Part shown: positions 1 to 64,000 of the stretch, in pieces | Layout: each line of letters starts with the position of its first letter | Position numbering within the stretch: the stretch's first letter is position 1 | Source: a marine group bacterium Sva0996 bin134 | Lineage (GTDB): Bacteria > Actinomycetota > Acidimicrobiia > Acidimicrobiales > Bin134 | DNA: 64,000 bases | Assembly: GCA_002239105.1 (NCBI GenBank) | Contig: MPNQ01000001.1 | Span: 186,001 to 250,000 of the forward strand | Direction of reading: 5' to 3' | The notes under the pieces: generated by a model | Seen by the model: the letters and a program-made list of their open reading frames with translations, nothing else | Told to the model about the DNA's origin: nothing | Databases searched by the model: none | Position numbers and translations under genes: made by a program

Positions 1-582
1 TGGGCCAGCGACACGGTGACCGCCACCCAGGGGGGCAAGCTGCTCAGCCGGGCCATGATCCTGATGAGCACGGTGGACGACGACCTGATGCGCCACGAGC
101 CGGCCATGCCCGACGTGCCCGGTGCCGACGGGCTGGACCCCGGTTTCGCCTTCATCTTCCCCGGCGCCGAATGGCGCCCGCTGCCCGGTGAGCCGGAGAT
201 CGACGGGGTGCCGGTCGAGCGGGCTTGGCACCGCTACGAGAGGGCAGTGGACTCCCAAGCGGCCAACCAGGGCATCGCCGGCTGGGCCACCTGCGGCAGC
301 ATCATCGGCCTAGCCATGCGCCCCCACCGTGACACCATCCGCATCGAGGACGCCCATCGCACCCTGTCCACCGGGGTGATCGCACACACCCTGCATTTCC
401 TGGATCGTCTGGACGTTTCCCAGTGGCTGCTAGTCCAGCTTCGGGGCACCAAAGCGGCCAACGGCCGGGTCTACGGCCAAGGAGAGGTGTTCACCGCCGA
501 GGGCCAGCTGGTGGCCACCTTCCACCAAGACTCCATGGCCCGAGCCGCCCCCGGCGCCATGGACCCCTCCCGCTCGATGTAA
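1..582 (+). CDS. Acyl-CoA thioesterase, TesB-like (5' truncated by window)
   Basis: The reading frame is open from the first base, so the start lies outside the window; the first in-window candidate is an internal GTG at 16. The visible 193 residues match the C-terminal hotdog half of the TesB/acyl-CoA thioesterase II family: a WLL segment near residue 148, then a glycine-rich GRVYGQGEVF stretch, then the family-type ending VATFHQDSMAR. The enzyme would hydrolyse acyl-CoA thioesters in the cytoplasm. A convergent VapC-like gene begins 7 nt after its stop, so it is not in an operon with what follows. Family assignment rests on pattern recognition of the C-terminal half only. Confidence 0.75.
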   Translation, partial: WASDTVTATQGGKLLSRAMILMSTVDDDLMRHEPAMPDVPGADGLDPGFAFIFPGAEWRPLPGEPEIDGVPVERAWHRYERAVDSQAANQGIAGWATCGSIIGLAMRPHRDTIRIEDAHRTLSTGVIAHTLHFLDRLDVSQWLLVQLRGTKAANGRVYGQGEVFTAEGQLVATFHQDSMARAAPGAMDPSRSM

Positions 583-589
583 CGGCCGC

Positions 590-988
590 TTAGGGCGGAG
601 GAATCTCAACCTGGCATTGGGGGCCGGTTGCTCGGCTGATCCGGCGGTCGAGTGTTAGCAGGGGCCAACCCAGCGCTTCGGCTAACGCCACATACCAGGC
701 GTCATAGCTGGTGAGGTTGGCCCGGAGTTCCCACACGCGGTCAGCGAAGGGGGTAAACGGGTAGAGGTCGAGATCAAGGCGGAGCAAGTCTCGTTGGGCA
801 GCCGTCGCTTCCAGTCGCGTGAGGATGCCTCTTAGCTCCTGTCGGCGCAAGATATTGGTGGCCTCGACAAGGGCTTGCTCCGGTGCTGCCAAGGGACCTG
901 TTGAGATCGCCTCCATCGCCCACGGGCCGTCATATTCGGAATCGACGAGCGCGGCCACCAGCACGGAGGCATCAACGACTGCGCTCAC
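590..988 (-). CDS. vapC: PIN-domain ribonuclease toxin, VapC-like
   Basis: This 132-residue protein has the usual PIN toxin length. It opens with VVDASVLVAAL and carries the four acidic positions expected of the metal-dependent nuclease: Asp6, Glu42 (ALVEATNIL), Asp96 (SYDAWYVALAEALG) and Asp114 (LLTLDRRI). PIN toxins of this type cleave RNA and are neutralised by a cognate antitoxin. Its ATG overlaps the stop of the upstream antitoxin gene by 4 nt (985-988), so the two are translationally coupled. All catalytic residues are present, so the toxin looks intact. The RNA target cannot be read from sequence. Confidence 0.9.
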   Translation of the reverse strand: MSAVVDASVLVAALVDSEYDGPWAMEAISTGPLAAPEQALVEATNILRRQELRGILTRLEATAAQRDLLRLDLDLYPFTPFADRVWELRANLTSYDAWYVALAEALGWPLLTLDRRISRATGPQCQVEIPPP

Positions 989-1221
989 TTCCGATCGGCG
1001 TCGCGGTCTTGGAGGATCAACGAGGTTGGGATGCCGGTTCCCGCCGCCGCTTTGCGGCGTTGGACTTCGTCAAGCCAGGCGCGCAACGTCGGCCGTGAGG
1101 CGATCCGCTCCAGTTCACTGCGCAAGAATTCCTGCATGGACTGGCGATTGAGCGCGGCCCGAGCGGCAAGCTCATCACGGACGTCCTCAGGCACCCCGCG
1201 TATCGTAATCTGCACCGTCAT
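985..1221 (-). CDS. vapB: Ribbon-helix-helix antitoxin, FitA/VapB-like
   Basis: This 78-residue protein begins MTVQITIRGVPEDVRDELAARA, a short beta strand followed by two helices, as in FitA/Arc-type antitoxins. The family binds operator DNA through the N-terminal ribbon and the PIN toxin through its C-terminal tail. It is first in the pair, with its stop overlapping the vapC start by 4 nt. Two near-identical 17-bp repeats begin at its start codon and run upstream, which fits autorepression. A -10-like CATAAT (minus strand, 1233-1228) ends 6 nt before the ATG, so the message is probably leaderless. Confidence 0.85.
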   Translation of the reverse strand: MTVQITIRGVPEDVRDELAARAALNRQSMQEFLRSELERIASRPTLRAWLDEVQRRKAAAGTGIPTSLILQDRDADRK

Positions 1222-1257
1222 GCTTTCATTATGCCATTATTGCTTTCATAACGCCAT
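1221..1257 (-). promoter_or_regulatory. vapBC operator/promoter: two 17-bp direct repeats
   Basis: On the plus strand, TGCTTTCATTATGCCAT (1221-1237) and TGCTTTCATAACGCCAT (1241-1257) match at 15 of 17 positions with a 20-bp period, about two helical turns. The first copy contains the minus-strand -10 candidate CATAAT and touches the vapB start codon. The position suits cooperative binding by a VapB-VapC complex. Binding itself is inferred from the family. Confidence 0.6.
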
Positions 1258-1385
1258 CACTAGGCCGTAATCGGTGCTGTAGTTCAACGAGTTCGAGGGC
1301 ACGATGAGCGGGGGCCTCAGCGTCGCCGAGAAACACGAGTTGGCCCGTCTCCTGCGGGTAGTTAGCACGAACGCCTCAGAGTAGG

Positions 1386-2849
1386 TCAGCCAATAACAAA
1401 CGGGTCGCGGATGGCGCCGGTTAGCTCTACCCAGACTGTTTTGGTTTGGAGGAAGCCGTCGAGGGCTTCTAGGCCGTTGTCGCGGCCGTAGCCCGACTGC
1501 TTGAAACCGCCGAAGGGGGCCATGTAGCTCACGTTGCGGTAGGTGTTGATCCAAACTGTGCCCACCCGAAGCGCCCTCGACACCCGGTGGGCCCGGCGGA
1601 TGTCATTGGTCCATATGCCCGCCGCCAGCCCGTAGTCGCTGTCGTTGGCCAGCTTCACCACCTCGTCTTCGTCTTCGAAGTCCAGCACGGCCAGCACCGG
1701 GCCGAAAACCTCCTCGCGGACGATGGTGGACTGGTTGGTCACTCCGGTGATCACGGTGGGGCGAACGAACCGACCACCGAGTTCGGGATCGACCACGCCG
1801 CCGGCGGCAATGGTTGCTCCCTCGGTGCGGGCCTGGTCGATCATGGCCAGGATCCGATCCCGCTGGGCGTCGGACGCGGACGGGCCCATCTCGGTGGCTG
1901 AGTCGGCGGGATCGCCCAGCACCAGTTCGTTGGCCCGGGCCACAACCCGTCCGATGACCTCGTCAGCGATGTCCCGATGTATGTAGGCCCTGGATCCGGC
2001 AATGCAGGTTTGGCCGCTGGCCGCGAAGATCCCGGCCAAGAGCCCGTTGGTCACCGCCTCGGGGTCGGCATCGGCGAAGATGATCTGGGGCGACTTGCCG
2101 CCGAGTTCCAGCACGGTGGGGGTCAAGTTGTCGGCCGCCGCCCGGGCCACGTGCTTGGCGGTGGCCCCGCCGCCGGTGAAGGTGATCTTGTCGATGTCCG
2201 GGTGGGCGGTGATGGCCGCGCCCACCTCGGCCCCGCCGGTCACGACGTTTACGACTCCGGGAGGAAATCCGGCCTCCGCAGTCCGCTCGGCCAGCATCAG
2301 CGCGGTGACCGGGGTGATGTCGGAGGGCTTGACTACCACGGTGCACCCGGCGGCCAGGAGCGGGGCGAGCTTCCAGGTCAACAGGGCCAGCGGCGAATTC
2401 CACGGGATGATGGCTCCCACCACCCCGATGGGCTCGCGCTCGGTGTACACCAGAAAATTGGGCGATGGGCTGGGCAATTGCTCACCGCCGATCTTGTCGG
2501 CCATCCCGGCGAAGAAGTCGTAATAGCCCTGCAAGCCCTTGGCCTGGGCCGACGTCTCCCGGATGATCTTGCCGTTGTCCCGGGTCTCAGCCTGGCCCAA
2601 CTGCTCGGCATCCCGGCTCAGCAGCTCGCCCAAGCGGCGCATCAGCCGGGCCCGCTCCGTGGCGGGCATAGTGGCCCAGGAGCCGTCGGTGAACGCCCGC
2701 CGAGCCGCCTGGACGGCGTCGTCCACCGCGGCTGGGTCGTCGGCCACCTCGGCCCAGGATTCCCCGCTGAACGGGTTGGCCGTTGCCATGCGCTGGCCGT
2801 TGGGTGGGGGAGCGAACCCCCCGTCGATCCAGTTGTCGTAGGTTTCCAT
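1386..2849 (-). CDS. NAD(P)-dependent aldehyde dehydrogenase
   Basis: This is a full-length 487-residue ALDH-superfamily protein. It shows the N-terminal ALDH core with IIPWNSPL, the cofactor loop ITFTGGGAT, the general-base segment LELGGKSPQ and the catalytic cysteine in GQTCIAGSR, followed by a conserved FGGFKQSGYGRDNG C-terminus. It oxidises an aldehyde to a carboxylate in the cytoplasm. Its ATG overlaps the ferredoxin stop (TGATG), and the ferredoxin overlaps the P450, so P450, ferredoxin and ALDH form one coupled unit. The context suggests it finishes oxidation of a P450-derived alcohol or aldehyde. The substrate is unknown. Confidence 0.92.
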   Translation of the reverse strand: METYDNWIDGGFAPPPNGQRMATANPFSGESWAEVADDPAAVDDAVQAARRAFTDGSWATMPATERARLMRRLGELLSRDAEQLGQAETRDNGKIIRETSAQAKGLQGYYDFFAGMADKIGGEQLPSPSPNFLVYTEREPIGVVGAIIPWNSPLALLTWKLAPLLAAGCTVVVKPSDITPVTALMLAERTAEAGFPPGVVNVVTGGAEVGAAITAHPDIDKITFTGGGATAKHVARAAADNLTPTVLELGGKSPQIIFADADPEAVTNGLLAGIFAASGQTCIAGSRAYIHRDIADEVIGRVVARANELVLGDPADSATEMGPSASDAQRDRILAMIDQARTEGATIAAGGVVDPELGGRFVRPTVITGVTNQSTIVREEVFGPVLAVLDFEDEDEVVKLANDSDYGLAAGIWTNDIRRAHRVSRALRVGTVWINTYRNVSYMAPFGGFKQSGYGRDNGLEALDGFLQTKTVWVELTGAIRDPFVIG

Positions 2850-3073
2850 CAGAGCTCCTTGTCAAGATTTTCTTCAACGATGGCGATGGCCTGGCCGGGG
2901 CAGCGATCCACCACTACTTCGGCCCGGTTACGGGGCAGTAGGCCGTCGCTGATGACCGAGGAGATGACCACGTCGTCGTCCAGTTCGAACACCTCGGGTT
3001 CGAGCATCTCGCAAATCCCGCCGCCGATGCACAGCTCCTGGTCGACCGCCACTCGTACGGGGTTGCCGCTCAC
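2849..3073 (-). CDS. 3Fe-4S-type ferredoxin (P450 redox partner)
   Basis: This short ferredoxin (74 residues) starts at a GTG that overlaps the P450 stop by 4 nt (GTGA). It has the single-cluster pattern C-x5-C (CIGGGIC) and a distal CPGQAI, the spacing used by bacterial P450-associated ferredoxins. It would pass single electrons from a ferredoxin reductase, not present here, to the neighbouring P450. The frame stays open upstream into the P450 gene, but the extra N-terminal residues are not ferredoxin-like, which is why the internal GTG is preferred. Confidence 0.88.
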   Translation of the reverse strand: MSGNPVRVAVDQELCIGGGICEMLEPEVFELDDDVVISSVISDGLLPRNRAEVVVDRCPGQAIAIVEENLDKEL

Positions 3074-4323
3074 CGGGCGCTCCGTGGCTGCATGCCCACT
3101 GACAGCACGCCGTGGACAAAGTTGGACCGGGCCCGCACTGGCTCGGAGGTCTGCTCCAGGCAGAGGGACCGCTTGGCCATCTCCTCCAGCAGCACGGTGA
3201 CCTCCAGCCGGGCCAGAAAGGCGCCGAGACACAAATGCGGACCGCCTCCGCCGAACGCGAAGTGCTCGTTGTCGGCTCGGCCTACATCGAAGCGGAACGG
3301 ATCCTCGAACACGGCCTCGTCACGGTTGGCCGAGGCGTACCACATCACGACCTTGTCGCCCTCTGCTATCTCGGTTCCGGCCAGTTCGGTGTCGCTGGTA
3401 GCCGTCCGCCTCATGTGCATTACCGGAGTTGCCCACCGCAAGATCTCCTCGGTAGCCGACTCGATCATCGATGGGTCGTCGAGCACCCGCTGCCACTCAT
3501 GCGGATTGGCGGCCAGCGCCATGGCGCCGTGGCTGAGGGCGGTGCGGGTGGTCTCGTTGCCGGCGAACACGAGCAGGTGGAACATGTTGCGGTATTCGCT
3601 CAGCGAGAACCGCTCCCCCTCAGATTCAGCTTGGACCAAGTGGCCCACCAAATCGTCTTGGGGTTCGTCGCGCCGCTGCTGGCGCATACCCTCGCCGTAT
3701 TCGAACAGGGCGTGGCTGGCCGGGCTGTTGAAGGGCAGCAGGCGCAGCTCAGTGGTGTTCCCGAAGGCATCGGGGGGAATGGACTGGGCGTCGCCAGTGC
3801 CCTCCACCAGGTAATTCGACAGCTCCACCAGGTAGTCGGAGTCCTCCACGGGTACGCCGAGCATGGTCAAAATCACTTGGATGGGCATCGGCGCGGCCAC
3901 CATGTCCACCCAGTCGCCCCCGCCCTGGACGACGAACTCGTCTAGCAGCTCGATGGTGATCTCGCGGACCACCTGCTCCCACCACCGGATGTTCTTGGGG
4001 GTGAATGCGCCGGCCACCAGGCGCCGGAGCCGGGTGTGGTCGGGAGCGTCGGTGTCGATGAGCGACCGCCGGGCCTCCAACGCATCGGCCTCCAGATCCC
4101 ACAGGTTGGTGTGGCCGATTGCTGACGAGAACAGCTCCGGGTTGCGGGAGACGTAGCGGGCCTCGGCGTGGCGGGTGACGGCCCAGAATCCCCCGTCCTC
4201 ATAGGGATGCCAAGCCAATCCACCTATGGCCCGCAGCTGGGCGAAGCGATCGTGGGGAATTCCTTGTAGGTACAGGCTGGGATCGGTGACGTTCGGTGTC
4301 TCGACGGTGGCGGTTGGCGTCAT
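3070..4323 (-). CDS. Cytochrome P450 monooxygenase
   Basis: This is a soluble bacterial P450 of about 417 residues. The I-helix oxygen-binding motif is AGNETTR, the K-helix ExxR is EEILR, and the haem-binding loop is FGGGGPHLCLGAFLAR with the cysteine ligand. The HLCLG(A) loop and the PxxHxxxR segment (TDAPDHTRLR) resemble CYP families acting on terpenoids, steroid side chains or alkanes. A GTG lies 18 nt upstream as an alternative start; the ATG at 4323 is chosen. It leads the ferredoxin and ALDH genes, and a zinc alcohol dehydrogenase lies just upstream on the same strand. That set fits hydroxylation, alcohol oxidation and aldehyde oxidation in sequence (inference). Confidence 0.93.
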   Translation of the reverse strand: MTPTATVETPNVTDPSLYLQGIPHDRFAQLRAIGGLAWHPYEDGGFWAVTRHAEARYVSRNPELFSSAIGHTNLWDLEADALEARRSLIDTDAPDHTRLRRLVAGAFTPKNIRWWEQVVREITIELLDEFVVQGGGDWVDMVAAPMPIQVILTMLGVPVEDSDYLVELSNYLVEGTGDAQSIPPDAFGNTTELRLLPFNSPASHALFEYGEGMRQQRRDEPQDDLVGHLVQAESEGERFSLSEYRNMFHLLVFAGNETTRTALSHGAMALAANPHEWQRVLDDPSMIESATEEILRWATPVMHMRRTATSDTELAGTEIAEGDKVVMWYASANRDEAVFEDPFRFDVGRADNEHFAFGGGGPHLCLGAFLARLEVTVLLEEMAKRSLCLEQTSEPVRARSNFVHGVLSVGMQPRSAR

Positions 4324-4415
4324 GTCAGAAGTGCCCAGCACAACGGCGAGCGATTGTCATGGCCCCCGTGCACCTGGGGGGCAATTGGCCATGATTCGAA
4401 TGCCTAGCTGAAGGG

Positions 4416-5396
4416 CTAATTGGCATGGGTTTGATTGATCAAGAGCACCAGGCGACCTTGGACGTCGCCGGCGCGCAAACGGTCGTGGGCCAACTGGGCA
4501 TCGGTGAAGGGCATGGTCTCCACCGGGGCGATGATGGACGGTTCCCGGCGGGCCAGGTCGAGGAGCTCGCCCAGCTGCGGTCGGGTGCCCCAGATGCTGG
4601 ACATGAATCGGGCCTCGTGGGGAACGGCCCCAACGCCGAACGGGATGCGGCCGCCGTACAGGCCGACCGCCACCACCAAGCCCCGCCGGGCTACTGCACC
4701 GGCCGCAAGGGCCAGCGTGGCATCGAGTGCGACGAAATCAACTACCGCATCGAACAGCGGCAGATCGTCGTCGGCGTCAAACGCCCCTTCGGCGCCTATA
4801 GCCACCGCCGTAGCCCGCTTGTCGGGAGCTCGGTCGAAGGCGTAAACCTCGGCGTCGGTCAACAGCTTGAGGTATCGCAGCGCGAACTGACCTATCCCCC
4901 CGGCGCCGATCACCAGAACCCGGCGCTTCCGACCAGGACGGCGCAGCGTCTCCAGGGTTTGCTGCACAGCCCGGTAGCCGGTGAGGCCCCCGCAGGCCAG
5001 CGGCGCGCTGGCCACAGGGTCGAGATCGCCCAGCGGGTAAAGGTAGGCCCGATCGGCGATGCCCATGTGCTCGGCGTAGCCCCCGTCGACCACCAGGCCG
5101 GCCTCGGTGGCATCGGCGCAGATCATCTCGTATCCGTCAGTGCATTCCCGGCACCTCCCGCATCCCCACGGCGCGTACACCATCACCGGCCCGAGTTCGG
5201 GGTGTTTCCCGGTGACCTCGTGGCCCAGCACGATGGGGAGCGGGCTCGGGAATTCGCCGGCCACCACGTGCAGGTCGGAGTGGCACAGCCCGCAGGCAAT
5301 GACGTCGATGACTTCGTTTCCGTTGGCACCGGGATCGGGGTAGTCGTCCACCACTGTCAGGGGCGAGTTCCGAGCTTCTAGGACGACAGCGCGCAT
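4416..5396 (-). CDS. Zinc-dependent alcohol dehydrogenase (MDR family)
   Basis: This is a medium-chain dehydrogenase of about 326 residues. CGLCHSDLH and GHEVTG supply catalytic-zinc ligands, CGRCRECTDGYEMIC is a structural-zinc lobe, and VIGAGGIGQFALRYLK is the Rossmann nucleotide-binding motif. It would oxidise a primary or secondary alcohol with NAD(P). The frame is open far upstream, but homology-like sequence begins at MRAVVLEARN, so the ATG at 5396 is used. It lies about 90 nt upstream of the P450 on the same strand and plausibly feeds the same pathway. Confidence 0.9.
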   Translation of the reverse strand: MRAVVLEARNSPLTVVDDYPDPGANGNEVIDVIACGLCHSDLHVVAGEFPSPLPIVLGHEVTGKHPELGPVMVYAPWGCGRCRECTDGYEMICADATEAGLVVDGGYAEHMGIADRAYLYPLGDLDPVASAPLACGGLTGYRAVQQTLETLRRPGRKRRVLVIGAGGIGQFALRYLKLLTDAEVYAFDRAPDKRATAVAIGAEGAFDADDDLPLFDAVVDFVALDATLALAAGAVARRGLVVAVGLYGGRIPFGVGAVPHEARFMSSIWGTRPQLGELLDLARREPSIIAPVETMPFTDAQLAHDRLRAGDVQGRLVLLINQTHAN

Positions 5397-5513
5397 GTCA
5401 GTAGCTCTTGGGCAGGTCGAGGCACTTCTGGACAGCCACTGCCTCGACTCTATTGTTGACGACTCCGACTCTGACAGTCCGGTTGGTGTGTTCTGGCGGG
5501 GAAAAGTCCATCT

Positions 5514-6239
5514 ATGGTTCAGCCCGTGAAGCGCGCCTTGGCCATCGCCCACGAGTTGGACGGTCTCCCCGGCCAGATTGCCACCCGCCTGCGCCAGCGG
5601 GGCTACGAGGTCCACATCCACGTGGTGACCCACGACTATGACCACCCCAACGTCGCCGTGCCCTTCCCGACTTTGGAAGACTACGACTTGCTGTTGCCCA
5701 TGGGGTCGGTTCGCTCGCTCACCGATAAAGACGAAATCGACACCTGGATCTACGAAGAGCTCGACATGATCAGGCAGGCCCATGAGGAAGGCAAGGCCGT
5801 GTTGGGGATCTGCTTCGGTGGCCAGCTGATCTCCGAGGCGCTGGGTGGCATGGTCGAGGTGTCCCCGGTGACCGAGATCGGATGGTTCGAGCTTGACGAT
5901 GGCGAGGACGGCCCCAACCCGGCCGGACCGGGACCGTGGATGCAATGGCACCACGACCGTTTCACCCCGCCACTCGGCTCCGAGGTGCTGGCCCGAAACG
6001 ACAGCTCAGTGCAGCTCATCAGGATCGACCGCACGGTGGGAACCCAGTTCCACCCCGAGGTCGACGTGGCCCACGTCGAGTCGTTCCTTCGGCTGGCTCC
6101 CCCGGAATACTTGCATGAGTACGGGGTGGACTTCGACCAGCTCATGGAGGAGACCCGCCAGCACGAGATGGCCAACATCAAGCAGTGCCACGCCTTTGTC
6201 GACTGGTACCTGGACGAAGTGCTCGCCGTACCAAACTAA
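5514..6239 (+). CDS. Class I glutamine amidotransferase-like protein
   Basis: This 241-residue protein has a single GATase1 domain with the nucleophile elbow GICFGGQ (Cys near residue 102) and the catalytic His-Glu in QFHPEVD. It resembles stand-alone GMP-synthase-like amidotransferases, which occur in amino-acid, purine or gamma-glutamyl metabolism. No synthetase domain is attached. A second amidotransferase-fold enzyme (PuuD-like) begins 36 nt after its stop, so the two are probably cotranscribed. The acceptor substrate is not identifiable. Confidence 0.85.
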   Translation: MVQPVKRALAIAHELDGLPGQIATRLRQRGYEVHIHVVTHDYDHPNVAVPFPTLEDYDLLLPMGSVRSLTDKDEIDTWIYEELDMIRQAHEEGKAVLGICFGGQLISEALGGMVEVSPVTEIGWFELDDGEDGPNPAGPGPWMQWHHDRFTPPLGSEVLARNDSSVQLIRIDRTVGTQFHPEVDVAHVESFLRLAPPEYLHEYGVDFDQLMEETRQHEMANIKQCHAFVDWYLDEVLAVPN

Positions 6240-6275
6240 CGTTCTCAGTCAGATCGTTAGGCAGGGAACAATTCC

Positions 6276-6983
6276 ATGGCGAACAAAACTCCCCTGATCG
6301 GATTGCCCGGTCGGCGAAAGCGGGCCTGCGAGGTCAGCGGCTTTCCCGACATGATGGCCAACAGCGATGTCGATCTCTATCTAGCCGACTACGCCCGGGG
6401 CGTCATCGAGGCCGGCGGCATCCCGGTGCACATCCCCATCGATGTCGACCCCGCCGTGGTCGGCGAGCGGCTCGACGGGATTGTCCTCCCCGGGGGAACC
6501 GACATCGACCCGATCCGCTATGGGGCCGATCCCGACCCCGAACTGCTGCCCCCCGAGTCCGAGCGCGACGACCTTGAGCTCGGATTGCTCTCGGCTGCTC
6601 TTGAAGCCGAAGTCCCGGTTCTCGGCATCTGCCGGGGCATCCAAGTGCTCAACGTCTTCCAGGGAGGCACGCTGCACCAGCATGTACCCGAGCACGGCCG
6701 CTTCGATTTGCCCATTGATTCCACGATCCACCAGGTGAGTTTCGCCGAGGGCTCCACCTTGCATGATCTGTACGGGCCATCAGCCCAGGTAAACAGCCTC
6801 CACCATCAAACGGTGGCCGATCTGGGCCGGGATCTCACCGTCTCCGCCCGGGCCGACGACGGCGCAATCGAGGGCGTGGAGATGGGCGATCACGTGGTCG
6901 CCGTTCAATGGCACCCCGAGATGATGCCCACCCGCTCCACCGATCCGATCTTCCGCTGGCTCGTCCAGCGGGCCTCCCGCTAG
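6276..6983 (+). CDS. Gamma-glutamyl-gamma-aminobutyrate hydrolase-like (peptidase C26)
   Basis: This 235-residue protein carries the C26 signatures LPGGTDIDPIRYG, GICRGIQVLNV (nucleophile Cys) and the late VAVQWHPEMM (His-Glu). The family hydrolyses gamma-glutamyl bonds; PuuD releases GABA in putrescine breakdown. It follows another amidotransferase by 36 nt, and the potABCD/amine-oxidase locus lies 6-17 kb away, which supports a polyamine role. No gamma-glutamylputrescine synthetase is in the window, so a strict Puu role is unproven. Its stop codon shares a CTAG tetranucleotide with the convergent gene. Confidence 0.88.
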   Translation: MANKTPLIGLPGRRKRACEVSGFPDMMANSDVDLYLADYARGVIEAGGIPVHIPIDVDPAVVGERLDGIVLPGGTDIDPIRYGADPDPELLPPESERDDLELGLLSAALEAEVPVLGICRGIQVLNVFQGGTLHQHVPEHGRFDLPIDSTIHQVSFAEGSTLHDLYGPSAQVNSLHHQTVADLGRDLTVSARADDGAIEGVEMGDHVVAVQWHPEMMPTRSTDPIFRWLVQRASR

Positions 6984-7417
6984 TCCGGCTTGCGGGCGTG
7001 GCCGAAGCCGGTGAAGTCGCCGGACATGTCGGGGGGGCCGTAGTAGATGCGGTTGAGGGCTCGGCGGGCGAATTTCCACTGGCCCTCTTCTAGGCAGTAT
7101 TCGTCGTCGTAGTAGCCGTACATGGTCATGGGGTCTTCATCGGGGCGCTTGAAGTGCTCGATCACGTACCAGCGTCCGGTGCCAGTGCCCGTGGCTTCAT
7201 CGAGGTCGGTCCAGCCGTTGAGGTAGGCGTGGATCACCCCGTCGAGACGGGCCAGCATGCCCTGCCAGGACGATGAGATCTCGTCCCGACCGGTCTTGGT
7301 CATCGGGCCCATCTCCCACACTGCGTCTGTGGCCCAGGTCGAAGCCCACTGCTCGGCGTCGAAGCGGCACACCCCATCGGAATAGCGGGCCAACAGGGTT
7401 CGAATCTCTTCTGACAT
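6980..7417 (-). CDS. SnoaL/NTF2-like family protein
   Basis: This 145-residue protein starts MSEEIRTLLARYSDGVCRFDAEQW, the first helix of the NTF2-like fold, and continues with DAVWEMGP and GRDEISSSW, typical of the SnoaL-like (polyketide cyclase / dehydratase-like) group. Such proteins are small cytoplasmic cones that bind hydrophobic ligands and act as isomerases, dehydratases or ligand carriers. No specific reaction can be assigned. It is convergent with the PuuD-like gene and divergent from a VOC protein. Confidence 0.75.
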   Translation of the reverse strand: MSEEIRTLLARYSDGVCRFDAEQWASTWATDAVWEMGPMTKTGRDEISSSWQGMLARLDGVIHAYLNGWTDLDEATGTGTGRWYVIEHFKRPDEDPMTMYGYYDDEYCLEEGQWKFARRALNRIYYGPPDMSGDFTGFGHARKPD

Positions 7418-7528
7418 CGCATCTCCGTTCAGTCGTAGGACGTGCCAGTCCGCTCGCAGGCTATGCCAGGGATCTCTCTTCCGTCAGCAGCGTCCCAGTC
7501 GCAGAAGTCAGGTTCTAGTGTTGGCCCC

Positions 7529-8035
7529 ATGATCGTCGGGGTCCATCACGTTGCGCTATCCACCGGGAACTTGGCTCGGATGAGGGAGTTCTACACCGAT
7601 GTGGTGGGATTCGAGGTGGTTGACGAGAGAGGCTGGACCGACAACAAGGTGATCGACAGCATCGTTGGATTGGAGAATTCATCGGCCAGCAGCTTGATCT
7701 TGCGGGCGGGCAACGTGTTCATCGAGATCTTTCAGTATCACCAGCCGATCGGAACGCCGTCAGAGCCCAACCGTCCGGTTAGCGACCACGGCTACACCCA
7801 CCTAGCCCTAAACGTGACTGACATCGATGCCGAATACGAGCGGCTAAGGGCCGCCGGAATGCGCTTTCACCGGCCGCCGCCCACGGGGGAGGAGCTGGGA
7901 GAGCGGGGAGAGAAGCTGCAACTGCGGGCAACGTACGGGCGGGACCCCGATGGCAATGTGATTGAGCTCCAAGAGGTGCTCGACCCCGACATGCCATTTG
8001 CTATGGACAAGGCAGGATTCGGCCTAGGGGACTAA
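7529..8035 (+). CDS. VOC-family (glyoxalase/dioxygenase fold) protein
   Basis: This protein of about 168 residues begins MIVGVHHVALSTGNLARMREFY, a classic vicinal-oxygen-chelate half-module. A second module has HGYTHLALNVTDID and ends with DPDGNVIELQE. The paired His/Glu positions suit a divalent metal site. The family includes glyoxalases, methylmalonyl-CoA epimerases and extradiol dioxygenases; the reaction here is not resolved. The ATG at 7529 is preferred because the VOC fold begins there, although the frame extends further upstream. Confidence 0.85.
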   Translation: MIVGVHHVALSTGNLARMREFYTDVVGFEVVDERGWTDNKVIDSIVGLENSSASSLILRAGNVFIEIFQYHQPIGTPSEPNRPVSDHGYTHLALNVTDIDAEYERLRAAGMRFHRPPPTGEELGERGEKLQLRATYGRDPDGNVIELQEVLDPDMPFAMDKAGFGLGD

Positions 8036-8040
8036 CCGGA

Positions 8041-8790
8041 CTACTTGGCCCGCTCGCCAAGCGGCTTGTAGCGCCAGCCGATGATCTGGTCGTAGTCCAT
8101 GGCGCCATCGGGGAAAACGGTGAAGTTATTCCGCTGCTCTTCCAGCGCCGGCTTGGCTTCGGCATACGGAGTGCCCACTTCGTACATGACGAGGTGTTGA
8201 AACGGCATCCCGTTGGGACCGATTTCGCCGTGGTCGGTGGCCCATTGGGGGGTGAGGATGTTCTCGGCGGCCCAGTGGTGGCGGCCGGTGAGGAAGCCGG
8301 GGGTCGCCATGACTTCCCGATAGTGGATGGTGTACCAGTGCTCAAACCACTCGAGGTTGCCGTTGGTGGGGTTGGCCAGCGATATCCCGAGGTGGTCAAC
8401 CTCATCGGGGGTGGCCGCTCCTATCTGCGGACCGGTCTGGGTGAAGGCCCAACTGGCCACGGTGTCGTGTTCGAGGCTGTCGCCGGGCCGCATGGAATAG
8501 TCGTCCTTAGTGGCAATGCCCTGGATAACCGAGGGCAGGTGGCCTTCGATCTCATAGACGGCCAAGAACTCGAACGGCATCGCCAGATCGCTGCGGTCAG
8601 CGTGGGTGCGCATCCACTCGGGCGTCAGCATGTCGGCATCGGGGCTCATGCGGTAGCGCTGTCCGCTGACCACCCCCTCGCACGACGCAACCTCGCGGGT
8701 ATGGACGTCGTGCCACTGGTGGAATTGGGCCTCCTGGCCGATCACCGGGTTGGTGAATGTCAACAGAACATGGCGGTCGGAGTCGTTCAC
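8041..8790 (-). CDS. Unknown protein with two EthD-like half domains
   Basis: The protein has about 249 residues from a GTG at 8790; a TTG 9 nt further up is possible. Two halves repeat a common pattern: FHQWHDVHTREVASCEG near the N-terminus and FEHWYTIHYREVMATPG in the second half, each about 120 residues from the next. This W-x3-H-x-REV-x4-G spacing recalls EthD-like dimeric alpha-beta barrel proteins fused in tandem. No catalytic role is evident. Its start lies about 27 bp from that of a divergent membrane protein. Confidence 0.6.
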   Translation of the reverse strand: MNDSDRHVLLTFTNPVIGQEAQFHQWHDVHTREVASCEGVVSGQRYRMSPDADMLTPEWMRTHADRSDLAMPFEFLAVYEIEGHLPSVIQGIATKDDYSMRPGDSLEHDTVASWAFTQTGPQIGAATPDEVDHLGISLANPTNGNLEWFEHWYTIHYREVMATPGFLTGRHHWAAENILTPQWATDHGEIGPNGMPFQHLVMYEVGTPYAEAKPALEEQRNNFTVFPDGAMDYDQIIGWRYKPLGERAK

Positions 8791-8816
8791 AACCCACAAC
8801 GGTACGCTGATCGCAG

Positions 8817-9587
8817 ATGGTCTTATGGGTGGCAGCGCTGGCGATCGCCGGGATGATGCTGGTGGTGTGGGCCATCAGCGTGTTGATTCGAGACGCGGGC
8901 ATCGTCGACATCCTGTGGGGCTTCGGCTTCGTGGTGGTGGCCTGGGTGAGCTGGCTGGTCACCGACGGGCACGATGTGAGGGCCGCACTGCTGGTGTTCA
9001 TGGCCACCGCTTGGGGGCTGCGCCTGGCCATTCATCTGGCCTTTCGCAACATCGGGCAAGAGGAGGACTTCCGATATCGGTCGATGCGCCGACGAGCCGG
9101 CGACCGCTTCTGGATCACCAGCCTGGTGAGGGTGTTCGGGTTGCAGGCGGCGGCCATGTGGGTCATGTCGCTTCCCCTTCAGCTGGGCATCAGCGAAGCC
9201 GATAGGGGATGGACGCCGCTGTGGGTGATCGGCATGGTGGTTTTCCTGATCGGATTCGGGTTCGAGACCATCGGTGATTGGCAGCTCACCCGGTTCAAGG
9301 CCAACCTGGCCAACGCGGGGAAGCTGATGGATCAAGGCCTGTGGCGCTATAGCCGCCACCCCAACTACTTCGGCGATGCCGCGGCGTGGTGGGGCATTGG
9401 TTTAGTGGCTGCCTCCACCCCCATCGGGATCGTGGGGCTGATCGCCCCGGCGCTCATCACCTGGATTCTGGTGAAAGTGTCCGGCGTGCCGATGGTGGAG
9501 CACCGCCTGACGAAGACCCGCCCGGGTTATCAGGAGTACATCCAGCGAACCAGCTCGTTCGTGCCCCGCCGTCCCAAATCTGTGTGA
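8817..9587 (+). CDS. DUF1295 / steroid 5-alpha-reductase-like membrane protein
   Basis: This 256-residue integral membrane protein starts with hydrophobic helices (MVLWVAALAIAGMMLVVWAISVL) and shows about six or seven transmembrane stretches. The C-terminal motif LWRYSRHPNYFGD followed by WWGIGL is diagnostic of the DUF1295/isoprenylcysteine methyltransferase-related superfamily. Relatives reduce steroid or lipid double bonds with NADPH or methylate prenyl groups. The exact substrate is unknown. Confidence 0.88.
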   Translation: MVLWVAALAIAGMMLVVWAISVLIRDAGIVDILWGFGFVVVAWVSWLVTDGHDVRAALLVFMATAWGLRLAIHLAFRNIGQEEDFRYRSMRRRAGDRFWITSLVRVFGLQAAAMWVMSLPLQLGISEADRGWTPLWVIGMVVFLIGFGFETIGDWQLTRFKANLANAGKLMDQGLWRYSRHPNYFGDAAAWWGIGLVAASTPIGIVGLIAPALITWILVKVSGVPMVEHRLTKTRPGYQEYIQRTSSFVPRRPKSV

Positions 9588-9686
9588 TCGCGGGAACCTG
9601 GCCGATTGTTGCATCGTCTTAGCTGGTGAGGTCGACAATGGAGGCCTTGGCTCAGCCGTAGGCTTTCACAGGAGCGAGGTTCACCG

Positions 9687-10613
9687 ATGAAGACCAACCG
9701 CACCATCACACTGCTCTTCGCCGTTGGCGTTGTGTTCACTCTGCTGGTCGCCACCGGGTGCGGCAGCGGCTCCAACGAGGAGCCGGTCACTGTGGTAGGG
9801 GCGCAGACGGATCCGACCGCCACCGCCACCAGCACTGTCCCCGAGATCTCCCAGCCGACTACGACGGCAATCGCAGTCGCCACCCCCACTGCCGATCCCG
9901 ACGCCAACGCCTCGATAACCGGCACCGTCACCTACCGAGAGCGGATCGCGCTGACCCCGGGGGCCGTCGTCACCGTGCAGTTGCGGGACACCTCCCTCCA
10001 AGACGTGGCCTCCGAGCTGATCGCCGAGCAGGTCATCGCCAACCCAGGCCAGGTGCCCATCTCGTATGAGGTTCGCTACAACTCAGACGACATCAACCCC
10101 CGCAACACCTATTCCATCTCGGCCCGGATCACCGAGTCTGACGGCCGGCTGGCCTTCATCAACGACACCGCTTATGACGTGATCACCCGGGGCAACCCCA
10201 CCAGGGTCGACATGGTGCTGGTGATCGTCCAGCCGCCGCCCGACCCCACCGGCGAGTGGAACGACGAGAACTCCCGTCAATATGTGGAAGAAGAAGTCGA
10301 GGTCATCGGCGCCGAGGTAGTGGAGTACCACCCCGAGGTCATAATCCTGGTGGACCACTACCAGTCCACCGTCGAGAACTGCGTCCGCAGGGGCAGCCAG
10401 TCGTTCGAGATCGACGGTTCGGACATCTACGCCACCATCACACTGACGGTTCCGCCCCCCACCCCGTGGGCCATCGACTGCGACGCCGAAAGGGTCGTAG
10501 TAGAAGAGGTGATCCGCTTCGGCGATTCCCTCTCCCCAGGCCAGACTTACCGCGTATTCGTCAACGGCACCGAGACCACCACCTTCACGGCTCCGCTGGC
10601 CGACACTCAGTAG
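9687..10613 (+). CDS. Secreted lipoprotein with YbaY-type domain
   Basis: This 308-residue protein has a lipoprotein signal (MKTNRTITLL..., lipobox LVATGC with Cys near residue 26), so it is probably lipid-anchored outside the membrane. A Thr/Pro-rich linker follows, then a region of about 105 residues starting ITGTVTYRERIALTPGAVV, which matches the YbaY beta-sandwich often labelled type III secretion lipoprotein chaperone; no such secretion genes are here. A less recognisable C-terminal half (about residues 185-308) contains two Cys that could pair. AGGAG precedes the ATG as a ribosome-binding site. Confidence 0.75.
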   Translation: MKTNRTITLLFAVGVVFTLLVATGCGSGSNEEPVTVVGAQTDPTATATSTVPEISQPTTTAIAVATPTADPDANASITGTVTYRERIALTPGAVVTVQLRDTSLQDVASELIAEQVIANPGQVPISYEVRYNSDDINPRNTYSISARITESDGRLAFINDTAYDVITRGNPTRVDMVLVIVQPPPDPTGEWNDENSRQYVEEEVEVIGAEVVEYHPEVIILVDHYQSTVENCVRRGSQSFEIDGSDIYATITLTVPPPTPWAIDCDAERVVVEEVIRFGDSLSPGQTYRVFVNGTETTTFTAPLADTQ

Positions 10614-10655
10614 TGGGCCCCAATCAGTCCGAGCACTGGGCCGTCTATTCAAGGC

Positions 10656-11303
10656 TCAGGAGAACGGCTGGCCGGAGTCCCAGAATCCCAGGGAGCGCAT
10701 CTCGTCGTGCAGTCGGGTTGCTTCTTCGCGTGAAATATGTCCTTCGTCGGCGGCACGAACGAGGAGCTTGCGGATGCGTTCATAGGAGTAGTTGCGGCCA
10801 CCGTGTAGCTGGTCGAGCACCTTGAGTGCATCGGTGTCGTCGGTTGCGATTGTCCACTCTCGTGTGTACGAGATCGCGACGCATGCCGCCTCGCCGGGTC
10901 CTAGGCCAACCCTCAGCCCGTACGCGGTGGCATCGCTGGCTTGGAGCCTCGCGGCCAACAGCAACTCTTCGGGAGTCATCGCAATAGAAACGAGACTCCC
11001 CTCGTCGTAGAGATCGTCGATGCGTTTGATCCGATTGAATGACTCGATCTCGTGGTCAGAGGACTCTGATTCGGCAGCCGCCTCAGCTGCGGCCCCGTAA
11101 TGCCTGACCGCCTGCCTCATTTCGGAGAGCAATTCCGACTTCGGCGAAGCTCCTTCCGGCAGTTTCCTGTCCTCAGGGTCGTAGACCGCCATTGGAACTT
11201 GGAGCGGTCTGCCCATGAGGTCGCCAAGAAGGGCCTCCTGCCCGACGAGCAGGAAGTACATGAGCACCACGGTGTCGATGATGTGAGAACCCTCAGACAA
11301 CAC
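10656..11303 (-). CDS. PIN-like putative toxin paired with an Xre-ImmA regulator
   Basis: This protein has about 215 residues. The frame is open upstream, but the gene probably starts at GTG 11303, overlapping the stop of the Xre-ImmA gene by 11 nt. Features resembling a degenerate PIN nuclease are an early Asp (HIIDTVVLMYFLLVG), a mid-region LGPGEAACVAISY with Glu, and TIATDDTDALKVL with paired Asp. A C-terminal tail (SREEATRLHDEMRSLGFW) follows. Pairing with an Xre-COG2856 protein is a recognised toxin-antitoxin layout. The PIN call is moderate; the nuclease role is inferred. Confidence 0.6.
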   Translation of the reverse strand: MLSEGSHIIDTVVLMYFLLVGQEALLGDLMGRPLQVPMAVYDPEDRKLPEGASPKSELLSEMRQAVRHYGAAAEAAAESESSDHEIESFNRIKRIDDLYDEGSLVSIAMTPEELLLAARLQASDATAYGLRVGLGPGEAACVAISYTREWTIATDDTDALKVLDQLHGGRNYSYERIRKLLVRAADEGHISREEATRLHDEMRSLGFWDSGQPFS

Positions 11304-12498
11304 CGGTGACCTCGAACTCGTTGAACTCAGTTTCAAGGTTCGGCCGCTCTTGCTCAGCATCTCCGATGGGGCTGCCGAGGACTTGCACAATGTCGGGCAG
11401 GGCCAAGCCGGCGAAGGCGGCGGCGCTAGGAGGTGACATGATTTCTGTTACAACAGCCTGACGCAGCATTCGCAGATACGACCGGGGGAAGCGTCGGATC
11501 CGCCACAGTTCGGGGTCCTGTACATGTTCTTCAGGATCGGTGGCATACCCCAGCGCTCGCGCCAGCGACACCGGGCGAACCGAGGCCCTGAGATCCGCAT
11601 AGGTGTCTTGCGTAATCGCATTCATCTGGCGCAGCCGGACTAGCGCCGTAGGCCACGACACCTTGAAGTACCGCTGGATGTGGACGATGTCGACCGGATC
11701 CTTGATGCGAGGCGGCAGGCCCACCTCCTCGGCGAAGCGTCGGACTCCCTCACTCGGCATGAGGAATTCACCCGCGAAGGCGTCGGCAAAACTCTCGCGT
11801 GGTCCCTTGCCGTGCGAGAGCACCTGGTTGGTCTCGTCACTGTGAAATAGGGCATGCGCCAGCTCGTGCGCGACGGTGAATCGACGCCGGCCGGGTGTCA
11901 TGTCGAGGTTGACCAAGATCGCGAAACCCACCTCAGGGTGCTTGAGAAACGCACCTGACGGTGAGTTTTGGAGGTCCGGTCCGAGACGTGCGCGGTAGAT
12001 GGCGATACCGAGTGCCTCGCATACCGGATCAAGGTCGGAAATCGGGGCCGAGCCGAGACGAAGGTAGCTGCGTACCTCTTCCGCCTTGCGGCGAATGTCG
12101 TCCTTCTGCGAAAAGCTCTGCCGAAATACGAACGGGCTTTGGGAGAGGCCCCGGATGGGTTCGCCCACGATTCGAGCTAGCTCGGCGAAACGGTCGAGGA
12201 ATTGGACGAACTCGCGGATGCCTGGAGTAGCTCCGGGGTCGACGTCGCCATCGGCACGCAAGAGCATGCTCGCCAAGTCGTCGGTGGCCGGGTCGACTTC
12301 GCGGCCTTCGACGAGATCGATCAGTTCGATGCCGTATAGCCGGGCCATGGCGCCTAGCTGTCGATCATTTGGGGCTCTGGTTCCGGCTTCCCAATACGAC
12401 ACCATCGCCCGATTGATGCCTAGGGCGGCACCCACATCGTCTTGCGAGTAGCGGGCGCTCGTGCGAGCACGCGCCAGCGTCTCTCCCAACTGGCTCAT
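11293..12498 (-). CDS. Xre-family HTH regulator with ImmA/IrrE metallopeptidase domain
   Basis: This protein has about 401 residues. Residues near 8-65 form a lambda-repressor-like HTH (YSQDDVGAALGINRAMVSYWEAGTRAP). The central part holds a zinc-protease HExxH in FTVAHELAHALFHSDE, around residue 210, as in ImmA/IrrE (COG2856). Such proteins repress or cleave partner regulators and often act as antitoxins beside toxin genes. An upstream ATG at 12537 in the same frame would add 13 residues; the internal ATG fits the HTH better. An inverted repeat GTAAC-N14-GTTAC lies about 63 bp upstream of the chosen start. Confidence 0.88.
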   Translation of the reverse strand: MSQLGETLARARTSARYSQDDVGAALGINRAMVSYWEAGTRAPNDRQLGAMARLYGIELIDLVEGREVDPATDDLASMLLRADGDVDPGATPGIREFVQFLDRFAELARIVGEPIRGLSQSPFVFRQSFSQKDDIRRKAEEVRSYLRLGSAPISDLDPVCEALGIAIYRARLGPDLQNSPSGAFLKHPEVGFAILVNLDMTPGRRRFTVAHELAHALFHSDETNQVLSHGKGPRESFADAFAGEFLMPSEGVRRFAEEVGLPPRIKDPVDIVHIQRYFKVSWPTALVRLRQMNAITQDTYADLRASVRPVSLARALGYATDPEEHVQDPELWRIRRFPRSYLRMLRQAVVTEIMSPPSAAAFAGLALPDIVQVLGSPIGDAEQERPNLETEFNEFEVTGVV

Positions 12499-12560
12499 CG
12501 CAATCCCCGATCCCCCGGCGACAGAGTTGTTACGCATTCTGCTATGTCGTGGTTCATGGC

Positions 12561-12584
12561 GTAACTATACCTCTTGTGTGTTAC
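12561..12584 (-). promoter_or_regulatory. Candidate operator: GTAAC-N14-GTTAC inverted repeat
   Basis: In the AT-rich leader of the Xre-ImmA gene, GTAAC (12561-12565) and GTTAC (12580-12584) form an inverted repeat. Another GTTAC occurs at 12529-12533 inside the extended coding frame. The spacing suits a dimeric HTH regulator, so autoregulation is plausible. Short arms make chance occurrence possible. Confidence 0.3.
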
Positions 12585-12638
12585 ACCGAAACGGGTAAAG
12601 GGCTGAAAGGCATAACAAGAGAATTGTGAAGTCTGCCT

Positions 12639-13580
12639 TTAGTCCGAGTACTCAACCCCCGGCATCACGCAGAGCATCTCGAATAGCAGGTTCGCGGCGG
12701 TAAGGGCGGTGGTGCCGGTGGGGTCGTAGATGGGGGCTACCTCGACCAGGTCGCAGCCGACGAGGTCGAGGCCTCGGCAGCCTCGGATTATCTCTAGCGC
12801 TTGGGGGGCGGTGAGGCCGCCGATTTCGGGGGTGCCGGTGCCGGGGGCGAAGGCGGGGTCGAGGGCGTCGATGTCGAAGCTCATGTACACCGGTCCGCCG
12901 CCCACCTTTTCGCGCACCTCTTCCATAAGCGGGGCCAGCGAGCGGTTCCAGCATTCCTCTACTTGCACCACCCGGAATCCCTGCTCCCGCGACCAGTCGA
13001 AGTCGTCAGCGGCGTAGCCGGTGCCCCGCACGCCGATCTGGGCCACTCGGTGGGTGTCGAGCAGCCCTTCTTCCACGGCCCGGCGAAACGGTGTGCCGTG
13101 GGCGATGGCCTCGCCGAACATGTGTTCATTGATGTCGGTGTGGGCGTCCACGTGGATCAGCCCCAGCGGGCCGTGCTTGCGGCGCATGGCCCGCATTATG
13201 GGCAGGGCAATGGTGTGGTCGCCCCCCATCGTCACCGCGATCACGTCGTTGCCGAGGAGTTCGTCGTAGAAGTCCTCGATGCGGGCCACCGCGTCGGCCA
13301 GGTTGTAGGGGTTGGTGGCCACATCGCCGATGTCGTCGATGCGCAGGCTGTCGAAGGGAGCGGCCCTCGTGGCCATGTTGTAGGGGCGAACCAGCACCGA
13401 TTCGTTGCGGATGCCCCTTGGGCCGAAGCGGGCTCCCGGCCGGTTGGACGTGCCGATGTCGATCGGCACGCCCACGACGGCGACATCGAGGTCAGCCGCC
13501 GCTGACCGGCCGGGTAGCCGCATGAAGGTGGCGATGCCCGCGAAACGGGGCATCTGATTGCCCCCGAGGGGTTGAGGCAT
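12639..13580 (-). CDS. speB: Agmatinase / ureohydrolase
   Basis: This protein has about 313 residues. It has the binuclear manganese motifs of the arginase/agmatinase family: GGDHTIALP, HVDAHTDINEH and SFDIDALDPAFAPGTGTPE. It hydrolyses a guanidino substrate, most likely agmatine to putrescine plus urea, in the cytoplasm. The ATG at 13580 is preferred over a GTG at 13589. It lies about 35 nt after potD and is probably the last gene of the aminotransferase-lrp-potABCD operon, which supports an agmatine/polyamine role. Guanidinobutyrase is an alternative. Confidence 0.88.
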   Translation of the reverse strand: MPQPLGGNQMPRFAGIATFMRLPGRSAAADLDVAVVGVPIDIGTSNRPGARFGPRGIRNESVLVRPYNMATRAAPFDSLRIDDIGDVATNPYNLADAVARIEDFYDELLGNDVIAVTMGGDHTIALPIMRAMRRKHGPLGLIHVDAHTDINEHMFGEAIAHGTPFRRAVEEGLLDTHRVAQIGVRGTGYAADDFDWSREQGFRVVQVEECWNRSLAPLMEEVREKVGGGPVYMSFDIDALDPAFAPGTGTPEIGGLTAPQALEIIRGCRGLDLVGCDLVEVAPIYDPTGTTALTAANLLFEMLCVMPGVEYSD

Positions 13581-13615
13581 GTCGGCCACCTTAGATCCCT
13601 AACAGACCGCGGCGA

Positions 13616-14734
13616 TCAGCCCTTGGCCTCGATGAAGGCGTCGGAGAACTTCACCTCGAAGTCGCCGGTGTCCTGGATCTCCTCCAAGATCTCCACTGGG
13701 GCAACGCCTGGCGTGCTCAAGAACCCCTGGAGGTCCTCGTCTAGCCCGCCGAACGCGGCCGCATTAGGAGTGGAGTAGTAGTTCCAGTTCGACAGAGCGG
13801 CGCCCTGCTCGGCGGTGAGCAGCCAGTTGATGAACGTATGAGCCGTACACGGGCTGCCAGCGTCGAACGGGATGGCCATGTTGTCGATCCAACGGGTGCC
13901 GCCCTCGTCGGGCACGAAGTACACGTACTGCGACGGATCGTCGGTCTCCAGGAACTGGGTGAACATATCGCCGGAGTACCCGTGGGCGATCACCGTCTCA
14001 CCGGTGGTCAAGAACTCGTCGGCCGAGTCGGTGTTGAACGCCGCCAGACGACCCCGTGCGCTGGCCACCAGGTCGGTGGCCTCTTCCAGCTCGCCCTCGT
14101 CGGTGGAGTTCAGGGAGTAGCCCAGGTACTTGAGGGCCGCGCCGATCGTCTCCCGAGGATCATTGAGCAGCGAGATCGAACCGCTGAACTGATCAGCGAG
14201 GGCCGGATCGAAGATCAGACCCCACGTGCGGGGGAAGTCGGTGCCCAGCGCCGCGGTGTCTACCGCGATGCCGGTGGTGCCCCACTGGTAGGGAACCGAA
14301 TAGTCACCCGCCGGGTCGTAGATCAGGTTCCGGAAATCGTCCGAGATGTTGGCGATGTTGGGGATGGCGTCCTTGTTCAGCGGCTGAACGGTTCCGCCGG
14401 CAATCAAGATGGCCACCATGTAGTCCGACGGCACGATCAGGTCGTAGCCCGAGTTGCCAGCCGCCACGATGGGCTGCATGGCCTCATTGGAGTCGTAGAC
14501 GTCCATGGTCACGCTCACGTCGTACTCGTCCGAGAAAGCGGCGAGCTGCTCCTCGTCTATGTACTCGGCCCAGTTGAAGATGTTGAGATTGCCGTCGGTC
14601 TCGTTCACCTCGCAGTCGGCGATTGCACTTCCGTCATCGTCGTCATTTCCGCACGCGGCGGCTACCAGCGCAAAGGCCAGCAGCACGCCAAGCAGCCAAA
14701 ACAGTTTTCGGCCAGGAAGGTTTGTGATTGTCAT
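13616..14734 (-). CDS. potD: Spermidine/putrescine ABC transporter, substrate-binding lipoprotein
   Basis: This 372-residue protein has a lipoprotein signal ending in LVAAACGNDDDD (lipid-anchored Cys near 28). The mature protein carries the type 2 periplasmic-binding fold (NLNIFNWAEYIDEEQLAAF; YDLIVPSDYMVAIL), as in PotD/PotF. It captures polyamines outside the membrane and hands them to PotBC. Its ATG overlaps the potC stop by 4 nt, and a good ribosome-binding site (GAGGGG, 8 nt upstream) lies within the end of potC. Specificity for putrescine or spermidine cannot be told by eye. Confidence 0.92.
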   Translation of the reverse strand: MTITNLPGRKLFWLLGVLLAFALVAAACGNDDDDGSAIADCEVNETDGNLNIFNWAEYIDEEQLAAFSDEYDVSVTMDVYDSNEAMQPIVAAGNSGYDLIVPSDYMVAILIAGGTVQPLNKDAIPNIANISDDFRNLIYDPAGDYSVPYQWGTTGIAVDTAALGTDFPRTWGLIFDPALADQFSGSISLLNDPRETIGAALKYLGYSLNSTDEGELEEATDLVASARGRLAAFNTDSADEFLTTGETVIAHGYSGDMFTQFLETDDPSQYVYFVPDEGGTRWIDNMAIPFDAGSPCTAHTFINWLLTAEQGAALSNWNYYSTPNAAAFGGLDEDLQGFLSTPGVAPVEILEEIQDTGDFEVKFSDAFIEAKG

Positions 14735-15645
14735 TGGTATATCCCCTCTTTGATGTGGGTGTTGGTTGTGGGTTTGGCGGACACGGCTTGCCGGGCGGCG
14801 CGCAGCGAGGGGCGCCCGCTGCGGCCGCTGAACTGCTGGAAGGCCAGCGACAGGACCACCAGGAATACCGATGCGGTCAGCATGAGCACCGAGGTGGCGT
14901 TGATTAGAGGTGTGACCCCCCGGCGGATGAGGCCGAACACGAACACCGGGAGGGTGGTGGCGCCCGGGCCGGCGGCGAACTGGGTGATGACCACGTCATC
15001 GAGCGACAGGGTCAGGGCCAGCAGGGCCCCGCCCGCCACTCCGGGAATGATCTGGGGGAAGGTCACGTAGCGGAACGTCTTCCACCTAGTGGCGTAGAGG
15101 TCGAGGGCAGCCTCCTCGAGTACCTCGCTCATGCCCGCAAGTCGAGCCCGCACCACCACCGACACGAAGCTGATGTTGAAGGCGATGTGGCTGATGGTGA
15201 TGGAGCCGAGCCCCTTTTGGAGATCCAATCCGAACCAGGCGTCGAGAACGTCGAAGAACTCGGAGAAGAACAGCAGCATCATCACCGCCATCGTCACGTC
15301 GGGGATGATGATCGGGAGATACAGCAGGGCGTCGAACACCTTGCGGCCCCGGAACTTGAATCGCTCCAACGCCAGCGCGGCCAGCGTGCCCAGTACCACC
15401 GAAATAAGGGTGGAGAGCAGTGCCACCCGGACCGACACCCACACCGCGTTCTGGAGCTGACTGTGCTCGGTGAAGTCCTGGTACCACTGAAGGGTGAAAC
15501 CACCCCACCGGCCCACGTTGCGATCAGCGCTGAAGGAGAAAACCACCAACACGAATATGGGGGCGAAGAAGAACAGGTAGACGAGCCAGGAGTGGACCGA
15601 CAGCGCAATCTTGGTGCTGCCCCGGGGCTGCACGGTGCTGCTCAT
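14731..15645 (-). CDS. potC: Polyamine ABC transporter permease PotC
   Basis: This membrane protein has about 304 residues and six predicted helices. It carries the binding-protein-dependent permease loop EEAALDLYATRWKTFRYVTFPQIIPGV (EAA motif), which docks on PotA. The frame is open far upstream, but ATG 15645 overlaps the potB stop (ATGA) and starts the natural N-terminus MSSTVQPRGS. It pairs with PotB to form the transmembrane channel. Confidence 0.92.
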   Translation of the reverse strand: MSSTVQPRGSTKIALSVHSWLVYLFFFAPIFVLVVFSFSADRNVGRWGGFTLQWYQDFTEHSQLQNAVWVSVRVALLSTLISVVLGTLAALALERFKFRGRKVFDALLYLPIIIPDVTMAVMMLLFFSEFFDVLDAWFGLDLQKGLGSITISHIAFNISFVSVVVRARLAGMSEVLEEAALDLYATRWKTFRYVTFPQIIPGVAGGALLALTLSLDDVVITQFAAGPGATTLPVFVFGLIRRGVTPLINATSVLMLTASVFLVVLSLAFQQFSGRSGRPSLRAARQAVSAKPTTNTHIKEGIYQ

Positions 15646-16541
15646 AGGTTCTTGCCCCCTGAGCGGAAGTACACCAGGGTGGCCACCAGCATCACCGCCA
15701 TCAGCACGAACGACAGAGACGCCCCCACCGGCCAGTTCCGGGCGGTGAGGAACTGGGTGACGATGTAGGAGCCGAGCAGGGTGGTTTTGGCCCCTCCCAG
15801 GATCTCTGGGGTCACATAGGCGCCGAGGCTGGGTACGAACACCAGGATCGACCCGGCGATCACTCCCGGCAAAGACAACGGGAACAGCACCTTTCGGAAC
15901 GCCTGGAAGCCCGACGCGTAGAGGTCGCGGCTGGCCTCGATCAAGCTGAGGTCGATCCGCTCGATCGACGCATACAGGGGCAGCACCATGAACGGCAAGA
16001 AGCCATAGACCAGCCCGATCACCACCGCCGAGGTAGTGAACAGCAGTTCCCGCTCTCCCAAGCCGAGGGCTTCGGAAATGTTGGTGAACAGTCCGTCGTT
16101 TCCCAACAGGACTCGCCAGGCGTAGTTGCGCACCAGAAAGTTCGTCCAGAAGGGGATCATCACGAACACCAGCATCAGGTTGCGGACCAGTGGGCGGCGG
16201 GTGGCGATGAAGTAGGCGAAGGGGTAGGCCACCACCAGGCAGATGAGCGTGGTGAGTATGGCCAGCCACAGCGACCGGAACAAGATGTCCCGCACGATGG
16301 GCTCGCTCAGCTTGCGGTAGGCGTCGAAATTCCAGCCCGATAGATCGGTGCCGCCAAACCGGTTCCGGGTGGCGAACGAGTAAATCAGCACGATCACCAG
16401 CGGGACGGCGAAGAACAACACCAAATAGGCATAGGCCGGCAGCGACAGCAGGAAGCCCCGCCGTGATGCGGCCCGGTTGGCCGCCTTCTCGAATTCGGGG
16501 GTGGCTACTTCGGCTTCCCGCCGTTCTTCGACGACCGTCAT
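15642..16541 (-). CDS. potB: Polyamine ABC transporter permease PotB
   Basis: This permease has about 299 residues. A cytoplasmic N-terminus (MTVVEERREAEVATPEFEKA) precedes the first helix (FLLSLPAYAYLVLFFAVPLVIVL). It has a PotB-type EAA loop (EASRDLYASGFQAFRKVLFPL). ATG 16541 overlaps the potA stop by 4 nt. It is the partner of PotC in the same operon. Confidence 0.92.
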   Translation of the reverse strand: MTVVEERREAEVATPEFEKAANRAASRRGFLLSLPAYAYLVLFFAVPLVIVLIYSFATRNRFGGTDLSGWNFDAYRKLSEPIVRDILFRSLWLAILTTLICLVVAYPFAYFIATRRPLVRNLMLVFVMIPFWTNFLVRNYAWRVLLGNDGLFTNISEALGLGERELLFTTSAVVIGLVYGFLPFMVLPLYASIERIDLSLIEASRDLYASGFQAFRKVLFPLSLPGVIAGSILVFVPSLGAYVTPEILGGAKTTLLGSYIVTQFLTARNWPVGASLSFVLMAVMLVATLVYFRSGGKNL

Positions 16542-17632
16542 GCCCTCACCACCGTGACCGCGTCCGGCATCCACGACACCGCCACGTCGTCGCCGACGTA
16601 GGGCCGGAACCCGCCGGGCTGGTTCTCGAGTCGGATCTCCAGCTCAGTCCATTCGTTGGCCACCGTGTACACCAACGCGTTGCCCAGGTAGGTGACGCTC
16701 TCCAAGCGGCCCGATATCGAGGTGTGGCCGGCGGGGACGGCAGTCACCGGGTGCATCTCAACCCGTTCCGGTCGAAGGCACAACGCCACCCGGGTGCCCA
16801 CCGGCAGATCCGACCGGCCGGGGATGTGGTTGCCGTCGGCCAAGCACACGGTGTCGCCCGACACCACGGACGCGTCGATCAGGTTGGACTGGCCGATGAA
16901 GTTGGCCACGAACCGATTCACCGGGCGCTCGTAGATGCCCTCGGGAGTGCCGACCTGGAGGAGTTCGCCCTCGTTCATCACGCCGATCCGGTCGGCCATG
17001 GTCAGGGCCTCTTCCTGGTCGTGGGTGACGAACACGAAGGTGATGCCCACTTCTCGTTGAAGCGCCTTGAGCTCGCGCTGCATTTCTTGGCGCAATTTGA
17101 GGTCGAGGGCGCCCAGCGGCTCGTCTAGCAACAGCACCTTGGGTCGATTGACCAGCGCTCTAGCCAACGCCACCCGCTGGCGCTGGCCGCCCGAGAGCTG
17201 TTGCGACCGTCGTTGCTCAAGGCCTTCGAGGCGGACTAGGCCGATGGCCTCCTGAACCCGGCCGGCGATCTCGGCCTTGGCCACCCGCTGCATTTTGAGT
17301 CCGAACGCCACATTGGCTTCCACCGTCATGTGGGGGAACAGGGCGTAGTCCTGGAAGACGGTGTTGACCGGGCGTTTGTTGGGCGGAAGCGTGCCCACCT
17401 CGTTGCCGAAGATCTTGAGGCTGCCCTCGGTGGGGAACTCGAGTCCGGCGACCATGCGCAATGTGGTGGTCTTGCCGCACCCCGACGGCCCGAGCAGGGC
17501 GAAGAACTCTCCGTCGGCGATCTCTAGATCCACGTTGTCGACCGCTACAACGTCCCCGAATCTCTTGGTGATGGCCGAGAGCTGCACCGCTGCGCTGGCG
17601 TCGTTCACTGAATGATCCCCCCCGTCGCCCAT
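16538..17632 (-). CDS. potA: Polyamine ABC transporter ATP-binding protein PotA
   Basis: This ATPase has about 364 residues. Walker A is GPSGCGKTTT, the signature is LSGGQRQRVALARAL, Walker B is VLLLDEPLGALD, and the switch His is in VFVTHDQEEAL. A C-terminal TOBE-like region of about 110 residues follows, as in PotA/CUT1 ATPases. It powers PotBC. The ATG at 17632 overlaps the lrp stop by one base (TAATG); the longer open frame upstream is not ABC-like. Confidence 0.94.
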   Translation of the reverse strand: MGDGGDHSVNDASAAVQLSAITKRFGDVVAVDNVDLEIADGEFFALLGPSGCGKTTTLRMVAGLEFPTEGSLKIFGNEVGTLPPNKRPVNTVFQDYALFPHMTVEANVAFGLKMQRVAKAEIAGRVQEAIGLVRLEGLEQRRSQQLSGGQRQRVALARALVNRPKVLLLDEPLGALDLKLRQEMQRELKALQREVGITFVFVTHDQEEALTMADRIGVMNEGELLQVGTPEGIYERPVNRFVANFIGQSNLIDASVVSGDTVCLADGNHIPGRSDLPVGTRVALCLRPERVEMHPVTAVPAGHTSISGRLESVTYLGNALVYTVANEWTELEIRLENQPGGFRPYVGDDVAVSWMPDAVTVVRA

Positions 17633-18090
17633 TAGCCGGTGCCCCAGTTGTAGGTCTGCTTGACCAGCCTCAGGTAGTGCAGCGTTTCGATGTCGATGAC
17701 GCCGGGAATGGCTCGGACCCGGTCGTTGACCACCGATATGAACGCCTCGCTGTCGGCGCACACAAGCTCAGCGATGACATCGAACCGCCCGGCCACGATG
17801 ACCACGTACTCGGCCTCGTTGATCTCGGCCAAAGCCTCGGCAACGCTTCGGGCATCGCCCGACACGTTCAGGCCAATCCAGGCTTGGTAGCCCACACCGA
17901 GCCCCACTGGGTCGGTCACCGCCACGATCTGGACAACGCCCCGCTCGATCAGCCTGTTGACCCGCTGTCGGGTGGCGGCCTGGGAGAGCCCGACCAACGG
18001 GGCAATCTGCGCGTAGGGCATGCGGCCGTCGCGTTGCAGCTCCCGGATAATCGCCTTGTCGGTTTCGTCGAGGTCGAATACGGCAGCCAC
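17632..18090 (-). CDS. Lrp/AsnC-family transcriptional regulator
   Basis: This 152-residue protein has an N-terminal winged HTH (LDETDKAIIRELQRDGRMPYAQIAPLVGLSQAATRQRVNRLIERG) and a C-terminal RAM ligand-binding domain (WIGLNVSGDARSVAEALAEI; VVIVAGRFDVIAELVCAD). Lrp family members sense amino acids or related amines and regulate neighbouring genes. It sits between the aminotransferase and potA with a 15-nt gap and a 1-nt overlap, so it is probably the local regulator of this polyamine operon. Confidence 0.92.
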   Translation of the reverse strand: MAAVFDLDETDKAIIRELQRDGRMPYAQIAPLVGLSQAATRQRVNRLIERGVVQIVAVTDPVGLGVGYQAWIGLNVSGDARSVAEALAEINEAEYVVIVAGRFDVIAELVCADSEAFISVVNDRVRAIPGVIDIETLHYLRLVKQTYNWGTG

Positions 18091-18105
18091 TAGCCAACTC
18101 GCTTT

Positions 18106-19464
18106 CTAGAAAAGGGCCTGTGCTTCGGTGAACGCCGTGCGCAGAGTCTGGTTGATGCGATCAAACTCGTCGGGGCCGGCGATGAGGGGCGGCGAGAGCT
18201 GGACCACGGGCTCGCCCCGGTCATCAGCCCGGCAGATCAAGCCCAAGTCGAGGAGGCGGTTGGTGAGAAAGCCCCGCAACAGGGATTCTGCCTCCTCTTC
18301 GGTGAACGACTCCTTGGTATCGCGGTCCTTCACCAACTCGATGCCGTAGAAGTAGCCCATGCCCCGAACCTCTCCGACAATCGGGAGGTCGGTCAGGTCA
18401 TCCAGGGCGGCCCGGAAGGCGGCCTCGTTGGCCTGAACATGGTCGAGCAGATGCTCCTTTTCGAAGATGTCGAGGTTGGCCATGGCCACCGCGCAGCTCA
18501 CCGGGTGCCCGGCGAATGTGAAGCCGTGCAAGAACGACTCGTCGGTGCCCACAAAAGGCTCGGCGATGCGATCGCTGGCGATCATGGCCCCCAGGGGCGC
18601 GTAGCCCGACGTCATGCCCTTGGCGCAGGTGATTATGTCGGGGATGTAGTCGAGCCGCTCGGAGCCGAACATGCTCCCGAGGCGGCCGAAGGCGCAGATG
18701 ACCTCGTCGGACACGAGCAGGACGCCGTATTTGTCACAGATCTCACGGACCCGGGCGAAGTACCCGTCGGGGGGCACGAAGCACCCGCCGGCGTTCTGCA
18801 CCGGCTCAACGAACACCGCGGCCACCGACTCAGGACCCTCCCGCAGGATGATCTGCTCGATATCGTCGGCGCAGGCCAGCGTGCAGGCGGAGCAGTGGGC
18901 ACACAGTTTGCACCGGTAACGGTTGGTGTTGACCGCATGGGAAACCCCGGGCACCAGGGGTTCGAAGGGCTCTCGCAGCATGTCGAGACCGGTAATCGAC
19001 AGCGCGCCCATCGACGTGCCGTGATACGAGAACTGGCGGCTGATCACCTTGTGCCGTGCGGGCTGGCCGATCACTTTGAAGTACTGGCGGGCCAGCTTCC
19101 AGGCCGATTCAACCGACTCCGATCCGCCGCTGGTGAAGAACACCCGATTCAAGTCGCCGGGGGAGAACGAGGCCAGGCGGGCAGCCAGCTCTACCGCGCC
19201 GGGATGGGCGTAGGTCCAGATCGGGAAGTAGCCGAGTTGAGAGGCCTGGCGCCCGGCGGCTTCGGCCAGCTCTTCTCGACCGTGCCCCACCTGGGAGACG
19301 AACAGCCCGGCGAGGCCGTCGAGGTACTGGTTGCCTTTGGCATCCCAGACGTAGCAGCCGTCGCCCCGCTCAATGATGCGCATCCGGTCTACCGCGCTGC
19401 CGATGCTGCTGAAGTGGCCCCATAGATGGCGGTCGGCCAGCGCGACTAGCTCGTCGTGTTGCAT
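18106..19464 (-). CDS. Class III PLP aminotransferase (putrescine/omega-amino type)
   Basis: This 452-residue fold-type I aminotransferase has SGGSESVESAWKLARQYF, SYHGTSMGALS, the Asp motif LLVSDEVICAFGR and the PLP lysine in CAKGMTSG (Lys282). Relatives transfer the terminal amino group of putrescine, GABA or beta-alanine to pyruvate or 2-oxoglutarate. It is unusual in carrying a cysteine cluster at Cys185, 188, 191, 194 and 198 (CKLCAHCSACTLAC) just before the active-site region, which could bind a metal. It heads the minus-strand polyamine operon. Confidence 0.9.
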   Translation of the reverse strand: MQHDELVALADRHLWGHFSSIGSAVDRMRIIERGDGCYVWDAKGNQYLDGLAGLFVSQVGHGREELAEAAGRQASQLGYFPIWTYAHPGAVELAARLASFSPGDLNRVFFTSGGSESVESAWKLARQYFKVIGQPARHKVISRQFSYHGTSMGALSITGLDMLREPFEPLVPGVSHAVNTNRYRCKLCAHCSACTLACADDIEQIILREGPESVAAVFVEPVQNAGGCFVPPDGYFARVREICDKYGVLLVSDEVICAFGRLGSMFGSERLDYIPDIITCAKGMTSGYAPLGAMIASDRIAEPFVGTDESFLHGFTFAGHPVSCAVAMANLDIFEKEHLLDHVQANEAAFRAALDDLTDLPIVGEVRGMGYFYGIELVKDRDTKESFTEEEAESLLRGFLTNRLLDLGLICRADDRGEPVVQLSPPLIAGPDEFDRINQTLRTAFTEAQALF

Positions 19465-19493
19465 CGTTGGCGCCCCCTGCTCCGGTAGGTGAT

Positions 19494-19540
19494 TACCGAT
19501 TTAACACCAATATTGCCACTAGCGCAACCAAATCGGTTGC
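19494..19540. promoter_or_regulatory. Divergent promoter region with palindromes (candidate Lrp operators)
   Basis: The 171-bp gap between the divergent aminotransferase and aldehyde dehydrogenase genes is AT-rich. It holds CAATATTG (19508-19515), the hairpin GCAACC-AAATC-GGTTGC (19524-19540) and the wider pair ACCGATTT (19495-19502) / AAATCGGT (19530-19537). A regulator of both arms would bind here; the Lrp gene two positions away is the obvious candidate (inference). Confidence 0.4.
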
Positions 19541-19635
19541 AGATATTGATTCGACAACTAGTTTCGGCTCAAACAGGGGCTTGATTGAACGGGTTTCGTG
19601 CTGCAATATGTCGAAGACGACGAGGACGGCGAATC

Positions 19636-21057
19636 ATGCTGAAAGACAACTATATAAACGGGCAAATGGTGCCGGCGATCGACGGAGCTACTGACACGGT
19701 GGTGAACCCGGCGACCGGCGCAGCAATCGGCGAAGTGGCGTCCAGCTCGGCAGCCGATGTGGATGCCGCTGTGAAGGCCGCGGCCGCAGCCTTTCCGGAG
19801 TGGTCGGCCAAGACTCCGAGGGAGCGCAGCGAGATCCTCCACAAGGTGGCCGACATCGTGGAGGAGAACGTCGAGGAGCTGTCGCAGCTCGAGTGTGAGA
19901 ACGTGGGCAAGCCGGTGTCGATAATCGAGTTCGAGATGGACCAGCTATGCGACAACTGGCGGTTCTTTGCGTCTGCGGGGCGCTTTTTGGAGGGCAAAGC
20001 GGCCGGCGAGTATCTCGAGGGGTACACCTCGATGGTCCGCCGCGACCCCCTTGGGGTGGTGGGCTCGATTGCCCCCTGGAATTACCCGCTCTTCATGGCG
20101 ACGTGGAAGCTCGGCCCTCCTCTGGCCGTGGGCAACACGGTGGTGTTGAAGCCCTCTGAGCTCACCCCATACACCACGCTGCGGCTGGCCGAGCTCCTCG
20201 ATGGCGTGCTTCCCCCGGGGGTATTCAACGTGGTGTGCGGCCGGGGAGAGGCCGCCGGTGTGCCTTTGGTGCAGCACCCCGACGTGGCCATGGTGTCGCT
20301 CACCGGTTCGGTGGCCGCGGGCAAGTCGGTGGCCAAGGAGGCTTCCGATTCGCTCAAGCGCGTGCACCTCGAGTTGGGCGGGAAGGCACCGGTGATCGTG
20401 TTCGACGACGCCGATGTGGAAGCGGTGGTGGCCAATCTGCGGGACAACAGCTTCTACAACACCGGCCAGGACTGCACCGCCCCCTGCCGGGTGATCGCCG
20501 GGTCGAGGGTGCATGACGATTTCGTGGCCCAGCTCACCGATGCCGCCAAGGCGGTGGTCACCGGCGACCCCACCGACGAGGGCACCGAGATGGGTCCGCT
20601 GGTGTCCGATGTGCAGTTGGGCCGGGTTTCGGGGTTCGTCGACCGGGCAGCTGAGGCCGGCGCCGAGATCACCATCGGTGGTTCCCGGCGCGAAGGAGCC
20701 GGCTACTTCTACGAGCCCTCAGTGGTGGTCGGCGTCGACCAGGCGTCGGAGATCGTTCAGCGGGAGGTGTTCGGGCCGGTCATCAGCGTGCAGTCGGTGC
20801 CCGATGAAGAGACCGCGCTGGCCTGGGCCAACGACTGCGACTTCGGGCTCGCCGCCAGCGTGTGGACCAACGACGTGGGTCGAGCGATGCGCATGGCCAA
20901 GGGCCTCCAGTTCGGAACGGTTTGGGTGAACGACCACATCCCCATCATCTCGGAGATGCCCCACGGCGGCTTCAAGCAGTCGGGCTACGGCAAAGACATG
21001 TCGCTGTATGCGGTCGAGCACTACACCGAACTCAAACACGTCATGGTGAAACACTGA
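19636..21057 (+). CDS. Aldehyde dehydrogenase (aminobutyraldehyde/betaine-aldehyde type)
   Basis: This full-length ALDH has about 473 residues, with SIAPWNYPL, the cofactor loop VSLTGSVAAGKSVA, the general base in LELGGKAPVI and the catalytic Cys in GQDCTAPCR, ending HGGFKQSGYGKDMS. The CTAPCR context and the divergent transporter genes suggest oxidation of 4-aminobutanal or a related amino-aldehyde. ATG 19636 fits the family N-terminus (MLKDNYINGQMV). Its stop overlaps the next gene, an FAD amine oxidase. Confidence 0.92.
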   Translation: MLKDNYINGQMVPAIDGATDTVVNPATGAAIGEVASSSAADVDAAVKAAAAAFPEWSAKTPRERSEILHKVADIVEENVEELSQLECENVGKPVSIIEFEMDQLCDNWRFFASAGRFLEGKAAGEYLEGYTSMVRRDPLGVVGSIAPWNYPLFMATWKLGPPLAVGNTVVLKPSELTPYTTLRLAELLDGVLPPGVFNVVCGRGEAAGVPLVQHPDVAMVSLTGSVAAGKSVAKEASDSLKRVHLELGGKAPVIVFDDADVEAVVANLRDNSFYNTGQDCTAPCRVIAGSRVHDDFVAQLTDAAKAVVTGDPTDEGTEMGPLVSDVQLGRVSGFVDRAAEAGAEITIGGSRREGAGYFYEPSVVVGVDQASEIVQREVFGPVISVQSVPDEETALAWANDCDFGLAASVWTNDVGRAMRMAKGLQFGTVWVNDHIPIISEMPHGGFKQSGYGKDMSLYAVEHYTELKHVMVKH

Positions 21058-22460
21058 GCGACCAGTCTTGGGCCGCAAAAGCCCTGGCCGCGGCGCGCCC
21101 CGCGGTGTTCTGGTCGGATCGCGACGATGCCCCGGCTGCGGCTCCGGAACTGGCGGGAACATTGGAAGCCGACTTGGCCGTCGTGGGCGGCGGGTTTACC
21201 GGTCTCTGGGCCGCGCTCCAGGCCTTGGAGGACCAACCCGGTATACGAGTGGCGGTGCTGGAAGCCGAGCAGTGCGGGTTTGGGGCCAGCTCCCGTAACG
21301 GCGGCTTTTGCGACTCGTCGCTGACCCATGGACTGGCCAATGGGCTGAGCCATTGGCCCGACGACATCGAGACCCTGGTTCGGTTCGGCCGGGAGAACTT
21401 TGCCGGGTTGGCCGCCAGCCTGGAGCAGCATGGCATCGACGCCGACTTCCGGCTCTGCCCCGAGATCGGCGTGGCCACCGAGCCCTGGCATCTGGAGGGG
21501 CTGGCAGAGGAAATCGAGGTGTATCGGGCCTTCGGGGAAGACGTCGACCTGCTTGATGCCGACCAGATGCGGGCTCGAGTCCATTCGCCCACTTACCTCG
21601 GCGGGATGATCCGCCGCAACGATGTGGCCTTGGTCGATCCGGCTCGGCTGGTGTGGGGATTGCGATTGGCCATTGAGGGTCTGGGAGGTGGCGTCTTCGA
21701 CCGCAGCCCGGTCCTGTCGGTCAACCGTGTGGGCAGCCGACTGGCAATCAGAACTCCAAACGGCAGGGTGTTGGCCGACCGGGCGGTAATGGCCACCAAC
21801 GCCTATCCCGGTCCGGTGAGGCGCCCCCGCCGCTACACCATCCCGGTCTACGACCACGTGCTGATGACCGAGCCTCTGACAGCCGAGCAGATGGCCTCGG
21901 TGGGATGGTCCGACCGGGAAGGGTTGGGGGACGTGTCGAACCTGTTCCACTACTACCGGCTGTCGGCTGACAACCGGATCCTATGGGGCGGCTACGACGC
22001 CACCTACCACTTCAACAACAGTGTGGGTGATCGCCACGATCAGAGCGAGACGACGCATCTGCGGTTGGCCGAGCATTTCTTCCAGACGTTTCCCCAGCTT
22101 GAGGGGCTGTCGTTCAGCCATCGCTGGGGTGGCCCCATCGGCACCACCACCCGTTTCACCGCCACCTGGGGCACCGCGTGCCACGGCCGCCTGGCGTGGG
22201 TGGCGGGCTATACCGGCCTCGGGGTGGGCGCCAGCCGATTCGGAGCCCGGGTGGCGCTAGATCTTGTGTATGGCCAATCCACCGAGCGGACCGAGCTCAA
22301 GATGGTGCGCAAACCCCCGGTTCCCTTCCCCCCGGAGCCGGCCCGTTGGGCCAGCGTCCAACTCACCCGCAGGGCCCTCCAGCGGTCGGACCGTCGGGGT
22401 GGGAAGCGGGGACCGTGGCTGAGCCTGCTCGATCGATTCGGCGTGGGGTTTGACTCGTGA
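21054..22460 (+). CDS. FAD-dependent amine oxidoreductase (DAO family, PuuB-like), copy 1
   Basis: This protein has about 468 residues. The dinucleotide-binding motif ADLAVVGGGFTGLWAAL lies near the N-terminus, then GFGASSRNGGFCDSSL and a late FAD segment WGGPIGTT. The family oxidises amines; PuuB acts on gamma-glutamylputrescine. No ATG, GTG or TTG fits the expected start. The best is CTG at 21054, overlapping the ALDH stop (CTGA) exactly as the next gene does with GTGA; both then read Ser-Asp. A GTG at 21105 is a shorter alternative. Confidence 0.87.
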   Translation: MSDQSWAAKALAAARPAVFWSDRDDAPAAAPELAGTLEADLAVVGGGFTGLWAALQALEDQPGIRVAVLEAEQCGFGASSRNGGFCDSSLTHGLANGLSHWPDDIETLVRFGRENFAGLAASLEQHGIDADFRLCPEIGVATEPWHLEGLAEEIEVYRAFGEDVDLLDADQMRARVHSPTYLGGMIRRNDVALVDPARLVWGLRLAIEGLGGGVFDRSPVLSVNRVGSRLAIRTPNGRVLADRAVMATNAYPGPVRRPRRYTIPVYDHVLMTEPLTAEQMASVGWSDREGLGDVSNLFHYYRLSADNRILWGGYDATYHFNNSVGDRHDQSETTHLRLAEHFFQTFPQLEGLSFSHRWGGPIGTTTRFTATWGTACHGRLAWVAGYTGLGVGASRFGARVALDLVYGQSTERTELKMVRKPPVPFPPEPARWASVQLTRRALQRSDRRGGKRGPWLSLLDRFGVGFDS

Positions 22461-23836
22461 GCGACCGCTACCGCGACCGGTCGTTTTGGCATGACTCCTG
22501 CCCTGATTCGCTTGAGCCCCGTCCGGCGCTGGGAGGTGATGCGGACACCGATGTCGCCATCGTGGGCGGCGGTTACACCGGGCTGTGGACCGCCTACTAC
22601 TTGCTGTCGATCGACCCGACGATCCGGGTGATGGTCATCGAGCGCGACATCGTCGGCTTTGGTGCGTCGGGCCGCAACGGCGGCTGGTGTGTGGGGGAGA
22701 TGGCGGCCGGTCCCAAGCGGCACGAGGCAGTTGGCGGCAACGATGGCGCCCGCCGGCTGCTCCATGCCTTGCAAGATTCGGTCGATGAGGTGGGCCGGGT
22801 GGCCGAGGGCGAGGAGATCGACTGCCACTACGCCAAAGGCGGCGCGATCCGCCTGGCTCGGAACCGGGCTCACTTGACCCGCCAACGCGAGCAGGTCGAT
22901 CTGTTTCAAAGCGCCTACGGGTTGACCGATGGCGACATGCGCATGCTCGGTGCTGATGAGGCCGGCACCCACTTGGCCGCCACCGGGGTGGTGGGCGGCA
23001 TGTTCTTCGCCCACACCGCGGCCCTCCATCCGGCCCGACTGGTTCGAGGGCTTGGCGATGCTGTTGAGCGCCTGGGGGGCAAGATTGTCGAGGGCACAGC
23101 CGCAACTGCCATTCAACCCGGCCGGGTCACCACTGACCGGGGAGAAATCAAGGCCGAAGTGGTGGTACGAGCCCTTGAGGGTTACACCGGCACGCTGGAG
23201 GGAAACCGCCGGTCTCTGGCCCCGCTGTATTCGCTGATGGTGGCGACAGAGCCCATCGACGATGCGCTCTGGGAAGACATCGGGCTGAGCCAACGGCAGA
23301 CGTTCACCGATGACCGGTTCATGGTCATCTACGGACAGCGGACTACTGACGGAAGGATCGCATTCGGAGGACGGGGGGCGCCCTACAACTTCGGCTCCAA
23401 GATCGCCAGCTCGGTGGAGCAGAGGTCGCGCACCCACGACAAGATCATCAAAACGTTGGTCGAGCTGTTGCCCATGCTCTCTGAGGTGGCCATCACCCAC
23501 CGGTGGGGCGGCGTGCTCGGCGTCCCCCGTGACTGGTTCCCGTCGGTGGGATTCGACCGGGAAAGCGGTATGGCCTGGGGCGGAGGCTACGTCGGCGAGG
23601 GAGTAGCTCCCGCCAACCTGGCCGGGCGGACCATCGCCGAACTGATCACCGAGACCGACTCGCCCCGCATCGACCTCCCCTGGGTAGGACACCAGTCCCG
23701 GCGATGGGAGCCCGAACCCCTGCGGTGGCTGGGCATCAACGGGGCGCTGAGGATCATGGGCATTGCCGACCGATCAGAGGCGATAACCGGAAGGAAGTCG
23801 CGGCTCGCCCGGATGATGCAGCGGGTGCTCAGCTGA
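22457..23836 (+). CDS. FAD-dependent amine oxidoreductase (DAO family, PuuB-like), copy 2
   Basis: This 459-residue paralogue of the preceding gene shares the VAIVGGGYTGLWTAYYL Rossmann motif, GFGASGRNGGWCVGEM, and WGGVLGVPRDWFPSVG before the C-terminal FAD contact GGGYVGEGVAPANL. It starts at GTG in a GTGA overlap with copy 1. Side-by-side duplication suggests different substrate ranges or a heteromer. It closes the ALDH-oxidase-oxidase operon. Confidence 0.9.
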   Translation: MSDRYRDRSFWHDSCPDSLEPRPALGGDADTDVAIVGGGYTGLWTAYYLLSIDPTIRVMVIERDIVGFGASGRNGGWCVGEMAAGPKRHEAVGGNDGARRLLHALQDSVDEVGRVAEGEEIDCHYAKGGAIRLARNRAHLTRQREQVDLFQSAYGLTDGDMRMLGADEAGTHLAATGVVGGMFFAHTAALHPARLVRGLGDAVERLGGKIVEGTAATAIQPGRVTTDRGEIKAEVVVRALEGYTGTLEGNRRSLAPLYSLMVATEPIDDALWEDIGLSQRQTFTDDRFMVIYGQRTTDGRIAFGGRGAPYNFGSKIASSVEQRSRTHDKIIKTLVELLPMLSEVAITHRWGGVLGVPRDWFPSVGFDRESGMAWGGGYVGEGVAPANLAGRTIAELITETDSPRIDLPWVGHQSRRWEPEPLRWLGINGALRIMGIADRSEAITGRKSRLARMMQRVLS

Positions 23837-23843
23837 GAGGCGG

Positions 23844-25268
23844 CTAGGCCACTCCCAGGCGGGCCAATTCGAACGTTTCGGCGGCAATGGCCAGGATCTC
23901 GCTGCGGTCAATGGCCAAGATGTAGCCGCCCGCGATGGTCTGGTCGAGCGATTCTGTGAACGCCGCTAGGTAATCGTCGCCGCCCCCGGGATAGAGCCGG
24001 TCGATTGTCCCGGTCTCCAGTGGCGCAGTGGTGCCGAACAGGAAGGCAAAACCGTCGCCTTCTTGCCCTTCTCCAGACAGCATCCGAAGGGGAGTGTCGA
24101 CCCATGGATTGCGGATCCCGCCTCGGGCGTTGCCCAGATCGTCGCGCTCGCAGGTGATGCCATCATCGCCCAGTTGCAAACGGGGGGCGATGGGGGGCGG
24201 CTCCCCGCCTCCGGCCCAGCGGTCGAGGTGCTCAAGGGCGGCTTGGGCCACGTAGTGCTGATGAGGAGCGGAGTTGATGGGCCTGTCCACGGTCATGATC
24301 ACCAGGTCGGTGATCGGCTCGAGCATTCGGGCCAATTCCGAGGGTTCAAGTTGGCCGCCATCGGCTCGCGAAGCCACTAGCAGGTAAGTGTCGGCATGTG
24401 CGGCCCCGGGCAGTTCCCACACCCGGATGTTCTCGCTGTCGGGCTGCTCGATTGCCTCGTTGCGCAGCACGGTCACGTCGGTCTCGCTGCTCAACAGCAG
24501 AACCGGCACCCGAGCGTCAGCGCGGATCTGCTCGGGGCAGTGGGCCATGGCGTCGTATCGCTCGTTGAGCACCCGGGGGCCGAAGGTGCCGTTCAGCTCG
24601 GTCCGAACTCCGGGTCGCCCGTGCAGGAAGTAGCCGTCGAAGGTCTGAACCAGCGGATCGATGGCATTTACATAGGTGGCCAAAAACGCCGCCGACTGCG
24701 ACTCGCCCACTGCCAATAGCCTCTGGGGATTCAGATCGCCGATCAGCGGGGAACCGCCTTGGCGAAGAGCTTTGGCTACCTGGGTGAAGATGTCGTAGCT
24801 GAATGCGTCGCCGGGATGGGACAGGTGCCCGTAGCGCTGCGGTTTGTACAACTTGAGATGGAGGCCCTCGGCCAAGCCGCCCCCGTCGATACCGGCCCTT
24901 TGGGCCGATACACCTACCCAGGCGTCGCCCCTGCGGATGATGTGGCGGTGCATGTAGTCCCAGTCGGGGGAGCCGTCGATGCCTGCTGACACGTTCAGCC
25001 ACTCGACCACCACCGTGCCGCTGAAATCGACTGCTGCTGCTGGTCGTCGTACCAGCAGCCGGGTGATGAACGGCGCAGACTCGTTCGGCTCGGCGGTAAT
25101 CTGCCCGCTCCGCGGAAGCTCTCCAATTGCCCGGTACGACTGGGCCTGGCCGCGGGCTTCGAACTCGGCTTCCAAGTAGCCCAGCTCGTCGAGGCCATAG
25201 TTACGAGGGATCAAGGCCGGCGGGGTGCCGGGAAGCTCTTCGATTGCAACTGAGGTTGGCGTGGTCAT
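23844..25268 (-). CDS. Alpha/beta hydrolase domain-containing protein
   Basis: This protein has about 474 residues. The nucleophile-elbow-like VGESQSAAF and a late PGAAHADTY (His) suggest an alpha/beta-hydrolase fold of the large uncharacterised alpha/beta-hydrolase-domain family (VVVEWLNVSAGIDGSPDW is a typical early motif). There is no clear signal peptide. ATG 25268 is chosen over a longer frame whose extension is Ser/Pro-rich and unconvincing. It follows an SDR gene by 16 nt in the same direction. The substrate is unknown. Confidence 0.75.
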   Translation of the reverse strand: MTTPTSVAIEELPGTPPALIPRNYGLDELGYLEAEFEARGQAQSYRAIGELPRSGQITAEPNESAPFITRLLVRRPAAAVDFSGTVVVEWLNVSAGIDGSPDWDYMHRHIIRRGDAWVGVSAQRAGIDGGGLAEGLHLKLYKPQRYGHLSHPGDAFSYDIFTQVAKALRQGGSPLIGDLNPQRLLAVGESQSAAFLATYVNAIDPLVQTFDGYFLHGRPGVRTELNGTFGPRVLNERYDAMAHCPEQIRADARVPVLLLSSETDVTVLRNEAIEQPDSENIRVWELPGAAHADTYLLVASRADGGQLEPSELARMLEPITDLVIMTVDRPINSAPHQHYVAQAALEHLDRWAGGGEPPPIAPRLQLGDDGITCERDDLGNARGGIRNPWVDTPLRMLSGEGQEGDGFAFLFGTTAPLETGTIDRLYPGGGDDYLAAFTESLDQTIAGGYILAIDRSEILAIAAETFELARLGVA

Positions 25269-25284
25269 TGGGGAGTGCTCGGGG

Positions 25285-26064
25285 CTACTGCTGCTCGACG
25301 TCGGCGGAGAACTCGTTGGCCACCTCGGGTTCAGGTGATCGCAATAGAAGCGACTCGATTCCGAACGTGGGGGCGGCGAATAAGGCGGCCATGAAGGAGA
25401 CCAATCCATGAGCAACCTCGTCGCCTTGCATGATCCCAGTGCGGAATCCCTGGCGCTGCCAGTGGGGTATGGCGGCTTCGAAGGCTTCGGGAGTGAACGA
25501 GTTGGCGAATTCGGTGGGCATGGTGGGCCCCAAGATGACGGTGACAAACCGGCGGTTGCCCAGCATCTCGGTGCGCCATCCGTCCATGGTCGCTTCCAGG
25601 GCTCGCTTGGAGGCGGCGTAGGGGACCAGCGAGTGGCGGGGCATCGAGGAGGAGTCTGAGGACACTGCGGCCACTACCGAGTCCTCGCTGAGATGGGGGA
25701 GGGCGGCCTTGATGATCAGGTTCGGTCCAAACGTGTTGACTCCGAAGACCGCTTGCCAGTCCTCTTGGGTCAGCTCGGCCATCGGCGCCATAGGAGACAT
25801 GCCCGAGGTGTAGACGATGCCGTCGAGGCCACCGAGCACTTCGGCGGCCTCGGCCACCCCGTGTTCGATGCTTAAGGGGTCGAGGGTGTCGATGACCACG
25901 ACGTGGCCGCCTTCGGCCTCTTCCACTGCGGCCTCCAGCACGTCGCGCCGTCGGGCGGCAAACGCTACGTGGGCACCGAGGCGCTGAAGCGCGATGGCGG
26001 TTGCCCGACCTAGACCTGATGAGGCCCCTACCACCAGGACTCTGCGCTCACTCAGTGCTTCCAT
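25285..26064 (-). CDS. Short-chain dehydrogenase/reductase
   Basis: This SDR has about 259 residues: cofactor motif VVGASSGLGRATA, NAG-like region IVYTSGMSP, catalytic Ser in AVSSDSSS and active-site YAASK. It is NAD(P)-dependent. Its start overlaps the end of the SRPBCC gene by about 17 nt, and the hydrolase follows it, so the three form one operon. A start 15 nt upstream is possible. The substrate is not assigned. Confidence 0.9.
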   Translation of the reverse strand: MEALSERRVLVVGASSGLGRATAIALQRLGAHVAFAARRRDVLEAAVEEAEGGHVVVIDTLDPLSIEHGVAEAAEVLGGLDGIVYTSGMSPMAPMAELTQEDWQAVFGVNTFGPNLIIKAALPHLSEDSVVAAVSSDSSSMPRHSLVPYAASKRALEATMDGWRTEMLGNRRFVTVILGPTMPTEFANSFTPEAFEAAIPHWQRQGFRTGIMQGDEVAHGLVSFMAALFAAPTFGIESLLLRSPEPEVANEFSADVEQQ

Positions 26065-26845
26065 CTGCTCCCCCTCCAAGGGCCTCGGCTAGCCAATTCT
26101 GCCAGAGGGGTCCGTCCCGCTCGGCGGCCTCGGCCCCGCCGGCCCCGTAAAGGTACAGCCACACCGACGCCCCGGCGTGTTCGCCGTAGGACTCCACGGT
26201 AATGAATGCGGTGCCCGGCGCAGGCTGGTCGAGCAACAGAGCAATTCTCCACGTTGCGGCATCCACCACCGTCCCGGCCAGCGGGGGAGCTTTAGGGGCG
26301 TTGACGTCGATCCGCTCGCCTGTGGCCGGAGCAGCCTGGATCCCCAGCGCGTCGGTGAGCACAGCCCAGGCCTCATCCCGGGAACCGGCCCACATCCCCA
26401 CGGGCAGCACCGACGCTGCGGTCTGACCGGCAAAGTGCTCCATGTGCAGCTTGAGATTGAACAGGAACAACCCCCAGCCCTCCACCATCCCGTCGTACTG
26501 GGCGTCCCACTCGCCGCCCTGGCCGAACCCGGTATTCACCAGCCGAACCACGCACCGGTCGTCCCCCCGAGGCTCCACCGTCCACTCGAACGCCAGTCCC
26601 TCCACCCCCTCGCCGCCGTCGAAGCAAACCCGCCGAGGCGGCTCCCACACCGCTACCCGCCCCGGAATCTGCATATCCGGCCCCGGCCCAAACGAGGCCA
26701 TGGCCGATCCCCCTGCGCGCTCCTCCACAGTGTGGGGCACATACCAAGAGGAAATCCCCGGTCCCGTAGCCACCGCCCGCCACACCTCCTCCGGCGTCCC
26801 GGGAACCACTACATCCAGCTCAATCGAGCGCCGCTCTTCAGCCAT
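26048..26845 (-). CDS. SRPBCC/AHSA1-domain protein
   Basis: This protein has about 265 residues. The first half is an AHSA1/START-like domain (IELDVVVPGTPEEVWRAVATGPGISSWYVPH; RVCFDGGEGVEGLAFEWTVEP; LVNTGFG). The second half is a smaller domain of unknown type. SRPBCC proteins bind hydrophobic ligands. Gene order suggests a role with the SDR and hydrolase. It begins about 50 nt after the helicase gene ends on the same strand, so read-through from the putative defence operon is possible. Confidence 0.8.
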   Translation of the reverse strand: MAEERRSIELDVVVPGTPEEVWRAVATGPGISSWYVPHTVEERAGGSAMASFGPGPDMQIPGRVAVWEPPRRVCFDGGEGVEGLAFEWTVEPRGDDRCVVRLVNTGFGQGGEWDAQYDGMVEGWGLFLFNLKLHMEHFAGQTAASVLPVGMWAGSRDEAWAVLTDALGIQAAPATGERIDVNAPKAPPLAGTVVDAATWRIALLLDQPAPGTAFITVESYGEHAGASVWLYLYGAGGAEAAERDGPLWQNWLAEALGGGADGSTE

Positions 26846-26895
26846 GGCCCAAACCATAGAAGCAGTAAGCAGCCAAAGGTGACCTGCTAGGTCTT

Positions 26896-29800
26896 TCAGG
26901 CAATTGCCCCTGAGTTTGGTGGCGACAGGTCGATGCGAAGTCTTGAGGCGAGCATCAGCAGGTCCGCGTCGGAACGGTCGGCTCCAAGGAACTCGACCAA
27001 CTCTTCTTGTCGGGGTTGGCCAAACGCGAGGCGGTACGCGGCTAGCGTTTTGCGCAACTGAGGCAGGGCCGCTGCGTCGCGGCTGAAGGGCATGACTGGC
27101 ACATGGCGTTCGATCTTCGCCGGTCCCTGGTGGAACACCCAGTACGGCACCATCTCACCATCGGCAGCCGGACTCTTCGACACTGCCAAGGCGAAGAGCT
27201 CGCTCCAAGGATCCACACCTGTGGCTAGTTTGTTGGCAACCAAGTCCTGACCCAGGCTCACGGCTATGTTCCGCCGTACGGCATGGCCCTTGTACCTGTG
27301 AACGCGCCCTTCGCGCTGCTCCAAGTCAACAGGGTTAGAAGGAAGATTCCAGTGAACGACGGCGTGACACCAGAGATGAAAGTCCAGCCCCTCTTGCCCG
27401 ACCGAAGTAGAGGTGAGAACAAAGGGCCAAAATGGGGAGTTGAACGCTTTGGAGACAGACTCGACCCGGGCCTCGCCGCCCCCGTCAAGTGCCTGGTTGC
27501 CGAAGGCGACAGCGAAGCGAGTACGCATCCGGTGTTCTTCCAACTCAACGTCGTGGCCGTTCTCTTTCCGGCTGGGGATGTCCACTCGGTATGAAGAAGT
27601 GCGAAGTTCTAGGGCTTCAGCGACTGCGAGCGCTATGTCGGCGGCTGCTGCTACACATTGGTCGTCGTCTCCCAAACTCAAATAGCCGAGCCAGTCCCGA
27701 AGCACATGAGCATGCTCGTCGAGGACGGCTTGAAGGTTGCCGTCAATCGAGTGTCGGACGACATCGCGCCAGTAGCGGCTTCTACTGTCGGCAGTGTCTG
27801 ATTCATCTAAGTTCCCGCTGATGATGGCTGTGACTTCCGGTGCGTTGAAGAAGCTCCTGAACGCAGCACCGACCCTTGCAGCGTTCAACAAGGTCTGGTC
27901 GTGAGAGATCGGGAGACCAGCGACCGAACTGATCATCCGCGACGCGCATTGTGCAGGTCCGCCGATCGCGAGTTCAGCGAGCACTTCGATGAGGTCATCA
28001 GGAGGGCGTCCGAGAACCTCAGGTCCATGCATGACCATCGACTTTGCTTCTTCAAGGTGTGCGCGGAGTCCGTCCCCGGGTAGATCGCCTTCCCAGTGGT
28101 CGGCGCGGCCACGGGCGAGCAATCGATGAGTTGCCGACGGATAGTGCTCCTTGTCGAGCAGCAAGGGCGCGGCCCAGTACCACCTTTGGTCAACGACGCC
28201 GTCCGTGGGCGCAAATCGACGAAGCGGTTCGAGAGCTCCTTCCACCTGAGATGCAACATTGGCAAGTACGTCTGAGAGTTGGCGGCGTTCCACCTGTGCC
28301 TGCGGCCGGGGGTCGCCGAGCTCAGCGAGGCTCGGACTCGGCCAGATGAGGAGAAACGAAGTCATCGCCGCGGCTCGGCGGGCACCAGATGACTCTCCTG
28401 GCCTGGCTTCACCGGTTGAGCGCTCGCTGGTACGAAAGGCAAGGCGCTGGCCGCCACGTCTCCGGTAGTCAGCCGTGTAGCCATGGCTGCGTCCGGCGAA
28501 GGCGCGGCGTTCGGCCTCGAAACTGACCAGCGACGAGACGACCTTTGGCACGACAGCCCAGCCTGAGAAGATCAGCCGCTTCGTGAAGCTGGCAGTTTCC
28601 GGTGCCTCGTACACCGATCCGGTTTCGTAGTACCGCATCGAGGGGGGTATCCAGAGCAGCTCGAAGGCGCGGTGGCGCTCCAGATCATCGAGTAGCCAAC
28701 GAAGTCGCCCGTTCTGGGGGTCAATGCGCTTATATGCCTCGACGTTGTCCCATCTCAGCAGGCCAGGGCCAGGATCGAGCTCTCCGCTGTCGGCGAACCG
28801 TCCGTCCGCTGAGGCCTGCATGACGGCCTCCTTCAGCTTGTACCGCTCCATGAAGTTGACGAGATATGGCCCGGACTTCCAGTACTCCGTGGGTTCGTGG
28901 TGGTCCACGGTCTCGGCGAGGTCGCCGAAGCGCAGATAGGCGCGAAGGTCATCGGGTTTCACCGGCACTTGGGTGTCCGGCTCTTTGAGCATTCCGTCTC
29001 GGTTTGGCGTGGCCGCCAATCGCTCTGTTCGTGCCATCACGCCGCGCAACTCGGCCCCGATGTCGCCGCAGATCACCTCAGCGTTGCCGAGCGACTCGGC
29101 TGAGGTGAGCGCCGACCGGAGCGCACTGAAACGATTCCGCAGCCGATCGATTTTCGCTGGGTCCTGAAACAGGAATGAACAGGTGTCGAGGAAGTCCGCG
29201 TAGTGATCGCCTTCGACCTCGTCGGCAGTCGTGTACATGCGATATGGGGTTGCGGAGAGCAGCAGCGTTCGGGTGGGGCGGCCTGTCTCGGGGTCCTTGT
29301 GATCGAACAGCCGGTGGGCTAACTCGGTAGCGAAGTTTGCGGGATCAGGCTTGAGCAGGTCCTTGAAGCGTTGGAATTCGTCCAGCACCACGAGATCCGG
29401 CTGGAGCGCGGCGATGCCAACGATCGCCATGATGCGGCGCACCTCCCCGATCAGTTCCTTACGGTGCTCCTGCAAGTCGTCAGGAAACGTCCGCTTCCAC
29501 GCCAGCCCGTCGACAAGTTCGTCAAACAGCTCCCGAAGGGTCGGTCGGCCGTCGTGTCTTCGTGACTTGTCGACGTCAGTGAGCACTTCGCCGAAATCCC
29601 CAAGTGAACCTTTGATTGTCGACCGGTACTGCCGCTCCTCCCAACGCAGGCGCCCATCGGGGCCACCGGCGGTAATGCCTTCCCAGAAAATTCGCCGAGC
29701 GGGGGCCGTCATGGCGCTCGCACCCCAAAGGGCGCGCAGGAACGTGTACGCCAGACAGCGCTCGTTGAACCTGCCAGTACTGCGACCGAACTTGAGGGAT

Positions 29801-30198
29801 GTTCCGGGCGTGATCGCCAACAGATTGATGCCCGTCTGCATGCTGTCACCATCATTCAAATCAGCAAGGGGGAGCATGGTGAGCCGCTCGACATCATCAA
29901 GCGGCTCGATGCCCTTGGGGACGAGTTTGCGAAGGTTCTGTCGGGCGATCGCCGCGTTCGAGCAGACATAAACGATGTCGTGCCGCTCATCTCCGGTGCG
30001 ACGAAGGTGGTCGATGACTTGGGCAATCACGCCCTTGGCAACGTGGGTTTTGCCAAGACCGACTTCGTCGGCCACTAGGAACCGAATTGCGGGATCCCGG
30101 TCAGCGAACATCCGCTTGAATGCCCACTGGGCGGTTTGCCGCTGGAAGTCCTTCAGGTCGGTCAAGACTGCCTGGACATCGATGTTCTGCCCAGTCAT
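26896..30198 (-). CDS. Large SNF2/DEAD-like helicase of a DUF6361-PLD-helicase operon
   Basis: This 1100-residue ATPase has Walker A DEVGLGKT (Lys50), a DEFQRF Walker B near residue 272, the SATPYRMY motif III near 313, a motif IV-like IFSGW near 570 and a C-terminal SVGQEGLDFH...EQREGRVHRYKG (motifs V and VI, about 935-985). Long inserts separate the two RecA lobes. It resembles HepA/DrmD-type superfamily 2 translocases found in phage-defence islands. Its ATG overlaps the PLD stop (ATGA), giving obligatory coupling. A role moving along invader DNA for the PLD nuclease is inferred. Confidence 0.85.
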   Translation of the reverse strand: MTGQNIDVQAVLTDLKDFQRQTAQWAFKRMFADRDPAIRFLVADEVGLGKTHVAKGVIAQVIDHLRRTGDERHDIVYVCSNAAIARQNLRKLVPKGIEPLDDVERLTMLPLADLNDGDSMQTGINLLAITPGTSLKFGRSTGRFNERCLAYTFLRALWGASAMTAPARRIFWEGITAGGPDGRLRWEERQYRSTIKGSLGDFGEVLTDVDKSRRHDGRPTLRELFDELVDGLAWKRTFPDDLQEHRKELIGEVRRIMAIVGIAALQPDLVVLDEFQRFKDLLKPDPANFATELAHRLFDHKDPETGRPTRTLLLSATPYRMYTTADEVEGDHYADFLDTCSFLFQDPAKIDRLRNRFSALRSALTSAESLGNAEVICGDIGAELRGVMARTERLAATPNRDGMLKEPDTQVPVKPDDLRAYLRFGDLAETVDHHEPTEYWKSGPYLVNFMERYKLKEAVMQASADGRFADSGELDPGPGLLRWDNVEAYKRIDPQNGRLRWLLDDLERHRAFELLWIPPSMRYYETGSVYEAPETASFTKRLIFSGWAVVPKVVSSLVSFEAERRAFAGRSHGYTADYRRRGGQRLAFRTSERSTGEARPGESSGARRAAAMTSFLLIWPSPSLAELGDPRPQAQVERRQLSDVLANVASQVEGALEPLRRFAPTDGVVDQRWYWAAPLLLDKEHYPSATHRLLARGRADHWEGDLPGDGLRAHLEEAKSMVMHGPEVLGRPPDDLIEVLAELAIGGPAQCASRMISSVAGLPISHDQTLLNAARVGAAFRSFFNAPEVTAIISGNLDESDTADSRSRYWRDVVRHSIDGNLQAVLDEHAHVLRDWLGYLSLGDDDQCVAAAADIALAVAEALELRTSSYRVDIPSRKENGHDVELEEHRMRTRFAVAFGNQALDGGGEARVESVSKAFNSPFWPFVLTSTSVGQEGLDFHLWCHAVVHWNLPSNPVDLEQREGRVHRYKGHAVRRNIAVSLGQDLVANKLATGVDPWSELFALAVSKSPAADGEMVPYWVFHQGPAKIERHVPVMPFSRDAAALPQLRKTLAAYRLAFGQPRQEELVEFLGADRSDADLLMLASRLRIDLSPPNSGAIA

Positions 30199-32000
30199 CG
30201 CGCCACGGCTCCTTCGATCGCTACGTCATAGATCATCGTCCACAGTTCGGCGAAGCCCGGCGGGAGGGCATCATCGGCGGCCAGGTCCGTGACGAGCGGG
30301 TGGAGCCCGGCGAGCTTCGCAGGGTCTCGTCGCATCGTTTTCAGCAACTTCTCCAACACTGGGAGGTTCAGAGGACCGTTCCCGCCGTCGGCAGTGTCTT
30401 CGCCTGCGCCATTGACCGCGTCGAGAAGGTCCATTTGGCCCGAGTCCTCGTTGAGCAACGCCAAGAGGTAACGAAGAAAGCGCTCTGCATTCCCGACCAG
30501 GGCTCGCAAGAGGAACCGCTCGCGGTGCTCGGGCACACCGACTAGCGGGACCGGGACGACGAAGAAGGTAAGTGTGCCGTCCTCGTGAGCAAGCTCGAAG
30601 GCGAGGAAACCGCTGATGGTCTCGAGGCTGGTTTCAAAACGCGCCTCCAAAGGCTCACCCGTGGCCACTCGTCGCCGATTTCCGGCGGATGCGAGCGGCC
30701 AGCAGTGGATCTCCGTGCTGTCGAGGAAGGGCAGCGGTTTGCGCGACTGGTAGGTGACGGCCCATCCGGTGCCGCTCTCCTCGACGATCCCCTCGATGGG
30801 AAGTCGAGCGATGGCGCAGCGTGCGCTATCGAGCGACGCCGCTTCGGGCGGATCTGTAGGAGGGTCAGGTCTGTAGGTATTGAACAAGTCCCGGAGGCTC
30901 GGCTCGTCCATCGTGCCGTTGCAGAGCTTGTCGATTCCCAGCACCGCTGCGGGTCCGGTCAGTTCAACGAGGATCTCGACATTGCTGTTGAACGCGGCAC
31001 CGGTCGCGTTCGCGGACCCCACAAAGAGGCGGGCTCGGCCCCTATCCTCGAAGGCGAAGACCTTGGCATGCAGTCCAACTAGGGGACGGCCGGGGTCGTG
31101 GGGCGATGATCGTTCTGCCTCAGTTGCGAGATCGACTGCGCTCCCGTCGTCGAAGGTGTACACCTTGGCCACCTTGTCGAGAGCGCCAGGCCCGAGGTGG
31201 TCGAGGGACTCCGCCCTGCTGACGAGTTCGTCTATTGGTGCCGGGCGCACTCTCTGGAAGAAGTCGTCGCTCACGAAGGGTGAGATGATCAGCGACCGTT
31301 CGGCGCTAGCAGGCAGTGGCGAGGGCTTTCTGGAGAGGCCCAGCACATGGGTCTCCAGATGATCCACACCCACTGGCAAAGCAAATTTCGCTGTCTGAAG
31401 CGCAGCTGACAGCGAGTGGACACGCTGTCGGTGATCTACCGAGACGTCGCTGACCGCAGCGTCGAGGAGACCTTCAAACAGGTCCCCTACAGGTTCCAAC
31501 AGTGCGCCGGTCGAATCCCTTGCCTCGTCCAGGCGGACAACAGTGTCCCAACTTGTATCGAACGTGAGATTCCGGCTGGCGATAAGTACCCGGAGCCGCT
31601 GCTCCCGTGGTTGGCTGTCTATTGGCTTGTCAACAGCCTCGTAGCGAAGCACCCACACCTTGGGGTGAACGACGCCGCCGCGTGGAGCAACAACGGGCAC
31701 AACCGCCCGCTCAAGGAAGGCGAACACCCGGCGGGAGGGTGGTAGGGCGATTTCACCCACTTGGCTGAACACGGTGATCTTGCCGGCGTGGGAACGCAGA
31801 GCATGTAGCAGCTCGATGGGCTCGTGTTGGCTCCCGTCGGAGGCGAGGTTGTCGTGTCCCGCGAGCGCAAACGCAGCAGGCGCCGCTAAGAGCGCTCGAA
31901 GGTCGAGCGTGAACGTGACAGCCATGGCCGATTCCAAGCCGAAGGCGACCGGAGGTCTCATGGCGTCGATGAGGGTGAGCCGGTTTGTGGGTTGCAGCAT
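30195..32000 (-). CDS. Phospholipase D-family nuclease of the defence-like operon
   Basis: This protein has about 601 residues and two PLD-type half-sites: HPK near residue 110 followed by IASRNLTFD, and HAK near residue 311 followed by FVGSANATG. The paired HxK/SxN arrangement supports an active bilobed phosphodiesterase. The Asp of a strict HKD is replaced by Glu-Asp after the second HxK. ATG 32000 overlaps the DUF6361 stop (TGATG). Such PLD proteins accompany helicases in DISARM-like and restriction-like systems, where they cut nucleic acid. Confidence 0.82.
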   Translation of the reverse strand: MLQPTNRLTLIDAMRPPVAFGLESAMAVTFTLDLRALLAAPAAFALAGHDNLASDGSQHEPIELLHALRSHAGKITVFSQVGEIALPPSRRVFAFLERAVVPVVAPRGGVVHPKVWVLRYEAVDKPIDSQPREQRLRVLIASRNLTFDTSWDTVVRLDEARDSTGALLEPVGDLFEGLLDAAVSDVSVDHRQRVHSLSAALQTAKFALPVGVDHLETHVLGLSRKPSPLPASAERSLIISPFVSDDFFQRVRPAPIDELVSRAESLDHLGPGALDKVAKVYTFDDGSAVDLATEAERSSPHDPGRPLVGLHAKVFAFEDRGRARLFVGSANATGAAFNSNVEILVELTGPAAVLGIDKLCNGTMDEPSLRDLFNTYRPDPPTDPPEAASLDSARCAIARLPIEGIVEESGTGWAVTYQSRKPLPFLDSTEIHCWPLASAGNRRRVATGEPLEARFETSLETISGFLAFELAHEDGTLTFFVVPVPLVGVPEHRERFLLRALVGNAERFLRYLLALLNEDSGQMDLLDAVNGAGEDTADGGNGPLNLPVLEKLLKTMRRDPAKLAGLHPLVTDLAADDALPPGFAELWTMIYDVAIEGAVAR

Positions 32001-33226
32001 CAGACTCCCGGCCTCGCCGCAGCAATATCTGCAAGATAGCTCTTGGTGATGGGCCACCGGTAGTTGAGTTGACCGCCGACCGGTGCCTGATTCCAGTTCT
32101 CCAGGGAGGCTCGGTGGGCCAGTCGGGCTCGCTTCGACTTGAGTCGGATCTCTCGGTCACGGATGTGTCCGTGGATCACTTTGTCCTTTGCGAACACCGC
32201 AGGGTTGTCCACTGCTCGCGCCACCATGAGTGTGATGAATTCCTGAGTGCCACCGCTGACGCCATGTCCGGCTAAGAAGCTCCAGAACTCGGGGAGGTCA
32301 TTGACCCAGGAGCGAAGCTCCTCATACCGCTCGGCTATCAGATGGACCCAGTCGTTGAGATGGGCGAGTTCGCGCCCTTCGAGTTCGCCGGTGTCCCAGC
32401 CGAACTCCTCTCTCGCCTTGCGCGCGAGAAGGATGTTGTAGACGTGCTGTGGGCCGACGGTCAGCTCGGAAAAGCAGCGGGCGTGGCGCAGAACCTCAAC
32501 GAGTTGGTCGGGTAGCCCATCAGTTGGCAGATCCCACGGGTAGTCGACATTGGTCGAACCGTCCGCCATTCCGCACAAGACGGCCAACAGCGTGCCTTTG
32601 TGACGCCACTGGATGTGATCAACCAAGACCTGGGCCTCGTCAGGACGAAGGTCGAAGGTGCCGTCGCTTTCTAGGAAGCCCTCGGGTGGTGGAGGGATGC
32701 CTGCCCACATCGACACCCTTCGATCCGTCGCATTTGCGTCGTCATCGCGTTCAGGCCGGAGTCGACCAAGGGCGGCTGCCCGCTTTCCGTATTCGGCGAG
32801 GCTGAGGTCGAGCCGTCTCAGACCCCAGGTACCCAAACCGCCCCAGTAGGCCGCGCTTGGCATGCGTTTGAGATCTCGGCCCGCGGTGTAGCCGATCACG
32901 CCTTGGTTCGGCCCCAAATGACGGAGGCAGTCGATGAGCCGTGCCTCGTCTTCACGGAGCCTGCTGGCAAATTCGTTCGGAGGGACCTGCTGAGCCTCAA
33001 GGCGGGCAAAGATCCATGGCAAAAAGATGAAGTAGCGAAGCCTGGTTTGGATCGTTGAAGTGCCTGGGCTCAGCATCTCCGAAAAGGCATCGCGCACAAC
33101 ACCCAATCCCAGTACGTCGAGTGTCCCGGGCTCTTCGAGCGAACGGAGCAGCGTGCCCACTTGTTCGCTTGCGGTTGCATCCAGATCGAGCCAGCCAAGT
33201 GACGACGCTGGCACGTAAGTACTCAT
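32000..33226 (-). CDS. DUF6361-like protein
   Basis: This protein has about 408 residues. Its early portion (SSLGWLDLDATASEQV; LGLGVVRDAFSEMLSPGTSTIQTRLRYFIFLPWIF) matches what I recall of DUF6361, whose function is unknown. There is no catalytic motif, signal peptide or transmembrane helix. It is the first gene of the DUF6361-PLD-helicase unit and overlaps the PLD start by one base. A nucleic-acid-binding or sensing role is inference from context. The ATG at 33226 is chosen over an upstream GTG/ATG extension that is Pro/Gly-rich. Confidence 0.7.
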   Translation of the reverse strand: MSTYVPASSLGWLDLDATASEQVGTLLRSLEEPGTLDVLGLGVVRDAFSEMLSPGTSTIQTRLRYFIFLPWIFARLEAQQVPPNEFASRLREDEARLIDCLRHLGPNQGVIGYTAGRDLKRMPSAAYWGGLGTWGLRRLDLSLAEYGKRAAALGRLRPERDDDANATDRRVSMWAGIPPPPEGFLESDGTFDLRPDEAQVLVDHIQWRHKGTLLAVLCGMADGSTNVDYPWDLPTDGLPDQLVEVLRHARCFSELTVGPQHVYNILLARKAREEFGWDTGELEGRELAHLNDWVHLIAERYEELRSWVNDLPEFWSFLAGHGVSGGTQEFITLMVARAVDNPAVFAKDKVIHGHIRDREIRLKSKRARLAHRASLENWNQAPVGGQLNYRWPITKSYLADIAAARPGV

Positions 33227-33617
33227 CAACTTGATGCCCCTACCGCTCGGTGTCTTCTCCCTTGGCCCATCCGGGGGAGTTTGCCCCCCAAAATCAGACA
33301 GCTCCATTCAGTCCTACACCGACGACATGCTCGAACGGATCGTGAAAGGCTCTCGGGCGGCATGGCATGAATGCGGTGGGAGGCCATTGTTTGGTCACCG
33401 CCGACCGCAAGATCACCCAATGGGCCGAGCCCACTCGTCTTCTTGGTGTCATCGGCCCCTTGCCCTAGTGGGATCACCCTGGCTGCCTCATCAACCATAG
33501 GTGGAATGTAAGCCATGTTGCTTGAGTTCAAATGAGTACCAATCAAATCTAAGATACATTCGCCTATACAAATTGATTCTGGTAGATGCTGTCACCGACG
33601 CCGGTATACTTGCATGC
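33227..33617. other. 391-bp intergenic region, AT-rich on its right side
   Basis: This gap separates the minus-strand defence-like operon from the plus-strand HNH gene. The left part reads as possible coding debris: one plus frame gives TDDMLERIVKGSRAAWHE (around 33310-33380), and after a frame change another gives VTADRKITQWAEPTRLL ending in a stop at about 33468. The right part (33500-33600) is near 40 per cent GC. It ends in a TATACT -10 box before the HNH gene. No intact gene is supported. Confidence 0.4.
33605..33610 (+). promoter_or_regulatory. -10 box of the HNH gene; leaderless start
   Basis: TATACT lies 7 nt before the ATG at 33618, which would place transcription at the first base of the start codon. 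No ribosome-binding site precedes the ATG. The same geometry is seen at vapB. Confidence 0.45.
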
Positions 33618-34889
33618 ATGAAGTTTATGGCCCTTGAACAGGGAGAACGGGCTGCTGGCGAGCTGTCTGCCCCCACTTGGCCGGAGGCGGTTGATGTAAA
33701 CGTTTTGTCATTGTTGGAGCTGCGAGCGCGGTTGGGATTGATAAAGCGAGCTGAGGCCCGCCTGGCTGCGATGAAGACAACCACGCTGGCTGCGTACACC
33801 AATCGCTGGGGCGAGGGATTGGCCCGTAGGGTGGCCTTGGAAGAGCTTCAGGCCTCCAAGCAGCAAGCTCGCCGGGAGGTCGAGGCTGCCTCTCAGCTCT
33901 CTCGGGTTCCCGAAACCCTCGACGCGCTAGGCGCAGGAGAAATTCCTGAGGGCCATGCCAAGCAGATCGCCAAAGCTGCCTCCCGGGGTCCGGTCGACGA
34001 AACCGTGCTGGTGGAGGCGGCCCGTCGCGAAGACTTTGGCACCTTTTCCCGGACTCTGCGAGACCACCAGCACCAACAATCCGACGACGGCGGAAAATCA
34101 CTGTTCGAAAAGCAGCGGGAGCGACGGTCGATCAACTTCTTCAAGTCGCCCGACGACGGCATGTTCATCCTGAACGGCCGGTTCGACCCGCTGGCGGGTA
34201 ACAAGATCGAGGCCGCATTGGCCGCCGAAGAGCGTCGACTGCGCAAAGACGACAAAGCAGGCGAACAAGCCGCATTCGACCAGCGGCTCGCCGATGCGTT
34301 GGAGAATTTGGTTTGTGCCGATTCCCGCGACAGCAGACCCCAGGGCACCACGCTGGTCTTGACCGCGGAGTGGGACATGGTCAACAACCAGATTGCTGAT
34401 GTCCGTCTGCCCGACGGGGACCAGCTGCCTATGTCTGAGGCCCTGCTGCTGGCTTGCAACGCCGACATTCTGCCCTGCGTGTTCAACACCAAGAATCAGG
34501 AACTCTGGGTGGGACGCAAGCACCGGTTGGCCACCGAAGCCCAGCGGGCCGCGCTCATCATCCGGGACAAGCACTGCATCGGATGCGGGCGATCCGCCGT
34601 CTGGTGCGAGGCCCACCACATCGATGAGTGGTCCAAGGGTGGCCGTACCGACATCGACAACCTGGTCTTGGTGTGTACGAGCTGCCACCACAACATCCAT
34701 GACGGCGGCTGGGAAGTACACCGGACAAGCGGCAGTGCCTACGAACTCAGACCGCCGCCCAGACCCTACGCCCACCTGCAACCGTGGCGATCCAGACCCG
34801 ACACGCCCTCTCAAGAGCCCGACCCATTCCCCGAAACAGGAATCAGCACTGGACACCCTGCCAACCGCCAACCGGTACTTCTGAGCTGA
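33618..34889 (+). CDS. HNH endonuclease, DUF222/13E12-type protein
   Basis: This protein has about 423 residues. The N-terminal helical region (ELRARLGLIKRAEARLAAM...; GEIPEGHAKQIAKAA) is the DUF222/13E12-repeat type, and the C-terminus carries an HNH zinc fold: CIGCG...CEAHHIDEWSKGG...DNLVLVCTSCHHNIHDGGW. These proteins are multicopy in many Actinomycetota and may be mobile or selfish; their cutting target is not defined. The ATG is read off a -10 box 7 nt upstream. It starts in an AT-rich patch beside the defence-like operon, consistent with acquisition. Confidence 0.85.
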   Translation: MKFMALEQGERAAGELSAPTWPEAVDVNVLSLLELRARLGLIKRAEARLAAMKTTTLAAYTNRWGEGLARRVALEELQASKQQARREVEAASQLSRVPETLDALGAGEIPEGHAKQIAKAASRGPVDETVLVEAARREDFGTFSRTLRDHQHQQSDDGGKSLFEKQRERRSINFFKSPDDGMFILNGRFDPLAGNKIEAALAAEERRLRKDDKAGEQAAFDQRLADALENLVCADSRDSRPQGTTLVLTAEWDMVNNQIADVRLPDGDQLPMSEALLLACNADILPCVFNTKNQELWVGRKHRLATEAQRAALIIRDKHCIGCGRSAVWCEAHHIDEWSKGGRTDIDNLVLVCTSCHHNIHDGGWEVHRTSGSAYELRPPPRPYAHLQPWRSRPDTPSQEPDPFPETGISTGHPANRQPVLLS

Positions 34890-34941
34890 ACACGGTGCTT
34901 ACCGGGGCACGACCGCAGCTTCCAGCATGAACTCCAACTCC

Positions 34942-35042
34942 TACTCCTGAGCTTTGAGAAAATCGACCGTTTGTATGTATGGGCAGCAGTCGGCGCGACA
35001 GCCATTCCATACTCCTGAGCTAAGAGAATCGACCGTTGGTAT
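34942..35042. repeat. Two 33-35 bp direct repeats before the PhyH gene
   Basis: Copies at 34942-34976 and 35010-35042 both read TACTCCTGAGCT, then GAGAA..., then TCGACCGTT(T/G)GTAT, differing by a 2-nt indel and three substitutions. A third short match, TACTTCTGAGCT, occurs at 34876-34887 in the end of the HNH gene, giving a near-regular 66-68 bp period. The second copy ends at the TATATT box just before the PhyH ATG. It may be a duplicated promoter/operator or a decayed tandem unit. Confidence 0.6.
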
Positions 35043-35053
35043 ATTTCTTGGCG

Positions 35054-35845
35054 ATGGGGTTGACGGAGTCTCAGCGGGCGAGCTGGGAAGAGAACGGGTT
35101 CTTTATTGAGCGGGGGTTCGCTGATCAGGAGACCACCGACGCCATGATCGAGCGGATTGTAGAGATCGCCCGGGCTAACGCCGCCGGGGAGTCGCGGCCT
35201 GATCTGTTCATCACTCCCGACAAGACGAACGAGAATCCGGCCACTCCAGAGGTGGGCGTTTCCAAGATCTTTCGGGTGATGCGGGCTGAGCCGGTGTTCC
35301 ATGAATTCGCCACCAATACCGGGCTGTTGTCGATGATGGGCGATCTCATCGGTCCCGATGTGGACTGCTTTTTGTCGCAGTTCATCTTCAAGCACCCCGG
35401 CACCCTCGGCCAGCCTTGGCACCAAGACGACTACTACTTCCGCATGACACCTTTGCCCCAGGTGGGGGTGTGGCTGGCCTGCACGGCGGCCACCATGGAC
35501 AACGGGCCGCTGTGGGTCGTCCCCGGCTCCAATGCCGAGCCGATCCACGACGCCGTGCCTGACACCCGGGAGGGCGCTGGGCTGGCTTACGTCGAGATAG
35601 TCGACGTCGCCACCGACAACGAGCAGGTTGTCCTCATGGAACCGGGCGATCTGCTGGTGTTCCACTCCCACCTGCGCCACCGGTCTACTGACAACCTCAC
35701 CGATGGGATGCGGGCGGCCATGGTGTACCACTACGCAGCAGCCAATTCAGAGGGCTACCTCGCCTTCAACCAGGACTGGACCGAGGTTCTGCGCGCCGGC
35801 CACCCGGTGCAGGCGCCCACCGAGCCGGTGCCCATCGAATACTGA
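35054..35845 (+). CDS. Phytanoyl-CoA dioxygenase (PhyH)-family oxygenase
   Basis: This protein has about 263 residues. The Fe(II)/2-oxoglutarate facial triad appears as HQDD (His123, Asp125) with a distal His in the VFHSHLRHRSTDN segment, and an Arg there to bind the co-substrate carboxylate. NGPLWVVPGSN is the PhyH-typical strand between them. It would hydroxylate a lipid or small molecule. ATG 35054 is preferred to a TTG 18 nt upstream. It is monocistronic and convergent with a GH10 gene. Confidence 0.9.
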   Translation: MGLTESQRASWEENGFFIERGFADQETTDAMIERIVEIARANAAGESRPDLFITPDKTNENPATPEVGVSKIFRVMRAEPVFHEFATNTGLLSMMGDLIGPDVDCFLSQFIFKHPGTLGQPWHQDDYYFRMTPLPQVGVWLACTAATMDNGPLWVVPGSNAEPIHDAVPDTREGAGLAYVEIVDVATDNEQVVLMEPGDLLVFHSHLRHRSTDNLTDGMRAAMVYHYAAANSEGYLAFNQDWTEVLRAGHPVQAPTEPVPIEY

Positions 35846-35868
35846 CAAATACAGAGCGGAGGGCTCGA

Positions 35869-36861
35869 TCAAACCGCAGTTGTGCGGCGGGCTCGGGAGG
35901 CGAACGCGGCGGCCACCGCGTCGTAGGCCAGCTTGGGATTGCCCTCTCGGTCGAACAGCAGGGGGGCGCGATCGGGGCCGAAGTGCTGGTCGACCCACGA
36001 GTGGGCGTCGCTCACCCCCCAGAAGGTGACCTCTCTACACGCCTCTACCGACAGCGCGGCGTCGACCAGCTCGCCATAGAGTTGGGCCTGTACGTCTAAG
36101 CGGTCGGCATCGGTGGGATGGGCCAAGATGTCCATCTCGGTTACGGCCACCTCCAGCCCCATGTCGGCGAAGGTAGATACTCCTCGATGGAGGCGAGCGG
36201 GGTCGGGAGGCCCGGGGGAGAAGTCGGGATAGAGCTGATGGCCTTGGATGCCGATCCCGTGGAGGGGCAGGCCCCGCTCAACTAGGTCGGCAACAGTCCG
36301 GGTGAACAGGTCGTGTTTGTCGGGGATCACGTCGGTGTGGGTCTCGTTGATCCACAGCTCGATGTCTGGGTCGACCTCGTGGGCAAGGGCCAGCACCTCG
36401 GCCAGGTAGTCCTCCCCGAGCAGGGTGCGCCATACGGATTCGGCATGACGGCCTTCCAACCAGTGCAGCGGCTCATTTACGACGTCGACCCGGGCCACAG
36501 AACCTCCCCAGTGGGAGAACAGTTCACGGACGTGGTCCCCAAGGTGGCGGCGAAGAGCCCCGGCATCTTCACACTTGGTGATGTAAGTCGGCGTGCCCCA
36601 GTGGGGCCACACCACGGTGTGGCCTCGCACCTGCATCTGGTGGGTTTCCGCAAATCGAATCAGCTCGTCGTTGGCCTCCCACTCCCAGCAGTCCGGCTCG
36701 GGATGAATCCACTTCCACTTCATGGCCCGCTCGGCGGTGACCGAGTTGAACTCGGCGGCCAACAGCGACCGGTAATCCTCGTCGCCAGAAGCGAAAACAG
36801 TGTCGCTGACCGCGGCCCCGACCCGGATTCCACCAGCGGCCGCCAGATCCCTCAGGCTCAC
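35869..36861 (-). CDS. GH10 endo-beta-1,4-xylanase, cytoplasmic
   Basis: This protein has about 330 residues. The acid/base Glu lies in VDVVNEPLHW (near residue 129) and the nucleophile Glu in VAVTEMDIL (near 242), with the GH10 early motif FNSVTAERAMKW and HTVVWPHW. No signal peptide is seen, so it should act in the cytoplasm on imported short xylooligosaccharides or aryl xylosides. Its GTG start overlaps the TetR stop (GTGA), making it the last gene of the fused-transporter operon. Confidence 0.92.
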   Translation of the reverse strand: MSLRDLAAAGGIRVGAAVSDTVFASGDEDYRSLLAAEFNSVTAERAMKWKWIHPEPDCWEWEANDELIRFAETHQMQVRGHTVVWPHWGTPTYITKCEDAGALRRHLGDHVRELFSHWGGSVARVDVVNEPLHWLEGRHAESVWRTLLGEDYLAEVLALAHEVDPDIELWINETHTDVIPDKHDLFTRTVADLVERGLPLHGIGIQGHQLYPDFSPGPPDPARLHRGVSTFADMGLEVAVTEMDILAHPTDADRLDVQAQLYGELVDAALSVEACREVTFWGVSDAHSWVDQHFGPDRAPLLFDREGNPKLAYDAVAAAFASRARRTTAV

Positions 36862-37439
36862 GGCGACCGCCTCGCCGACTCGGTGACCCCGAACATCCGG
36901 GCCACAGTCTTGGACCACAGCTCAGGGTTGGGGGCCGGGCGGCCGTGGGCTTCTTGCACGCCGACCCCGGCCGACAGGGCGTTGATCACGTAGAGCAGCA
37001 CTTCGGGGGCGTCGAGGCGCCGCAGTGTGTCAAGGATCCAGGGGTTTCGGGCCGAGAAGATCTCGGCCACCCCGGCAGCCACGTCAGGATCGTGGCGAGC
37101 GGCCGCGGCCGCGTCGATCTGCAAGAGCCGAAGGTGGCGGCTGTCTGGGTTGATGAACTGGAAGAAGACTTCGATCGGCCGCTCAACAGCGTCCTGGGCA
37201 TCGAATCGAGAGTCGCGTTCGGCCAACTGCGTGCGGATCACCTCCACCAGAAGCTGGCCTTTCGACCGGAAGTGGCCGTAGATGGCCCCCTTGGTAACCC
37301 CGGCGGCTACCGCAATGTCTCGCAACGAGACCGCGGCGTAGCCCCGCTCCACGAACACCTCGGCGGCCATCTCCAACAGCCGAGCCCGGGTGGCCTCGGC
37401 TTTGGGGGTGAGCGGGGGATCGGCGAACACTGAGCTCAT
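36858..37439 (-). CDS. TetR-family transcriptional regulator
   Basis: This 193-residue protein has the TetR HTH at residues about 15-60 (RLLEMAAEVFVERGYAAVSLRDIAVAAGVTKGAIYGHF) and a helical ligand-binding domain. It overlaps the LivHMG fusion stop by 4 nt upstream and the GH10 start by 4 nt downstream. Such tight placement suggests it senses the imported compound or a product and controls this operon. Confidence 0.9.
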   Translation of the reverse strand: MSSVFADPPLTPKAEATRARLLEMAAEVFVERGYAAVSLRDIAVAAGVTKGAIYGHFRSKGQLLVEVIRTQLAERDSRFDAQDAVERPIEVFFQFINPDSRHLRLLQIDAAAAARHDPDVAAGVAEIFSARNPWILDTLRRLDAPEVLLYVINALSAGVGVQEAHGRPAPNPELWSKTVARMFGVTESARRSP

Positions 37440-40306
37440 GGCCCACCTCCTGCGTCTGATCTAGAAATGGCCCGGGTGTCGGTGCCCAGGTAGCTGGCCA
37501 CCACTTTGGGGTTGTCGCGCACCGCCTGAGGCGGCCCCTCGGCGATCACCTCTCCGGCGTCCATGCAATAGATCCGGTCGCTTATCGACATCACCAGCGG
37601 CATGTCGTGCTCGATCAACAGCACCGAGGCATCGAGTTCCCGGCGCACGCCTTGCAGCAGCGGAACCAGGGCCTCGGCCTCCCTCTGGGCCACCCCGGCG
37701 GTGGGCTCGTCGAGGCAGAGCAGTCGGGAACCGCCGGCCACCAGACAGGCCAGCTCCACGATCCGGCGAGTGCCGGTGGACAGCTCGGCCACGAAACTGT
37801 CGGCGTAGTCGCCCAAGCCGAAGAAGCTGATCAGGTCGTCGGCTGTTTTCTCTTGGCGGCGCTCGTGGTGAAAGCCCGACAGCAGCAAGAGGGCTGCGGG
37901 CCAGAACCGAGTGGGCATACGCCGCTCTAGTGCCACCTGCACCGTCTCGCGCACGGTGAGGTCGGGGAATAAAGTGGCGGCCTGAAAGGCCCTACCCAGG
38001 TGGTGGCGGTGGCGGCGATGGGCGGCAAGTCGGCTCACGTCGGCTCCGTAGATCTCAACTCGCCCATTCGCGGGGATCAGGCCGCCCACCCCGTTCATGA
38101 ACGAGGTCTTGCCCGCGCCGTTGGTGCCGATCAGCCCCACGATCTCGCCGTGGCCTACCTCGAGATTCACCTGGTTCACTGCAACCCGAGGGCCGTAGCG
38201 CACGGTGAGCTCGTTGGCAGCCAGTGCCACTTGCGACGGCGGCGAAGGGATCGAAACCGAGCCAGGCATTTCTCGAACTCGCACCGTAGGGGAGGGTTGT
38301 CGCTGGGCGAACCAGCTGAAGAACGAGTCCCGGGCCAGATACCAGAGCTGTACGAAGCCTCCCGGCGCGTACATCAACAGCAACAGGATTCCCAGGCTGC
38401 TGGTCAGCACCGGGATCAGAGCCGAGTCGGGCCAGAAGGCAGGCAGTCCGATCACCCATAGCGCTCCGAGAACGGGGCCGATCACCGAACCGATGCCGCC
38501 GATTACCGCGATGGCCACCACCTTGAACGAGGTGTCCACCGAGAAGAACGAGAACAGCACCGTCGAATAGAGCCCGGCCAAAAGCGACCCGGCAAATCCG
38601 GCCAGCCCGCCGCCCAAGGCGAAGGCCAGCACCTTGGATCCGGTGGGCCACACGGTGGCGGCGGCTGCGGCCGAGGGGTTCTCCCTGGTGGCCACAATGC
38701 GGCGGCCAATCCCGGTGCGACGAAGGTGGGCGGTGAATGCCACCCCCAGCACCAGGCCGATCAGGGCCAGATAGAAAAAGGTCCGCTGGGGGGCGAGGTC
38801 GAAGGGTCCGATGTGGGCCCTCTCCAAGAGCGCCGCAGTTTGGCTGCCTCCGCTGAGGAACGGCCGGGTGAAGAAGAACTTCTCGGCGGCCACTGCGAAC
38901 GCCAGGGTGACCACGGCGAGCAACAGGCCTCGGGCTCGGAGCGCGCCGATGCCGATAACCACCGATGCGGCGGCGGCCATGGCGGTGCCCCACACCGCAG
39001 CCCACAAGAAATGCAGTTCAGGCATGGGCACCACCACGTCGAACCCGGCTACCCCGAGTCCGAGATCGTTGCCGCTGACCAGCGCGGTAGTGGTCAGCGC
39101 CCCCAAGCCGGCGAAAGCGCCCTGGCCAAGCGAGATCTGTCCGCTCCAGCCCACCAACACCACCAAAGAGAGAGCGGCCAGCGCCATCAGCAAGATTTCG
39201 CTGTAGCGGAACGTGCGGCTAGCCGTGGTCACGAACACCGGCACAACCGCGGCTATGGCCACCCCCACCGCGGCCAGGATGCGAGGGTGGTGGCGAACCC
39301 ACCAGATCGAGCGCAGCCGGGTGGGTATGGGTCGAATGCGGGGGCTGAACGAGAAGGCGCCGGCCTCGTCGGGGGCGCCTCGGCGGGTGGTGGCAACGAT
39401 CCCCAAAATGGCCACCAGCAGCAGCACGGCTTCGAACCTTCCTAGATCCAGCGGGTAGTTGACCCGGATGAGTGCTTCGACGATGCCGAGGATGATTCCG
39501 GAGGCCACCGCCACACTGAACGACACGAATGAAGCGCACACCGCCACCACCAACACCCGGGTCATGGTGGCGTGGCCGGGGCTGGTGGCCACGAACGAGC
39601 CGATGGAGTCGGCTTCTTGGAACACCGTGACCAGCCCGGCGAACGCCCCGGTGAGCGCCCATACCACCGTCGACACCCGGCCCGGATGGATTCCAGCCAA
39701 TCGAGCCCGATCGGGATCGGCCGCCGTGGCTCCACAGCCCCGCCCCACGCGCGCGCGGGCGGCGCCGCCCGCCGGGGCTCGAATGGCGCGCCCCCATGCC
39801 GACCACCGCACCCAGATGCTCAGCGCCGCCACTGCCGACGCTGATGCGACGAACAAAATGAACTCCCCTCCGTCGATGCGGATGCCGAACCACTCCAGTT
39901 CCCGGTTCCAAGGCGTGGGGAACCGCACCCTCTTGTCCTCTGCCGAGGCTTCGGGCAGGGCGAATATAAGAGCTTGGGCCAACTGGGCCAGCCCGATGGT
40001 GGCCACCAGCAGAATCACCCGGGGAGCGGTGAACAGGCGGCGCACCACGGTTAGCTCGGCCAACCCCAAGAAAGCAGCCCCGGCTAACACGGCGAGCGCT
40101 ACCCCCAACCAGTACGGCACCCCGTAGCGGATCACCAAATGGGCCATCGCCTGGCTGGCCAACACCCCGGTAGCGCCTACTGCAAAGTTGATAATCCGGC
40201 TCGATCGGTAGATAAGGATGATCCCTAGGGCCAACAGCGCATAGGAAAGGCCATTGACCGCGCCGATGAAGACGAACTGCCGTCCGACCTCGAAGGCGAG
40301 GATCAC
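37436..40306 (-). CDS. LivH-LivM-LivG fusion: two HAAT permeases and an ABC ATPase in one chain
   Basis: This 956-residue fusion has a LivH-type permease at about 1-310, a LivM-type permease at about 340-660 (GWSGQISLGQGAF is the LivM hallmark) and a LivG-type ATPase at about 700-940 (Walker A IGTNGAGKTSF, signature LSTGTRR, Walker B LLCLDEPTAGV). It combines three subunits that are normally separate in branched-chain amino acid or urea importers. A 16-residue Ala/Gly/Arg insert interrupts the LivH loop before AADPDRARLAGI. It overlaps the MFS-LivF gene upstream and tetR downstream by 4 nt each. Confidence 0.9.
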   Translation of the reverse strand: MILAFEVGRQFVFIGAVNGLSYALLALGIILIYRSSRIINFAVGATGVLASQAMAHLVIRYGVPYWLGVALAVLAGAAFLGLAELTVVRRLFTAPRVILLVATIGLAQLAQALIFALPEASAEDKRVRFPTPWNRELEWFGIRIDGGEFILFVASASAVAALSIWVRWSAWGRAIRAPAGGAARARVGRGCGATAADPDRARLAGIHPGRVSTVVWALTGAFAGLVTVFQEADSIGSFVATSPGHATMTRVLVVAVCASFVSFSVAVASGIILGIVEALIRVNYPLDLGRFEAVLLLVAILGIVATTRRGAPDEAGAFSFSPRIRPIPTRLRSIWWVRHHPRILAAVGVAIAAVVPVFVTTASRTFRYSEILLMALAALSLVVLVGWSGQISLGQGAFAGLGALTTTALVSGNDLGLGVAGFDVVVPMPELHFLWAAVWGTAMAAAASVVIGIGALRARGLLLAVVTLAFAVAAEKFFFTRPFLSGGSQTAALLERAHIGPFDLAPQRTFFYLALIGLVLGVAFTAHLRRTGIGRRIVATRENPSAAAAATVWPTGSKVLAFALGGGLAGFAGSLLAGLYSTVLFSFFSVDTSFKVVAIAVIGGIGSVIGPVLGALWVIGLPAFWPDSALIPVLTSSLGILLLLMYAPGGFVQLWYLARDSFFSWFAQRQPSPTVRVREMPGSVSIPSPPSQVALAANELTVRYGPRVAVNQVNLEVGHGEIVGLIGTNGAGKTSFMNGVGGLIPANGRVEIYGADVSRLAAHRRHRHHLGRAFQAATLFPDLTVRETVQVALERRMPTRFWPAALLLLSGFHHERRQEKTADDLISFFGLGDYADSFVAELSTGTRRIVELACLVAGGSRLLCLDEPTAGVAQREAEALVPLLQGVRRELDASVLLIEHDMPLVMSISDRIYCMDAGEVIAEGPPQAVRDNPKVVASYLGTDTRAISRSDAGGGP
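39733..39780. repeat. 48-bp in-frame insert in LivH, flanked by GGCTC direct repeats
   Basis: The expected LivH sequence RATAADPDRARL is split: 16 codons of very GC-rich sequence (Pro-Ala-Gly-Gly-Ala-Ala-Arg...) stand between RA and TAADPD. GGCTC occurs at 39728-39732 and 39776-39780, exactly 48 bp apart, like a target duplication. Inside is a perfect 18-bp palindrome, GCGGGCGGCGCCGCCCGC, at 39755-39772. Confidence 0.6.
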
Positions 40307-42519
40307 GACGGGTTGTCCGGTTCGGGACGGTCGTCGCCCAAGAAGACGGCTCTGGCGATGTCGCCACGCTCGGCTAGCTCAGAGGTAGGACCGTCGAAAC
40401 GGACGTGTCCCTTCTCGATGAACACCGCCCGATCCGACAGGGCCGCCGCGATGTTGAGCGACTGTTCCACGATGATCATCGTTTGGCCCTCGGCCTTGAG
40501 CCGCTCCACTATCTCCAGCAGCTCTCCGATCACCGCAGGGGCGAGGCCGAGCGACAGTTCGTCGATGAGCAAGACGTCGGGTTCGTGCATCAGCACCATG
40601 GCCAAAGCAAGCATCTGCTGTTGACCCCCGCTGAGCGCACTGGCGGGCTCGTCGAGCCGATCGGCCAGCTCCGGGAAGATCTCCAGCACATGGTCGATTC
40701 GGGAGTTGAGCTCGGTCCGGTTTCGCCGCATGGTCCATCCCCCAGTGCGGAGGTTGTCCTCGATGGATAATGGCAAGAACACCGCTTTGCCCCCGGGAAG
40801 CTGCTGGATGCCCATGTCCACCCGGGTTTGGGGCGAGGTGAGGGTGATGTCGCGCCCGTGCAGGGAGACGATGCCCCGCGACGGAACGGCCAGCCCGCTG
40901 ATCACCCGCAGGATCGTCGACTTGCCGGCGCCGTTGGTTCCCAGCAGGGCCAGGGTCTCGCCCCGGTCCACATGGAGGTTGACCCCGAACAGCACCTGCA
41001 CCGGCCCGTAGGAGAAGTCGATGTCCCTGAGGCCAACTGCGGGCAGTTGGTCGGGGTGCGATTTCCGCCGCTCCAGCTCGGCGTGGTCCTTTTCGATCTC
41101 GTCCACCACCAGCGACAGGTCATGGCGGATGTGCCGCGCCCCCCAGATCAACAGGGCGCCCCCGATGATCTTGAACGGGATCGCCACTATGAGTATGGCG
41201 GTGCGCTCGTCGGTGGCGTCGGAGAGCAAACCGGCCACTATGGGGCCGAGCACGCCGCCGCCCAAGAAGATCACCATGATCGACAACGCAGTGGACTGGG
41301 CGCGCAGTCGATAGGGAACCACCCCCACCAACAGCGGCGAGATCATGCCGAAAATAATCACGCTCAACACCGCGGGGACGATCCCCACCGCGGCGAATAA
41401 CACGGGGTGGGGCATGAAGAACTGGATAGGGATGGCCACCGCAATGGGGAAGAACAGGGCGCCCACCCAACTCAGTGCCCTAGCCGGGCTCTCGCGGTAC
41501 AAAGAGTCGTAACGCTTGGCCGCCCACGGTGCGGCCGCGAACGCCAGCATCCCGGGGACGAAGCCGATCATCGCCCTCTCGAACGGGCTAAGGCCCCATC
41601 GGTCTTCCAGGTACAGGTTGACCAAAAAGCTCTGCCCGATGATCGAGAACACGATGATGCTGAACGAGATCCACGCCAGCTTCAGCGTCTTGATGGCCAT
41701 GAGGCGCTGCCAGACGGCCCCGAGCGACACCCGGGGCGGGTCGTCATCCTCCTCCATCACCTCACCGAGGACGGATTTCTGCTCGAACTGGCCCCGGGGT
41801 GGATCGGGAACGAACAAAGCCCAGATTCCCAATGCCAGCGTGGGCCAGGCGAAGATCCAGTAGGCCCACCGCCAGTTGTCGTCTACCAGCAGCATGAGGC
41901 CGCCAACCAACAGCGGGGCGATCCGCTCACCGCCCCGGCCGAGCACGTTCTTAACGGCGTAAATGCGACCTCGGGCCGAAATGGGGTAGGCGTCGGCCAA
42001 AACCGCTCCCTGTACCGGAAAGGTGTTGGACGTGCCGATCCCCATGAGCATGCCAACCAGGAAGAACCCCAGCGCGGTGGCTTGGAAACCCCGGGTGAAC
42101 ATGGCCACGCTCCAAAAGACGGTGGCCAACCCCACCAGATGCATGCGGTTTACTCGATCGGCCATCTTGCCCATCGGGATGGCGCACAGCGTGGTGGTGA
42201 TGAGACCGCCGATCCCGATCACTGCCAAACCGGCGTCAGACACCCCGAAGCTGTTCTGAATCTCGGGCCCGAGGAGGCTGGGGATCGCAATCTGGAAGGC
42301 ATCGACCGCGTCCAGGGTGCCTAGCACGGCCAGCACGCCTACTCCGCCGGTGGCCACCGCCTGTCGCAGCGTTATCGCTTCTTCACCTACTCCGGGAAGG
42401 TCTTCGTCGGCGCGGATCTCAAGCTGATCAGCGTCGGCTGCCTCTCGGGCCGCCTCCTCGTCGAGCAGCGCCCGGCTCAGGTCGGCAAAGCTGCGGCGAT
42501 CGCCCGACGTATCCGTCAT
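40303..42519 (-). CDS. MFS transporter fused to a LivF-type ABC ATPase
   Basis: This 738-residue chimera has, after a charged N-terminus, about twelve helices forming an MFS permease (about residues 50-460), with the MFS motif A variant GKMADRVNRM. It then has a LivF-type ATPase at about 500-725 (Walker A LLGTNGAGKST, signature LSGGQQQML, Walker B LLIDELSLGL). MFS carriers use ion gradients, so an attached ATPase is unexpected. It stands where livF would be, between the binding-protein gene and LivHMG, so the ATPase half probably partners LivG while the MFS half has an unknown role. Confidence 0.9.
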   Translation of the reverse strand: MTDTSGDRRSFADLSRALLDEEAAREAADADQLEIRADEDLPGVGEEAITLRQAVATGGVGVLAVLGTLDAVDAFQIAIPSLLGPEIQNSFGVSDAGLAVIGIGGLITTTLCAIPMGKMADRVNRMHLVGLATVFWSVAMFTRGFQATALGFFLVGMLMGIGTSNTFPVQGAVLADAYPISARGRIYAVKNVLGRGGERIAPLLVGGLMLLVDDNWRWAYWIFAWPTLALGIWALFVPDPPRGQFEQKSVLGEVMEEDDDPPRVSLGAVWQRLMAIKTLKLAWISFSIIVFSIIGQSFLVNLYLEDRWGLSPFERAMIGFVPGMLAFAAAPWAAKRYDSLYRESPARALSWVGALFFPIAVAIPIQFFMPHPVLFAAVGIVPAVLSVIIFGMISPLLVGVVPYRLRAQSTALSIMVIFLGGGVLGPIVAGLLSDATDERTAILIVAIPFKIIGGALLIWGARHIRHDLSLVVDEIEKDHAELERRKSHPDQLPAVGLRDIDFSYGPVQVLFGVNLHVDRGETLALLGTNGAGKSTILRVISGLAVPSRGIVSLHGRDITLTSPQTRVDMGIQQLPGGKAVFLPLSIEDNLRTGGWTMRRNRTELNSRIDHVLEIFPELADRLDEPASALSGGQQQMLALAMVLMHEPDVLLIDELSLGLAPAVIGELLEIVERLKAEGQTMIIVEQSLNIAAALSDRAVFIEKGHVRFDGPTSELAERGDIARAVFLGDDRPEPDNPS

Positions 42520-42533
42520 CTGGTGCTACGAGG

Positions 42534-44015
42534 TCACGGGGTCAGGTCAACAGCATCGCCCAGGGCGACGAGTTCGCCGTCCTCATCGGCATCACCGTCG
42601 AATTGCACCAGCCGCAGGGTGTCATTGCCGTTGTATTTGCCCGGTCCGAACGACAAGAACGGGATCTCCGGAAGTGATGCCTGGGTGAGGGATTCCAGCC
42701 CAGCTTGGAAGGAATCATTGGTGAGCTCCACGCTGGACGCGGCGGCGATCTGCACGAACAGCGACAGATCGCGACACGCCAGCACGGTGTAATTCCAGTA
42801 GTTGGGATCTTCCTCGCTGTTCTCCACCCCCGGACCGGGCCGCTCGAAGCGAGCGTCGGGCAGCGCGGCGGAGACTGTGTCGATGCACTCTTGGGTCTCG
42901 GCGTCCACTGGGTCGGTGGCCAGGTCGAGCCGCACGGCAGAGGAGATGGTGCCGTCCAGCGCCATTGGATCGATCCCGGAGGCGGTCGCAGTGGTGAAGT
43001 TGGTGGAGTCCACCGCGGCCATCTGGATTCCGAGGTCTCCGTAGGTGACGAGGCCGGTGGCTGCGGCCCCAAAGATCACCATGCGGTCGATGCCGGCGTC
43101 GGCCACCTGCTCCTGCATGATCTCGGTCTGGCTCTCGATGGCGTCATCGTCGAGCACCAGATCGTCGATGTTCATGGTGATGGCGATCTCCACCCCGATG
43201 TCGGCAAAGGCTGCTTCCACCACATCGCCTAGCAATTCGGCAGTGGTGGAACCGTCGTAGTGGATGCCCACTGCGGTAGCGCCGTCGAACCACCCCCTGC
43301 GGGCCAGCTCCGCGATGAACGCCTCATCCCTGGCCGTCCCCTCGATTCTGAAACTGGCGAGAGGGGCCCGGGCTCGTTCCAAGAGCTCTCCCTTGGCGTT
43401 CACCTGAGAGCCCACGTGAATGGTTTCGTGCTGTTCGGATACGCAGTAGTTGGCGTCGCCCCGCAGCCCGCCCAGCACGGCGAACACTTGGTCGTCTTCG
43501 GTGAGCTTGATGCAGGCGGCCAGCATCTCGTTGGGAAGGGCCGGGCTGAAACCGGCGATGTGCGCCGCGAGCATGCGTCCGTGGATTCCGCCGTCGGCAT
43601 TCACCGCGCCGACAAGGGCGTCCCATACCGGTTCGGGGTCGCCAAAGAACCCGAACCCGAACATGGAGACGTCCCAGAAACCGATTCCGATTCGGATGGT
43701 GTCCTCGGTTACTCCCCGGAAGCTGGCGGTAAGCACCACCGGCGTGGGTTCGGGGGTGGGCTCAGGCGCCGGTTCGGAGGGCTCGTCCTCCGAAGCGGGC
43801 TCTTCGGGAGTTTCCGCGGCCGGCTCCGGCTCGCCTTCTTCTGGTGCCGGTTCCGCGGGAGCTTCTTCAGCTGGCTCTTCTGCGGGCTCGGTCGGTACAG
43901 CTATAGGGGATTCTTCAACTGCTGGCTCGTCCTCGCCGCCACCCCCCGTTGTGCAGGCGGTGGCGAACATTGCCGCGGCAAGCAGCAGGGCCAACAACAT
44001 TCGTGAGTATTTCAT
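42534..44015 (-). CDS. LivK-type substrate-binding lipoprotein
   Basis: This protein has about 493 residues. The signal peptide ends at a lipobox (FATACTTGG, Cys near 20). A long Pro/Glu/Ala-rich linker (about residues 28-80) tethers a type 1 periplasmic-binding domain (GVTEDTIRIGIGFWDVSMFGF; VFAVLGGLRGDANYC; ATAVGIHYDG). It is the solute receptor for the fused HAAT transporter, 14 nt upstream of the MFS-LivF gene. The ligand is not readable. ATG 44015 replaces a longer frame running into the intergenic region. Confidence 0.88.
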   Translation of the reverse strand: MKYSRMLLALLLAAAMFATACTTGGGGEDEPAVEESPIAVPTEPAEEPAEEAPAEPAPEEGEPEPAAETPEEPASEDEPSEPAPEPTPEPTPVVLTASFRGVTEDTIRIGIGFWDVSMFGFGFFGDPEPVWDALVGAVNADGGIHGRMLAAHIAGFSPALPNEMLAACIKLTEDDQVFAVLGGLRGDANYCVSEQHETIHVGSQVNAKGELLERARAPLASFRIEGTARDEAFIAELARRGWFDGATAVGIHYDGSTTAELLGDVVEAAFADIGVEIAITMNIDDLVLDDDAIESQTEIMQEQVADAGIDRMVIFGAAATGLVTYGDLGIQMAAVDSTNFTTATASGIDPMALDGTISSAVRLDLATDPVDAETQECIDTVSAALPDARFERPGPGVENSEEDPNYWNYTVLACRDLSLFVQIAAASSVELTNDSFQAGLESLTQASLPEIPFLSFGPGKYNGNDTLRLVQFDGDADEDGELVALGDAVDLTP

Positions 44016-44102
44016 CGCATTCCCCCCGGATCCCGTCGCTGTTGCACCCAAAATATACCAGTGGTAGAAAAATTGTCCAGAGGATGTTTGAGAGAGGGTT
44101 TC

Positions 44103-46502
44103 ATGGTTGACGTCGAAGCACTGGTTGCCGACCTGACGCTGGAGGAGAAATGCCGGATGGTGGCGGGCGAGGGCCCGTGGATCATCCCCGGGTGCGAGCG
44201 ACTCGGCATCCCCGACTGGTGTGTAAGCGACGGTCCGGTAGGGGTCCGGGGTCGGAACATGGGCCCTGGGCTGGTGGTACCCGGTCCGTCGGCCATCGCC
44301 GCCACCTGGAACACCGCCCTCGTCCATGAGCTAGGCCAGGCGTTGGCCACCGAGGCTGCCGACCGCAAAGTGGACATGATCCTCGCCCCCACGGTTAACC
44401 TCCACCGCTCGCCCCGGTGCGGTCGCCATTTCGAGAGCTACAGCGAGGATCCCGAGTTGAGCTCTCGTATTGCGGTGTCGTACATCACCGGGGTTCAGTC
44501 CCAGGGTGTGGGTGCCTGTGTCAAGCACTTTGTGGCCAACGACCAGGAGTTCGAGCGCCGCACCATCAACGTCGACGTTGACGAGCGCAGCCTGCGGGAG
44601 ATCTATCTCCCGCCATTCGAGGCCGCGGTCAAAGAAGCCGGGGTACGCGCCGTCATGGGTGCCTACAACTTCGTCAACGGCCACCATGCCTGCGCCCAGC
44701 CCGAAATGCTGGTCGACGTGTTGAAGAAGGAGTGGGGATTCGACGGTTTGGTGGTTTCCGACTGGGGTGCCATCAAAGAGACCGTCGCTCCCGCTCTCTA
44801 CGGGCTCGATTTGGAAATGCCCGGTCCGGGCCGATGGTGGGGAAGAGGTCTGCTATTTGAGGCAGTCGAGGCCGGAAGGGTGGACGAGTCGCTCGTCGAC
44901 GACAAGGTGCGACGCATCGTCGGCTTCCTCAACTGGGCTGGACGCATCGATACGCCAACTGACCACGACGAGGCCAGCGTCGACCACTTAGAGCATCGAG
45001 CACTAGCCCGCCGGGCCGCTGCCGAGTCGATGGTGCTGATCTGCAACGACAGCGGACTCCTCCCGTTGGCCGGCGACCGCACGGTGGCGCTCATCGGTCC
45101 GGGAGCAGCCGAAACGGCCCTTTTCGGGGGCGGTTCGGCCAGCTTGGTGCCCCATCGCACTACCTCGGTGCTGGAGTCTTTGGGAGAGCGGCTCGGTCCG
45201 CGGTTGGTGGGCCACGCTCCCGGTATTGACATGCGCCGAAAGGCCGAAGCTGTTCCCGAGTCGTGGATCGACGGCGGTGTCAAGTTCGAGCTCTACGACG
45301 GCATCGGATTCGACGGCGAGCCGTTTGAGACCCTTGACCGGCCCCTGCCGTTCAACGCATGGATTGGCGACAACTGGCCCAAAGACTGCGACGCCATGTC
45401 GGTGCGGCTGGAGTTCACCATGACACCAGAGCACTCCGGTCGGCACCGGCTCTGCGCCCTTGGATTCGCCCACGCCCGCCTGTTTGTCGACGGCCAATTG
45501 GTGGCCGACAACCACATCGACAGGTTCAGCGCCAGCCTTGGCCTGCATGGTGGTCATGGTTACCTTGATCTCGAGGCTGGCCATCCCTACCGCATCCGTC
45601 TCGATCACGTCCCCCCAGAGGGAAACATGTGGGTCAGCATCGTTGATGTGGGGGTAGAACTGGCCGACCTCAGCCGCGAGGAAGGCCTTTCCAATGCCGC
45701 CACCCTGGCTGCCCAAGCCGACACCGCAGTGGTGGTGGTCGGTTCCAGCTCCGAGTGGGAGTCTGAGGGAAGCGACCGAGTCTCCATTGAGCTGCCCAAT
45801 AATCAGGATGAGCTGGTTGAGCGAGTGCTCGACGCCAACCCCAACACCGTCGTGGTGCTCAACTGCGGCGCACCGATGACCATGCTGTGGCTTGATCGGG
45901 CAGCGGCCGTGCTGCTGGCCTGGTACCCGGGCCAAGAGGCCGGTGAGGCTATCGCCGATGTGCTTGTGGGCGACGCTGAGCCTGGGGGGCGGATGCCCAC
46001 CAGCTGGGCATGGCGAGAACAGGACACTCCGGCTTACCTGAACTACCCCGGCGAAGCCGGCGTGGTGCGCTACGGCGAGGGCATCTTCGTGGGCTACCGC
46101 TGGTATGACGCCCGGGGCATCGAGCCGATGATCCCGTTCGGCCACGGGGGCTCCTACACAACGTTCGAGTGGGGCCCGCCCGAGGTGAGCGGTGAGGGCA
46201 TGGAGGTCACCGTTTCGGTCCCAGTCACCAATACCGGCCACCGGCCGGGCAGCGAGGTCGTGCAGATCTACGTGGCCCCGCCTACCGGCGATGTGCCCCG
46301 ACCCCCCAAGGAACTAGCCGGCTTCGCCAAGCTCACCCTCGACCCAGGAGTGACCGGCACTGCGGAGATCGCCCTCAAAGAGCGCTCATTCGCCCGCTGG
46401 GATCCTCAGGACCGCCGCTGGGTGATCGACCCCGGCCAATACCAATTCCTAGTGGCCGCATCAGCCACCGACATCCGCTCGGTACTGGCCGTTGATGTGT
46501 GA
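44103..46502 (+). CDS. GH3 family beta-glycosidase with PA14-like insert
   Basis: This protein has about 799 residues. The GH3 barrel shows the nucleophile Asp in GLVVSDWGA (near residue 220) and the substrate loop KHFVANDQEFERR. The alpha/beta sandwich follows (VVVVGSSSEWESEGSDR; LAWYPGQEAGEAIADVL), split by a PA14-like beta domain (RHRLCALGFAHARLFVDGQ, about 440-530). A fibronectin-like end (VPVTNTGHRPGSEVVQIYV) closes it. There is no signal peptide. It diverges from the importer/GH10 operon, so it probably finishes hydrolysis of imported glycosides to monosaccharide. Confidence 0.92.
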   Translation: MVDVEALVADLTLEEKCRMVAGEGPWIIPGCERLGIPDWCVSDGPVGVRGRNMGPGLVVPGPSAIAATWNTALVHELGQALATEAADRKVDMILAPTVNLHRSPRCGRHFESYSEDPELSSRIAVSYITGVQSQGVGACVKHFVANDQEFERRTINVDVDERSLREIYLPPFEAAVKEAGVRAVMGAYNFVNGHHACAQPEMLVDVLKKEWGFDGLVVSDWGAIKETVAPALYGLDLEMPGPGRWWGRGLLFEAVEAGRVDESLVDDKVRRIVGFLNWAGRIDTPTDHDEASVDHLEHRALARRAAAESMVLICNDSGLLPLAGDRTVALIGPGAAETALFGGGSASLVPHRTTSVLESLGERLGPRLVGHAPGIDMRRKAEAVPESWIDGGVKFELYDGIGFDGEPFETLDRPLPFNAWIGDNWPKDCDAMSVRLEFTMTPEHSGRHRLCALGFAHARLFVDGQLVADNHIDRFSASLGLHGGHGYLDLEAGHPYRIRLDHVPPEGNMWVSIVDVGVELADLSREEGLSNAATLAAQADTAVVVVGSSSEWESEGSDRVSIELPNNQDELVERVLDANPNTVVVLNCGAPMTMLWLDRAAAVLLAWYPGQEAGEAIADVLVGDAEPGGRMPTSWAWREQDTPAYLNYPGEAGVVRYGEGIFVGYRWYDARGIEPMIPFGHGGSYTTFEWGPPEVSGEGMEVTVSVPVTNTGHRPGSEVVQIYVAPPTGDVPRPPKELAGFAKLTLDPGVTGTAEIALKERSFARWDPQDRRWVIDPGQYQFLVAASATDIRSVLAVDV

Positions 46503-46537
46503 TTGCAATAGCGCGGCGTAGCCTTCTCCTGAGCGCT

Positions 46538-49261
46538 ATGGCAACGGCTGACCGTCTCTACGAAATCGACTTCGCGCTTCGCAACGATATTCGGCGGCTG
46601 GGTGCCCAACTGGGCGATGCCCTGGTGCGCCAACATGGTCCCGAGTTGCTGGAGCGCGTCGAGCAGGTGCGGGCGATGGCCCGGGGCCTGCGGCGCGACG
46701 AGGAGTCGGGTGCGGCTTTGGCCGAGCTCCTCGACGACGTCGATGTGGTCGAGGCCATCCACCTGGTCCGGGCGTTCACCGTCTATTTCCACTTGGCCAA
46801 CACTGCCGAGCAGGTCCACCGGGTGGAGGACTTGAAGGCTGCTGGCCTCGCGGGTAGCCACCGCTTTGCCGAAACGGTGGACAAGCTCTTGGAGCTGGGC
46901 ATCGATCGGGAAGAGATCGTGGGGGCGACTAGAACTGCCGATCTCCGTCCGGTGTTCACTGCCCATCCCACGGAGGCCTCCCGCCGGTCGATCCTTGACA
47001 AGCTCACTGAGATTGCGGTGCTCATTGAGCGTCGGGGCGAGAGAGGCAGCGGTCCGACCGGCCAGAGACGCATTGACCGCCGTATCGACGAGCTCATCGA
47101 CGCCATCTGGCAGACCGATGAGCTTCGCCGAGAGCGGCCTGATCCCGTGGACGAGGCTCGCTCCATCCTCTATTTCCTCACCGAGATCGCCGCCGACGGT
47201 GTCCCTGAGCTCTTCGACGATGTGGACGCTGTGCTGCGGACTATTGGGGGATCGCTCGACGGACCCAAGGTGCCGGTGCGCTTCGGGTCGTGGGTAGGGG
47301 GAGATCGCGACGGCAACCCCAACGTCACTCCGGAGACCACACTTGAGGTGCTTGCATTTCAGCGAGCGCGGGCACTGCGGCTGTTGTTGGTTGAGGTCGA
47401 GGAGTTGTCGTCAGAGCTGTCGGTGAGCACCGCGGTTGCTGGCATCACCGAGGAGTTGCAGGCCCAACTCGATGCGGATCGGGACGGCTTTCCCGACGTT
47501 GTGTCCCGGTTCAACAAGCTGAGCGCGGGCGAGCCCTATCGGCAGCGCTGCTCGGTTATCCACCAACGACTGCTAGAGGCAACAGACCAGCCGCCCGGCC
47601 TGAGGGCCTATCGGTCGCCGGCTGAGATGGAAGCCGATCTGGCCGCCATGAGCCGGTCGCTCGAAGCCAACGGCGGATCGCTGCTGGCCCGCGGCCGGTT
47701 GGCCCGCGTCCGGCGAATCCTGGCCATGATCGGATTCCATCTGGCCATACTTGACATTCGCGAGAACGCCGTCGTCCATCATCAGGCTCTCGGCGAGCTG
47801 TTCGCCGAGCTGGGCACCGACTATGCCGCTTTGTCGCGCGCCGAGCGCGCTTCACTATTGGCCGCTGAGCTGGAGAGCCGTCGCCCGCTAGCTCCGCCCG
47901 CGGGATCAGACGCCCAGGGCTCTTTGGCCCTATTCGCCGCCTTGCGCCAAGCCTTAGATGAACACGGCGACAATGTCATCGAGAGCTACATCATCTCGAT
48001 GACCCAGGGCGTCGACGATGTGCTTGCCCCCGCCGTGCTGGCCCGGGAGGTCGGCCTGGTGGACATCCCCGGCGGCATAGCCCGAATCGGGTTTGTTCCG
48101 CTGTTCGAGACCATCGACGACCTTCACGGCGTCGGCACCATGCTCCGAGAGCTCTTCGCCGTGCCCTCCTACCGGCGGCTGGTGGAGCTCAGGGGCGGCA
48201 TGCAGGAAGTGATGCTCGGCTACTCCGACTCCAATAAAGACGGCGGCATCACCACCTCTCAATGGGAGATCCACAAGGCGCTGCGCAATATCGCCGAGGT
48301 CTCGGCGGAATCCGGGATCAGGGTGGTGGTATTCCACGGGCGAGGCGGCACGGTGGGTCGGGGCGGCGGGCCTACTAACGCGGCAATATTGTCGCAGCCC
48401 GCCGGGGTGGTGGCCGGGGGTCTCAAGATCACCGAGCAGGGCGAGGTGATTGCCGACAAGTACGGCCTTCCCGGCCTGGCCCAGCGAAATCTCGATCTGG
48501 CTCTGTCAGCCGTGCTGGAGGCCACGCTGGCCCATCGGCACCCCCGACACGGTCATGGCGGCATCAAGGCTTGGAACGACGTCATGGAGCTCATGTCGGA
48601 CCGGGCCTACGAGGCGTACCGCGGCCTGCTCGACACCCCGGGATTCGTGGAGTACTTCCAGACCTCCACTCCGGTGGAGGAGCTTGCCGACATGAACATT
48701 GGATCTCGCCCCGCCCGCCGTTCGGGTTCGACTGCCGGCATCGACGATCTTCGGGCTATTCCCTGGGTGTTCGGATGGACCCAGTCGCGCCAGATCATTC
48801 CCGGCTGGTTCGGAGTGGGCACCGCCCTTGAGGCGGCCCACCGGGCCGGTTGCGGAGAACAGCTCCAAGTCATGTACGAGGACTGGCAATTCTTCCGCAC
48901 GTTCATCTCCAACGTGGAAATGACTTTGGCCAAAACCGATCTAGCCATTGCCGGGCACTATGTCGATCGCCTCGTTGCCCGCGAACTTCATCACTTTTTC
49001 GACACCATCGTCGAAGAGCACGATTTAACCGTCGCTCACATCGCCAAGCTGACCGAGGGCGAGTTGCTCGGCGATCTCCCCGTGCTCAAGCGGACCTTGG
49101 CGGTTCGAGATGCCTATCTCGACCCCATAAGCGTCTTGCAGGTAGAACTACTGGCCCGATCGCGAGCGGTGTCCGGCTCCCATGAAGACGTCCGGCGAAT
49201 CCAGCGAGCTCTCCTGCTGACCATAAATGGGGTTGCCGCTGGTTTGCGCAACACCGGCTAA
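46538..49261 (+). CDS. ppc: Phosphoenolpyruvate carboxylase
   Basis: This PEPC has about 907 residues. The catalytic His is in FTAHPTEASRRS (near 143), the bicarbonate/PEP loop is GYSDSNKDGG, the active-site segment is FHGRGGTVGRGGGP, and it has the family C-terminus GVAAGLRNTG. It fixes bicarbonate onto PEP to give oxaloacetate. ATG 46538 is preferred over an upstream GTG that overlaps the GH3 stop (GTGA), because the added residues are not PEPC-like. Confidence 0.95.
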   Translation: MATADRLYEIDFALRNDIRRLGAQLGDALVRQHGPELLERVEQVRAMARGLRRDEESGAALAELLDDVDVVEAIHLVRAFTVYFHLANTAEQVHRVEDLKAAGLAGSHRFAETVDKLLELGIDREEIVGATRTADLRPVFTAHPTEASRRSILDKLTEIAVLIERRGERGSGPTGQRRIDRRIDELIDAIWQTDELRRERPDPVDEARSILYFLTEIAADGVPELFDDVDAVLRTIGGSLDGPKVPVRFGSWVGGDRDGNPNVTPETTLEVLAFQRARALRLLLVEVEELSSELSVSTAVAGITEELQAQLDADRDGFPDVVSRFNKLSAGEPYRQRCSVIHQRLLEATDQPPGLRAYRSPAEMEADLAAMSRSLEANGGSLLARGRLARVRRILAMIGFHLAILDIRENAVVHHQALGELFAELGTDYAALSRAERASLLAAELESRRPLAPPAGSDAQGSLALFAALRQALDEHGDNVIESYIISMTQGVDDVLAPAVLAREVGLVDIPGGIARIGFVPLFETIDDLHGVGTMLRELFAVPSYRRLVELRGGMQEVMLGYSDSNKDGGITTSQWEIHKALRNIAEVSAESGIRVVVFHGRGGTVGRGGGPTNAAILSQPAGVVAGGLKITEQGEVIADKYGLPGLAQRNLDLALSAVLEATLAHRHPRHGHGGIKAWNDVMELMSDRAYEAYRGLLDTPGFVEYFQTSTPVEELADMNIGSRPARRSGSTAGIDDLRAIPWVFGWTQSRQIIPGWFGVGTALEAAHRAGCGEQLQVMYEDWQFFRTFISNVEMTLAKTDLAIAGHYVDRLVARELHHFFDTIVEEHDLTVAHIAKLTEGELLGDLPVLKRTLAVRDAYLDPISVLQVELLARSRAVSGSHEDVRRIQRALLLTINGVAAGLRNTG

Positions 49262-49354
49262 CAGGATGCAGTGGGCGCGATTGTGAGGGTGCCGCCGACT
49301 CAATTCGGATTGTGTGACGCTTTTGTGAGCGTAAGGGGAATAGGCTAGAACACG

Positions 49355-51715
49355 ATGGTGAGCGAAATGAGTGCCAGGCAAGAGGTCGCCGCGCAAAGGG
49401 AGCGACTGTCGCAGTTATGCGAGGCCTTCTTGCGCATTAACGAAACCCTCGATTTCGAGTCGGTGCTGCAAGAGGTACTAGACAGCGCCCGGTCGCTGAC
49501 CGGCGCCCAATTTGGCGTAATTGTGCTGTTTACCGGCCAGCACCGGACCGCAGAGTTTCTATTCTCCGGCATGACGCCCGAGCAGGCCAGTGAACTTGAG
49601 CAACTGCCCAACAACTGGGAGCTGTTCGAATACTTGTCTGCAACCGAAGAGCCGCTTCGACTTCAAGATTTCCAGGAATACCTCAAAGAGCAGGGGTTTT
49701 CCGAGTTCCGTTCGCCCCTACCGATGAGCCTGGCGACGGCCTATCTGGGAGCGCCCATCCGCTATCAGGATCAGCGAGTTGGTTCCCTCGTCCTCGCCGA
49801 GAAGGAGGGTGGATTCAACGCCGAAGACGAGGAGACCCTGGTCATATTCGCCTCCCAGGCGGCGCTGGTCATCTCCAACGCTCGTCAGTACCGGCAGGAG
49901 CAGCGAACGAGGGCCGACATGGAAGCCCTACTCAACATCGCCCCCATGGCCGTCCTGGTATTCGATGCCAAGTCCGGGGAGCTGAGATCGGTCAACCGGG
50001 AGGCAAGGCGAATCCTCGGCGATCTGGGATTTACTGGCGACTACATGCATCCGATAGTCAGCTCAGGGACTTACCGACGCGCCGATGGGCGGGTGATCTC
50101 GAAGCGGGGGATTTCCCTTGAGCAGACGATGAGTTCGGGGGAGATCGTTCGGGATGAAGAGATCATCATCGAGCTCTCCGATGGCCATGAACTTGTCGTC
50201 AACGTCAACGCCACTCCGATCCACGCCGCCGATGGCACGGTTGAGTCGGTGATCGTGACCGCACAGGACATGGCGCCGCTGGCGGAATTGGAGCGGCTGC
50301 GTACCGAGTTCTTGGGCATGGTTGGCCACGAACTCCGCTCTCCGCTCACCGCCATCAAGGGATCTACTGCCACGCTCTTGGAGGACCAATTCTCACTCGA
50401 CCCGGCTGAGATGATCGAGTACCACCGGATCATCGATGAACAGGCCGACTACATGCGCGATCTGATCAACAACCTCAGCCACATAGTGCGGATCGAGGCC
50501 GGAACGCTGTCGGTGAACCCCGTGCCACTAGAGCTGAGTCAGTTGGTAGACGAAGCCCGCAATGTCTTCTTGAATGCGGGGGGTCGCGACAACATCCGCA
50601 TCAGCATCCCTTCAGATCTGCCCTTGGTGCTGGCCGACCGGCGACGAATCGTCCAGGTGATCATCAACCTGCTCACCAACGCCGCCCGCAACTCCAACGA
50701 GAAGTCGGTCATAAAATTGGATGCCCAGGTCAACGACATCCACGTCGCCATCTCTGTGGCCGACAACGGCCGAGGCATTCCTGCCGAACGGATGCAGCAC
50801 CTATTTGCAAAGTTCTCCCAACAAGATGGTCCCGACCAGAACCGCGATCTCGGCCTGGGCTTGGCCATCTGCAAGGGGATCGTGGAAACCCACGGTGGGC
50901 GCATATGGGCTGAGAGCGACGGAGCCGGTCTGGGCAGTAAGTTCATCTTCACCCTTCCCACGTCCGATGAGAGTTCACCTCGAGCCACCCCGCAGCGAAC
51001 CAGAGCTGCCGCTCGGCCCCCGAGGACGCTCGGCAGCGAGCTGACCCGTATCCTCGCAGTCGACGACGACCCTAGGACGCTCAAGCACGTTCGCGATTCT
51101 CTGACCAGAGCAGGCTACGAGCCGGTAGTGACCGGCGATCCCGACGAGGTAGTCGCACTGATCGAAGAGATCGACCCCCAAGTGGTGCTTCTCGATTTCA
51201 TGCTTCCAGGAAAAGACGGCATCGAGCTGATGAAGGACATCCTCGACATCCGTGACATACCGGTCATCTTTCTCTCGGGCTACGACGAAGATGAGCTAAT
51301 TACCAAAGCCTTTGAGATGGGCGCGGTCGACTACATGGTCAAGCCCTTCTCGTCCACCGAGCTTGCCGCCCGGGTCAGGGCGGCCTTGCGAAAGAAGCCC
51401 GATCAACCGCTGTCTTTCCAATTGGGCGACTTGGCCATCAATTTCAACGAGCGTTCTGTGTCGGTGGCCGGCCAGCCCGTCGAATTGACCCCCACCGAAT
51501 TCCGCCTTCTGGCTGAGTTGTCATCCAAGGCTGGCACAGCGATGGACCACGACCTTTTGTTGGGAAAGGTCTGGGGTCCCGATCAACCGGGCGATGCTCG
51601 ACGGATGCGCACAGTGGTGAAGAACCTTCGGCAGAAGCTGGGCGACGACGCCCGCAATCCCAGCTACATCGTCACCGTGCCCCACGTCGGCTACCGCATG
51701 CCGAAGCCAAGTTAG
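49355..51715 (+). CDS. GAF-PAS-histidine kinase fused to a REC-winged-helix response regulator
   Basis: This 786-residue protein has no transmembrane segment. In order: a GAF domain (about 20-185), a PAS domain (about 190-310), a HisKA H-box HELRSPLTAIKG (near 325), an HATPase (NLLTNAARNS, DNGRGIP, GLGLAICKGI), a receiver (LAVDDDPRTL; LLDFMLPGKDG with the phospho-acceptor Asp; Lys in MVKPFS) and an OmpR-type wHTH (LTPTEFRLLAELSS...VGYRMPKPS). Phosphorelay and DNA binding are combined in one soluble chain. The signal and targets are unknown; it may be autoregulatory. Confidence 0.93.
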   Translation: MVSEMSARQEVAAQRERLSQLCEAFLRINETLDFESVLQEVLDSARSLTGAQFGVIVLFTGQHRTAEFLFSGMTPEQASELEQLPNNWELFEYLSATEEPLRLQDFQEYLKEQGFSEFRSPLPMSLATAYLGAPIRYQDQRVGSLVLAEKEGGFNAEDEETLVIFASQAALVISNARQYRQEQRTRADMEALLNIAPMAVLVFDAKSGELRSVNREARRILGDLGFTGDYMHPIVSSGTYRRADGRVISKRGISLEQTMSSGEIVRDEEIIIELSDGHELVVNVNATPIHAADGTVESVIVTAQDMAPLAELERLRTEFLGMVGHELRSPLTAIKGSTATLLEDQFSLDPAEMIEYHRIIDEQADYMRDLINNLSHIVRIEAGTLSVNPVPLELSQLVDEARNVFLNAGGRDNIRISIPSDLPLVLADRRRIVQVIINLLTNAARNSNEKSVIKLDAQVNDIHVAISVADNGRGIPAERMQHLFAKFSQQDGPDQNRDLGLGLAICKGIVETHGGRIWAESDGAGLGSKFIFTLPTSDESSPRATPQRTRAAARPPRTLGSELTRILAVDDDPRTLKHVRDSLTRAGYEPVVTGDPDEVVALIEEIDPQVVLLDFMLPGKDGIELMKDILDIRDIPVIFLSGYDEDELITKAFEMGAVDYMVKPFSSTELAARVRAALRKKPDQPLSFQLGDLAINFNERSVSVAGQPVELTPTEFRLLAELSSKAGTAMDHDLLLGKVWGPDQPGDARRMRTVVKNLRQKLGDDARNPSYIVTVPHVGYRMPKPS

Positions 51716-51783
51716 CGGTCAGTCGGTTTTTTCACGCTCCGCGATAAGAGCGGTCAGTCGGATTCTTCACGCTCCGCGATAAG
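51714..51783. repeat. 35-bp tandem duplication between convergent genes
   Basis: Copies at 51714-51748 and 51749-51783 match except at two positions. The second copy is the end of the Fe-S gene (residues ...AEREESD and stop); the first repeats that end with its own stop (...AEREKTD). The period is not a multiple of three, so it did not extend the frame. It looks like a slip duplication, not a terminator. Confidence 0.8.
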
Positions 51784-54387
51784 AGCAGCGGCCTGGGTGG
51801 GCCACTTCCATTTGCTGATGCGGCCGGGGACCTCGAGGGCGGCTTCGAGGTCCTGAACCGCATCGTCGTTGAGGGCGGCCAAGTCTTCGTAGGTGACGAT
51901 GCCGTGGTCGGGCAGCGCTCGGGCCAAGGCGGGGTCGGTTCCCTTGATGCGGGTGAAGTCGTCGGGTCTCCTGGTTGTTTCTGGAGTGGGCCTCTCGGCA
52001 GGGGCTGGTGCTGGTGGCTCTGGCTCAGCTTCTGGAGCCGCTGATTCCTCCGGCTCAACTGCTTCGACGACTTCGGCGGGCGGCTCAGGTTCAGCCGCTG
52101 TCGGTGCCTCCACGACCGCCGCAGCCTGTGGTTCGGCCACCGCGACCGCCGCGGTTTGGGGAGCCGGGGTTCGGATGGTGAGCAGTTCAGATTGGCGGGT
52201 GGCCTCTTCGGCCGCATCGCGGTTTTCCAGCGCCTCTAGCAGGTGCATGGAGATGTCGCCCACCACCACATCGTCGTCGGCGCCCTCGGCCTTTATCCCG
52301 TCGTCGATCATGATGTAGCAGAACGGGCAGGCGGTGGCGATCCGGTCGGCTCCGGTGGCAAGCAGCTCCTGCGACCGCTCCACGTTCACCTGCTTGCCGA
52401 TGGTCTCCTCCATCCACATGCGGGCACCGCCGGCACCGCAGCACATCCCTTTGGTGCCGTTGCGTTCCGCCTCCACCACCTCGACGCCTCCCAGTGAACC
52501 CACCACCCGGCGGGGGGCCAGGTAAACGTCGTTGTGGCGGCCCAGGTAGCAGGAGTCGTGGTACACCACCCGCTCTTCGAGGCGGGCACCGGTCATATCG
52601 AGGCGTCCGTCGTCGATCAGCGCTTCTAGGAACTGGGTGTGGTGGACCACCTCATAATGCCCGCCAAGCTGGGGGTACTCGTTAGCCAAAGTGTTGAAGC
52701 AGTGGGGGCACTGAGTGACGATCTTCTTGACCCCCATCTCGTTGAGGGTCTCGATGTTCTGCATGGCCAGCATCTGGAAGATGTACTCATTGCCCGAGCG
52801 CCGCGCCGGGTCGCCGGTGCAGTTCTCAGCCGGCCCCAGGATGGAGAAGCTCACATCGGCTCGCTGGAGAAGCTTGGCCACTGCCCTGGTCACCTTGCGG
52901 TTCTTGTCGTCGAACGAGCCAGCACAGCCCACCCAATACAGATACTCCGACTCCAGCGGGTCACCTCCGTCGAGCACGGCGATGCCCTCGAACTCGGTGG
53001 CCCACGCCCCCCGGTCGCCCTGGGACATGCCCCACGGATTCCCTGAATTCTCCATCGACCGGTAGGCCTGGCCCAGCTCAGAGGGGAAGTCGGACTCCAT
53101 GAGCGACAGATAGCGACGCATGTCAAGGATCTTGTCCAGGATCTCGATGTTCACCGGGCAGATCTCGTCGCACGCCTTGCAGGAGGTGCACGCCCAGACT
53201 TCTTCGCCGGTGATCCGCTCGAACACCGAGTTGGCCTCCACCTTGATCTCCGGCACCGTGCCCAGCGGCGGGGTGGTGGCCGGCTCTCCGGTGGCGGCCA
53301 TGACCTCTCCGGTCTTGAGCACGATCTCCCGCGGGTCGAGGGGCTTGCCAGTGGCATGGGCCGGGCACACCGATGTGCACCGGCCGCACATGGTGCAGGC
53401 GTCGGTGTCCATCAGCTGCTTCCAGGTGAAGTCCTCTACGGTGGCCGCGCCGAACGACTCCAGGTCGGTCTCCATCAGGTTGGGCATCGGCTTCATGGCG
53501 CCTTTGGGCCGGTCCTTTTCCCGCAGGTACATGTTCAGCGGGGAGGTGACCATGTGGCGGAGCATGGTGATGGGCAGAAGCACCAAGAAGGCCACGAATG
53601 CGATCACATGGCCGGCCCACCAGAACTGGTGCCAGTGGTCGAGGCCCTCTAGACCTCTCATCTGGGTGGCCACCTGGTAGCCGATCACCGACCATTTCTC
53701 GAATTCGGGCACTCCGTGGTCGGCGATGCGAAACACCTCGGCGCCGAACCCGGTGACGCCGATGGCGAAGAACGTGCCCAAGATCACCGCGTGCTCAGGC
53801 CGCGACTTGATGCGGATGCGATAGGGGCGCAGCCGCCGGGGGCCGTAGCGGCGCACGATGGCCCACAACACACCGACCAAGAAGATGGCGCCAGCGATGT
53901 CGCCCACTGCGGAGTACACCTGGTACACCCGGCCGTGGAGGAACTTGGCCCCGTCGGGGAGCTGCTCATCGATCTCCAGGGTGGTGGTGACCCCCAGAAG
54001 GATGATGAACCCCACATAGATCATGGTGTGCATGACCCCGGCGCCGGGCTCCCGGAGCAGGGTGCGCATATACATGCCCCGCCGGAGGTCTTCCAAGCGG
54101 GTCTTGACGTTGGCCAGGGTGGTGCGGCGATTGTCGGGACCGCCCCGCTCCCAGTTCTTCACCCGCTTGGCGAATTCCCAGGAGGCCCATACCAAGAAGA
54201 TGGGGATGATGGTGTAGAAGGCCGCCTTCCAGCCATTGGGGATGTTCTCCCACGGGTGGCGGGTGATCTCCGCAGGATTCTTGAACTCAGTGATTGCCGA
54301 GGCGATGCCTGAGGCGATGGTGAAGGCGGCAAAGCCCAGCCCGAGGCCGAGGACGATGTGATAGGGACGCAGGCGCTTTGGGTCCAT
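51754..54387 (-). CDS. HdrD/GlpC-like Fe-S oxidoreductase with membrane and HhH domains
   Basis: This 877-residue protein has an N-terminal NarI/HdrE-like membrane part (about five helices, residues 1-290). A dicluster 4Fe-4S region (CTMCGRCTSVCP; CTSCKACDEICP, about 320-420) follows, then two CCG-type domains (GPAENCTGDP...CPHCFNTL; DSCYLGRH...MCCGAGGARMW...CPFCYIM). It resembles single-chain quinone-linked or heterodisulfide-reductase-like electron carriers. After an Ala/Pro/Glu-rich linker it ends in a helix-hairpin-helix domain (DDFTRIKGTDPALARALPDHGI), which is unusual on such an enzyme. The electron partners are unknown. Confidence 0.88.
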   Translation of the reverse strand: MDPKRLRPYHIVLGLGLGFAAFTIASGIASAITEFKNPAEITRHPWENIPNGWKAAFYTIIPIFLVWASWEFAKRVKNWERGGPDNRRTTLANVKTRLEDLRRGMYMRTLLREPGAGVMHTMIYVGFIILLGVTTTLEIDEQLPDGAKFLHGRVYQVYSAVGDIAGAIFLVGVLWAIVRRYGPRRLRPYRIRIKSRPEHAVILGTFFAIGVTGFGAEVFRIADHGVPEFEKWSVIGYQVATQMRGLEGLDHWHQFWWAGHVIAFVAFLVLLPITMLRHMVTSPLNMYLREKDRPKGAMKPMPNLMETDLESFGAATVEDFTWKQLMDTDACTMCGRCTSVCPAHATGKPLDPREIVLKTGEVMAATGEPATTPPLGTVPEIKVEANSVFERITGEEVWACTSCKACDEICPVNIEILDKILDMRRYLSLMESDFPSELGQAYRSMENSGNPWGMSQGDRGAWATEFEGIAVLDGGDPLESEYLYWVGCAGSFDDKNRKVTRAVAKLLQRADVSFSILGPAENCTGDPARRSGNEYIFQMLAMQNIETLNEMGVKKIVTQCPHCFNTLANEYPQLGGHYEVVHHTQFLEALIDDGRLDMTGARLEERVVYHDSCYLGRHNDVYLAPRRVVGSLGGVEVVEAERNGTKGMCCGAGGARMWMEETIGKQVNVERSQELLATGADRIATACPFCYIMIDDGIKAEGADDDVVVGDISMHLLEALENRDAAEEATRQSELLTIRTPAPQTAAVAVAEPQAAAVVEAPTAAEPEPPAEVVEAVEPEESAAPEAEPEPPAPAPAERPTPETTRRPDDFTRIKGTDPALARALPDHGIVTYEDLAALNDDAVQDLEAALEVPGRISKWKWPTQAAALIAEREESD

Positions 54388-54511
54388 GGCGACCCCAACC
54401 TAGCGGCCGACAACCGCCGGTCTGTACTCATACAGGGCATCCGCTGTCCTCCGGTTTCTGGTCAACAGGGGCATCAAGAGCGCTGGTGCATGGGTCCCGG
54501 CCTGCTTGAAA

Positions 54512-54538
54512 TTCACAGCGCAGAAACAATTGTGAAAC
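54512..54538 (+). promoter_or_regulatory. GlnR-like box upstream of amt
   Basis: TTCAC-N6-GAAAC-N6-GAAAC runs 54512-54538, 80 bp before the amt ATG, with 11-bp spacing. Actinobacterial GlnR boxes follow GTnAC-N6-GAAAC repeats, and amt is a classic GlnR target. The first and third half-sites each differ at one position. Confidence 0.5.
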
Positions 54539-54601
54539 CTGGCCTTCCTACCGTGTTGCCGATTGCGCCGGGGCCGCAGTGGCGCGGGTGCAGTGACGGC
54601 G

Positions 54602-54609
54602 AAGGAGGG
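54602..54609 (+). promoter_or_regulatory. Ribosome-binding site of amt
   Basis: AAGGAGGG lies 9 nt before the ATG at 54619. It is among the strongest Shine-Dalgarno matches in the window and rules out the longer in-frame extension to the left. Confidence 0.8.
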
Positions 54610-54618
54610 CCGGTACTA

Positions 54619-55983
54619 ATGAAAAGGAAATTCGGAATAGGGGCGCTGATAGCCGCCGGGACTGTGCTCTTAGGGGCTGTCCCGGCCATGGCCCAAGACG
54701 GCGGCGCCGAAGCGGTGCAAGTGGTGCTGGACAACCTTTGGGTGTTCATCGCCGGCATCTTGGTGTTCTTGATGCAGGCCGGGTTCGGCATGCTCGAGGC
54801 CGGGCTAACCAGGGCCAAGAACGTCGGCAACATCATGGCCAAGAACCTGGCCGACATGTGCATCGGCGCACTGGCCTTCTTCGCCTTCGGCTACGGCATC
54901 GCCTTCGGGACTGACGCCGGGTCGCTGATCGGCACCGATGGCTTCTTCTTGAGCGGCACGTTCACAACCTTCGGCGACGGTCTCAGCACCCCCACCTTCT
55001 TCTTCTTCCAGGTGGTGTTTGCGGCCACGGCGGTGACCATTGCCTCCGGGGCTATGGCCGAGCGGACCAAGTTCACCGCGTATTTGGTGTTCAGCTTCTT
55101 CATGACCGCGCTGATCTATCCGGTAGTGGTCCACTCCTTCTGGCACGGCGACGGGCTTCTCTCCGACCTGAAGATCGGCGACGCCAAATTCGGCGACTTT
55201 GCCGGCTCCACCATCGTCCACAGCACCGGCGGTTGGGCTGCCCTGATGGGGGCCATCTTCCTCGGGCCCCGCATCGGCAAGTACGACGAGAACGGCAACC
55301 CCAGGGCCATGCCCGGACACAACATCGCCTTTGTGGTACTCGGCGTGTTCATCCTGTGGTTCGGCTGGTTCGGCTTCAACCCCGGCTCAGAACTGGCAGC
55401 TGACGACTTTGTGATGCGGGCTGCGGTTACCACGCTGCTGGCCGCCGCCGCTGGCGGTGTGACCGCCGGGGCGATCATTTGGCGCAAGGCCGGTTCGCTC
55501 GATGTGGCCATGACTGCGAACGGAGTGTTGGCCGGCTTGGTGGGGATCACCGCCGGCACGGGCACCATGAACCCAATGGGGGCAGTGGTGACCGGTGCCA
55601 TTGCCGGGGCCATCGTGGTGTACTCGGTGCTGTTCTTCGACCGGATCCGCATCGACGACCCGGTGGGTGCCATCTCGGTCCACGGTGTTTGCGGCGTGTG
55701 GGGAACTCTGGCCGTCGGCCTGTTCTCCCGCTACGACGACGCTTTCGTGGGTCAGGACAACGCTGGCCTGTTCTACGGGGGCGGCATCGACCAGTTGGTG
55801 GTGCAGCTCATCGGAGTTGTGTTGGTCTTCGTGTGGGTGACAGTCACCACCGGGATCCTGTTCGCGGTCATGAAGAAGACCATGGGTATCCGGGTGTCTC
55901 GTGAAGAAGAGATCGGCGGTCTCGACCTTCACGAGCATGGAGTGCCCGGCTACGGCCCGGACACATCCATATCTGTGGGCTGA
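54619..55983 (+). CDS. amt: Ammonium transporter (Amt/MEP family)
   Basis: This protein has about 454 residues. A signal peptide (MKRKFGIGALIAAG..., cut near AMAQDGG) precedes eleven or so helices. Amt hallmarks include GAMAERTKF, HSTGGWAALMGA (pore His), WFGWFGFNPGS and SVHGVCGVWGTLAVG (second pore His). It conducts ammonium into the cell. No glnK follows, unlike many amtB operons. The GlnR-like box and strong ribosome-binding site suggest nitrogen-limitation control. It is convergent with gpmA. Confidence 0.95.
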   Translation: MKRKFGIGALIAAGTVLLGAVPAMAQDGGAEAVQVVLDNLWVFIAGILVFLMQAGFGMLEAGLTRAKNVGNIMAKNLADMCIGALAFFAFGYGIAFGTDAGSLIGTDGFFLSGTFTTFGDGLSTPTFFFFQVVFAATAVTIASGAMAERTKFTAYLVFSFFMTALIYPVVVHSFWHGDGLLSDLKIGDAKFGDFAGSTIVHSTGGWAALMGAIFLGPRIGKYDENGNPRAMPGHNIAFVVLGVFILWFGWFGFNPGSELAADDFVMRAAVTTLLAAAAGGVTAGAIIWRKAGSLDVAMTANGVLAGLVGITAGTGTMNPMGAVVTGAIAGAIVVYSVLFFDRIRIDDPVGAISVHGVCGVWGTLAVGLFSRYDDAFVGQDNAGLFYGGGIDQLVVQLIGVVLVFVWVTVTTGILFAVMKKTMGIRVSREEEIGGLDLHEHGVPGYGPDTSISVG

Positions 55984-56006
55984 TACTCCTACAGCTCAGC
56001 AGGCGC

Positions 56007-56765
56007 TCAGCCCGCTTGCTTGGCCACTGCCGCCGCGGCATCAGCCGCCGCGGCGGGGTCGAGTGAGCGGGCTAGCGTCGTCTTGGCCTCGACCGGCATC
56101 ATGTCTGGTCCCAGTTCATAGACCAGCGGCATGCCGGTGGGGATGTTCAGGGCGGCGATGGCGTCTTCGTCGATTTGGTCGAGGTGTTTGGCCAGGGCCC
56201 GCAGGCTGTTGCCGTGGGCCGAGACCAGCACTACCTGCCCGGCCCGCAGGTCGGGAATCACCGCGTCGTACCAGTAGGGCATCAGCCGCTCCACCACGTC
56301 GGCGAGGCACTCGCTATTGGGGATTTCCCCGGGTTGAAGGTGGGCGTAGCGGGGATCGCGGTTGGGATTCCAGGGGTTGTCATCGGCGATGGGTGGCGGA
56401 GGCGTGCGGTAGCCCCGGCGCCAGGCGTTGAGCTGCGCGTCGCCGTAGCGCTGTCGGGTCTCAGACTTGTCCAACCCGGTCAGGTCGCCGTAGTGGCGCT
56501 CGTTCAAACGCCAATCCTGCTTCATCGGCACCTCGGAGCGGCCCATCTCGGCGAGGGCCAACTCGGCGGTGCGGATGGCCCGGGTCTGAAGCGATGTGTG
56601 TACGACGTCGGGAGCGAGCCCGGCCTCGGCCAGCGCCTTCCCCCCAGCCCGGGCCTCGGCTTCGCCTCGTGGCGTCAGATCGCAGTCGTACCAGCCGGTG
56701 AACTGGTTGGAGGCATTCCACAGGCTTTGTCCGTGGCGGAGCAGAATCAGCAAGGCGGGGTCCAC
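56007..56765 (-). CDS. gpmA: 2,3-bisphosphoglycerate-dependent phosphoglycerate mutase
   Basis: This 252-residue protein carries the phospho-His motif [30 protein letters not shown] and the second catalytic His in [15 protein letters not shown]. It interconverts 3- and 2-phosphoglycerate in glycolysis and gluconeogenesis. A Lys/Ala-rich C-terminus ([15 protein letters not shown]) extends past the fold. It is divergent from dnaK; the gap carries the HAIR-like operator. Confidence 0.93.
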
Positions 56766-56789
56766 GCCAGCCAGCGTAGCGGCCTTAAC

Positions 56790-56810
56790 CCTAAGTGAAT
56801 GCCACTCAGG
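56790..56810 (+). promoter_or_regulatory. HAIR-like operator (HspR box) before dnaK
   Basis: CCTAAGT-N7-ACTCAGG spans 56790-56810 and resembles the HAIR consensus CTTGAGT-N7-ACTCAAG; the arms match each other at 6 of 7. It ends 2 nt before the candidate -35. HspR is encoded at the end of the same operon, so autoregulated heat-shock repression is expected. Confidence 0.6.
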
Positions 56811-56812
56811 TT

Positions 56813-56841
56813 TTGGGATGGGACGATTTCAGGGGTATCCT
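56813..56841 (+). promoter_or_regulatory. dnaK promoter (-35 TTGGGA, 17 nt, -10 TATCCT)
   Basis: TTGGGA at 56813-56818 and TATCCT at 56836-56841 are separated by 17 nt. The pair lies directly downstream of the HAIR-like element and about 50 nt before the dnaK ATG, with AAGGAG at 56877-56882 as ribosome-binding site. Confidence 0.45.
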
Positions 56842-56892
56842 GGAAGCCGTAAAACAATCCTCAAAACCAACCTGACAAGGAGTCAAAACGAT

Positions 56893-58749
56893 ATGGGAAA
56901 GGTTGTCGGCATCGATCTGGGCACCACCAATAGCGTGGTCGCAGTGCTCGAGGGTGGAGAGCCCACGGTCATCGCCAACGCAGAGGGGTCTCGGACCACA
57001 CCGTCGGTGGTGGCATTCTCCAAGGAAGGAGAGGTGCTGGTGGGCGAAGTGGCCAAGCGCCAGGCCATCACCAACCCCGAGCGCACTATCCGTTCAGTCA
57101 AGCGCCATGTGGGCACCGACTGGTCAGTGGGCATTGACGGCAAGGACTACAGCAGCCAGGAAATCTCGGCTCGCGTCCTCCAGAAGCTCAAGCGAGACGC
57201 TGAGACCTATCTGGGCACCGAGGTGAACGAAGCGGTGATCACCGTCCCGGCGTATTTCGACGACGCCCAGAGGACTGCTACCAAAGAGGCCGGAACTATC
57301 GCCGGGCTCGAGGTCTTGCGGATCATCAACGAGCCCACCGCGGCCGCTTTGGCCTACGGGCTCGACAAGGGTGACACCGACCAGACCATCTTGGTTTTCG
57401 ACTTGGGCGGGGGCACCTTCGACGTGTCCGTTCTGGAGATCGGTGATGGCGTGTTCGAGGTGAAGTCAACCAGTGGCGACACCGCCCTGGGCGGCGACGA
57501 CTGGGACGACCGGGTGATCGGCTGGCTGGTGGACTCGTTCCGCAACGACCACGGGGTGGACTTGAGCAAGGACAACATGGCTATGCAGCGGCTAAAGGAA
57601 GGTGCAGAGCGGGCCAAAGTCGAGTTGTCCCAAACCCAGAGCACCAATGTGAATCTGCCGTTTATCACCGCCACCGACGCCGGGCCGCTCCACATGGACT
57701 ATGAGCTGAGCCGGGCCAAGTTCCAAGATCTCACCAGCGATTTGCTGGACCGGTGTCGCAAGCCGTTTGAACAGGCCCTCTCCGATGCCAGCCTTTCGGC
57801 AGGCGATGTGGACCATGTGATCCTGGTGGGCGGCTCCACCCGGATGCCCGCGGTGGTTGACCTGGTGACTGGGATGACCGGCACTCTGCCCCATCAGGGG
57901 GTCAACCCCGACGAGGTGGTGTCGGTCGGTGCCGCAGTGCAGGCTGGCGTACTCAAGGGCGAGGTCAAAGACGTGCTGTTGTTGGACGTCACCCCGCTGT
58001 CGCTGGGAATCGAGACCAAAGGCGGCGTGATGACCCGGCTCATCGAGCGCAATACCACCATCCCCACCCGCCGCACCGAGGTGTTCACCACCGCCGACGA
58101 CAACCAGCCCACGGTGGAGATCCATGTGCTCCAGGGCGAGCGGGAGATGGCCGCGTACAACAAGACGCTGGGCAAGTTCCAGCTGGTTGACCTGCCGCCT
58201 GCGCCCCGGGGAGTACCCCAAATCGAGGTCACCTTTGATATCGATGCCAACGGCATCGTTCATGTGTCGGCCAAAGACCGGGCCACCGAAAAAGAGCAGT
58301 CCATAACCATCACCGGGCAGACTTCTCTGGACAAGAACACCATCGACCAGATGGTCTCTGATGCCGAGGCCCACGCCGCCGAGGATGCTCGCCGCCGGGA
58401 GGAGGCCGAGGCCCTCAACAACGCCGACAGCCTCGTGTACCAAGTGGAGAAGCTGCTGGCCGATGCCGGCGACTCCGTGGACGCCGGTAGCCGCTCCGAG
58501 GCTGAGGCCAAACTGGCCGAACTGAAGTCGGCCATCGACGAGAAGGACTTGGATCACATTCGCTCAGCCACTGAGGCGCTGTCGGCCATTAGCCAGCAGA
58601 TCGGCGCAGCCATGTACGAGCACGCTGCGTCGGCAGCCGGGGAAGCGCCGGGAGACTTCACCGTCGACGATTCTGAGGGTGCCTCGGCTGATGACGACGA
58701 CATTGTGGATGCCGAAATCGTCGAAGACGACGACGGAGATTCCCGGTGA
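56893..58749 (+). CDS. dnaK: Molecular chaperone DnaK (Hsp70)
   Basis: This protein has about 618 residues: phosphate-1 loop [37 protein letters not shown], and a substrate-binding domain with [14 protein letters not shown] and [10 protein letters not shown], ending in an acidic tail ([16 protein letters not shown]). It refolds client proteins with GrpE and DnaJ encoded next. ATG 56893 has AAGGAG 10 nt upstream. It is first in the dnaK-grpE-dnaJ-hspR operon. Confidence 0.97.
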
Positions 58750-59306
58750 GCGAGGAGCCCGCGGCCAATCTGGCCAAAGAGGAACTGGACGACAACCAGG
58801 TTGAGGGTATTGCCAAGCCAGGAGTCGATGAGCTGGCCGAAGAGCAGGCCGAATCCGCTGGCGATGGAGACGCCGGTCCAGAGGAACCGCAGCCGTCAAT
58901 CGAAGAACTATTGACCCAGCGGGATGGCTACCTCAGCGACCTCCAGAGGGTGACGGCCGAATTCGCCAACTATCGGCGCAAGGCGGCCGAGCGCCAACAG
59001 GAGAATGTAACCGTGGCCGCGGCGGGCATAGTGCAGAAAATGCTGCCGGTGCTGGATGCCTGCGATGCCGCGGTGGCCCAGGGGGCCGAAGACGTCGTCC
59101 CTATAAGAGACGCTCTGTTCGGTGCTCTAGAGAAGGAGGGCCTGGCCAAACTGGACGATCCCGGCGCGCCGTTCGACCCCAACTGCCACGAAGCAGTGAT
59201 TCACGAGCCGGGTGAAGGGGAGGCGGTGATCGCCGAGGTGTTGCGGGCTGGCTACCAGTTGAACAGCCGGGTGTTGCGGCCCGCCATGGTGAAGGTCCGG
59301 GGGTAG
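58746..59306 (+). CDS. grpE: Nucleotide exchange factor GrpE
   Basis: This 186-residue protein has an acidic N-terminus, a coiled region ([32 protein letters not shown]) and the GrpE beta head ([42 protein letters not shown]). It accelerates ADP release from DnaK. GTG start overlaps the dnaK stop by 4 nt (GTGA). Confidence 0.95.
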
Positions 59307-59322
59307 GGGGTAGCTCGGAGTC

Positions 59323-60222
59323 ATGGACGTAAAGCGGGAATGGCTGGAGACCGACTACTACAAGGTGCTCGGTGTCTCTTCGTCCGCGTCCGACAAGGAG
59401 ATCACCAAGTCGTATCGCAAGCTGGCTCGCAACCTGCACCCCGATGCCAACCCGGGCGACACCAAGGCCGAGGAGCAGTTCAAGGAAGTGTCGGCGGCCT
59501 ACGACGTGCTGGGCGACGGCGAACGCCGGGCCCAGTACGACCAAGTGCGCCACATGGGGCCCATGAATTTCCAGGCTGGGCCGGGCGGCTTCACCATGGA
59601 AGGCGACATGGCCGACTTCGTCTCGACATTCATGGGCGGCGGCCGCTTCGGCCGCGGCGGCCATCCATTCAGCGGTCAGACCCGTCCGGTGCGGGGGCAC
59701 GATCTCAGTGCCCATCTGACCCTGGAATTCGACGAGGCCGTGCAAGGGGTGACCACCGATGTCCGGCTGAGCGGTGAGACCGCCCTAGCAGGCCGCTCCA
59801 TTTCGGTTCGGATTCCCGCCGGCGTGGCCAACGGCCAGAAAATCAAGTTGGCCGGCAAGGGGGAGCCAGGGGCAAATGGCGGCCCCCCCGGCGACTTGTA
59901 TGTGATGGTCGATGTCAAGGCCCACCCCGTGTTCGGTCGTCAGGGCAAGAACCTCACCGTCACCGTGACGGTTACGTTCGCCCAAGCCACGCTGGGGGCA
60001 GAGATCTCCGTGCCCACCTTCGAGGGCGACCCGGTGAAGCTGCGCCTGCCTCCCGGGAGCCAGCCCGACCAGGTTCTGCGGGTGCGAGGCCGGGGGGTGA
60101 AGACCGGCAAGGGCACCGGCGACCTGCTTGTGAAAGTAGCTCTGGAAGTGCCCACCGAATTGAACGACGAGCAGCGGCGTGCACTCGAAGCGTTCGACAA
60201 GTCGATGGAGGCGAGACCATGA
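59323..60222 (+). CDS. dnaJ: DnaJ-family co-chaperone without zinc-finger domain
   Basis: This 299-residue protein has a J domain (residues 8-72, HPD in ARNLHPDANPGD), a short Gly/Phe-rich link (GGGRFGRGGHPF) and two C-terminal beta domains (HLTLEFDEAVQGVTTDVRL; LPPGSQPDQVLRVRGRGV). The CxxCxGxG zinc domain of classical DnaJ is missing, as in CbpA-type proteins. It stimulates DnaK ATPase. The gene lies between grpE and hspR. Confidence 0.93.
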   Translation: MDVKREWLETDYYKVLGVSSSASDKEITKSYRKLARNLHPDANPGDTKAEEQFKEVSAAYDVLGDGERRAQYDQVRHMGPMNFQAGPGGFTMEGDMADFVSTFMGGGRFGRGGHPFSGQTRPVRGHDLSAHLTLEFDEAVQGVTTDVRLSGETALAGRSISVRIPAGVANGQKIKLAGKGEPGANGGPPGDLYVMVDVKAHPVFGRQGKNLTVTVTVTFAQATLGAEISVPTFEGDPVKLRLPPGSQPDQVLRVRGRGVKTGKGTGDLLVKVALEVPTELNDEQRRALEAFDKSMEARP

Positions 60223-60551
60223 TCGACCCCCGAGGCCGCGATCGGGCGGTGTATGTCATCTCGGTGGCTGCCGAGCTGGCCGGCATCCATCCCCAGACCC
60301 TGCGTATCTACGACCGCCGGGGTCTGGTCCAACCGGCCCGCACTGGCGGGGGGAGTCGGCGCTACAGCGACGCCGACATCGAAAAGCTCCGCCGGGTGCA
60401 CGAGCTCACCAGTGAGGGCATGAACCTCGACGGCGTGGTACGGGTGCTGGCCCTTGAGGCCGAGGTCGCTCGGCTCAAGGCCCAAGTGGCGAGCCTTGCC
60501 CGGGAGCTTGAGTCGAAGCGGGCCGACATAGTTTTGTATCGCAGGAGTTAG
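60219..60551 (+). CDS. hspR: Heat-shock repressor HspR (MerR family)
   Basis: This 110-residue MerR-type HTH reads YVISVAAELAGIHPQTLRIYDRRGLVQPARTGGGSRRYSDADIEKLRRV, then a short coiled coil (LALEAEVARLKAQVASLARELESK). It overlaps dnaJ by 4 nt (ATGA). HspR represses the dnaK operon with DnaK as co-repressor and binds HAIR sites, one of which precedes dnaK here. Confidence 0.94.
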   Translation: MIDPRGRDRAVYVISVAAELAGIHPQTLRIYDRRGLVQPARTGGGSRRYSDADIEKLRRVHELTSEGMNLDGVVRVLALEAEVARLKAQVASLARELESKRADIVLYRRS

Positions 60552-60614
60552 GTCGAAGAAGTTAACCCGCAACTAGTACAGTCCGACTCTGGCACTTCTG
60601 AGTTTGCCGCTTCA

Positions 60615-61895
60615 GTGACCGTGACTCCGACACTCGCCCCCGACCTCTCCGACCTCTTGGTGGCCTACCAAGCCGTAAGGTCCTACACCGACGCGCTTGC
60701 CGGCCCTTTGAGCAACGAGGATCAGTGCATCCAATCGATGCCCGATGTCAGCCCCACCAAATGGCACCGGGCCCACGTCACCTGGTTCTTTGAGACTTTC
60801 CTGCTCAAGCCTCGCCTGGACGGCTATAGCGAGTATCACCCGGCGTTCGGCTATCTGTTCAACTCGTATTACGAGGCGGTTGGGCAGCGACACCCCCGGC
60901 CCGAGCGGGGCAATCTCTCCCGACCTTCATGCGAAGAGGTCGCTGCCTACCGGTCCCACGTGGATCGGGCCATGGCCGATTTGCTGTCCCGTCCGCTGGA
61001 TGGACCCACCGCCGAGCTGGTCACCCTGGGTCTCCACCATGAACAGCAGCATCAGGAGTTGCTGCTCATGGATATCAAGCATGTGCTGTCGACCAACCAG
61101 GCGCTGTGGCCCGCTTACAACAAACTTTCCTCTTCGCCCGCCGGCGGGTCAGCCAACGGTCAGCAACCGGACGGTTGGGCCAATTTTGGCGGCGGGGAGG
61201 TGTGGGTAGGCCACGATGGCGACGATTTCGCCTTCGACAACGAGAGCCCCCGCCACCGTGTCATTTTGCCCTCATATCAGCTAGCCGATCGGTTGGTGAC
61301 CTGCGGCCAGTGGCTGGAGTTTATGGCCGACGGCGGCTATGACACCCCCACGCTGTGGCTGTCGGACGGCTGGTACCAGCGGCTGGAGAATCAATGGGAG
61401 GCGCCCTCCTACTGGGATCTCAACCCCGACGAAGGCTGGCGGGTGTTTGCTCTTCATGGGCTTCAACCGCTGTCTCCCGATGAGCCGGTGTGCCATCTGT
61501 CGTACTACGAGGCCGATGCCTTCGCCCGCTGGGCCGGTGCCCGGCTTCCCACCGAAGTTGAGTGGGAGCACGCCGCCGAGGGGGAGGAGCCGGAAGGCAA
61601 CTTAGGAGAAGGGGGCCGGCTGCACCCCGCCCCCGCCCCACCGGGCGGCGGCATGCGCCAGCTCTACGGGAACGTGTGGGAGTGGACATCTAGCCCCTAT
61701 GGCCCCTATCCCGGTTTCCGCCCCGCGTCTGGCGCGGTGGGGGAGTACAACGGCAAGTTCATGGTCAACCAGTTCGTGCTCCGGGGCGGGGCTTGTGTTA
61801 CGCCGCCCGGGCATATCCGGGCCACCTACCGCAACTTCTTCCACCCCCACACGCGCTGGCACTTCTCCGGGGTGCGCTTGGCCCGAGACGCATGA
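60615..61895 (+). CDS. egtB: Ergothioneine sulfoxide synthase EgtB
   Basis: This 426-residue protein has an N-terminal DinB-like iron-binding part (SPTKWHRAHVTWFFETFLL; HHEQQHQELLLMDIKHVL, three-His site) and a C-terminal FGE-sulfatase-type domain (GARLPTEVEWEHAA; YGNVWEWTSS; FVLRGGACVTPPGHIRATYRNF). It joins hercynine to a thiol donor using oxygen. GTG at 60615 is the first start. The stop overlaps egtD. egtA and egtC are not in the window. Confidence 0.93.
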   Translation: MTVTPTLAPDLSDLLVAYQAVRSYTDALAGPLSNEDQCIQSMPDVSPTKWHRAHVTWFFETFLLKPRLDGYSEYHPAFGYLFNSYYEAVGQRHPRPERGNLSRPSCEEVAAYRSHVDRAMADLLSRPLDGPTAELVTLGLHHEQQHQELLLMDIKHVLSTNQALWPAYNKLSSSPAGGSANGQQPDGWANFGGGEVWVGHDGDDFAFDNESPRHRVILPSYQLADRLVTCGQWLEFMADGGYDTPTLWLSDGWYQRLENQWEAPSYWDLNPDEGWRVFALHGLQPLSPDEPVCHLSYYEADAFARWAGARLPTEVEWEHAAEGEEPEGNLGEGGRLHPAPAPPGGGMRQLYGNVWEWTSSPYGPYPGFRPASGAVGEYNGKFMVNQFVLRGGACVTPPGHIRATYRNFFHPHTRWHFSGVRLARDA

Positions 61896-62869
61896 TGATC
61901 GAGCCGGTAGTCGACATCCACTTGGATGGCGCCTGGATCGACCAAGCGCTTCGGGAAGATGTGGCCCAGGGGCTCACAAACCAGCCCAAGGAACTGCCCC
62001 CGAAGTGGTTCTACGATGACCGGGGCAGCGAGCTGTTCGACCAGATCACCCGCCTGCCCGAGTACTACCCCACTCGACGGGAGCGGGAGATCCTCGAGCG
62101 CGAGGTGGACGTTATCGCCGAGCGGTCGGGGGCCGACACCGTTGTGGAGTTGGGCTCAGGCACCTCGGAGAAGACCCGGATCGTTCTGGATGCCCTGGCC
62201 GCCACGGGATGGCTTCGCCGCTACGTGCCGTTCGACAACAGCGAGGCCACGCTCCGAACTGCGGCCGCCGAGTTGGCTGAGGCGTATAAGGGACTGGCTG
62301 TCCACGGTGTGGTTGGCGACTTCGAGCACCACTTGAGCCACATCCCCGAAGGTGGCTGCCGCCTCATGATGCTGCTGGGCGGCACGATCGGGAACTTCCC
62401 CCCAGCAGCCCGCAAGGACTTTCTGGCCGCCGTGGCCGATGCCATGGTGCCAGGAGACACATTCCTTTTGGGTTTCGACCTGGTGAAAGAGCACGATCGG
62501 CTGATCGCCGCCTACGACGATCCCGATGGAGTGACTGCCGAGTTCAACCGAAACGTGTTGTCGGTGATCAACCGTCGCCTCGACGCCGACTTTGATCTCG
62601 ACCAGTTCGAGCACGAGGCCCGTTTCGATTCCGACCAGGAATGGATCGAAATGTGGCTTCGGTCGTCCCGCCCCCAGCGGGTGACCATAGGAGGGCTGGG
62701 CATGACGGTGGACTTCGACCGGGACGAGCGGATGCGCACCGAGATCAGTGCCAAGTTCCGACCGGAGAACATCGGTCCTGAGTTGGCTTCCGTCGGCTTG
62801 GCCATGGAGCGCCTATGGACCGACGCCCGGGAGGACTACGCCCTGACCCTGTCTCGAATGGTGGGATGA
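61892..62869 (+). CDS. egtD: L-histidine N-alpha-methyltransferase EgtD
   Basis: This protein has about 325 residues. The SAM motif is VVELGSGTSEKTR; also seen are FYDDRGSELFDQITRLPEYYPTRRE and LLGGTIGNFPP, as in EgtD. It trimethylates histidine to hercynine, the EgtB substrate. ATG 61892 overlaps the egtB stop by 4 nt, so the two are coupled. Confidence 0.95.
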   Translation: MMIEPVVDIHLDGAWIDQALREDVAQGLTNQPKELPPKWFYDDRGSELFDQITRLPEYYPTRREREILEREVDVIAERSGADTVVELGSGTSEKTRIVLDALAATGWLRRYVPFDNSEATLRTAAAELAEAYKGLAVHGVVGDFEHHLSHIPEGGCRLMMLLGGTIGNFPPAARKDFLAAVADAMVPGDTFLLGFDLVKEHDRLIAAYDDPDGVTAEFNRNVLSVINRRLDADFDLDQFEHEARFDSDQEWIEMWLRSSRPQRVTIGGLGMTVDFDRDERMRTEISAKFRPENIGPELASVGLAMERLWTDAREDYALTLSRMVG

Positions 62870-62961
62870 CGCTGCTTCTGCTGAGTTGGATTTAATGCTG
62901 GTCAACCACCAGCGTGGCGCGAGTAGGGTCTGCCTGTAAGCCACGCTGATGGAGTAGGCCT

Positions 62962-64000
62962 TTGCCAGCAACAGTGGTCGTTGGGACGCAATGGGGTGAC
63001 GAGGGCAAGGGCAAGTTCACCGACCTCCTCTCCCGTGAAATGGACATGGTGGTGCGCTATCAGGGCGGCCACAATGCGGGCCACACCCTCGTGGTGGACG
63101 GCGAGACCTTCAAGCTCCAGTTGGTTCCCAGTGGCGTCCTCTATCCCCATGTGACTCCGGTAATCGGCAACGGCGTTGTGATCGATCCCAGGGTGCTGAT
63201 CGACGAGATGGACCGACTGGCCGAGGCGGGAGTCGATTGCGGGCGGCTACAGGTCAGCGGCAACGCCCACCTCATCTTCCCCTACCACCAGGCTCTAGAC
63301 GTGGTGGCCGAGCGGCACCTGGGGCGCAACAAGTTGGGTACCACCAAGCGGGGTATCGGCCCGGCCTACGCCGACAAGGCGGCCCGAGTGGGGCTGCGGG
63401 TGCAGGATCTGCTCGACCCCAAGATCTTCCGGGAGAAGCTCGGCGTGGTGCTGCACGAGAAGAACCCCCTGCTGGCCAAGGTGTACAACCGTCTCCCCTT
63501 CGATCTCGAAAGCCTGGCCGACCAGTACCTGGAGGAGTGCCGTCCCCGCCTGGAGCCGCACATTGCCGACACCGTGGGATTGCTCCACGACGCTTTGGAG
63601 GCCGGCAAGAACCTGCTGTTCGAAGGGGCTCAGGCCATGTTTCTGGATCTCGACCACGGCACCTATCCGTTTGTCACGTCCTCCAACCCGGTTGCCGGCG
63701 GGGTCTGCGTCGGGGCCGGCATCGGCCCCCGCCACGTCGACCGAGTCATCGGGGTGACCAAGGCATATATCAGCCGGGTGGGTTCGGGTCCGTTCCCCAG
63801 CGAGCTGACCGACGACATTGGCGATCACCTGGTGGACGTTGGTCGCGAGTACGGCACCAACACCAAGCGCCGCCGTCGCTGTGGCTGGCTCGACACGGTG
63901 ATGCTCCGCCAAGCGGTGCGGGTGAACTCTCTTTCGGACCTGGCCATCACCAAGCTCGACGTGTTGGACGCTCTTGATCCGATCAAGGTCTGCGTGGCCT
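62962..64000 (+). CDS. purA: Adenylosuccinate synthetase (3' truncated by window)
   Basis: The visible 346 codons show the GTP-binding loop [18 protein letters not shown], the IMP motif [12 protein letters not shown], the [10 protein letters not shown] loop and [14 protein letters not shown]. It makes adenylosuccinate from IMP, aspartate and GTP. The start is a TTG at 62962 with GGAG upstream; an in-frame stop at 62947 rules out any earlier start, and no ATG fits. It runs past the window end. Confidence 0.95.

Follow-up and report, generated by a model that had tools for sequence, protein, structure and literature searches.

Azaca (ZacA-ZacB-ZacC) was named in 2022 by Millman et al., as cited in PMC10952713 and PMC12278908. 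PMC10952713 lists it as anti-phage and assigns it a PLD domain, and PMC12278908 gives ZacC as its SF1/SF2 helicase. It is enriched in Actinobacteria according to a further report, in which its mechanism is given as unknown (PMC10482375), and our own search of the literature found no paper on the mechanism of Azaca. Hachiman (HamAB) has been demonstrated to act through a DNA-damage-sensing helicase and a nuclease (PMC12278908). In DISARM an SNF2 helicase (DrmD) and a PLD nuclease (DrmC) belong to the same operon, and the PLD-type ATP-dependent restriction enzymes NgoAVII and SauUSI pair or fuse a PLD nuclease with an SF2 motor, both arrangements recalling the locus described here. SF2 proteins of the SNF2/RapA-like kind translocate along double-stranded DNA, whereas PLD nucleases of the HxK type need no metal to cut DNA and assemble their active site from two such motifs.

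The window analysed is a stretch of 64,000 nucleotides from the draft genome (3.68 Mb in 77 contigs) of the marine group bacterium Sva0996 bin134. At positions 26896-33226 it holds three intact minus-strand genes, with frames open throughout:

32000..33226, minus strand: zacA, a DUF6361 protein of 408 aa, presumed to be the recognition or adaptor subunit
30195..32000, minus strand: zacB, a predicted PLD-type nuclease of 601 aa with two HxK motifs
26896..30198, minus strand: zacC, a predicted SF2 SNF2/RapA-like DNA translocase or helicase of 1100 aa

At the zacA-zacB junction the stop and start codons have a single base in common (TGATG), and at the zacB-zacC junction they overlap by four (ATGA). 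Translational coupling is therefore likely, in keeping with a first-pass annotation of these letters that read the genes as made together. The same annotation put the trio forward as an under-described system, a proposal it would give up were the system already named, and this proved to be the case: PADLOC profiles match all three proteins end to end, for ZacA over residues 8-404 of 408 (E=1.2e-100), for ZacB over residues 1-593 of 601 (E=5e-142) and for ZacC over residues 6-1093 of 1100 (E=0). Pfam finds DUF6361 in ZacA (1.4e-51) and Helicase_C in ZacC. A ZacA (DUF6361) protein, a ZacB whose PLD domain is marked by its profile and two invariant HxK motifs, and a ZacC whose SF2 helicase domain is marked by its profile and five SF2 motifs are thus encoded by adjacent genes in the order A-B-C. 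The three proteins, their order, sizes and key motifs are the same as in Azaca, from which this copy differs in sequence divergence only, and in an insertion site particular to this lineage. We consider it virtually certain that the trio is Azaca (ZacABC), a system already named.

The catalytic motifs agree with this assignment. ZacB has its HxK motifs at H112/K114 (HPK) and H311/K313 (HAK); the first-pass annotation correctly saw two PLD motifs and placed the second histidine at 311, and its position for the first, His110, was off by two. The 1100-residue motor it described does carry an intact Walker motif with its lysine at K50, in ADEVGLGKT, and the further SF2 motifs LDEFQR, LSATP, TSVGQEGLDFH and EQREGRVHRYK, like ADEVGLGKT, are conserved in relatives, with about 600 residues separating motif III from motif V. 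Scans for promoters and terminators found none.

NCBIfam returned just weak, local matches to DrmD, DpdE, RapA and DrmC, far under the cut-offs. Might the operon then be a divergent DISARM or Dpd system rather than a separate type? ZacC does match the DrmD and DpdE profiles, and ZacB matches DrmC weakly (a local match, E 7.8e-6), but each of these matches is confined to some 50-80 residues, around motifs V-VI or around one HxK motif, and the scores (54 bits against 500-610) lie far below the curated cut-offs. Unlike DISARM, the insert lacks the DrmA and DrmB core, neither the three-gene insert nor its metabolic neighbours supply a methyltransferase DrmMI or DrmMII, and ZacA matches no DISARM protein; as for Dpd, DpdE scores 54 bits where the cut-off is 500, and no other dpd gene stands beside zacABC. 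The similarity to DrmD and DrmC being local only, we find a hidden DISARM or Dpd system scarcely credible.

Among 395 sampled genomes of the class, 21 (~5%) encode DUF6361, and within the genus the window genome alone does so (1 of 22). The order A-B-C is kept in every locus with a long enough contig and intact genes (22 relatives), which together with the full-length profile matches indicates that the trio is not a chance assembly, and all 16 ZacA relatives tested match DUF6361/ZacA only. Pairwise identity matrices of ZacA, ZacB and ZacC correlate at r 0.97-0.98 (Mantel p 0.001), so the trio evidently travels as a unit. The HxK and SF2 motifs are kept across sequences down to 27-38% identity, both HxK motifs of ZacB being invariant in the aligned relatives. 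ZacA relatives also reside on plasmids of Cronobacter, of rhizobia and of the archaeon Halomarina, the last with the full trio annotated in A-B-C order and with the same overlaps as in the window. One ZacA match lies in an unverified faecal phage scaffold; no relative turned up when viral contigs were scanned with a ZacA alignment. On a Rhizobium etli plasmid (L111:1-7901) Azaca adjoins a multiubiquitin-domain/ThiF operon and also lies beside a pair encoding a PD-(D/E)XK nuclease and a UvrD helicase.

Frame breaks are apparent in zacC of one relative (L050:5610-8448) and in zacA of another (L054:4825-5723), through decay or assembly error. Such broken-looking relatives, if they are not assembly errors, would lend something to the view that the window operon is itself a decayed or non-functional relic. 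Against this, all three of its frames are open and it keeps 163 of the 164 columns that are invariant in relatives, departing at one, and we regard a relic as extremely improbable.

To place the operon in its genomic setting, the following features are needed:

26848..33375, no strand assigned: acquired segment with zacABC only, delimited by the breaks in blastn homology to L080, the closest congener, and to others
33376..33468, plus strand: 3' remnant of vapC (PIN toxin), about 30 codons ending in a stop
33501-34889, plus strand: DUF222-HNH gene (Pfam PF02720 and PF01844)
33483..35023, plus strand: separate insertion holding the DUF222-HNH gene, judged to lie outside Azaca

In blastn alignments, homology to vapBC-type congeners breaks off at 26847 and picks up again at 33376, within vapC, the 6528-bp zacABC insert replacing vapB and all but the last fifth of vapC; the remnant retains 78% DNA identity to the congener over 107 bp. 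The closest congener has an intact PIN and Phd/YefM pair at the same site, and vapBC is likewise present in L084, L087 and L088. Congeners have the SRPBCC gene (26048-26857 in the window) and phyH (35036-35845) as neighbours, and what lies between the aligned flanks varies: about 45 bp in G397, G398 and G408; about 320-340 bp with a putative membrane protein of 85-100 aa in G383, G399, G400, G403 and G405; and about 880 bp with a Phd/YefM-PIN (vapBC) pair in G409, G401, G320 and G404, and probably the vapBC version also in G407, judging from its vapC match. The loci with this small putative membrane protein (~85-100 aa) in the SRPBCC-phyH gap are L083, L086, L089, L090 and L092. The empty site in congeners and the presence of Azaca in one of 22 genus genomes argue for lateral acquisition; on these alignments, Azaca is an acquisition of this lineage that replaced vapBC between two metabolic genes. 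The ends of the insert show no conspicuous terminal repeats, and the window contains no tRNA. The lower GC that had been remarked on is real and its extent only modest, the zac genes having 60.8-63.0 % GC and a GC3 of 0.69-0.72, compared with a GC3 of 0.78-0.84 in most neighbours.

The adjoining HNH gene, correctly noted at first pass, raises the question of whether the unit is a four-gene cassette with the DUF222-HNH gene as its fourth component. In its favour, the window, G388 (L046) and the Halomarina plasmid all have an HNH gene upstream of zacA in divergent orientation. Yet the vapC remnant sits between it and zacA in the window, the gene is missing from most zacABC relatives, and the G388 copy is 37% identical where its ZacA is 62% identical. 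Homology to congeners breaks off again at 33482 and is regained at 35024; the gene lies in the intervening 1541 bp, whereas the closest congener has only about 8 bp between the end of vapC and phyH. The source genome has 13 DUF222 genes, the family numbering at least 13 copies, with the same subfamily multicopy in congeners; copies elsewhere are ~70-75% identical. Given the ~8 bp in that congener and the multicopy family, the simplest reading is a second, separate insertion, and we judge a four-gene cassette most improbable. A place for the HNH gene within the system is thus unsupported. Several members of the DUF222-HNH family carry in-frame stops, and the family looks like a dispersed mobile or selfish one. 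Beside phyH, the right edge of the HNH insertion carries a 20-bp direct repeat (34957-34976 and 35023-35042, 90% identical), possibly a trace of the manner in which this element inserts.

Wider flanking genes encode an FAD oxidoreductase, an alpha/beta hydrolase, SDR, SRPBCC, PhyH, GH10 and TetR proteins and a branched-chain amino acid transporter, and PADLOC found no defence gene among them save one generic ABC-ATPase match. Because the neighbouring genes are metabolic, the window copy of Azaca is not in a classical defence island; some relatives do adjoin type I and IIG restriction enzymes and BREX/DISARM-like and Mokosh-like helicases. The defence role suggested at first pass is nonetheless probably correct, being predicted for this copy from its identity as Azaca: it probably protects against phage. 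An AAA_14-DUF4143 ATPase (PADLOC candidate PDC-S01) recurs near 7 loci; we rejected it as a possible accessory gene, since 1 to 24 copies per genome explain its frequent presence in the neighbourhood.

How the three proteins might work together can be approached from their families. ZacC would be the motor, ZacB the cutter and ZacA an adaptor or sensor. As a RapA/DrmD-like double-stranded DNA translocase, ZacC would load onto the invading DNA together with ZacA or by way of it and, as it moves along with the energy of ATP or stalls, would license ZacB to cut that DNA. The cut-and-translocate complex put forward at first pass is likewise a hypothetical assembly. The first-pass remark that no methyltransferase is present holds for the inserted segment, which has three genes only, and with none in the transferred unit discrimination is not expected to depend on any methylation by the system itself; the cue separating self from non-self would be a DNA structure, an end, a replication intermediate or a phage protein sensed by ZacA/ZacC. 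NgoAVII and SauUSI differ here, since they recognise specific sequences or modified bases via known domains, and no such domain was found in these proteins. This motor-guided cutting by ZacC, ZacA and ZacB stands, in our estimation, about an even chance of being right.

Its main rival is a Hachiman-like mode of action, in which damaged, broken or replicating DNA is sensed and DNA is then destroyed in the infected cell: ZacC would keep ZacB inactive on intact DNA and free it at a damaged or single-stranded structure. Hachiman and Azaca share a parts list of a sensor helicase and a nuclease with no methyltransferase. The nuclease families differ, however, and no sequence relation was detected: the nearest profile relatives of ZacC are DrmD/DpdE/RapA-like and ZacB is PLD-like, neither the HamA nuclease nor the HamB helicase appears among the PADLOC profile matches, and nothing in Hachiman corresponds to the third protein, ZacA. 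We regard this mode as rather unlikely.

Structure prediction covered ZacA and ZacB. Models built from five-sequence alignments were poor (mean pLDDT 52 and 49, respectively), fold searches with these poor models gave no match below E 0.001, and the PLD part of ZacB showed weak, non-significant fold matches to PLD-type restriction enzymes. The C-terminal part of ZacB is predicted to form a beta-sandwich followed by helices, its Ig/SoxZ-like matches at E 0.0085 coming from a low-confidence model on which we do not rely. PDB sequence and profile searches with the proteins yielded nothing useful. For ZacA no relative was detected in Pfam beyond DUF6361, nor in the PDB by sequence, which leaves room for a new recognition fold or principle. 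Although speculative, ZacA might represent a largely helical and so far uncharacterised type of subunit that recognises DNA or phage and through which a PLD nuclease discriminates self from non-self without DNA modification, a suggestion that we think distinctly doubtful. Gene content, intact catalytic motifs, conserved order, joint divergence and the empty site form the observed part of our best explanation, and in its entirety, as an intact Azaca operon that was acquired and inserted over vapBC and that would act by motor-guided cutting as proposed, we hold it with reasonable confidence.

The trio is thereby settled as Azaca and not an unknown system, an ordinary find in itself. The exact empty site offers a clean natural experiment. 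Across species of the genus one small slot is occupied by nothing, by a small membrane-protein gene, by vapBC or by Azaca, and the three zac genes on their own can make up the transferred unit.

Follow-up and report, generated by a model that had tools for sequence, protein, structure and literature searches.

A single polypeptide in an Acidimicrobiia genome joins a Spns-like MFS domain to a LivF-type ABC ATPase within an operon for a HAAT importer, and the same fusion recurs across many genomes. Primary (ABC) and secondary (MFS) transporters, which are treated as separate energy classes, here share one chain. The gene lies in the window, the 64,000-nucleotide stretch that was analysed (GenBank assembly GCA_002239105.1, contig MPNQ01000001.1, positions 186,001–250,000). 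No account of such a fusion was found in the literature, with open-access text as the material covered, and the MFS-LivF fusion is apparently undescribed so far, as judged from these sources. We tentatively favour the reading that the MFS half is still a working carrier, tethered to the importer.

The gene order at the window locus is [SBP][MFS-LivF][LivH-LivM-LivG][TetR] (Table 1), with 14 bp between the SBP gene and the fusion gene and an overlap of 4 bp between the latter and the LivHMG gene. Judged by its gene content, the operon is a complete HAAT (LIV-type) ABC importer made of SBP, LivH-LivM, LivG and LivF, which bears out the first-pass annotation, where the fusion had been assigned the place of livF in a HAAT operon. 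In the LivHMG protein, BPD_transp_2 matched three stretches in the Pfam search, LivH and LivM were told apart by profiles made from paralogues, and the LivG part has a BCA_ABC_TP_C tail (Pfam). The window SBP had no Pfam match to Peripla_BP_6; against the same model the paralogue at L009, another copy of the system, scored 1.7e-6, below the cut-off, and the SBP of Embleya passes. The mechanically delimited SBP reading frame extends to 44327, beyond the likely start at 44015, and a sigma-70-like promoter match (10/12) lies just upstream of this start at 44050–44079 on the minus strand, the count of such matches being about as expected by chance. The operon lies between a GH10 and a GH3 glycoside hydrolase gene (35869–36918, minus strand, and 44061–46502, plus strand), and a likely GH3 gene, judged by eye, is found near the L009 copy. 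A PhyH dioxygenase gene also neighbours the window operon, while sulfatase, amidohydrolase, P450 and PhyH genes occur near other fusion copies; the neighbour genes hint at small molecules of various kinds that come from other organisms.

Table 1. Features of the fusion operon, in window coordinates.
Feature	Position	Strand	Remarks
SBP, substrate-binding lipoprotein	42534..44015	-	likely start 44015 (MKYSRMLLALLLAAAMFATACTTG, lipobox)
MFS-LivF fusion protein	40303..42519	-	738 aa, ATG start, single ORF
Spns-like MFS domain	41119..42363	-	residues about 53-467; Pfam MFS_1, phmmer, AF2 model
TM12 + stalk	41059..41208	-	predicted single continuous helix 438-487, running into LivF
LivF-type ATPase domain	40336..41037	-	residues about 495-728; motifs intact
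LivH-LivM-LivG fusion	37436..40306	-	956 aa; both HAAT permease domains + second ATPase
TetR-family regulator gene	36858..37439	-	overlaps LivHMG end by 4 bp

Within the fusion protein, the Pfam search placed MFS_1 at residues 75–426 (E 1.3e-27) and ABC_tran at residues 512–654 (E 1.4e-25), and the fusion junction corresponds to residues about 467–494 (DNA about 41118–41037). The ATPase had been described as complete, and Walker A (LGTNGAGKST), signature (LSGGQQQ) and Walker B (LLIDE) are indeed all intact; the motif A of the MFS half had been called a variant and is better described as canonical, as it reads GKMADRVNR. The H-loop reads VEQS in the window protein and is without His in every family member compared, and a His-less H-loop is the usual state in LivF. 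UrtE and LivF models top the list for the fused ATPase half, whose scores do not reach the curated LivF, LivG and UrtE cut-offs. In the AF2 model (34-row alignment; mean pLDDT 85, pTM 0.79), which represents a monomer with LivHM not included, the helix 438–487 runs unbroken from TM12 toward the ATPase. The Foldseek list of this fusion model was occupied by ABC matches and was uninformative on the MFS half.

Orthologues of the window fusion were present in 13 public Acidimicrobiia loci (identity 78–96%), and a check of continuity across the junction found no stop in 12 of these 13 independent MAG loci, the remaining one, L028, ending ahead of the junction; OX638344.1, among the junction-spanning loci, is listed as chromosome. 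The genome of the window holds four further full-length fusion copies at 42–46% identity, and all five copies adjoin a LivHMG gene, with an SBP-like gene near each. The fusion therefore recurs across genomes, and its homologues are not always two separate genes. That two genes were joined through a sequencing error in annotation or assembly is practically excluded, since dozens of independent genomes hold intact fusions, which likewise rule out a frameshift or misassembly at the window locus. An artefact of this kind is suggested elsewhere only, with nothing at the window locus pointing to it: at L180 (G433:C48:21000-27000, 2862–5084, minus strand) MFS and LivF lie in different, overlapping frames, as a frameshifted member or through a sequencing error.

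The fusion was found in 19 of the 22 genomes of the family, with up to 8 matches per genome, some of them partial. Of 198 genomes sampled from the class, 56 had full-length fusions in an alignment profile search, counted as rows spanning both halves (a tally of 66 adds LivF-only and partial matches), and 17 of 346 Actinomycetota genomes were positive. Among 149 Bacillota genomes, each scored for its best 7 candidates with a query that does match in Actinomycetota, none had a full-length fusion, and no full-length member was found in viral contigs and phage records. Of 72,556 plasmid records, only a replicon of Embleya NBC_00888 had a match with at least 80% coverage among the matches listed; this Streptomycetaceae isolate carries two fusion copies. 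As far as the sampled genomes represent it, the fusion is common in this Actinomycetota class, with sponge-associated actinobacteria among its carriers.

Two architectures were distinguished, [MFS-LivF][LivH-LivM-LivG] (type I) and [LivH-LivM][MFS-LivF-LivG] (type II). LivH, LivM and LivG adjoin the fusion in 19 of 20 distant loci (11–16 kb each), the one exception being L075, where LivG was undetected; fusions viewed in context are accompanied by a single HAAT set. Several type II operons adjoin a membrane-anchored or secreted protein whose profile matches type I SBPs (99.7% by hhalign in one pairwise comparison), and most SBP-like proteins beside type II operons have no Pfam match of their own. 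The same LivF subfamily also occurs without MFS, as [LivHM][LivF-LivG] (L182, L185, L186), as LivH-M-F-G single chains (L014, L181, L183, L187–L192) and as [LivF][LivHMG] (L184), so the MFS is a module gained or lost by otherwise similar importers. For instance, L014 (G000:C14:12000-28000, 3375–7244, plus strand) encodes a 1289-residue LivH-LivM-LivF-LivG chain without MFS, which is followed by an exporter-like protein of 1181 residues in which ABC_membrane and ABC_tran each match two stretches.

A branch with support 100 sets type II apart in the MFS tree and one with support 79 sets type I apart, and both types together with the stand-alone L205 split from the other stand-alone relatives with support 97. 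The LivF tree recovers these two main groups as well, and MFS-less members fall both between and inside them. Both trees were built with a quick method and carry SH-aLRT support only, and the type labels of loci fetched without flanks were taken from tree neighbours. Because the two trees share their main groups, the halves have largely travelled together. The spread of the fusion shows it to be old, and it has persisted over deep divergence in two architectures. A single origin of the MFS is compatible with the MFS tree, and the LivF tree leaves MFS-less groups in between; there may have been one gain followed by losses in L014, L181 and L184, or several gains. L179 was dropped as a case of MFS loss, its LivF reaching the contig edge. 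No domain order other than MFS-then-LivF occurred in the full domain lists of flank-fetched loci; the 98 fused proteins compared, of which 97 come from loci and one from the window, were collected by this order and cannot themselves exclude other orders.

The closest sequence match of the MFS half is HnSpns 6e8j (phmmer, E 4.4e-7), and the closest structural match of its AF2 model is human Spns1 (Z 40.7, 411 residues), followed by outward-open Spns2 (Z 40.3). The cytoplasmic gate of HnSpns, D87-R91-D142, and its functional residues D41, R42, R122 and E129 (PMC9440201) were carried onto the window protein through the phmmer alignment. The gate residues correspond to D121, R125 and D176, respectively, so that the D-R-D charge relay of motif A is present, and the other sites to D73, A74, G156 and T163. 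Across the 98 fused proteins D121 is found in 90, R125 in 98 and D176 in 97, these three and R217, R315, P402 and R406 each being conserved in 90 to 98, and 93 have an acidic residue at the TM1 position D73. Arg occupies position 156 in 75 of the 98, and 60 have a basic residue at position 163; the TM4 Arg (HnSpns R122, residue 156) has undergone at least 8 changes along the tree, and the window copy carries Gly there. The window lineage (window, L016, L017, L025, L027) has A74, G156, T163 and Q170, the window copy thus being without E74, R156, K163 and H170, all common in the family. The proton switch of TM4 RxxxG Arg plus Glu129 is absent from the window protein, which, given G156 and T163, is Spns-like but not filed as a proton-coupled Spns. 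With most of the Spns proton switch missing, the window copy is unlikely to be a classical Spns proton carrier and is probably a uniporter or exchanger, or has another coupling. Acidic 74 and basic 163 occur together in 54 of the 98 (Fisher p 1e-10, ancestry ignored), and counting by independent pairs gave 5 for and 0 against (median p 0.06), which is no more than suggestive of an E74-K163 charge swap standing in for R42-E129.

The residue D467 in the TM12/stalk is Asp in 98/98 fused proteins and in 8/8 stand-alone relatives compared, which rules it out as a fusion-specific coupling residue; since stand-alone relatives conserve the gate and D467 to an equal degree, these residues indicate a general MFS function and not coupling to LivF. 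At the predicted start of TM8, R315 (window 41575–41577, minus strand) is Arg in all 98 fused proteins and in L205, is Ala or Ser in the eight stand-alone MFS compared, and is the sole position invariant in fusions yet missing from these eight. L205 (G419:C8:22500-30179, 6026–7528, minus strand), the stand-alone MFS clustering with the fused proteins, has an altered motif A (ATKVNR) and is possibly the fission product of a fusion.

The window system and L027, its most distant orthologue, have identities of 85.7% in MFS, 76.1% in LivF, 68.4% in LivH, 63.9% in LivM and 72.7% in LivG, and the corresponding dN/dS values are 0.092, 0.160, 0.197, 0.255 and 0.247. The dN/dS of the MFS is 0.05–0.09 within the window lineage and lowest among the long domains in four of five comparisons, LivF and LivM being lower in the one with L017. 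As estimated from these coding sequences, the MFS half ranks first or close to first in constraint among all parts of the importer in the window lineage, and its low dN/dS indicates that this constraint holds despite the loss of most of the proton switch.

This constraint, mostly the highest of the system, speaks against an MFS that only anchors or assembles the importer and no longer carries anything, as does the charge relay of motif A, which an anchor would not need and whose Arg is nevertheless invariant. In addition, the MFS-less operons L182 and L184–L186 of the same LivF subfamily manage without any MFS, so an anchor is seemingly unneeded. Such a scaffold would fit the four residues lost from the window copy and the loss of the Pfam MFS signature from the L013 copy, but we regard it as improbable. 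L013 (G000:C46:148000-165000, 9102–11105, minus strand) is a strongly diverged MFS-LivF copy of 667 aa, which had no MFS match in the Pfam search and is adjoined by SBP and LivHMG genes. Its N-terminal 400 residues align to the MFS profile over 345 columns with an hhalign probability of 92%, a single pairwise comparison in which the small alignment wrongly held an unrelated row, L203. As a further six genomes of the family retain this diverged copy (conserved at 75–87%), the MFS domain of some members may not transport. Its retention together with a full operon would also suit a transceptor-like regulator, in which the MFS binds a solute and tunes LivF via the stalk helix without net transport. 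The conserved gate beside the stalk and the central polar residues, which vary by lineage and are repeatedly lost, point the same way; however, stand-alone MFS relatives show the same pattern of conservation, and any MFS family with varied substrates would do so. We consider a sensor rather unlikely.

Among transport, sensing and anchoring, transport by the MFS is rated most likely, and a HAAT importer with a tethered, still working MFS carrier is the best, if tentative, explanation. A Spns-like carrier would be built into the importer, its cytoplasmic C-terminus joined to the N-terminus of LivF; because TM12 is predicted to continue as a stalk helix to LivF, the latter could dock under LivHM with the MFS bundle alongside in the membrane. 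From the operon structure, the full complement of subunits and the fusion to LivG in type II, we infer that MFS-LivF assembles with LivHMG. The MFS part would still alternate between outward-facing and inward-facing states and, as a second carrier, move a solute that is linked to the importer substrate, by parallel uptake, by counter-flow, or by passing a lipophilic substrate over from the membrane, and the tether would hold it at the importer in a 1:1 ratio. The first-pass suggestion of an exchange or efflux partner of the importer is possible within this range. Against a working carrier stand the Gly at residue 156 and the replacement of the E129 and R42 equivalents by Thr and Ala in the window copy.

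The predicted covalent helical stalk and the largely missing proton switch of the window copy could also be taken to mean that LivF powers the MFS alternation directly. We consider this very improbable, as LivHM, the usual partner of LivF, is encoded alongside. Most stand-alone relatives, too, have another residue at the E129 position, so that losing it is unrelated to the fusion, nor are coupling helices for an ABC dimer known from MFS proteins. It is likewise quite improbable that one ABC ATPase dimer serves both LivHM and the attached MFS, with alternation set by the ATPase and not by protons. Communication between an ATPase and an MFS carrier becomes directly testable in this system, for which the cultured actinomycete Embleya is a source.

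SBP, LivH, LivM, LivG and LivF are shared with the HAAT / LIV-I importers (TC 3.A.1.4; E. coli LivJ/K-LivHMGF), but the window LivF bears an extra 12-TM MFS domain, and LivH, LivM and LivG are fused. With Spns (HnSpns, MsSpns, human SPNS1/SPNS2) the window MFS has the motif A charge relay and the TM1 Asp (D41 = D73) in common, but it is joined to an ATPase, and R42/E129 are replaced in the fused family, commonly by E74/K163 and in the window copy by Ala/Thr, together with R122 by Gly. Another MFS fusion is of the LplT-Aas type. The sensor kinase-MFS family TC 2.A.1.34 is a further one (PMC3924187). In both, as here, an MFS carrier is covalently attached to a cytosolic domain, but the partner in the window is the ATPase of a complete primary transporter.
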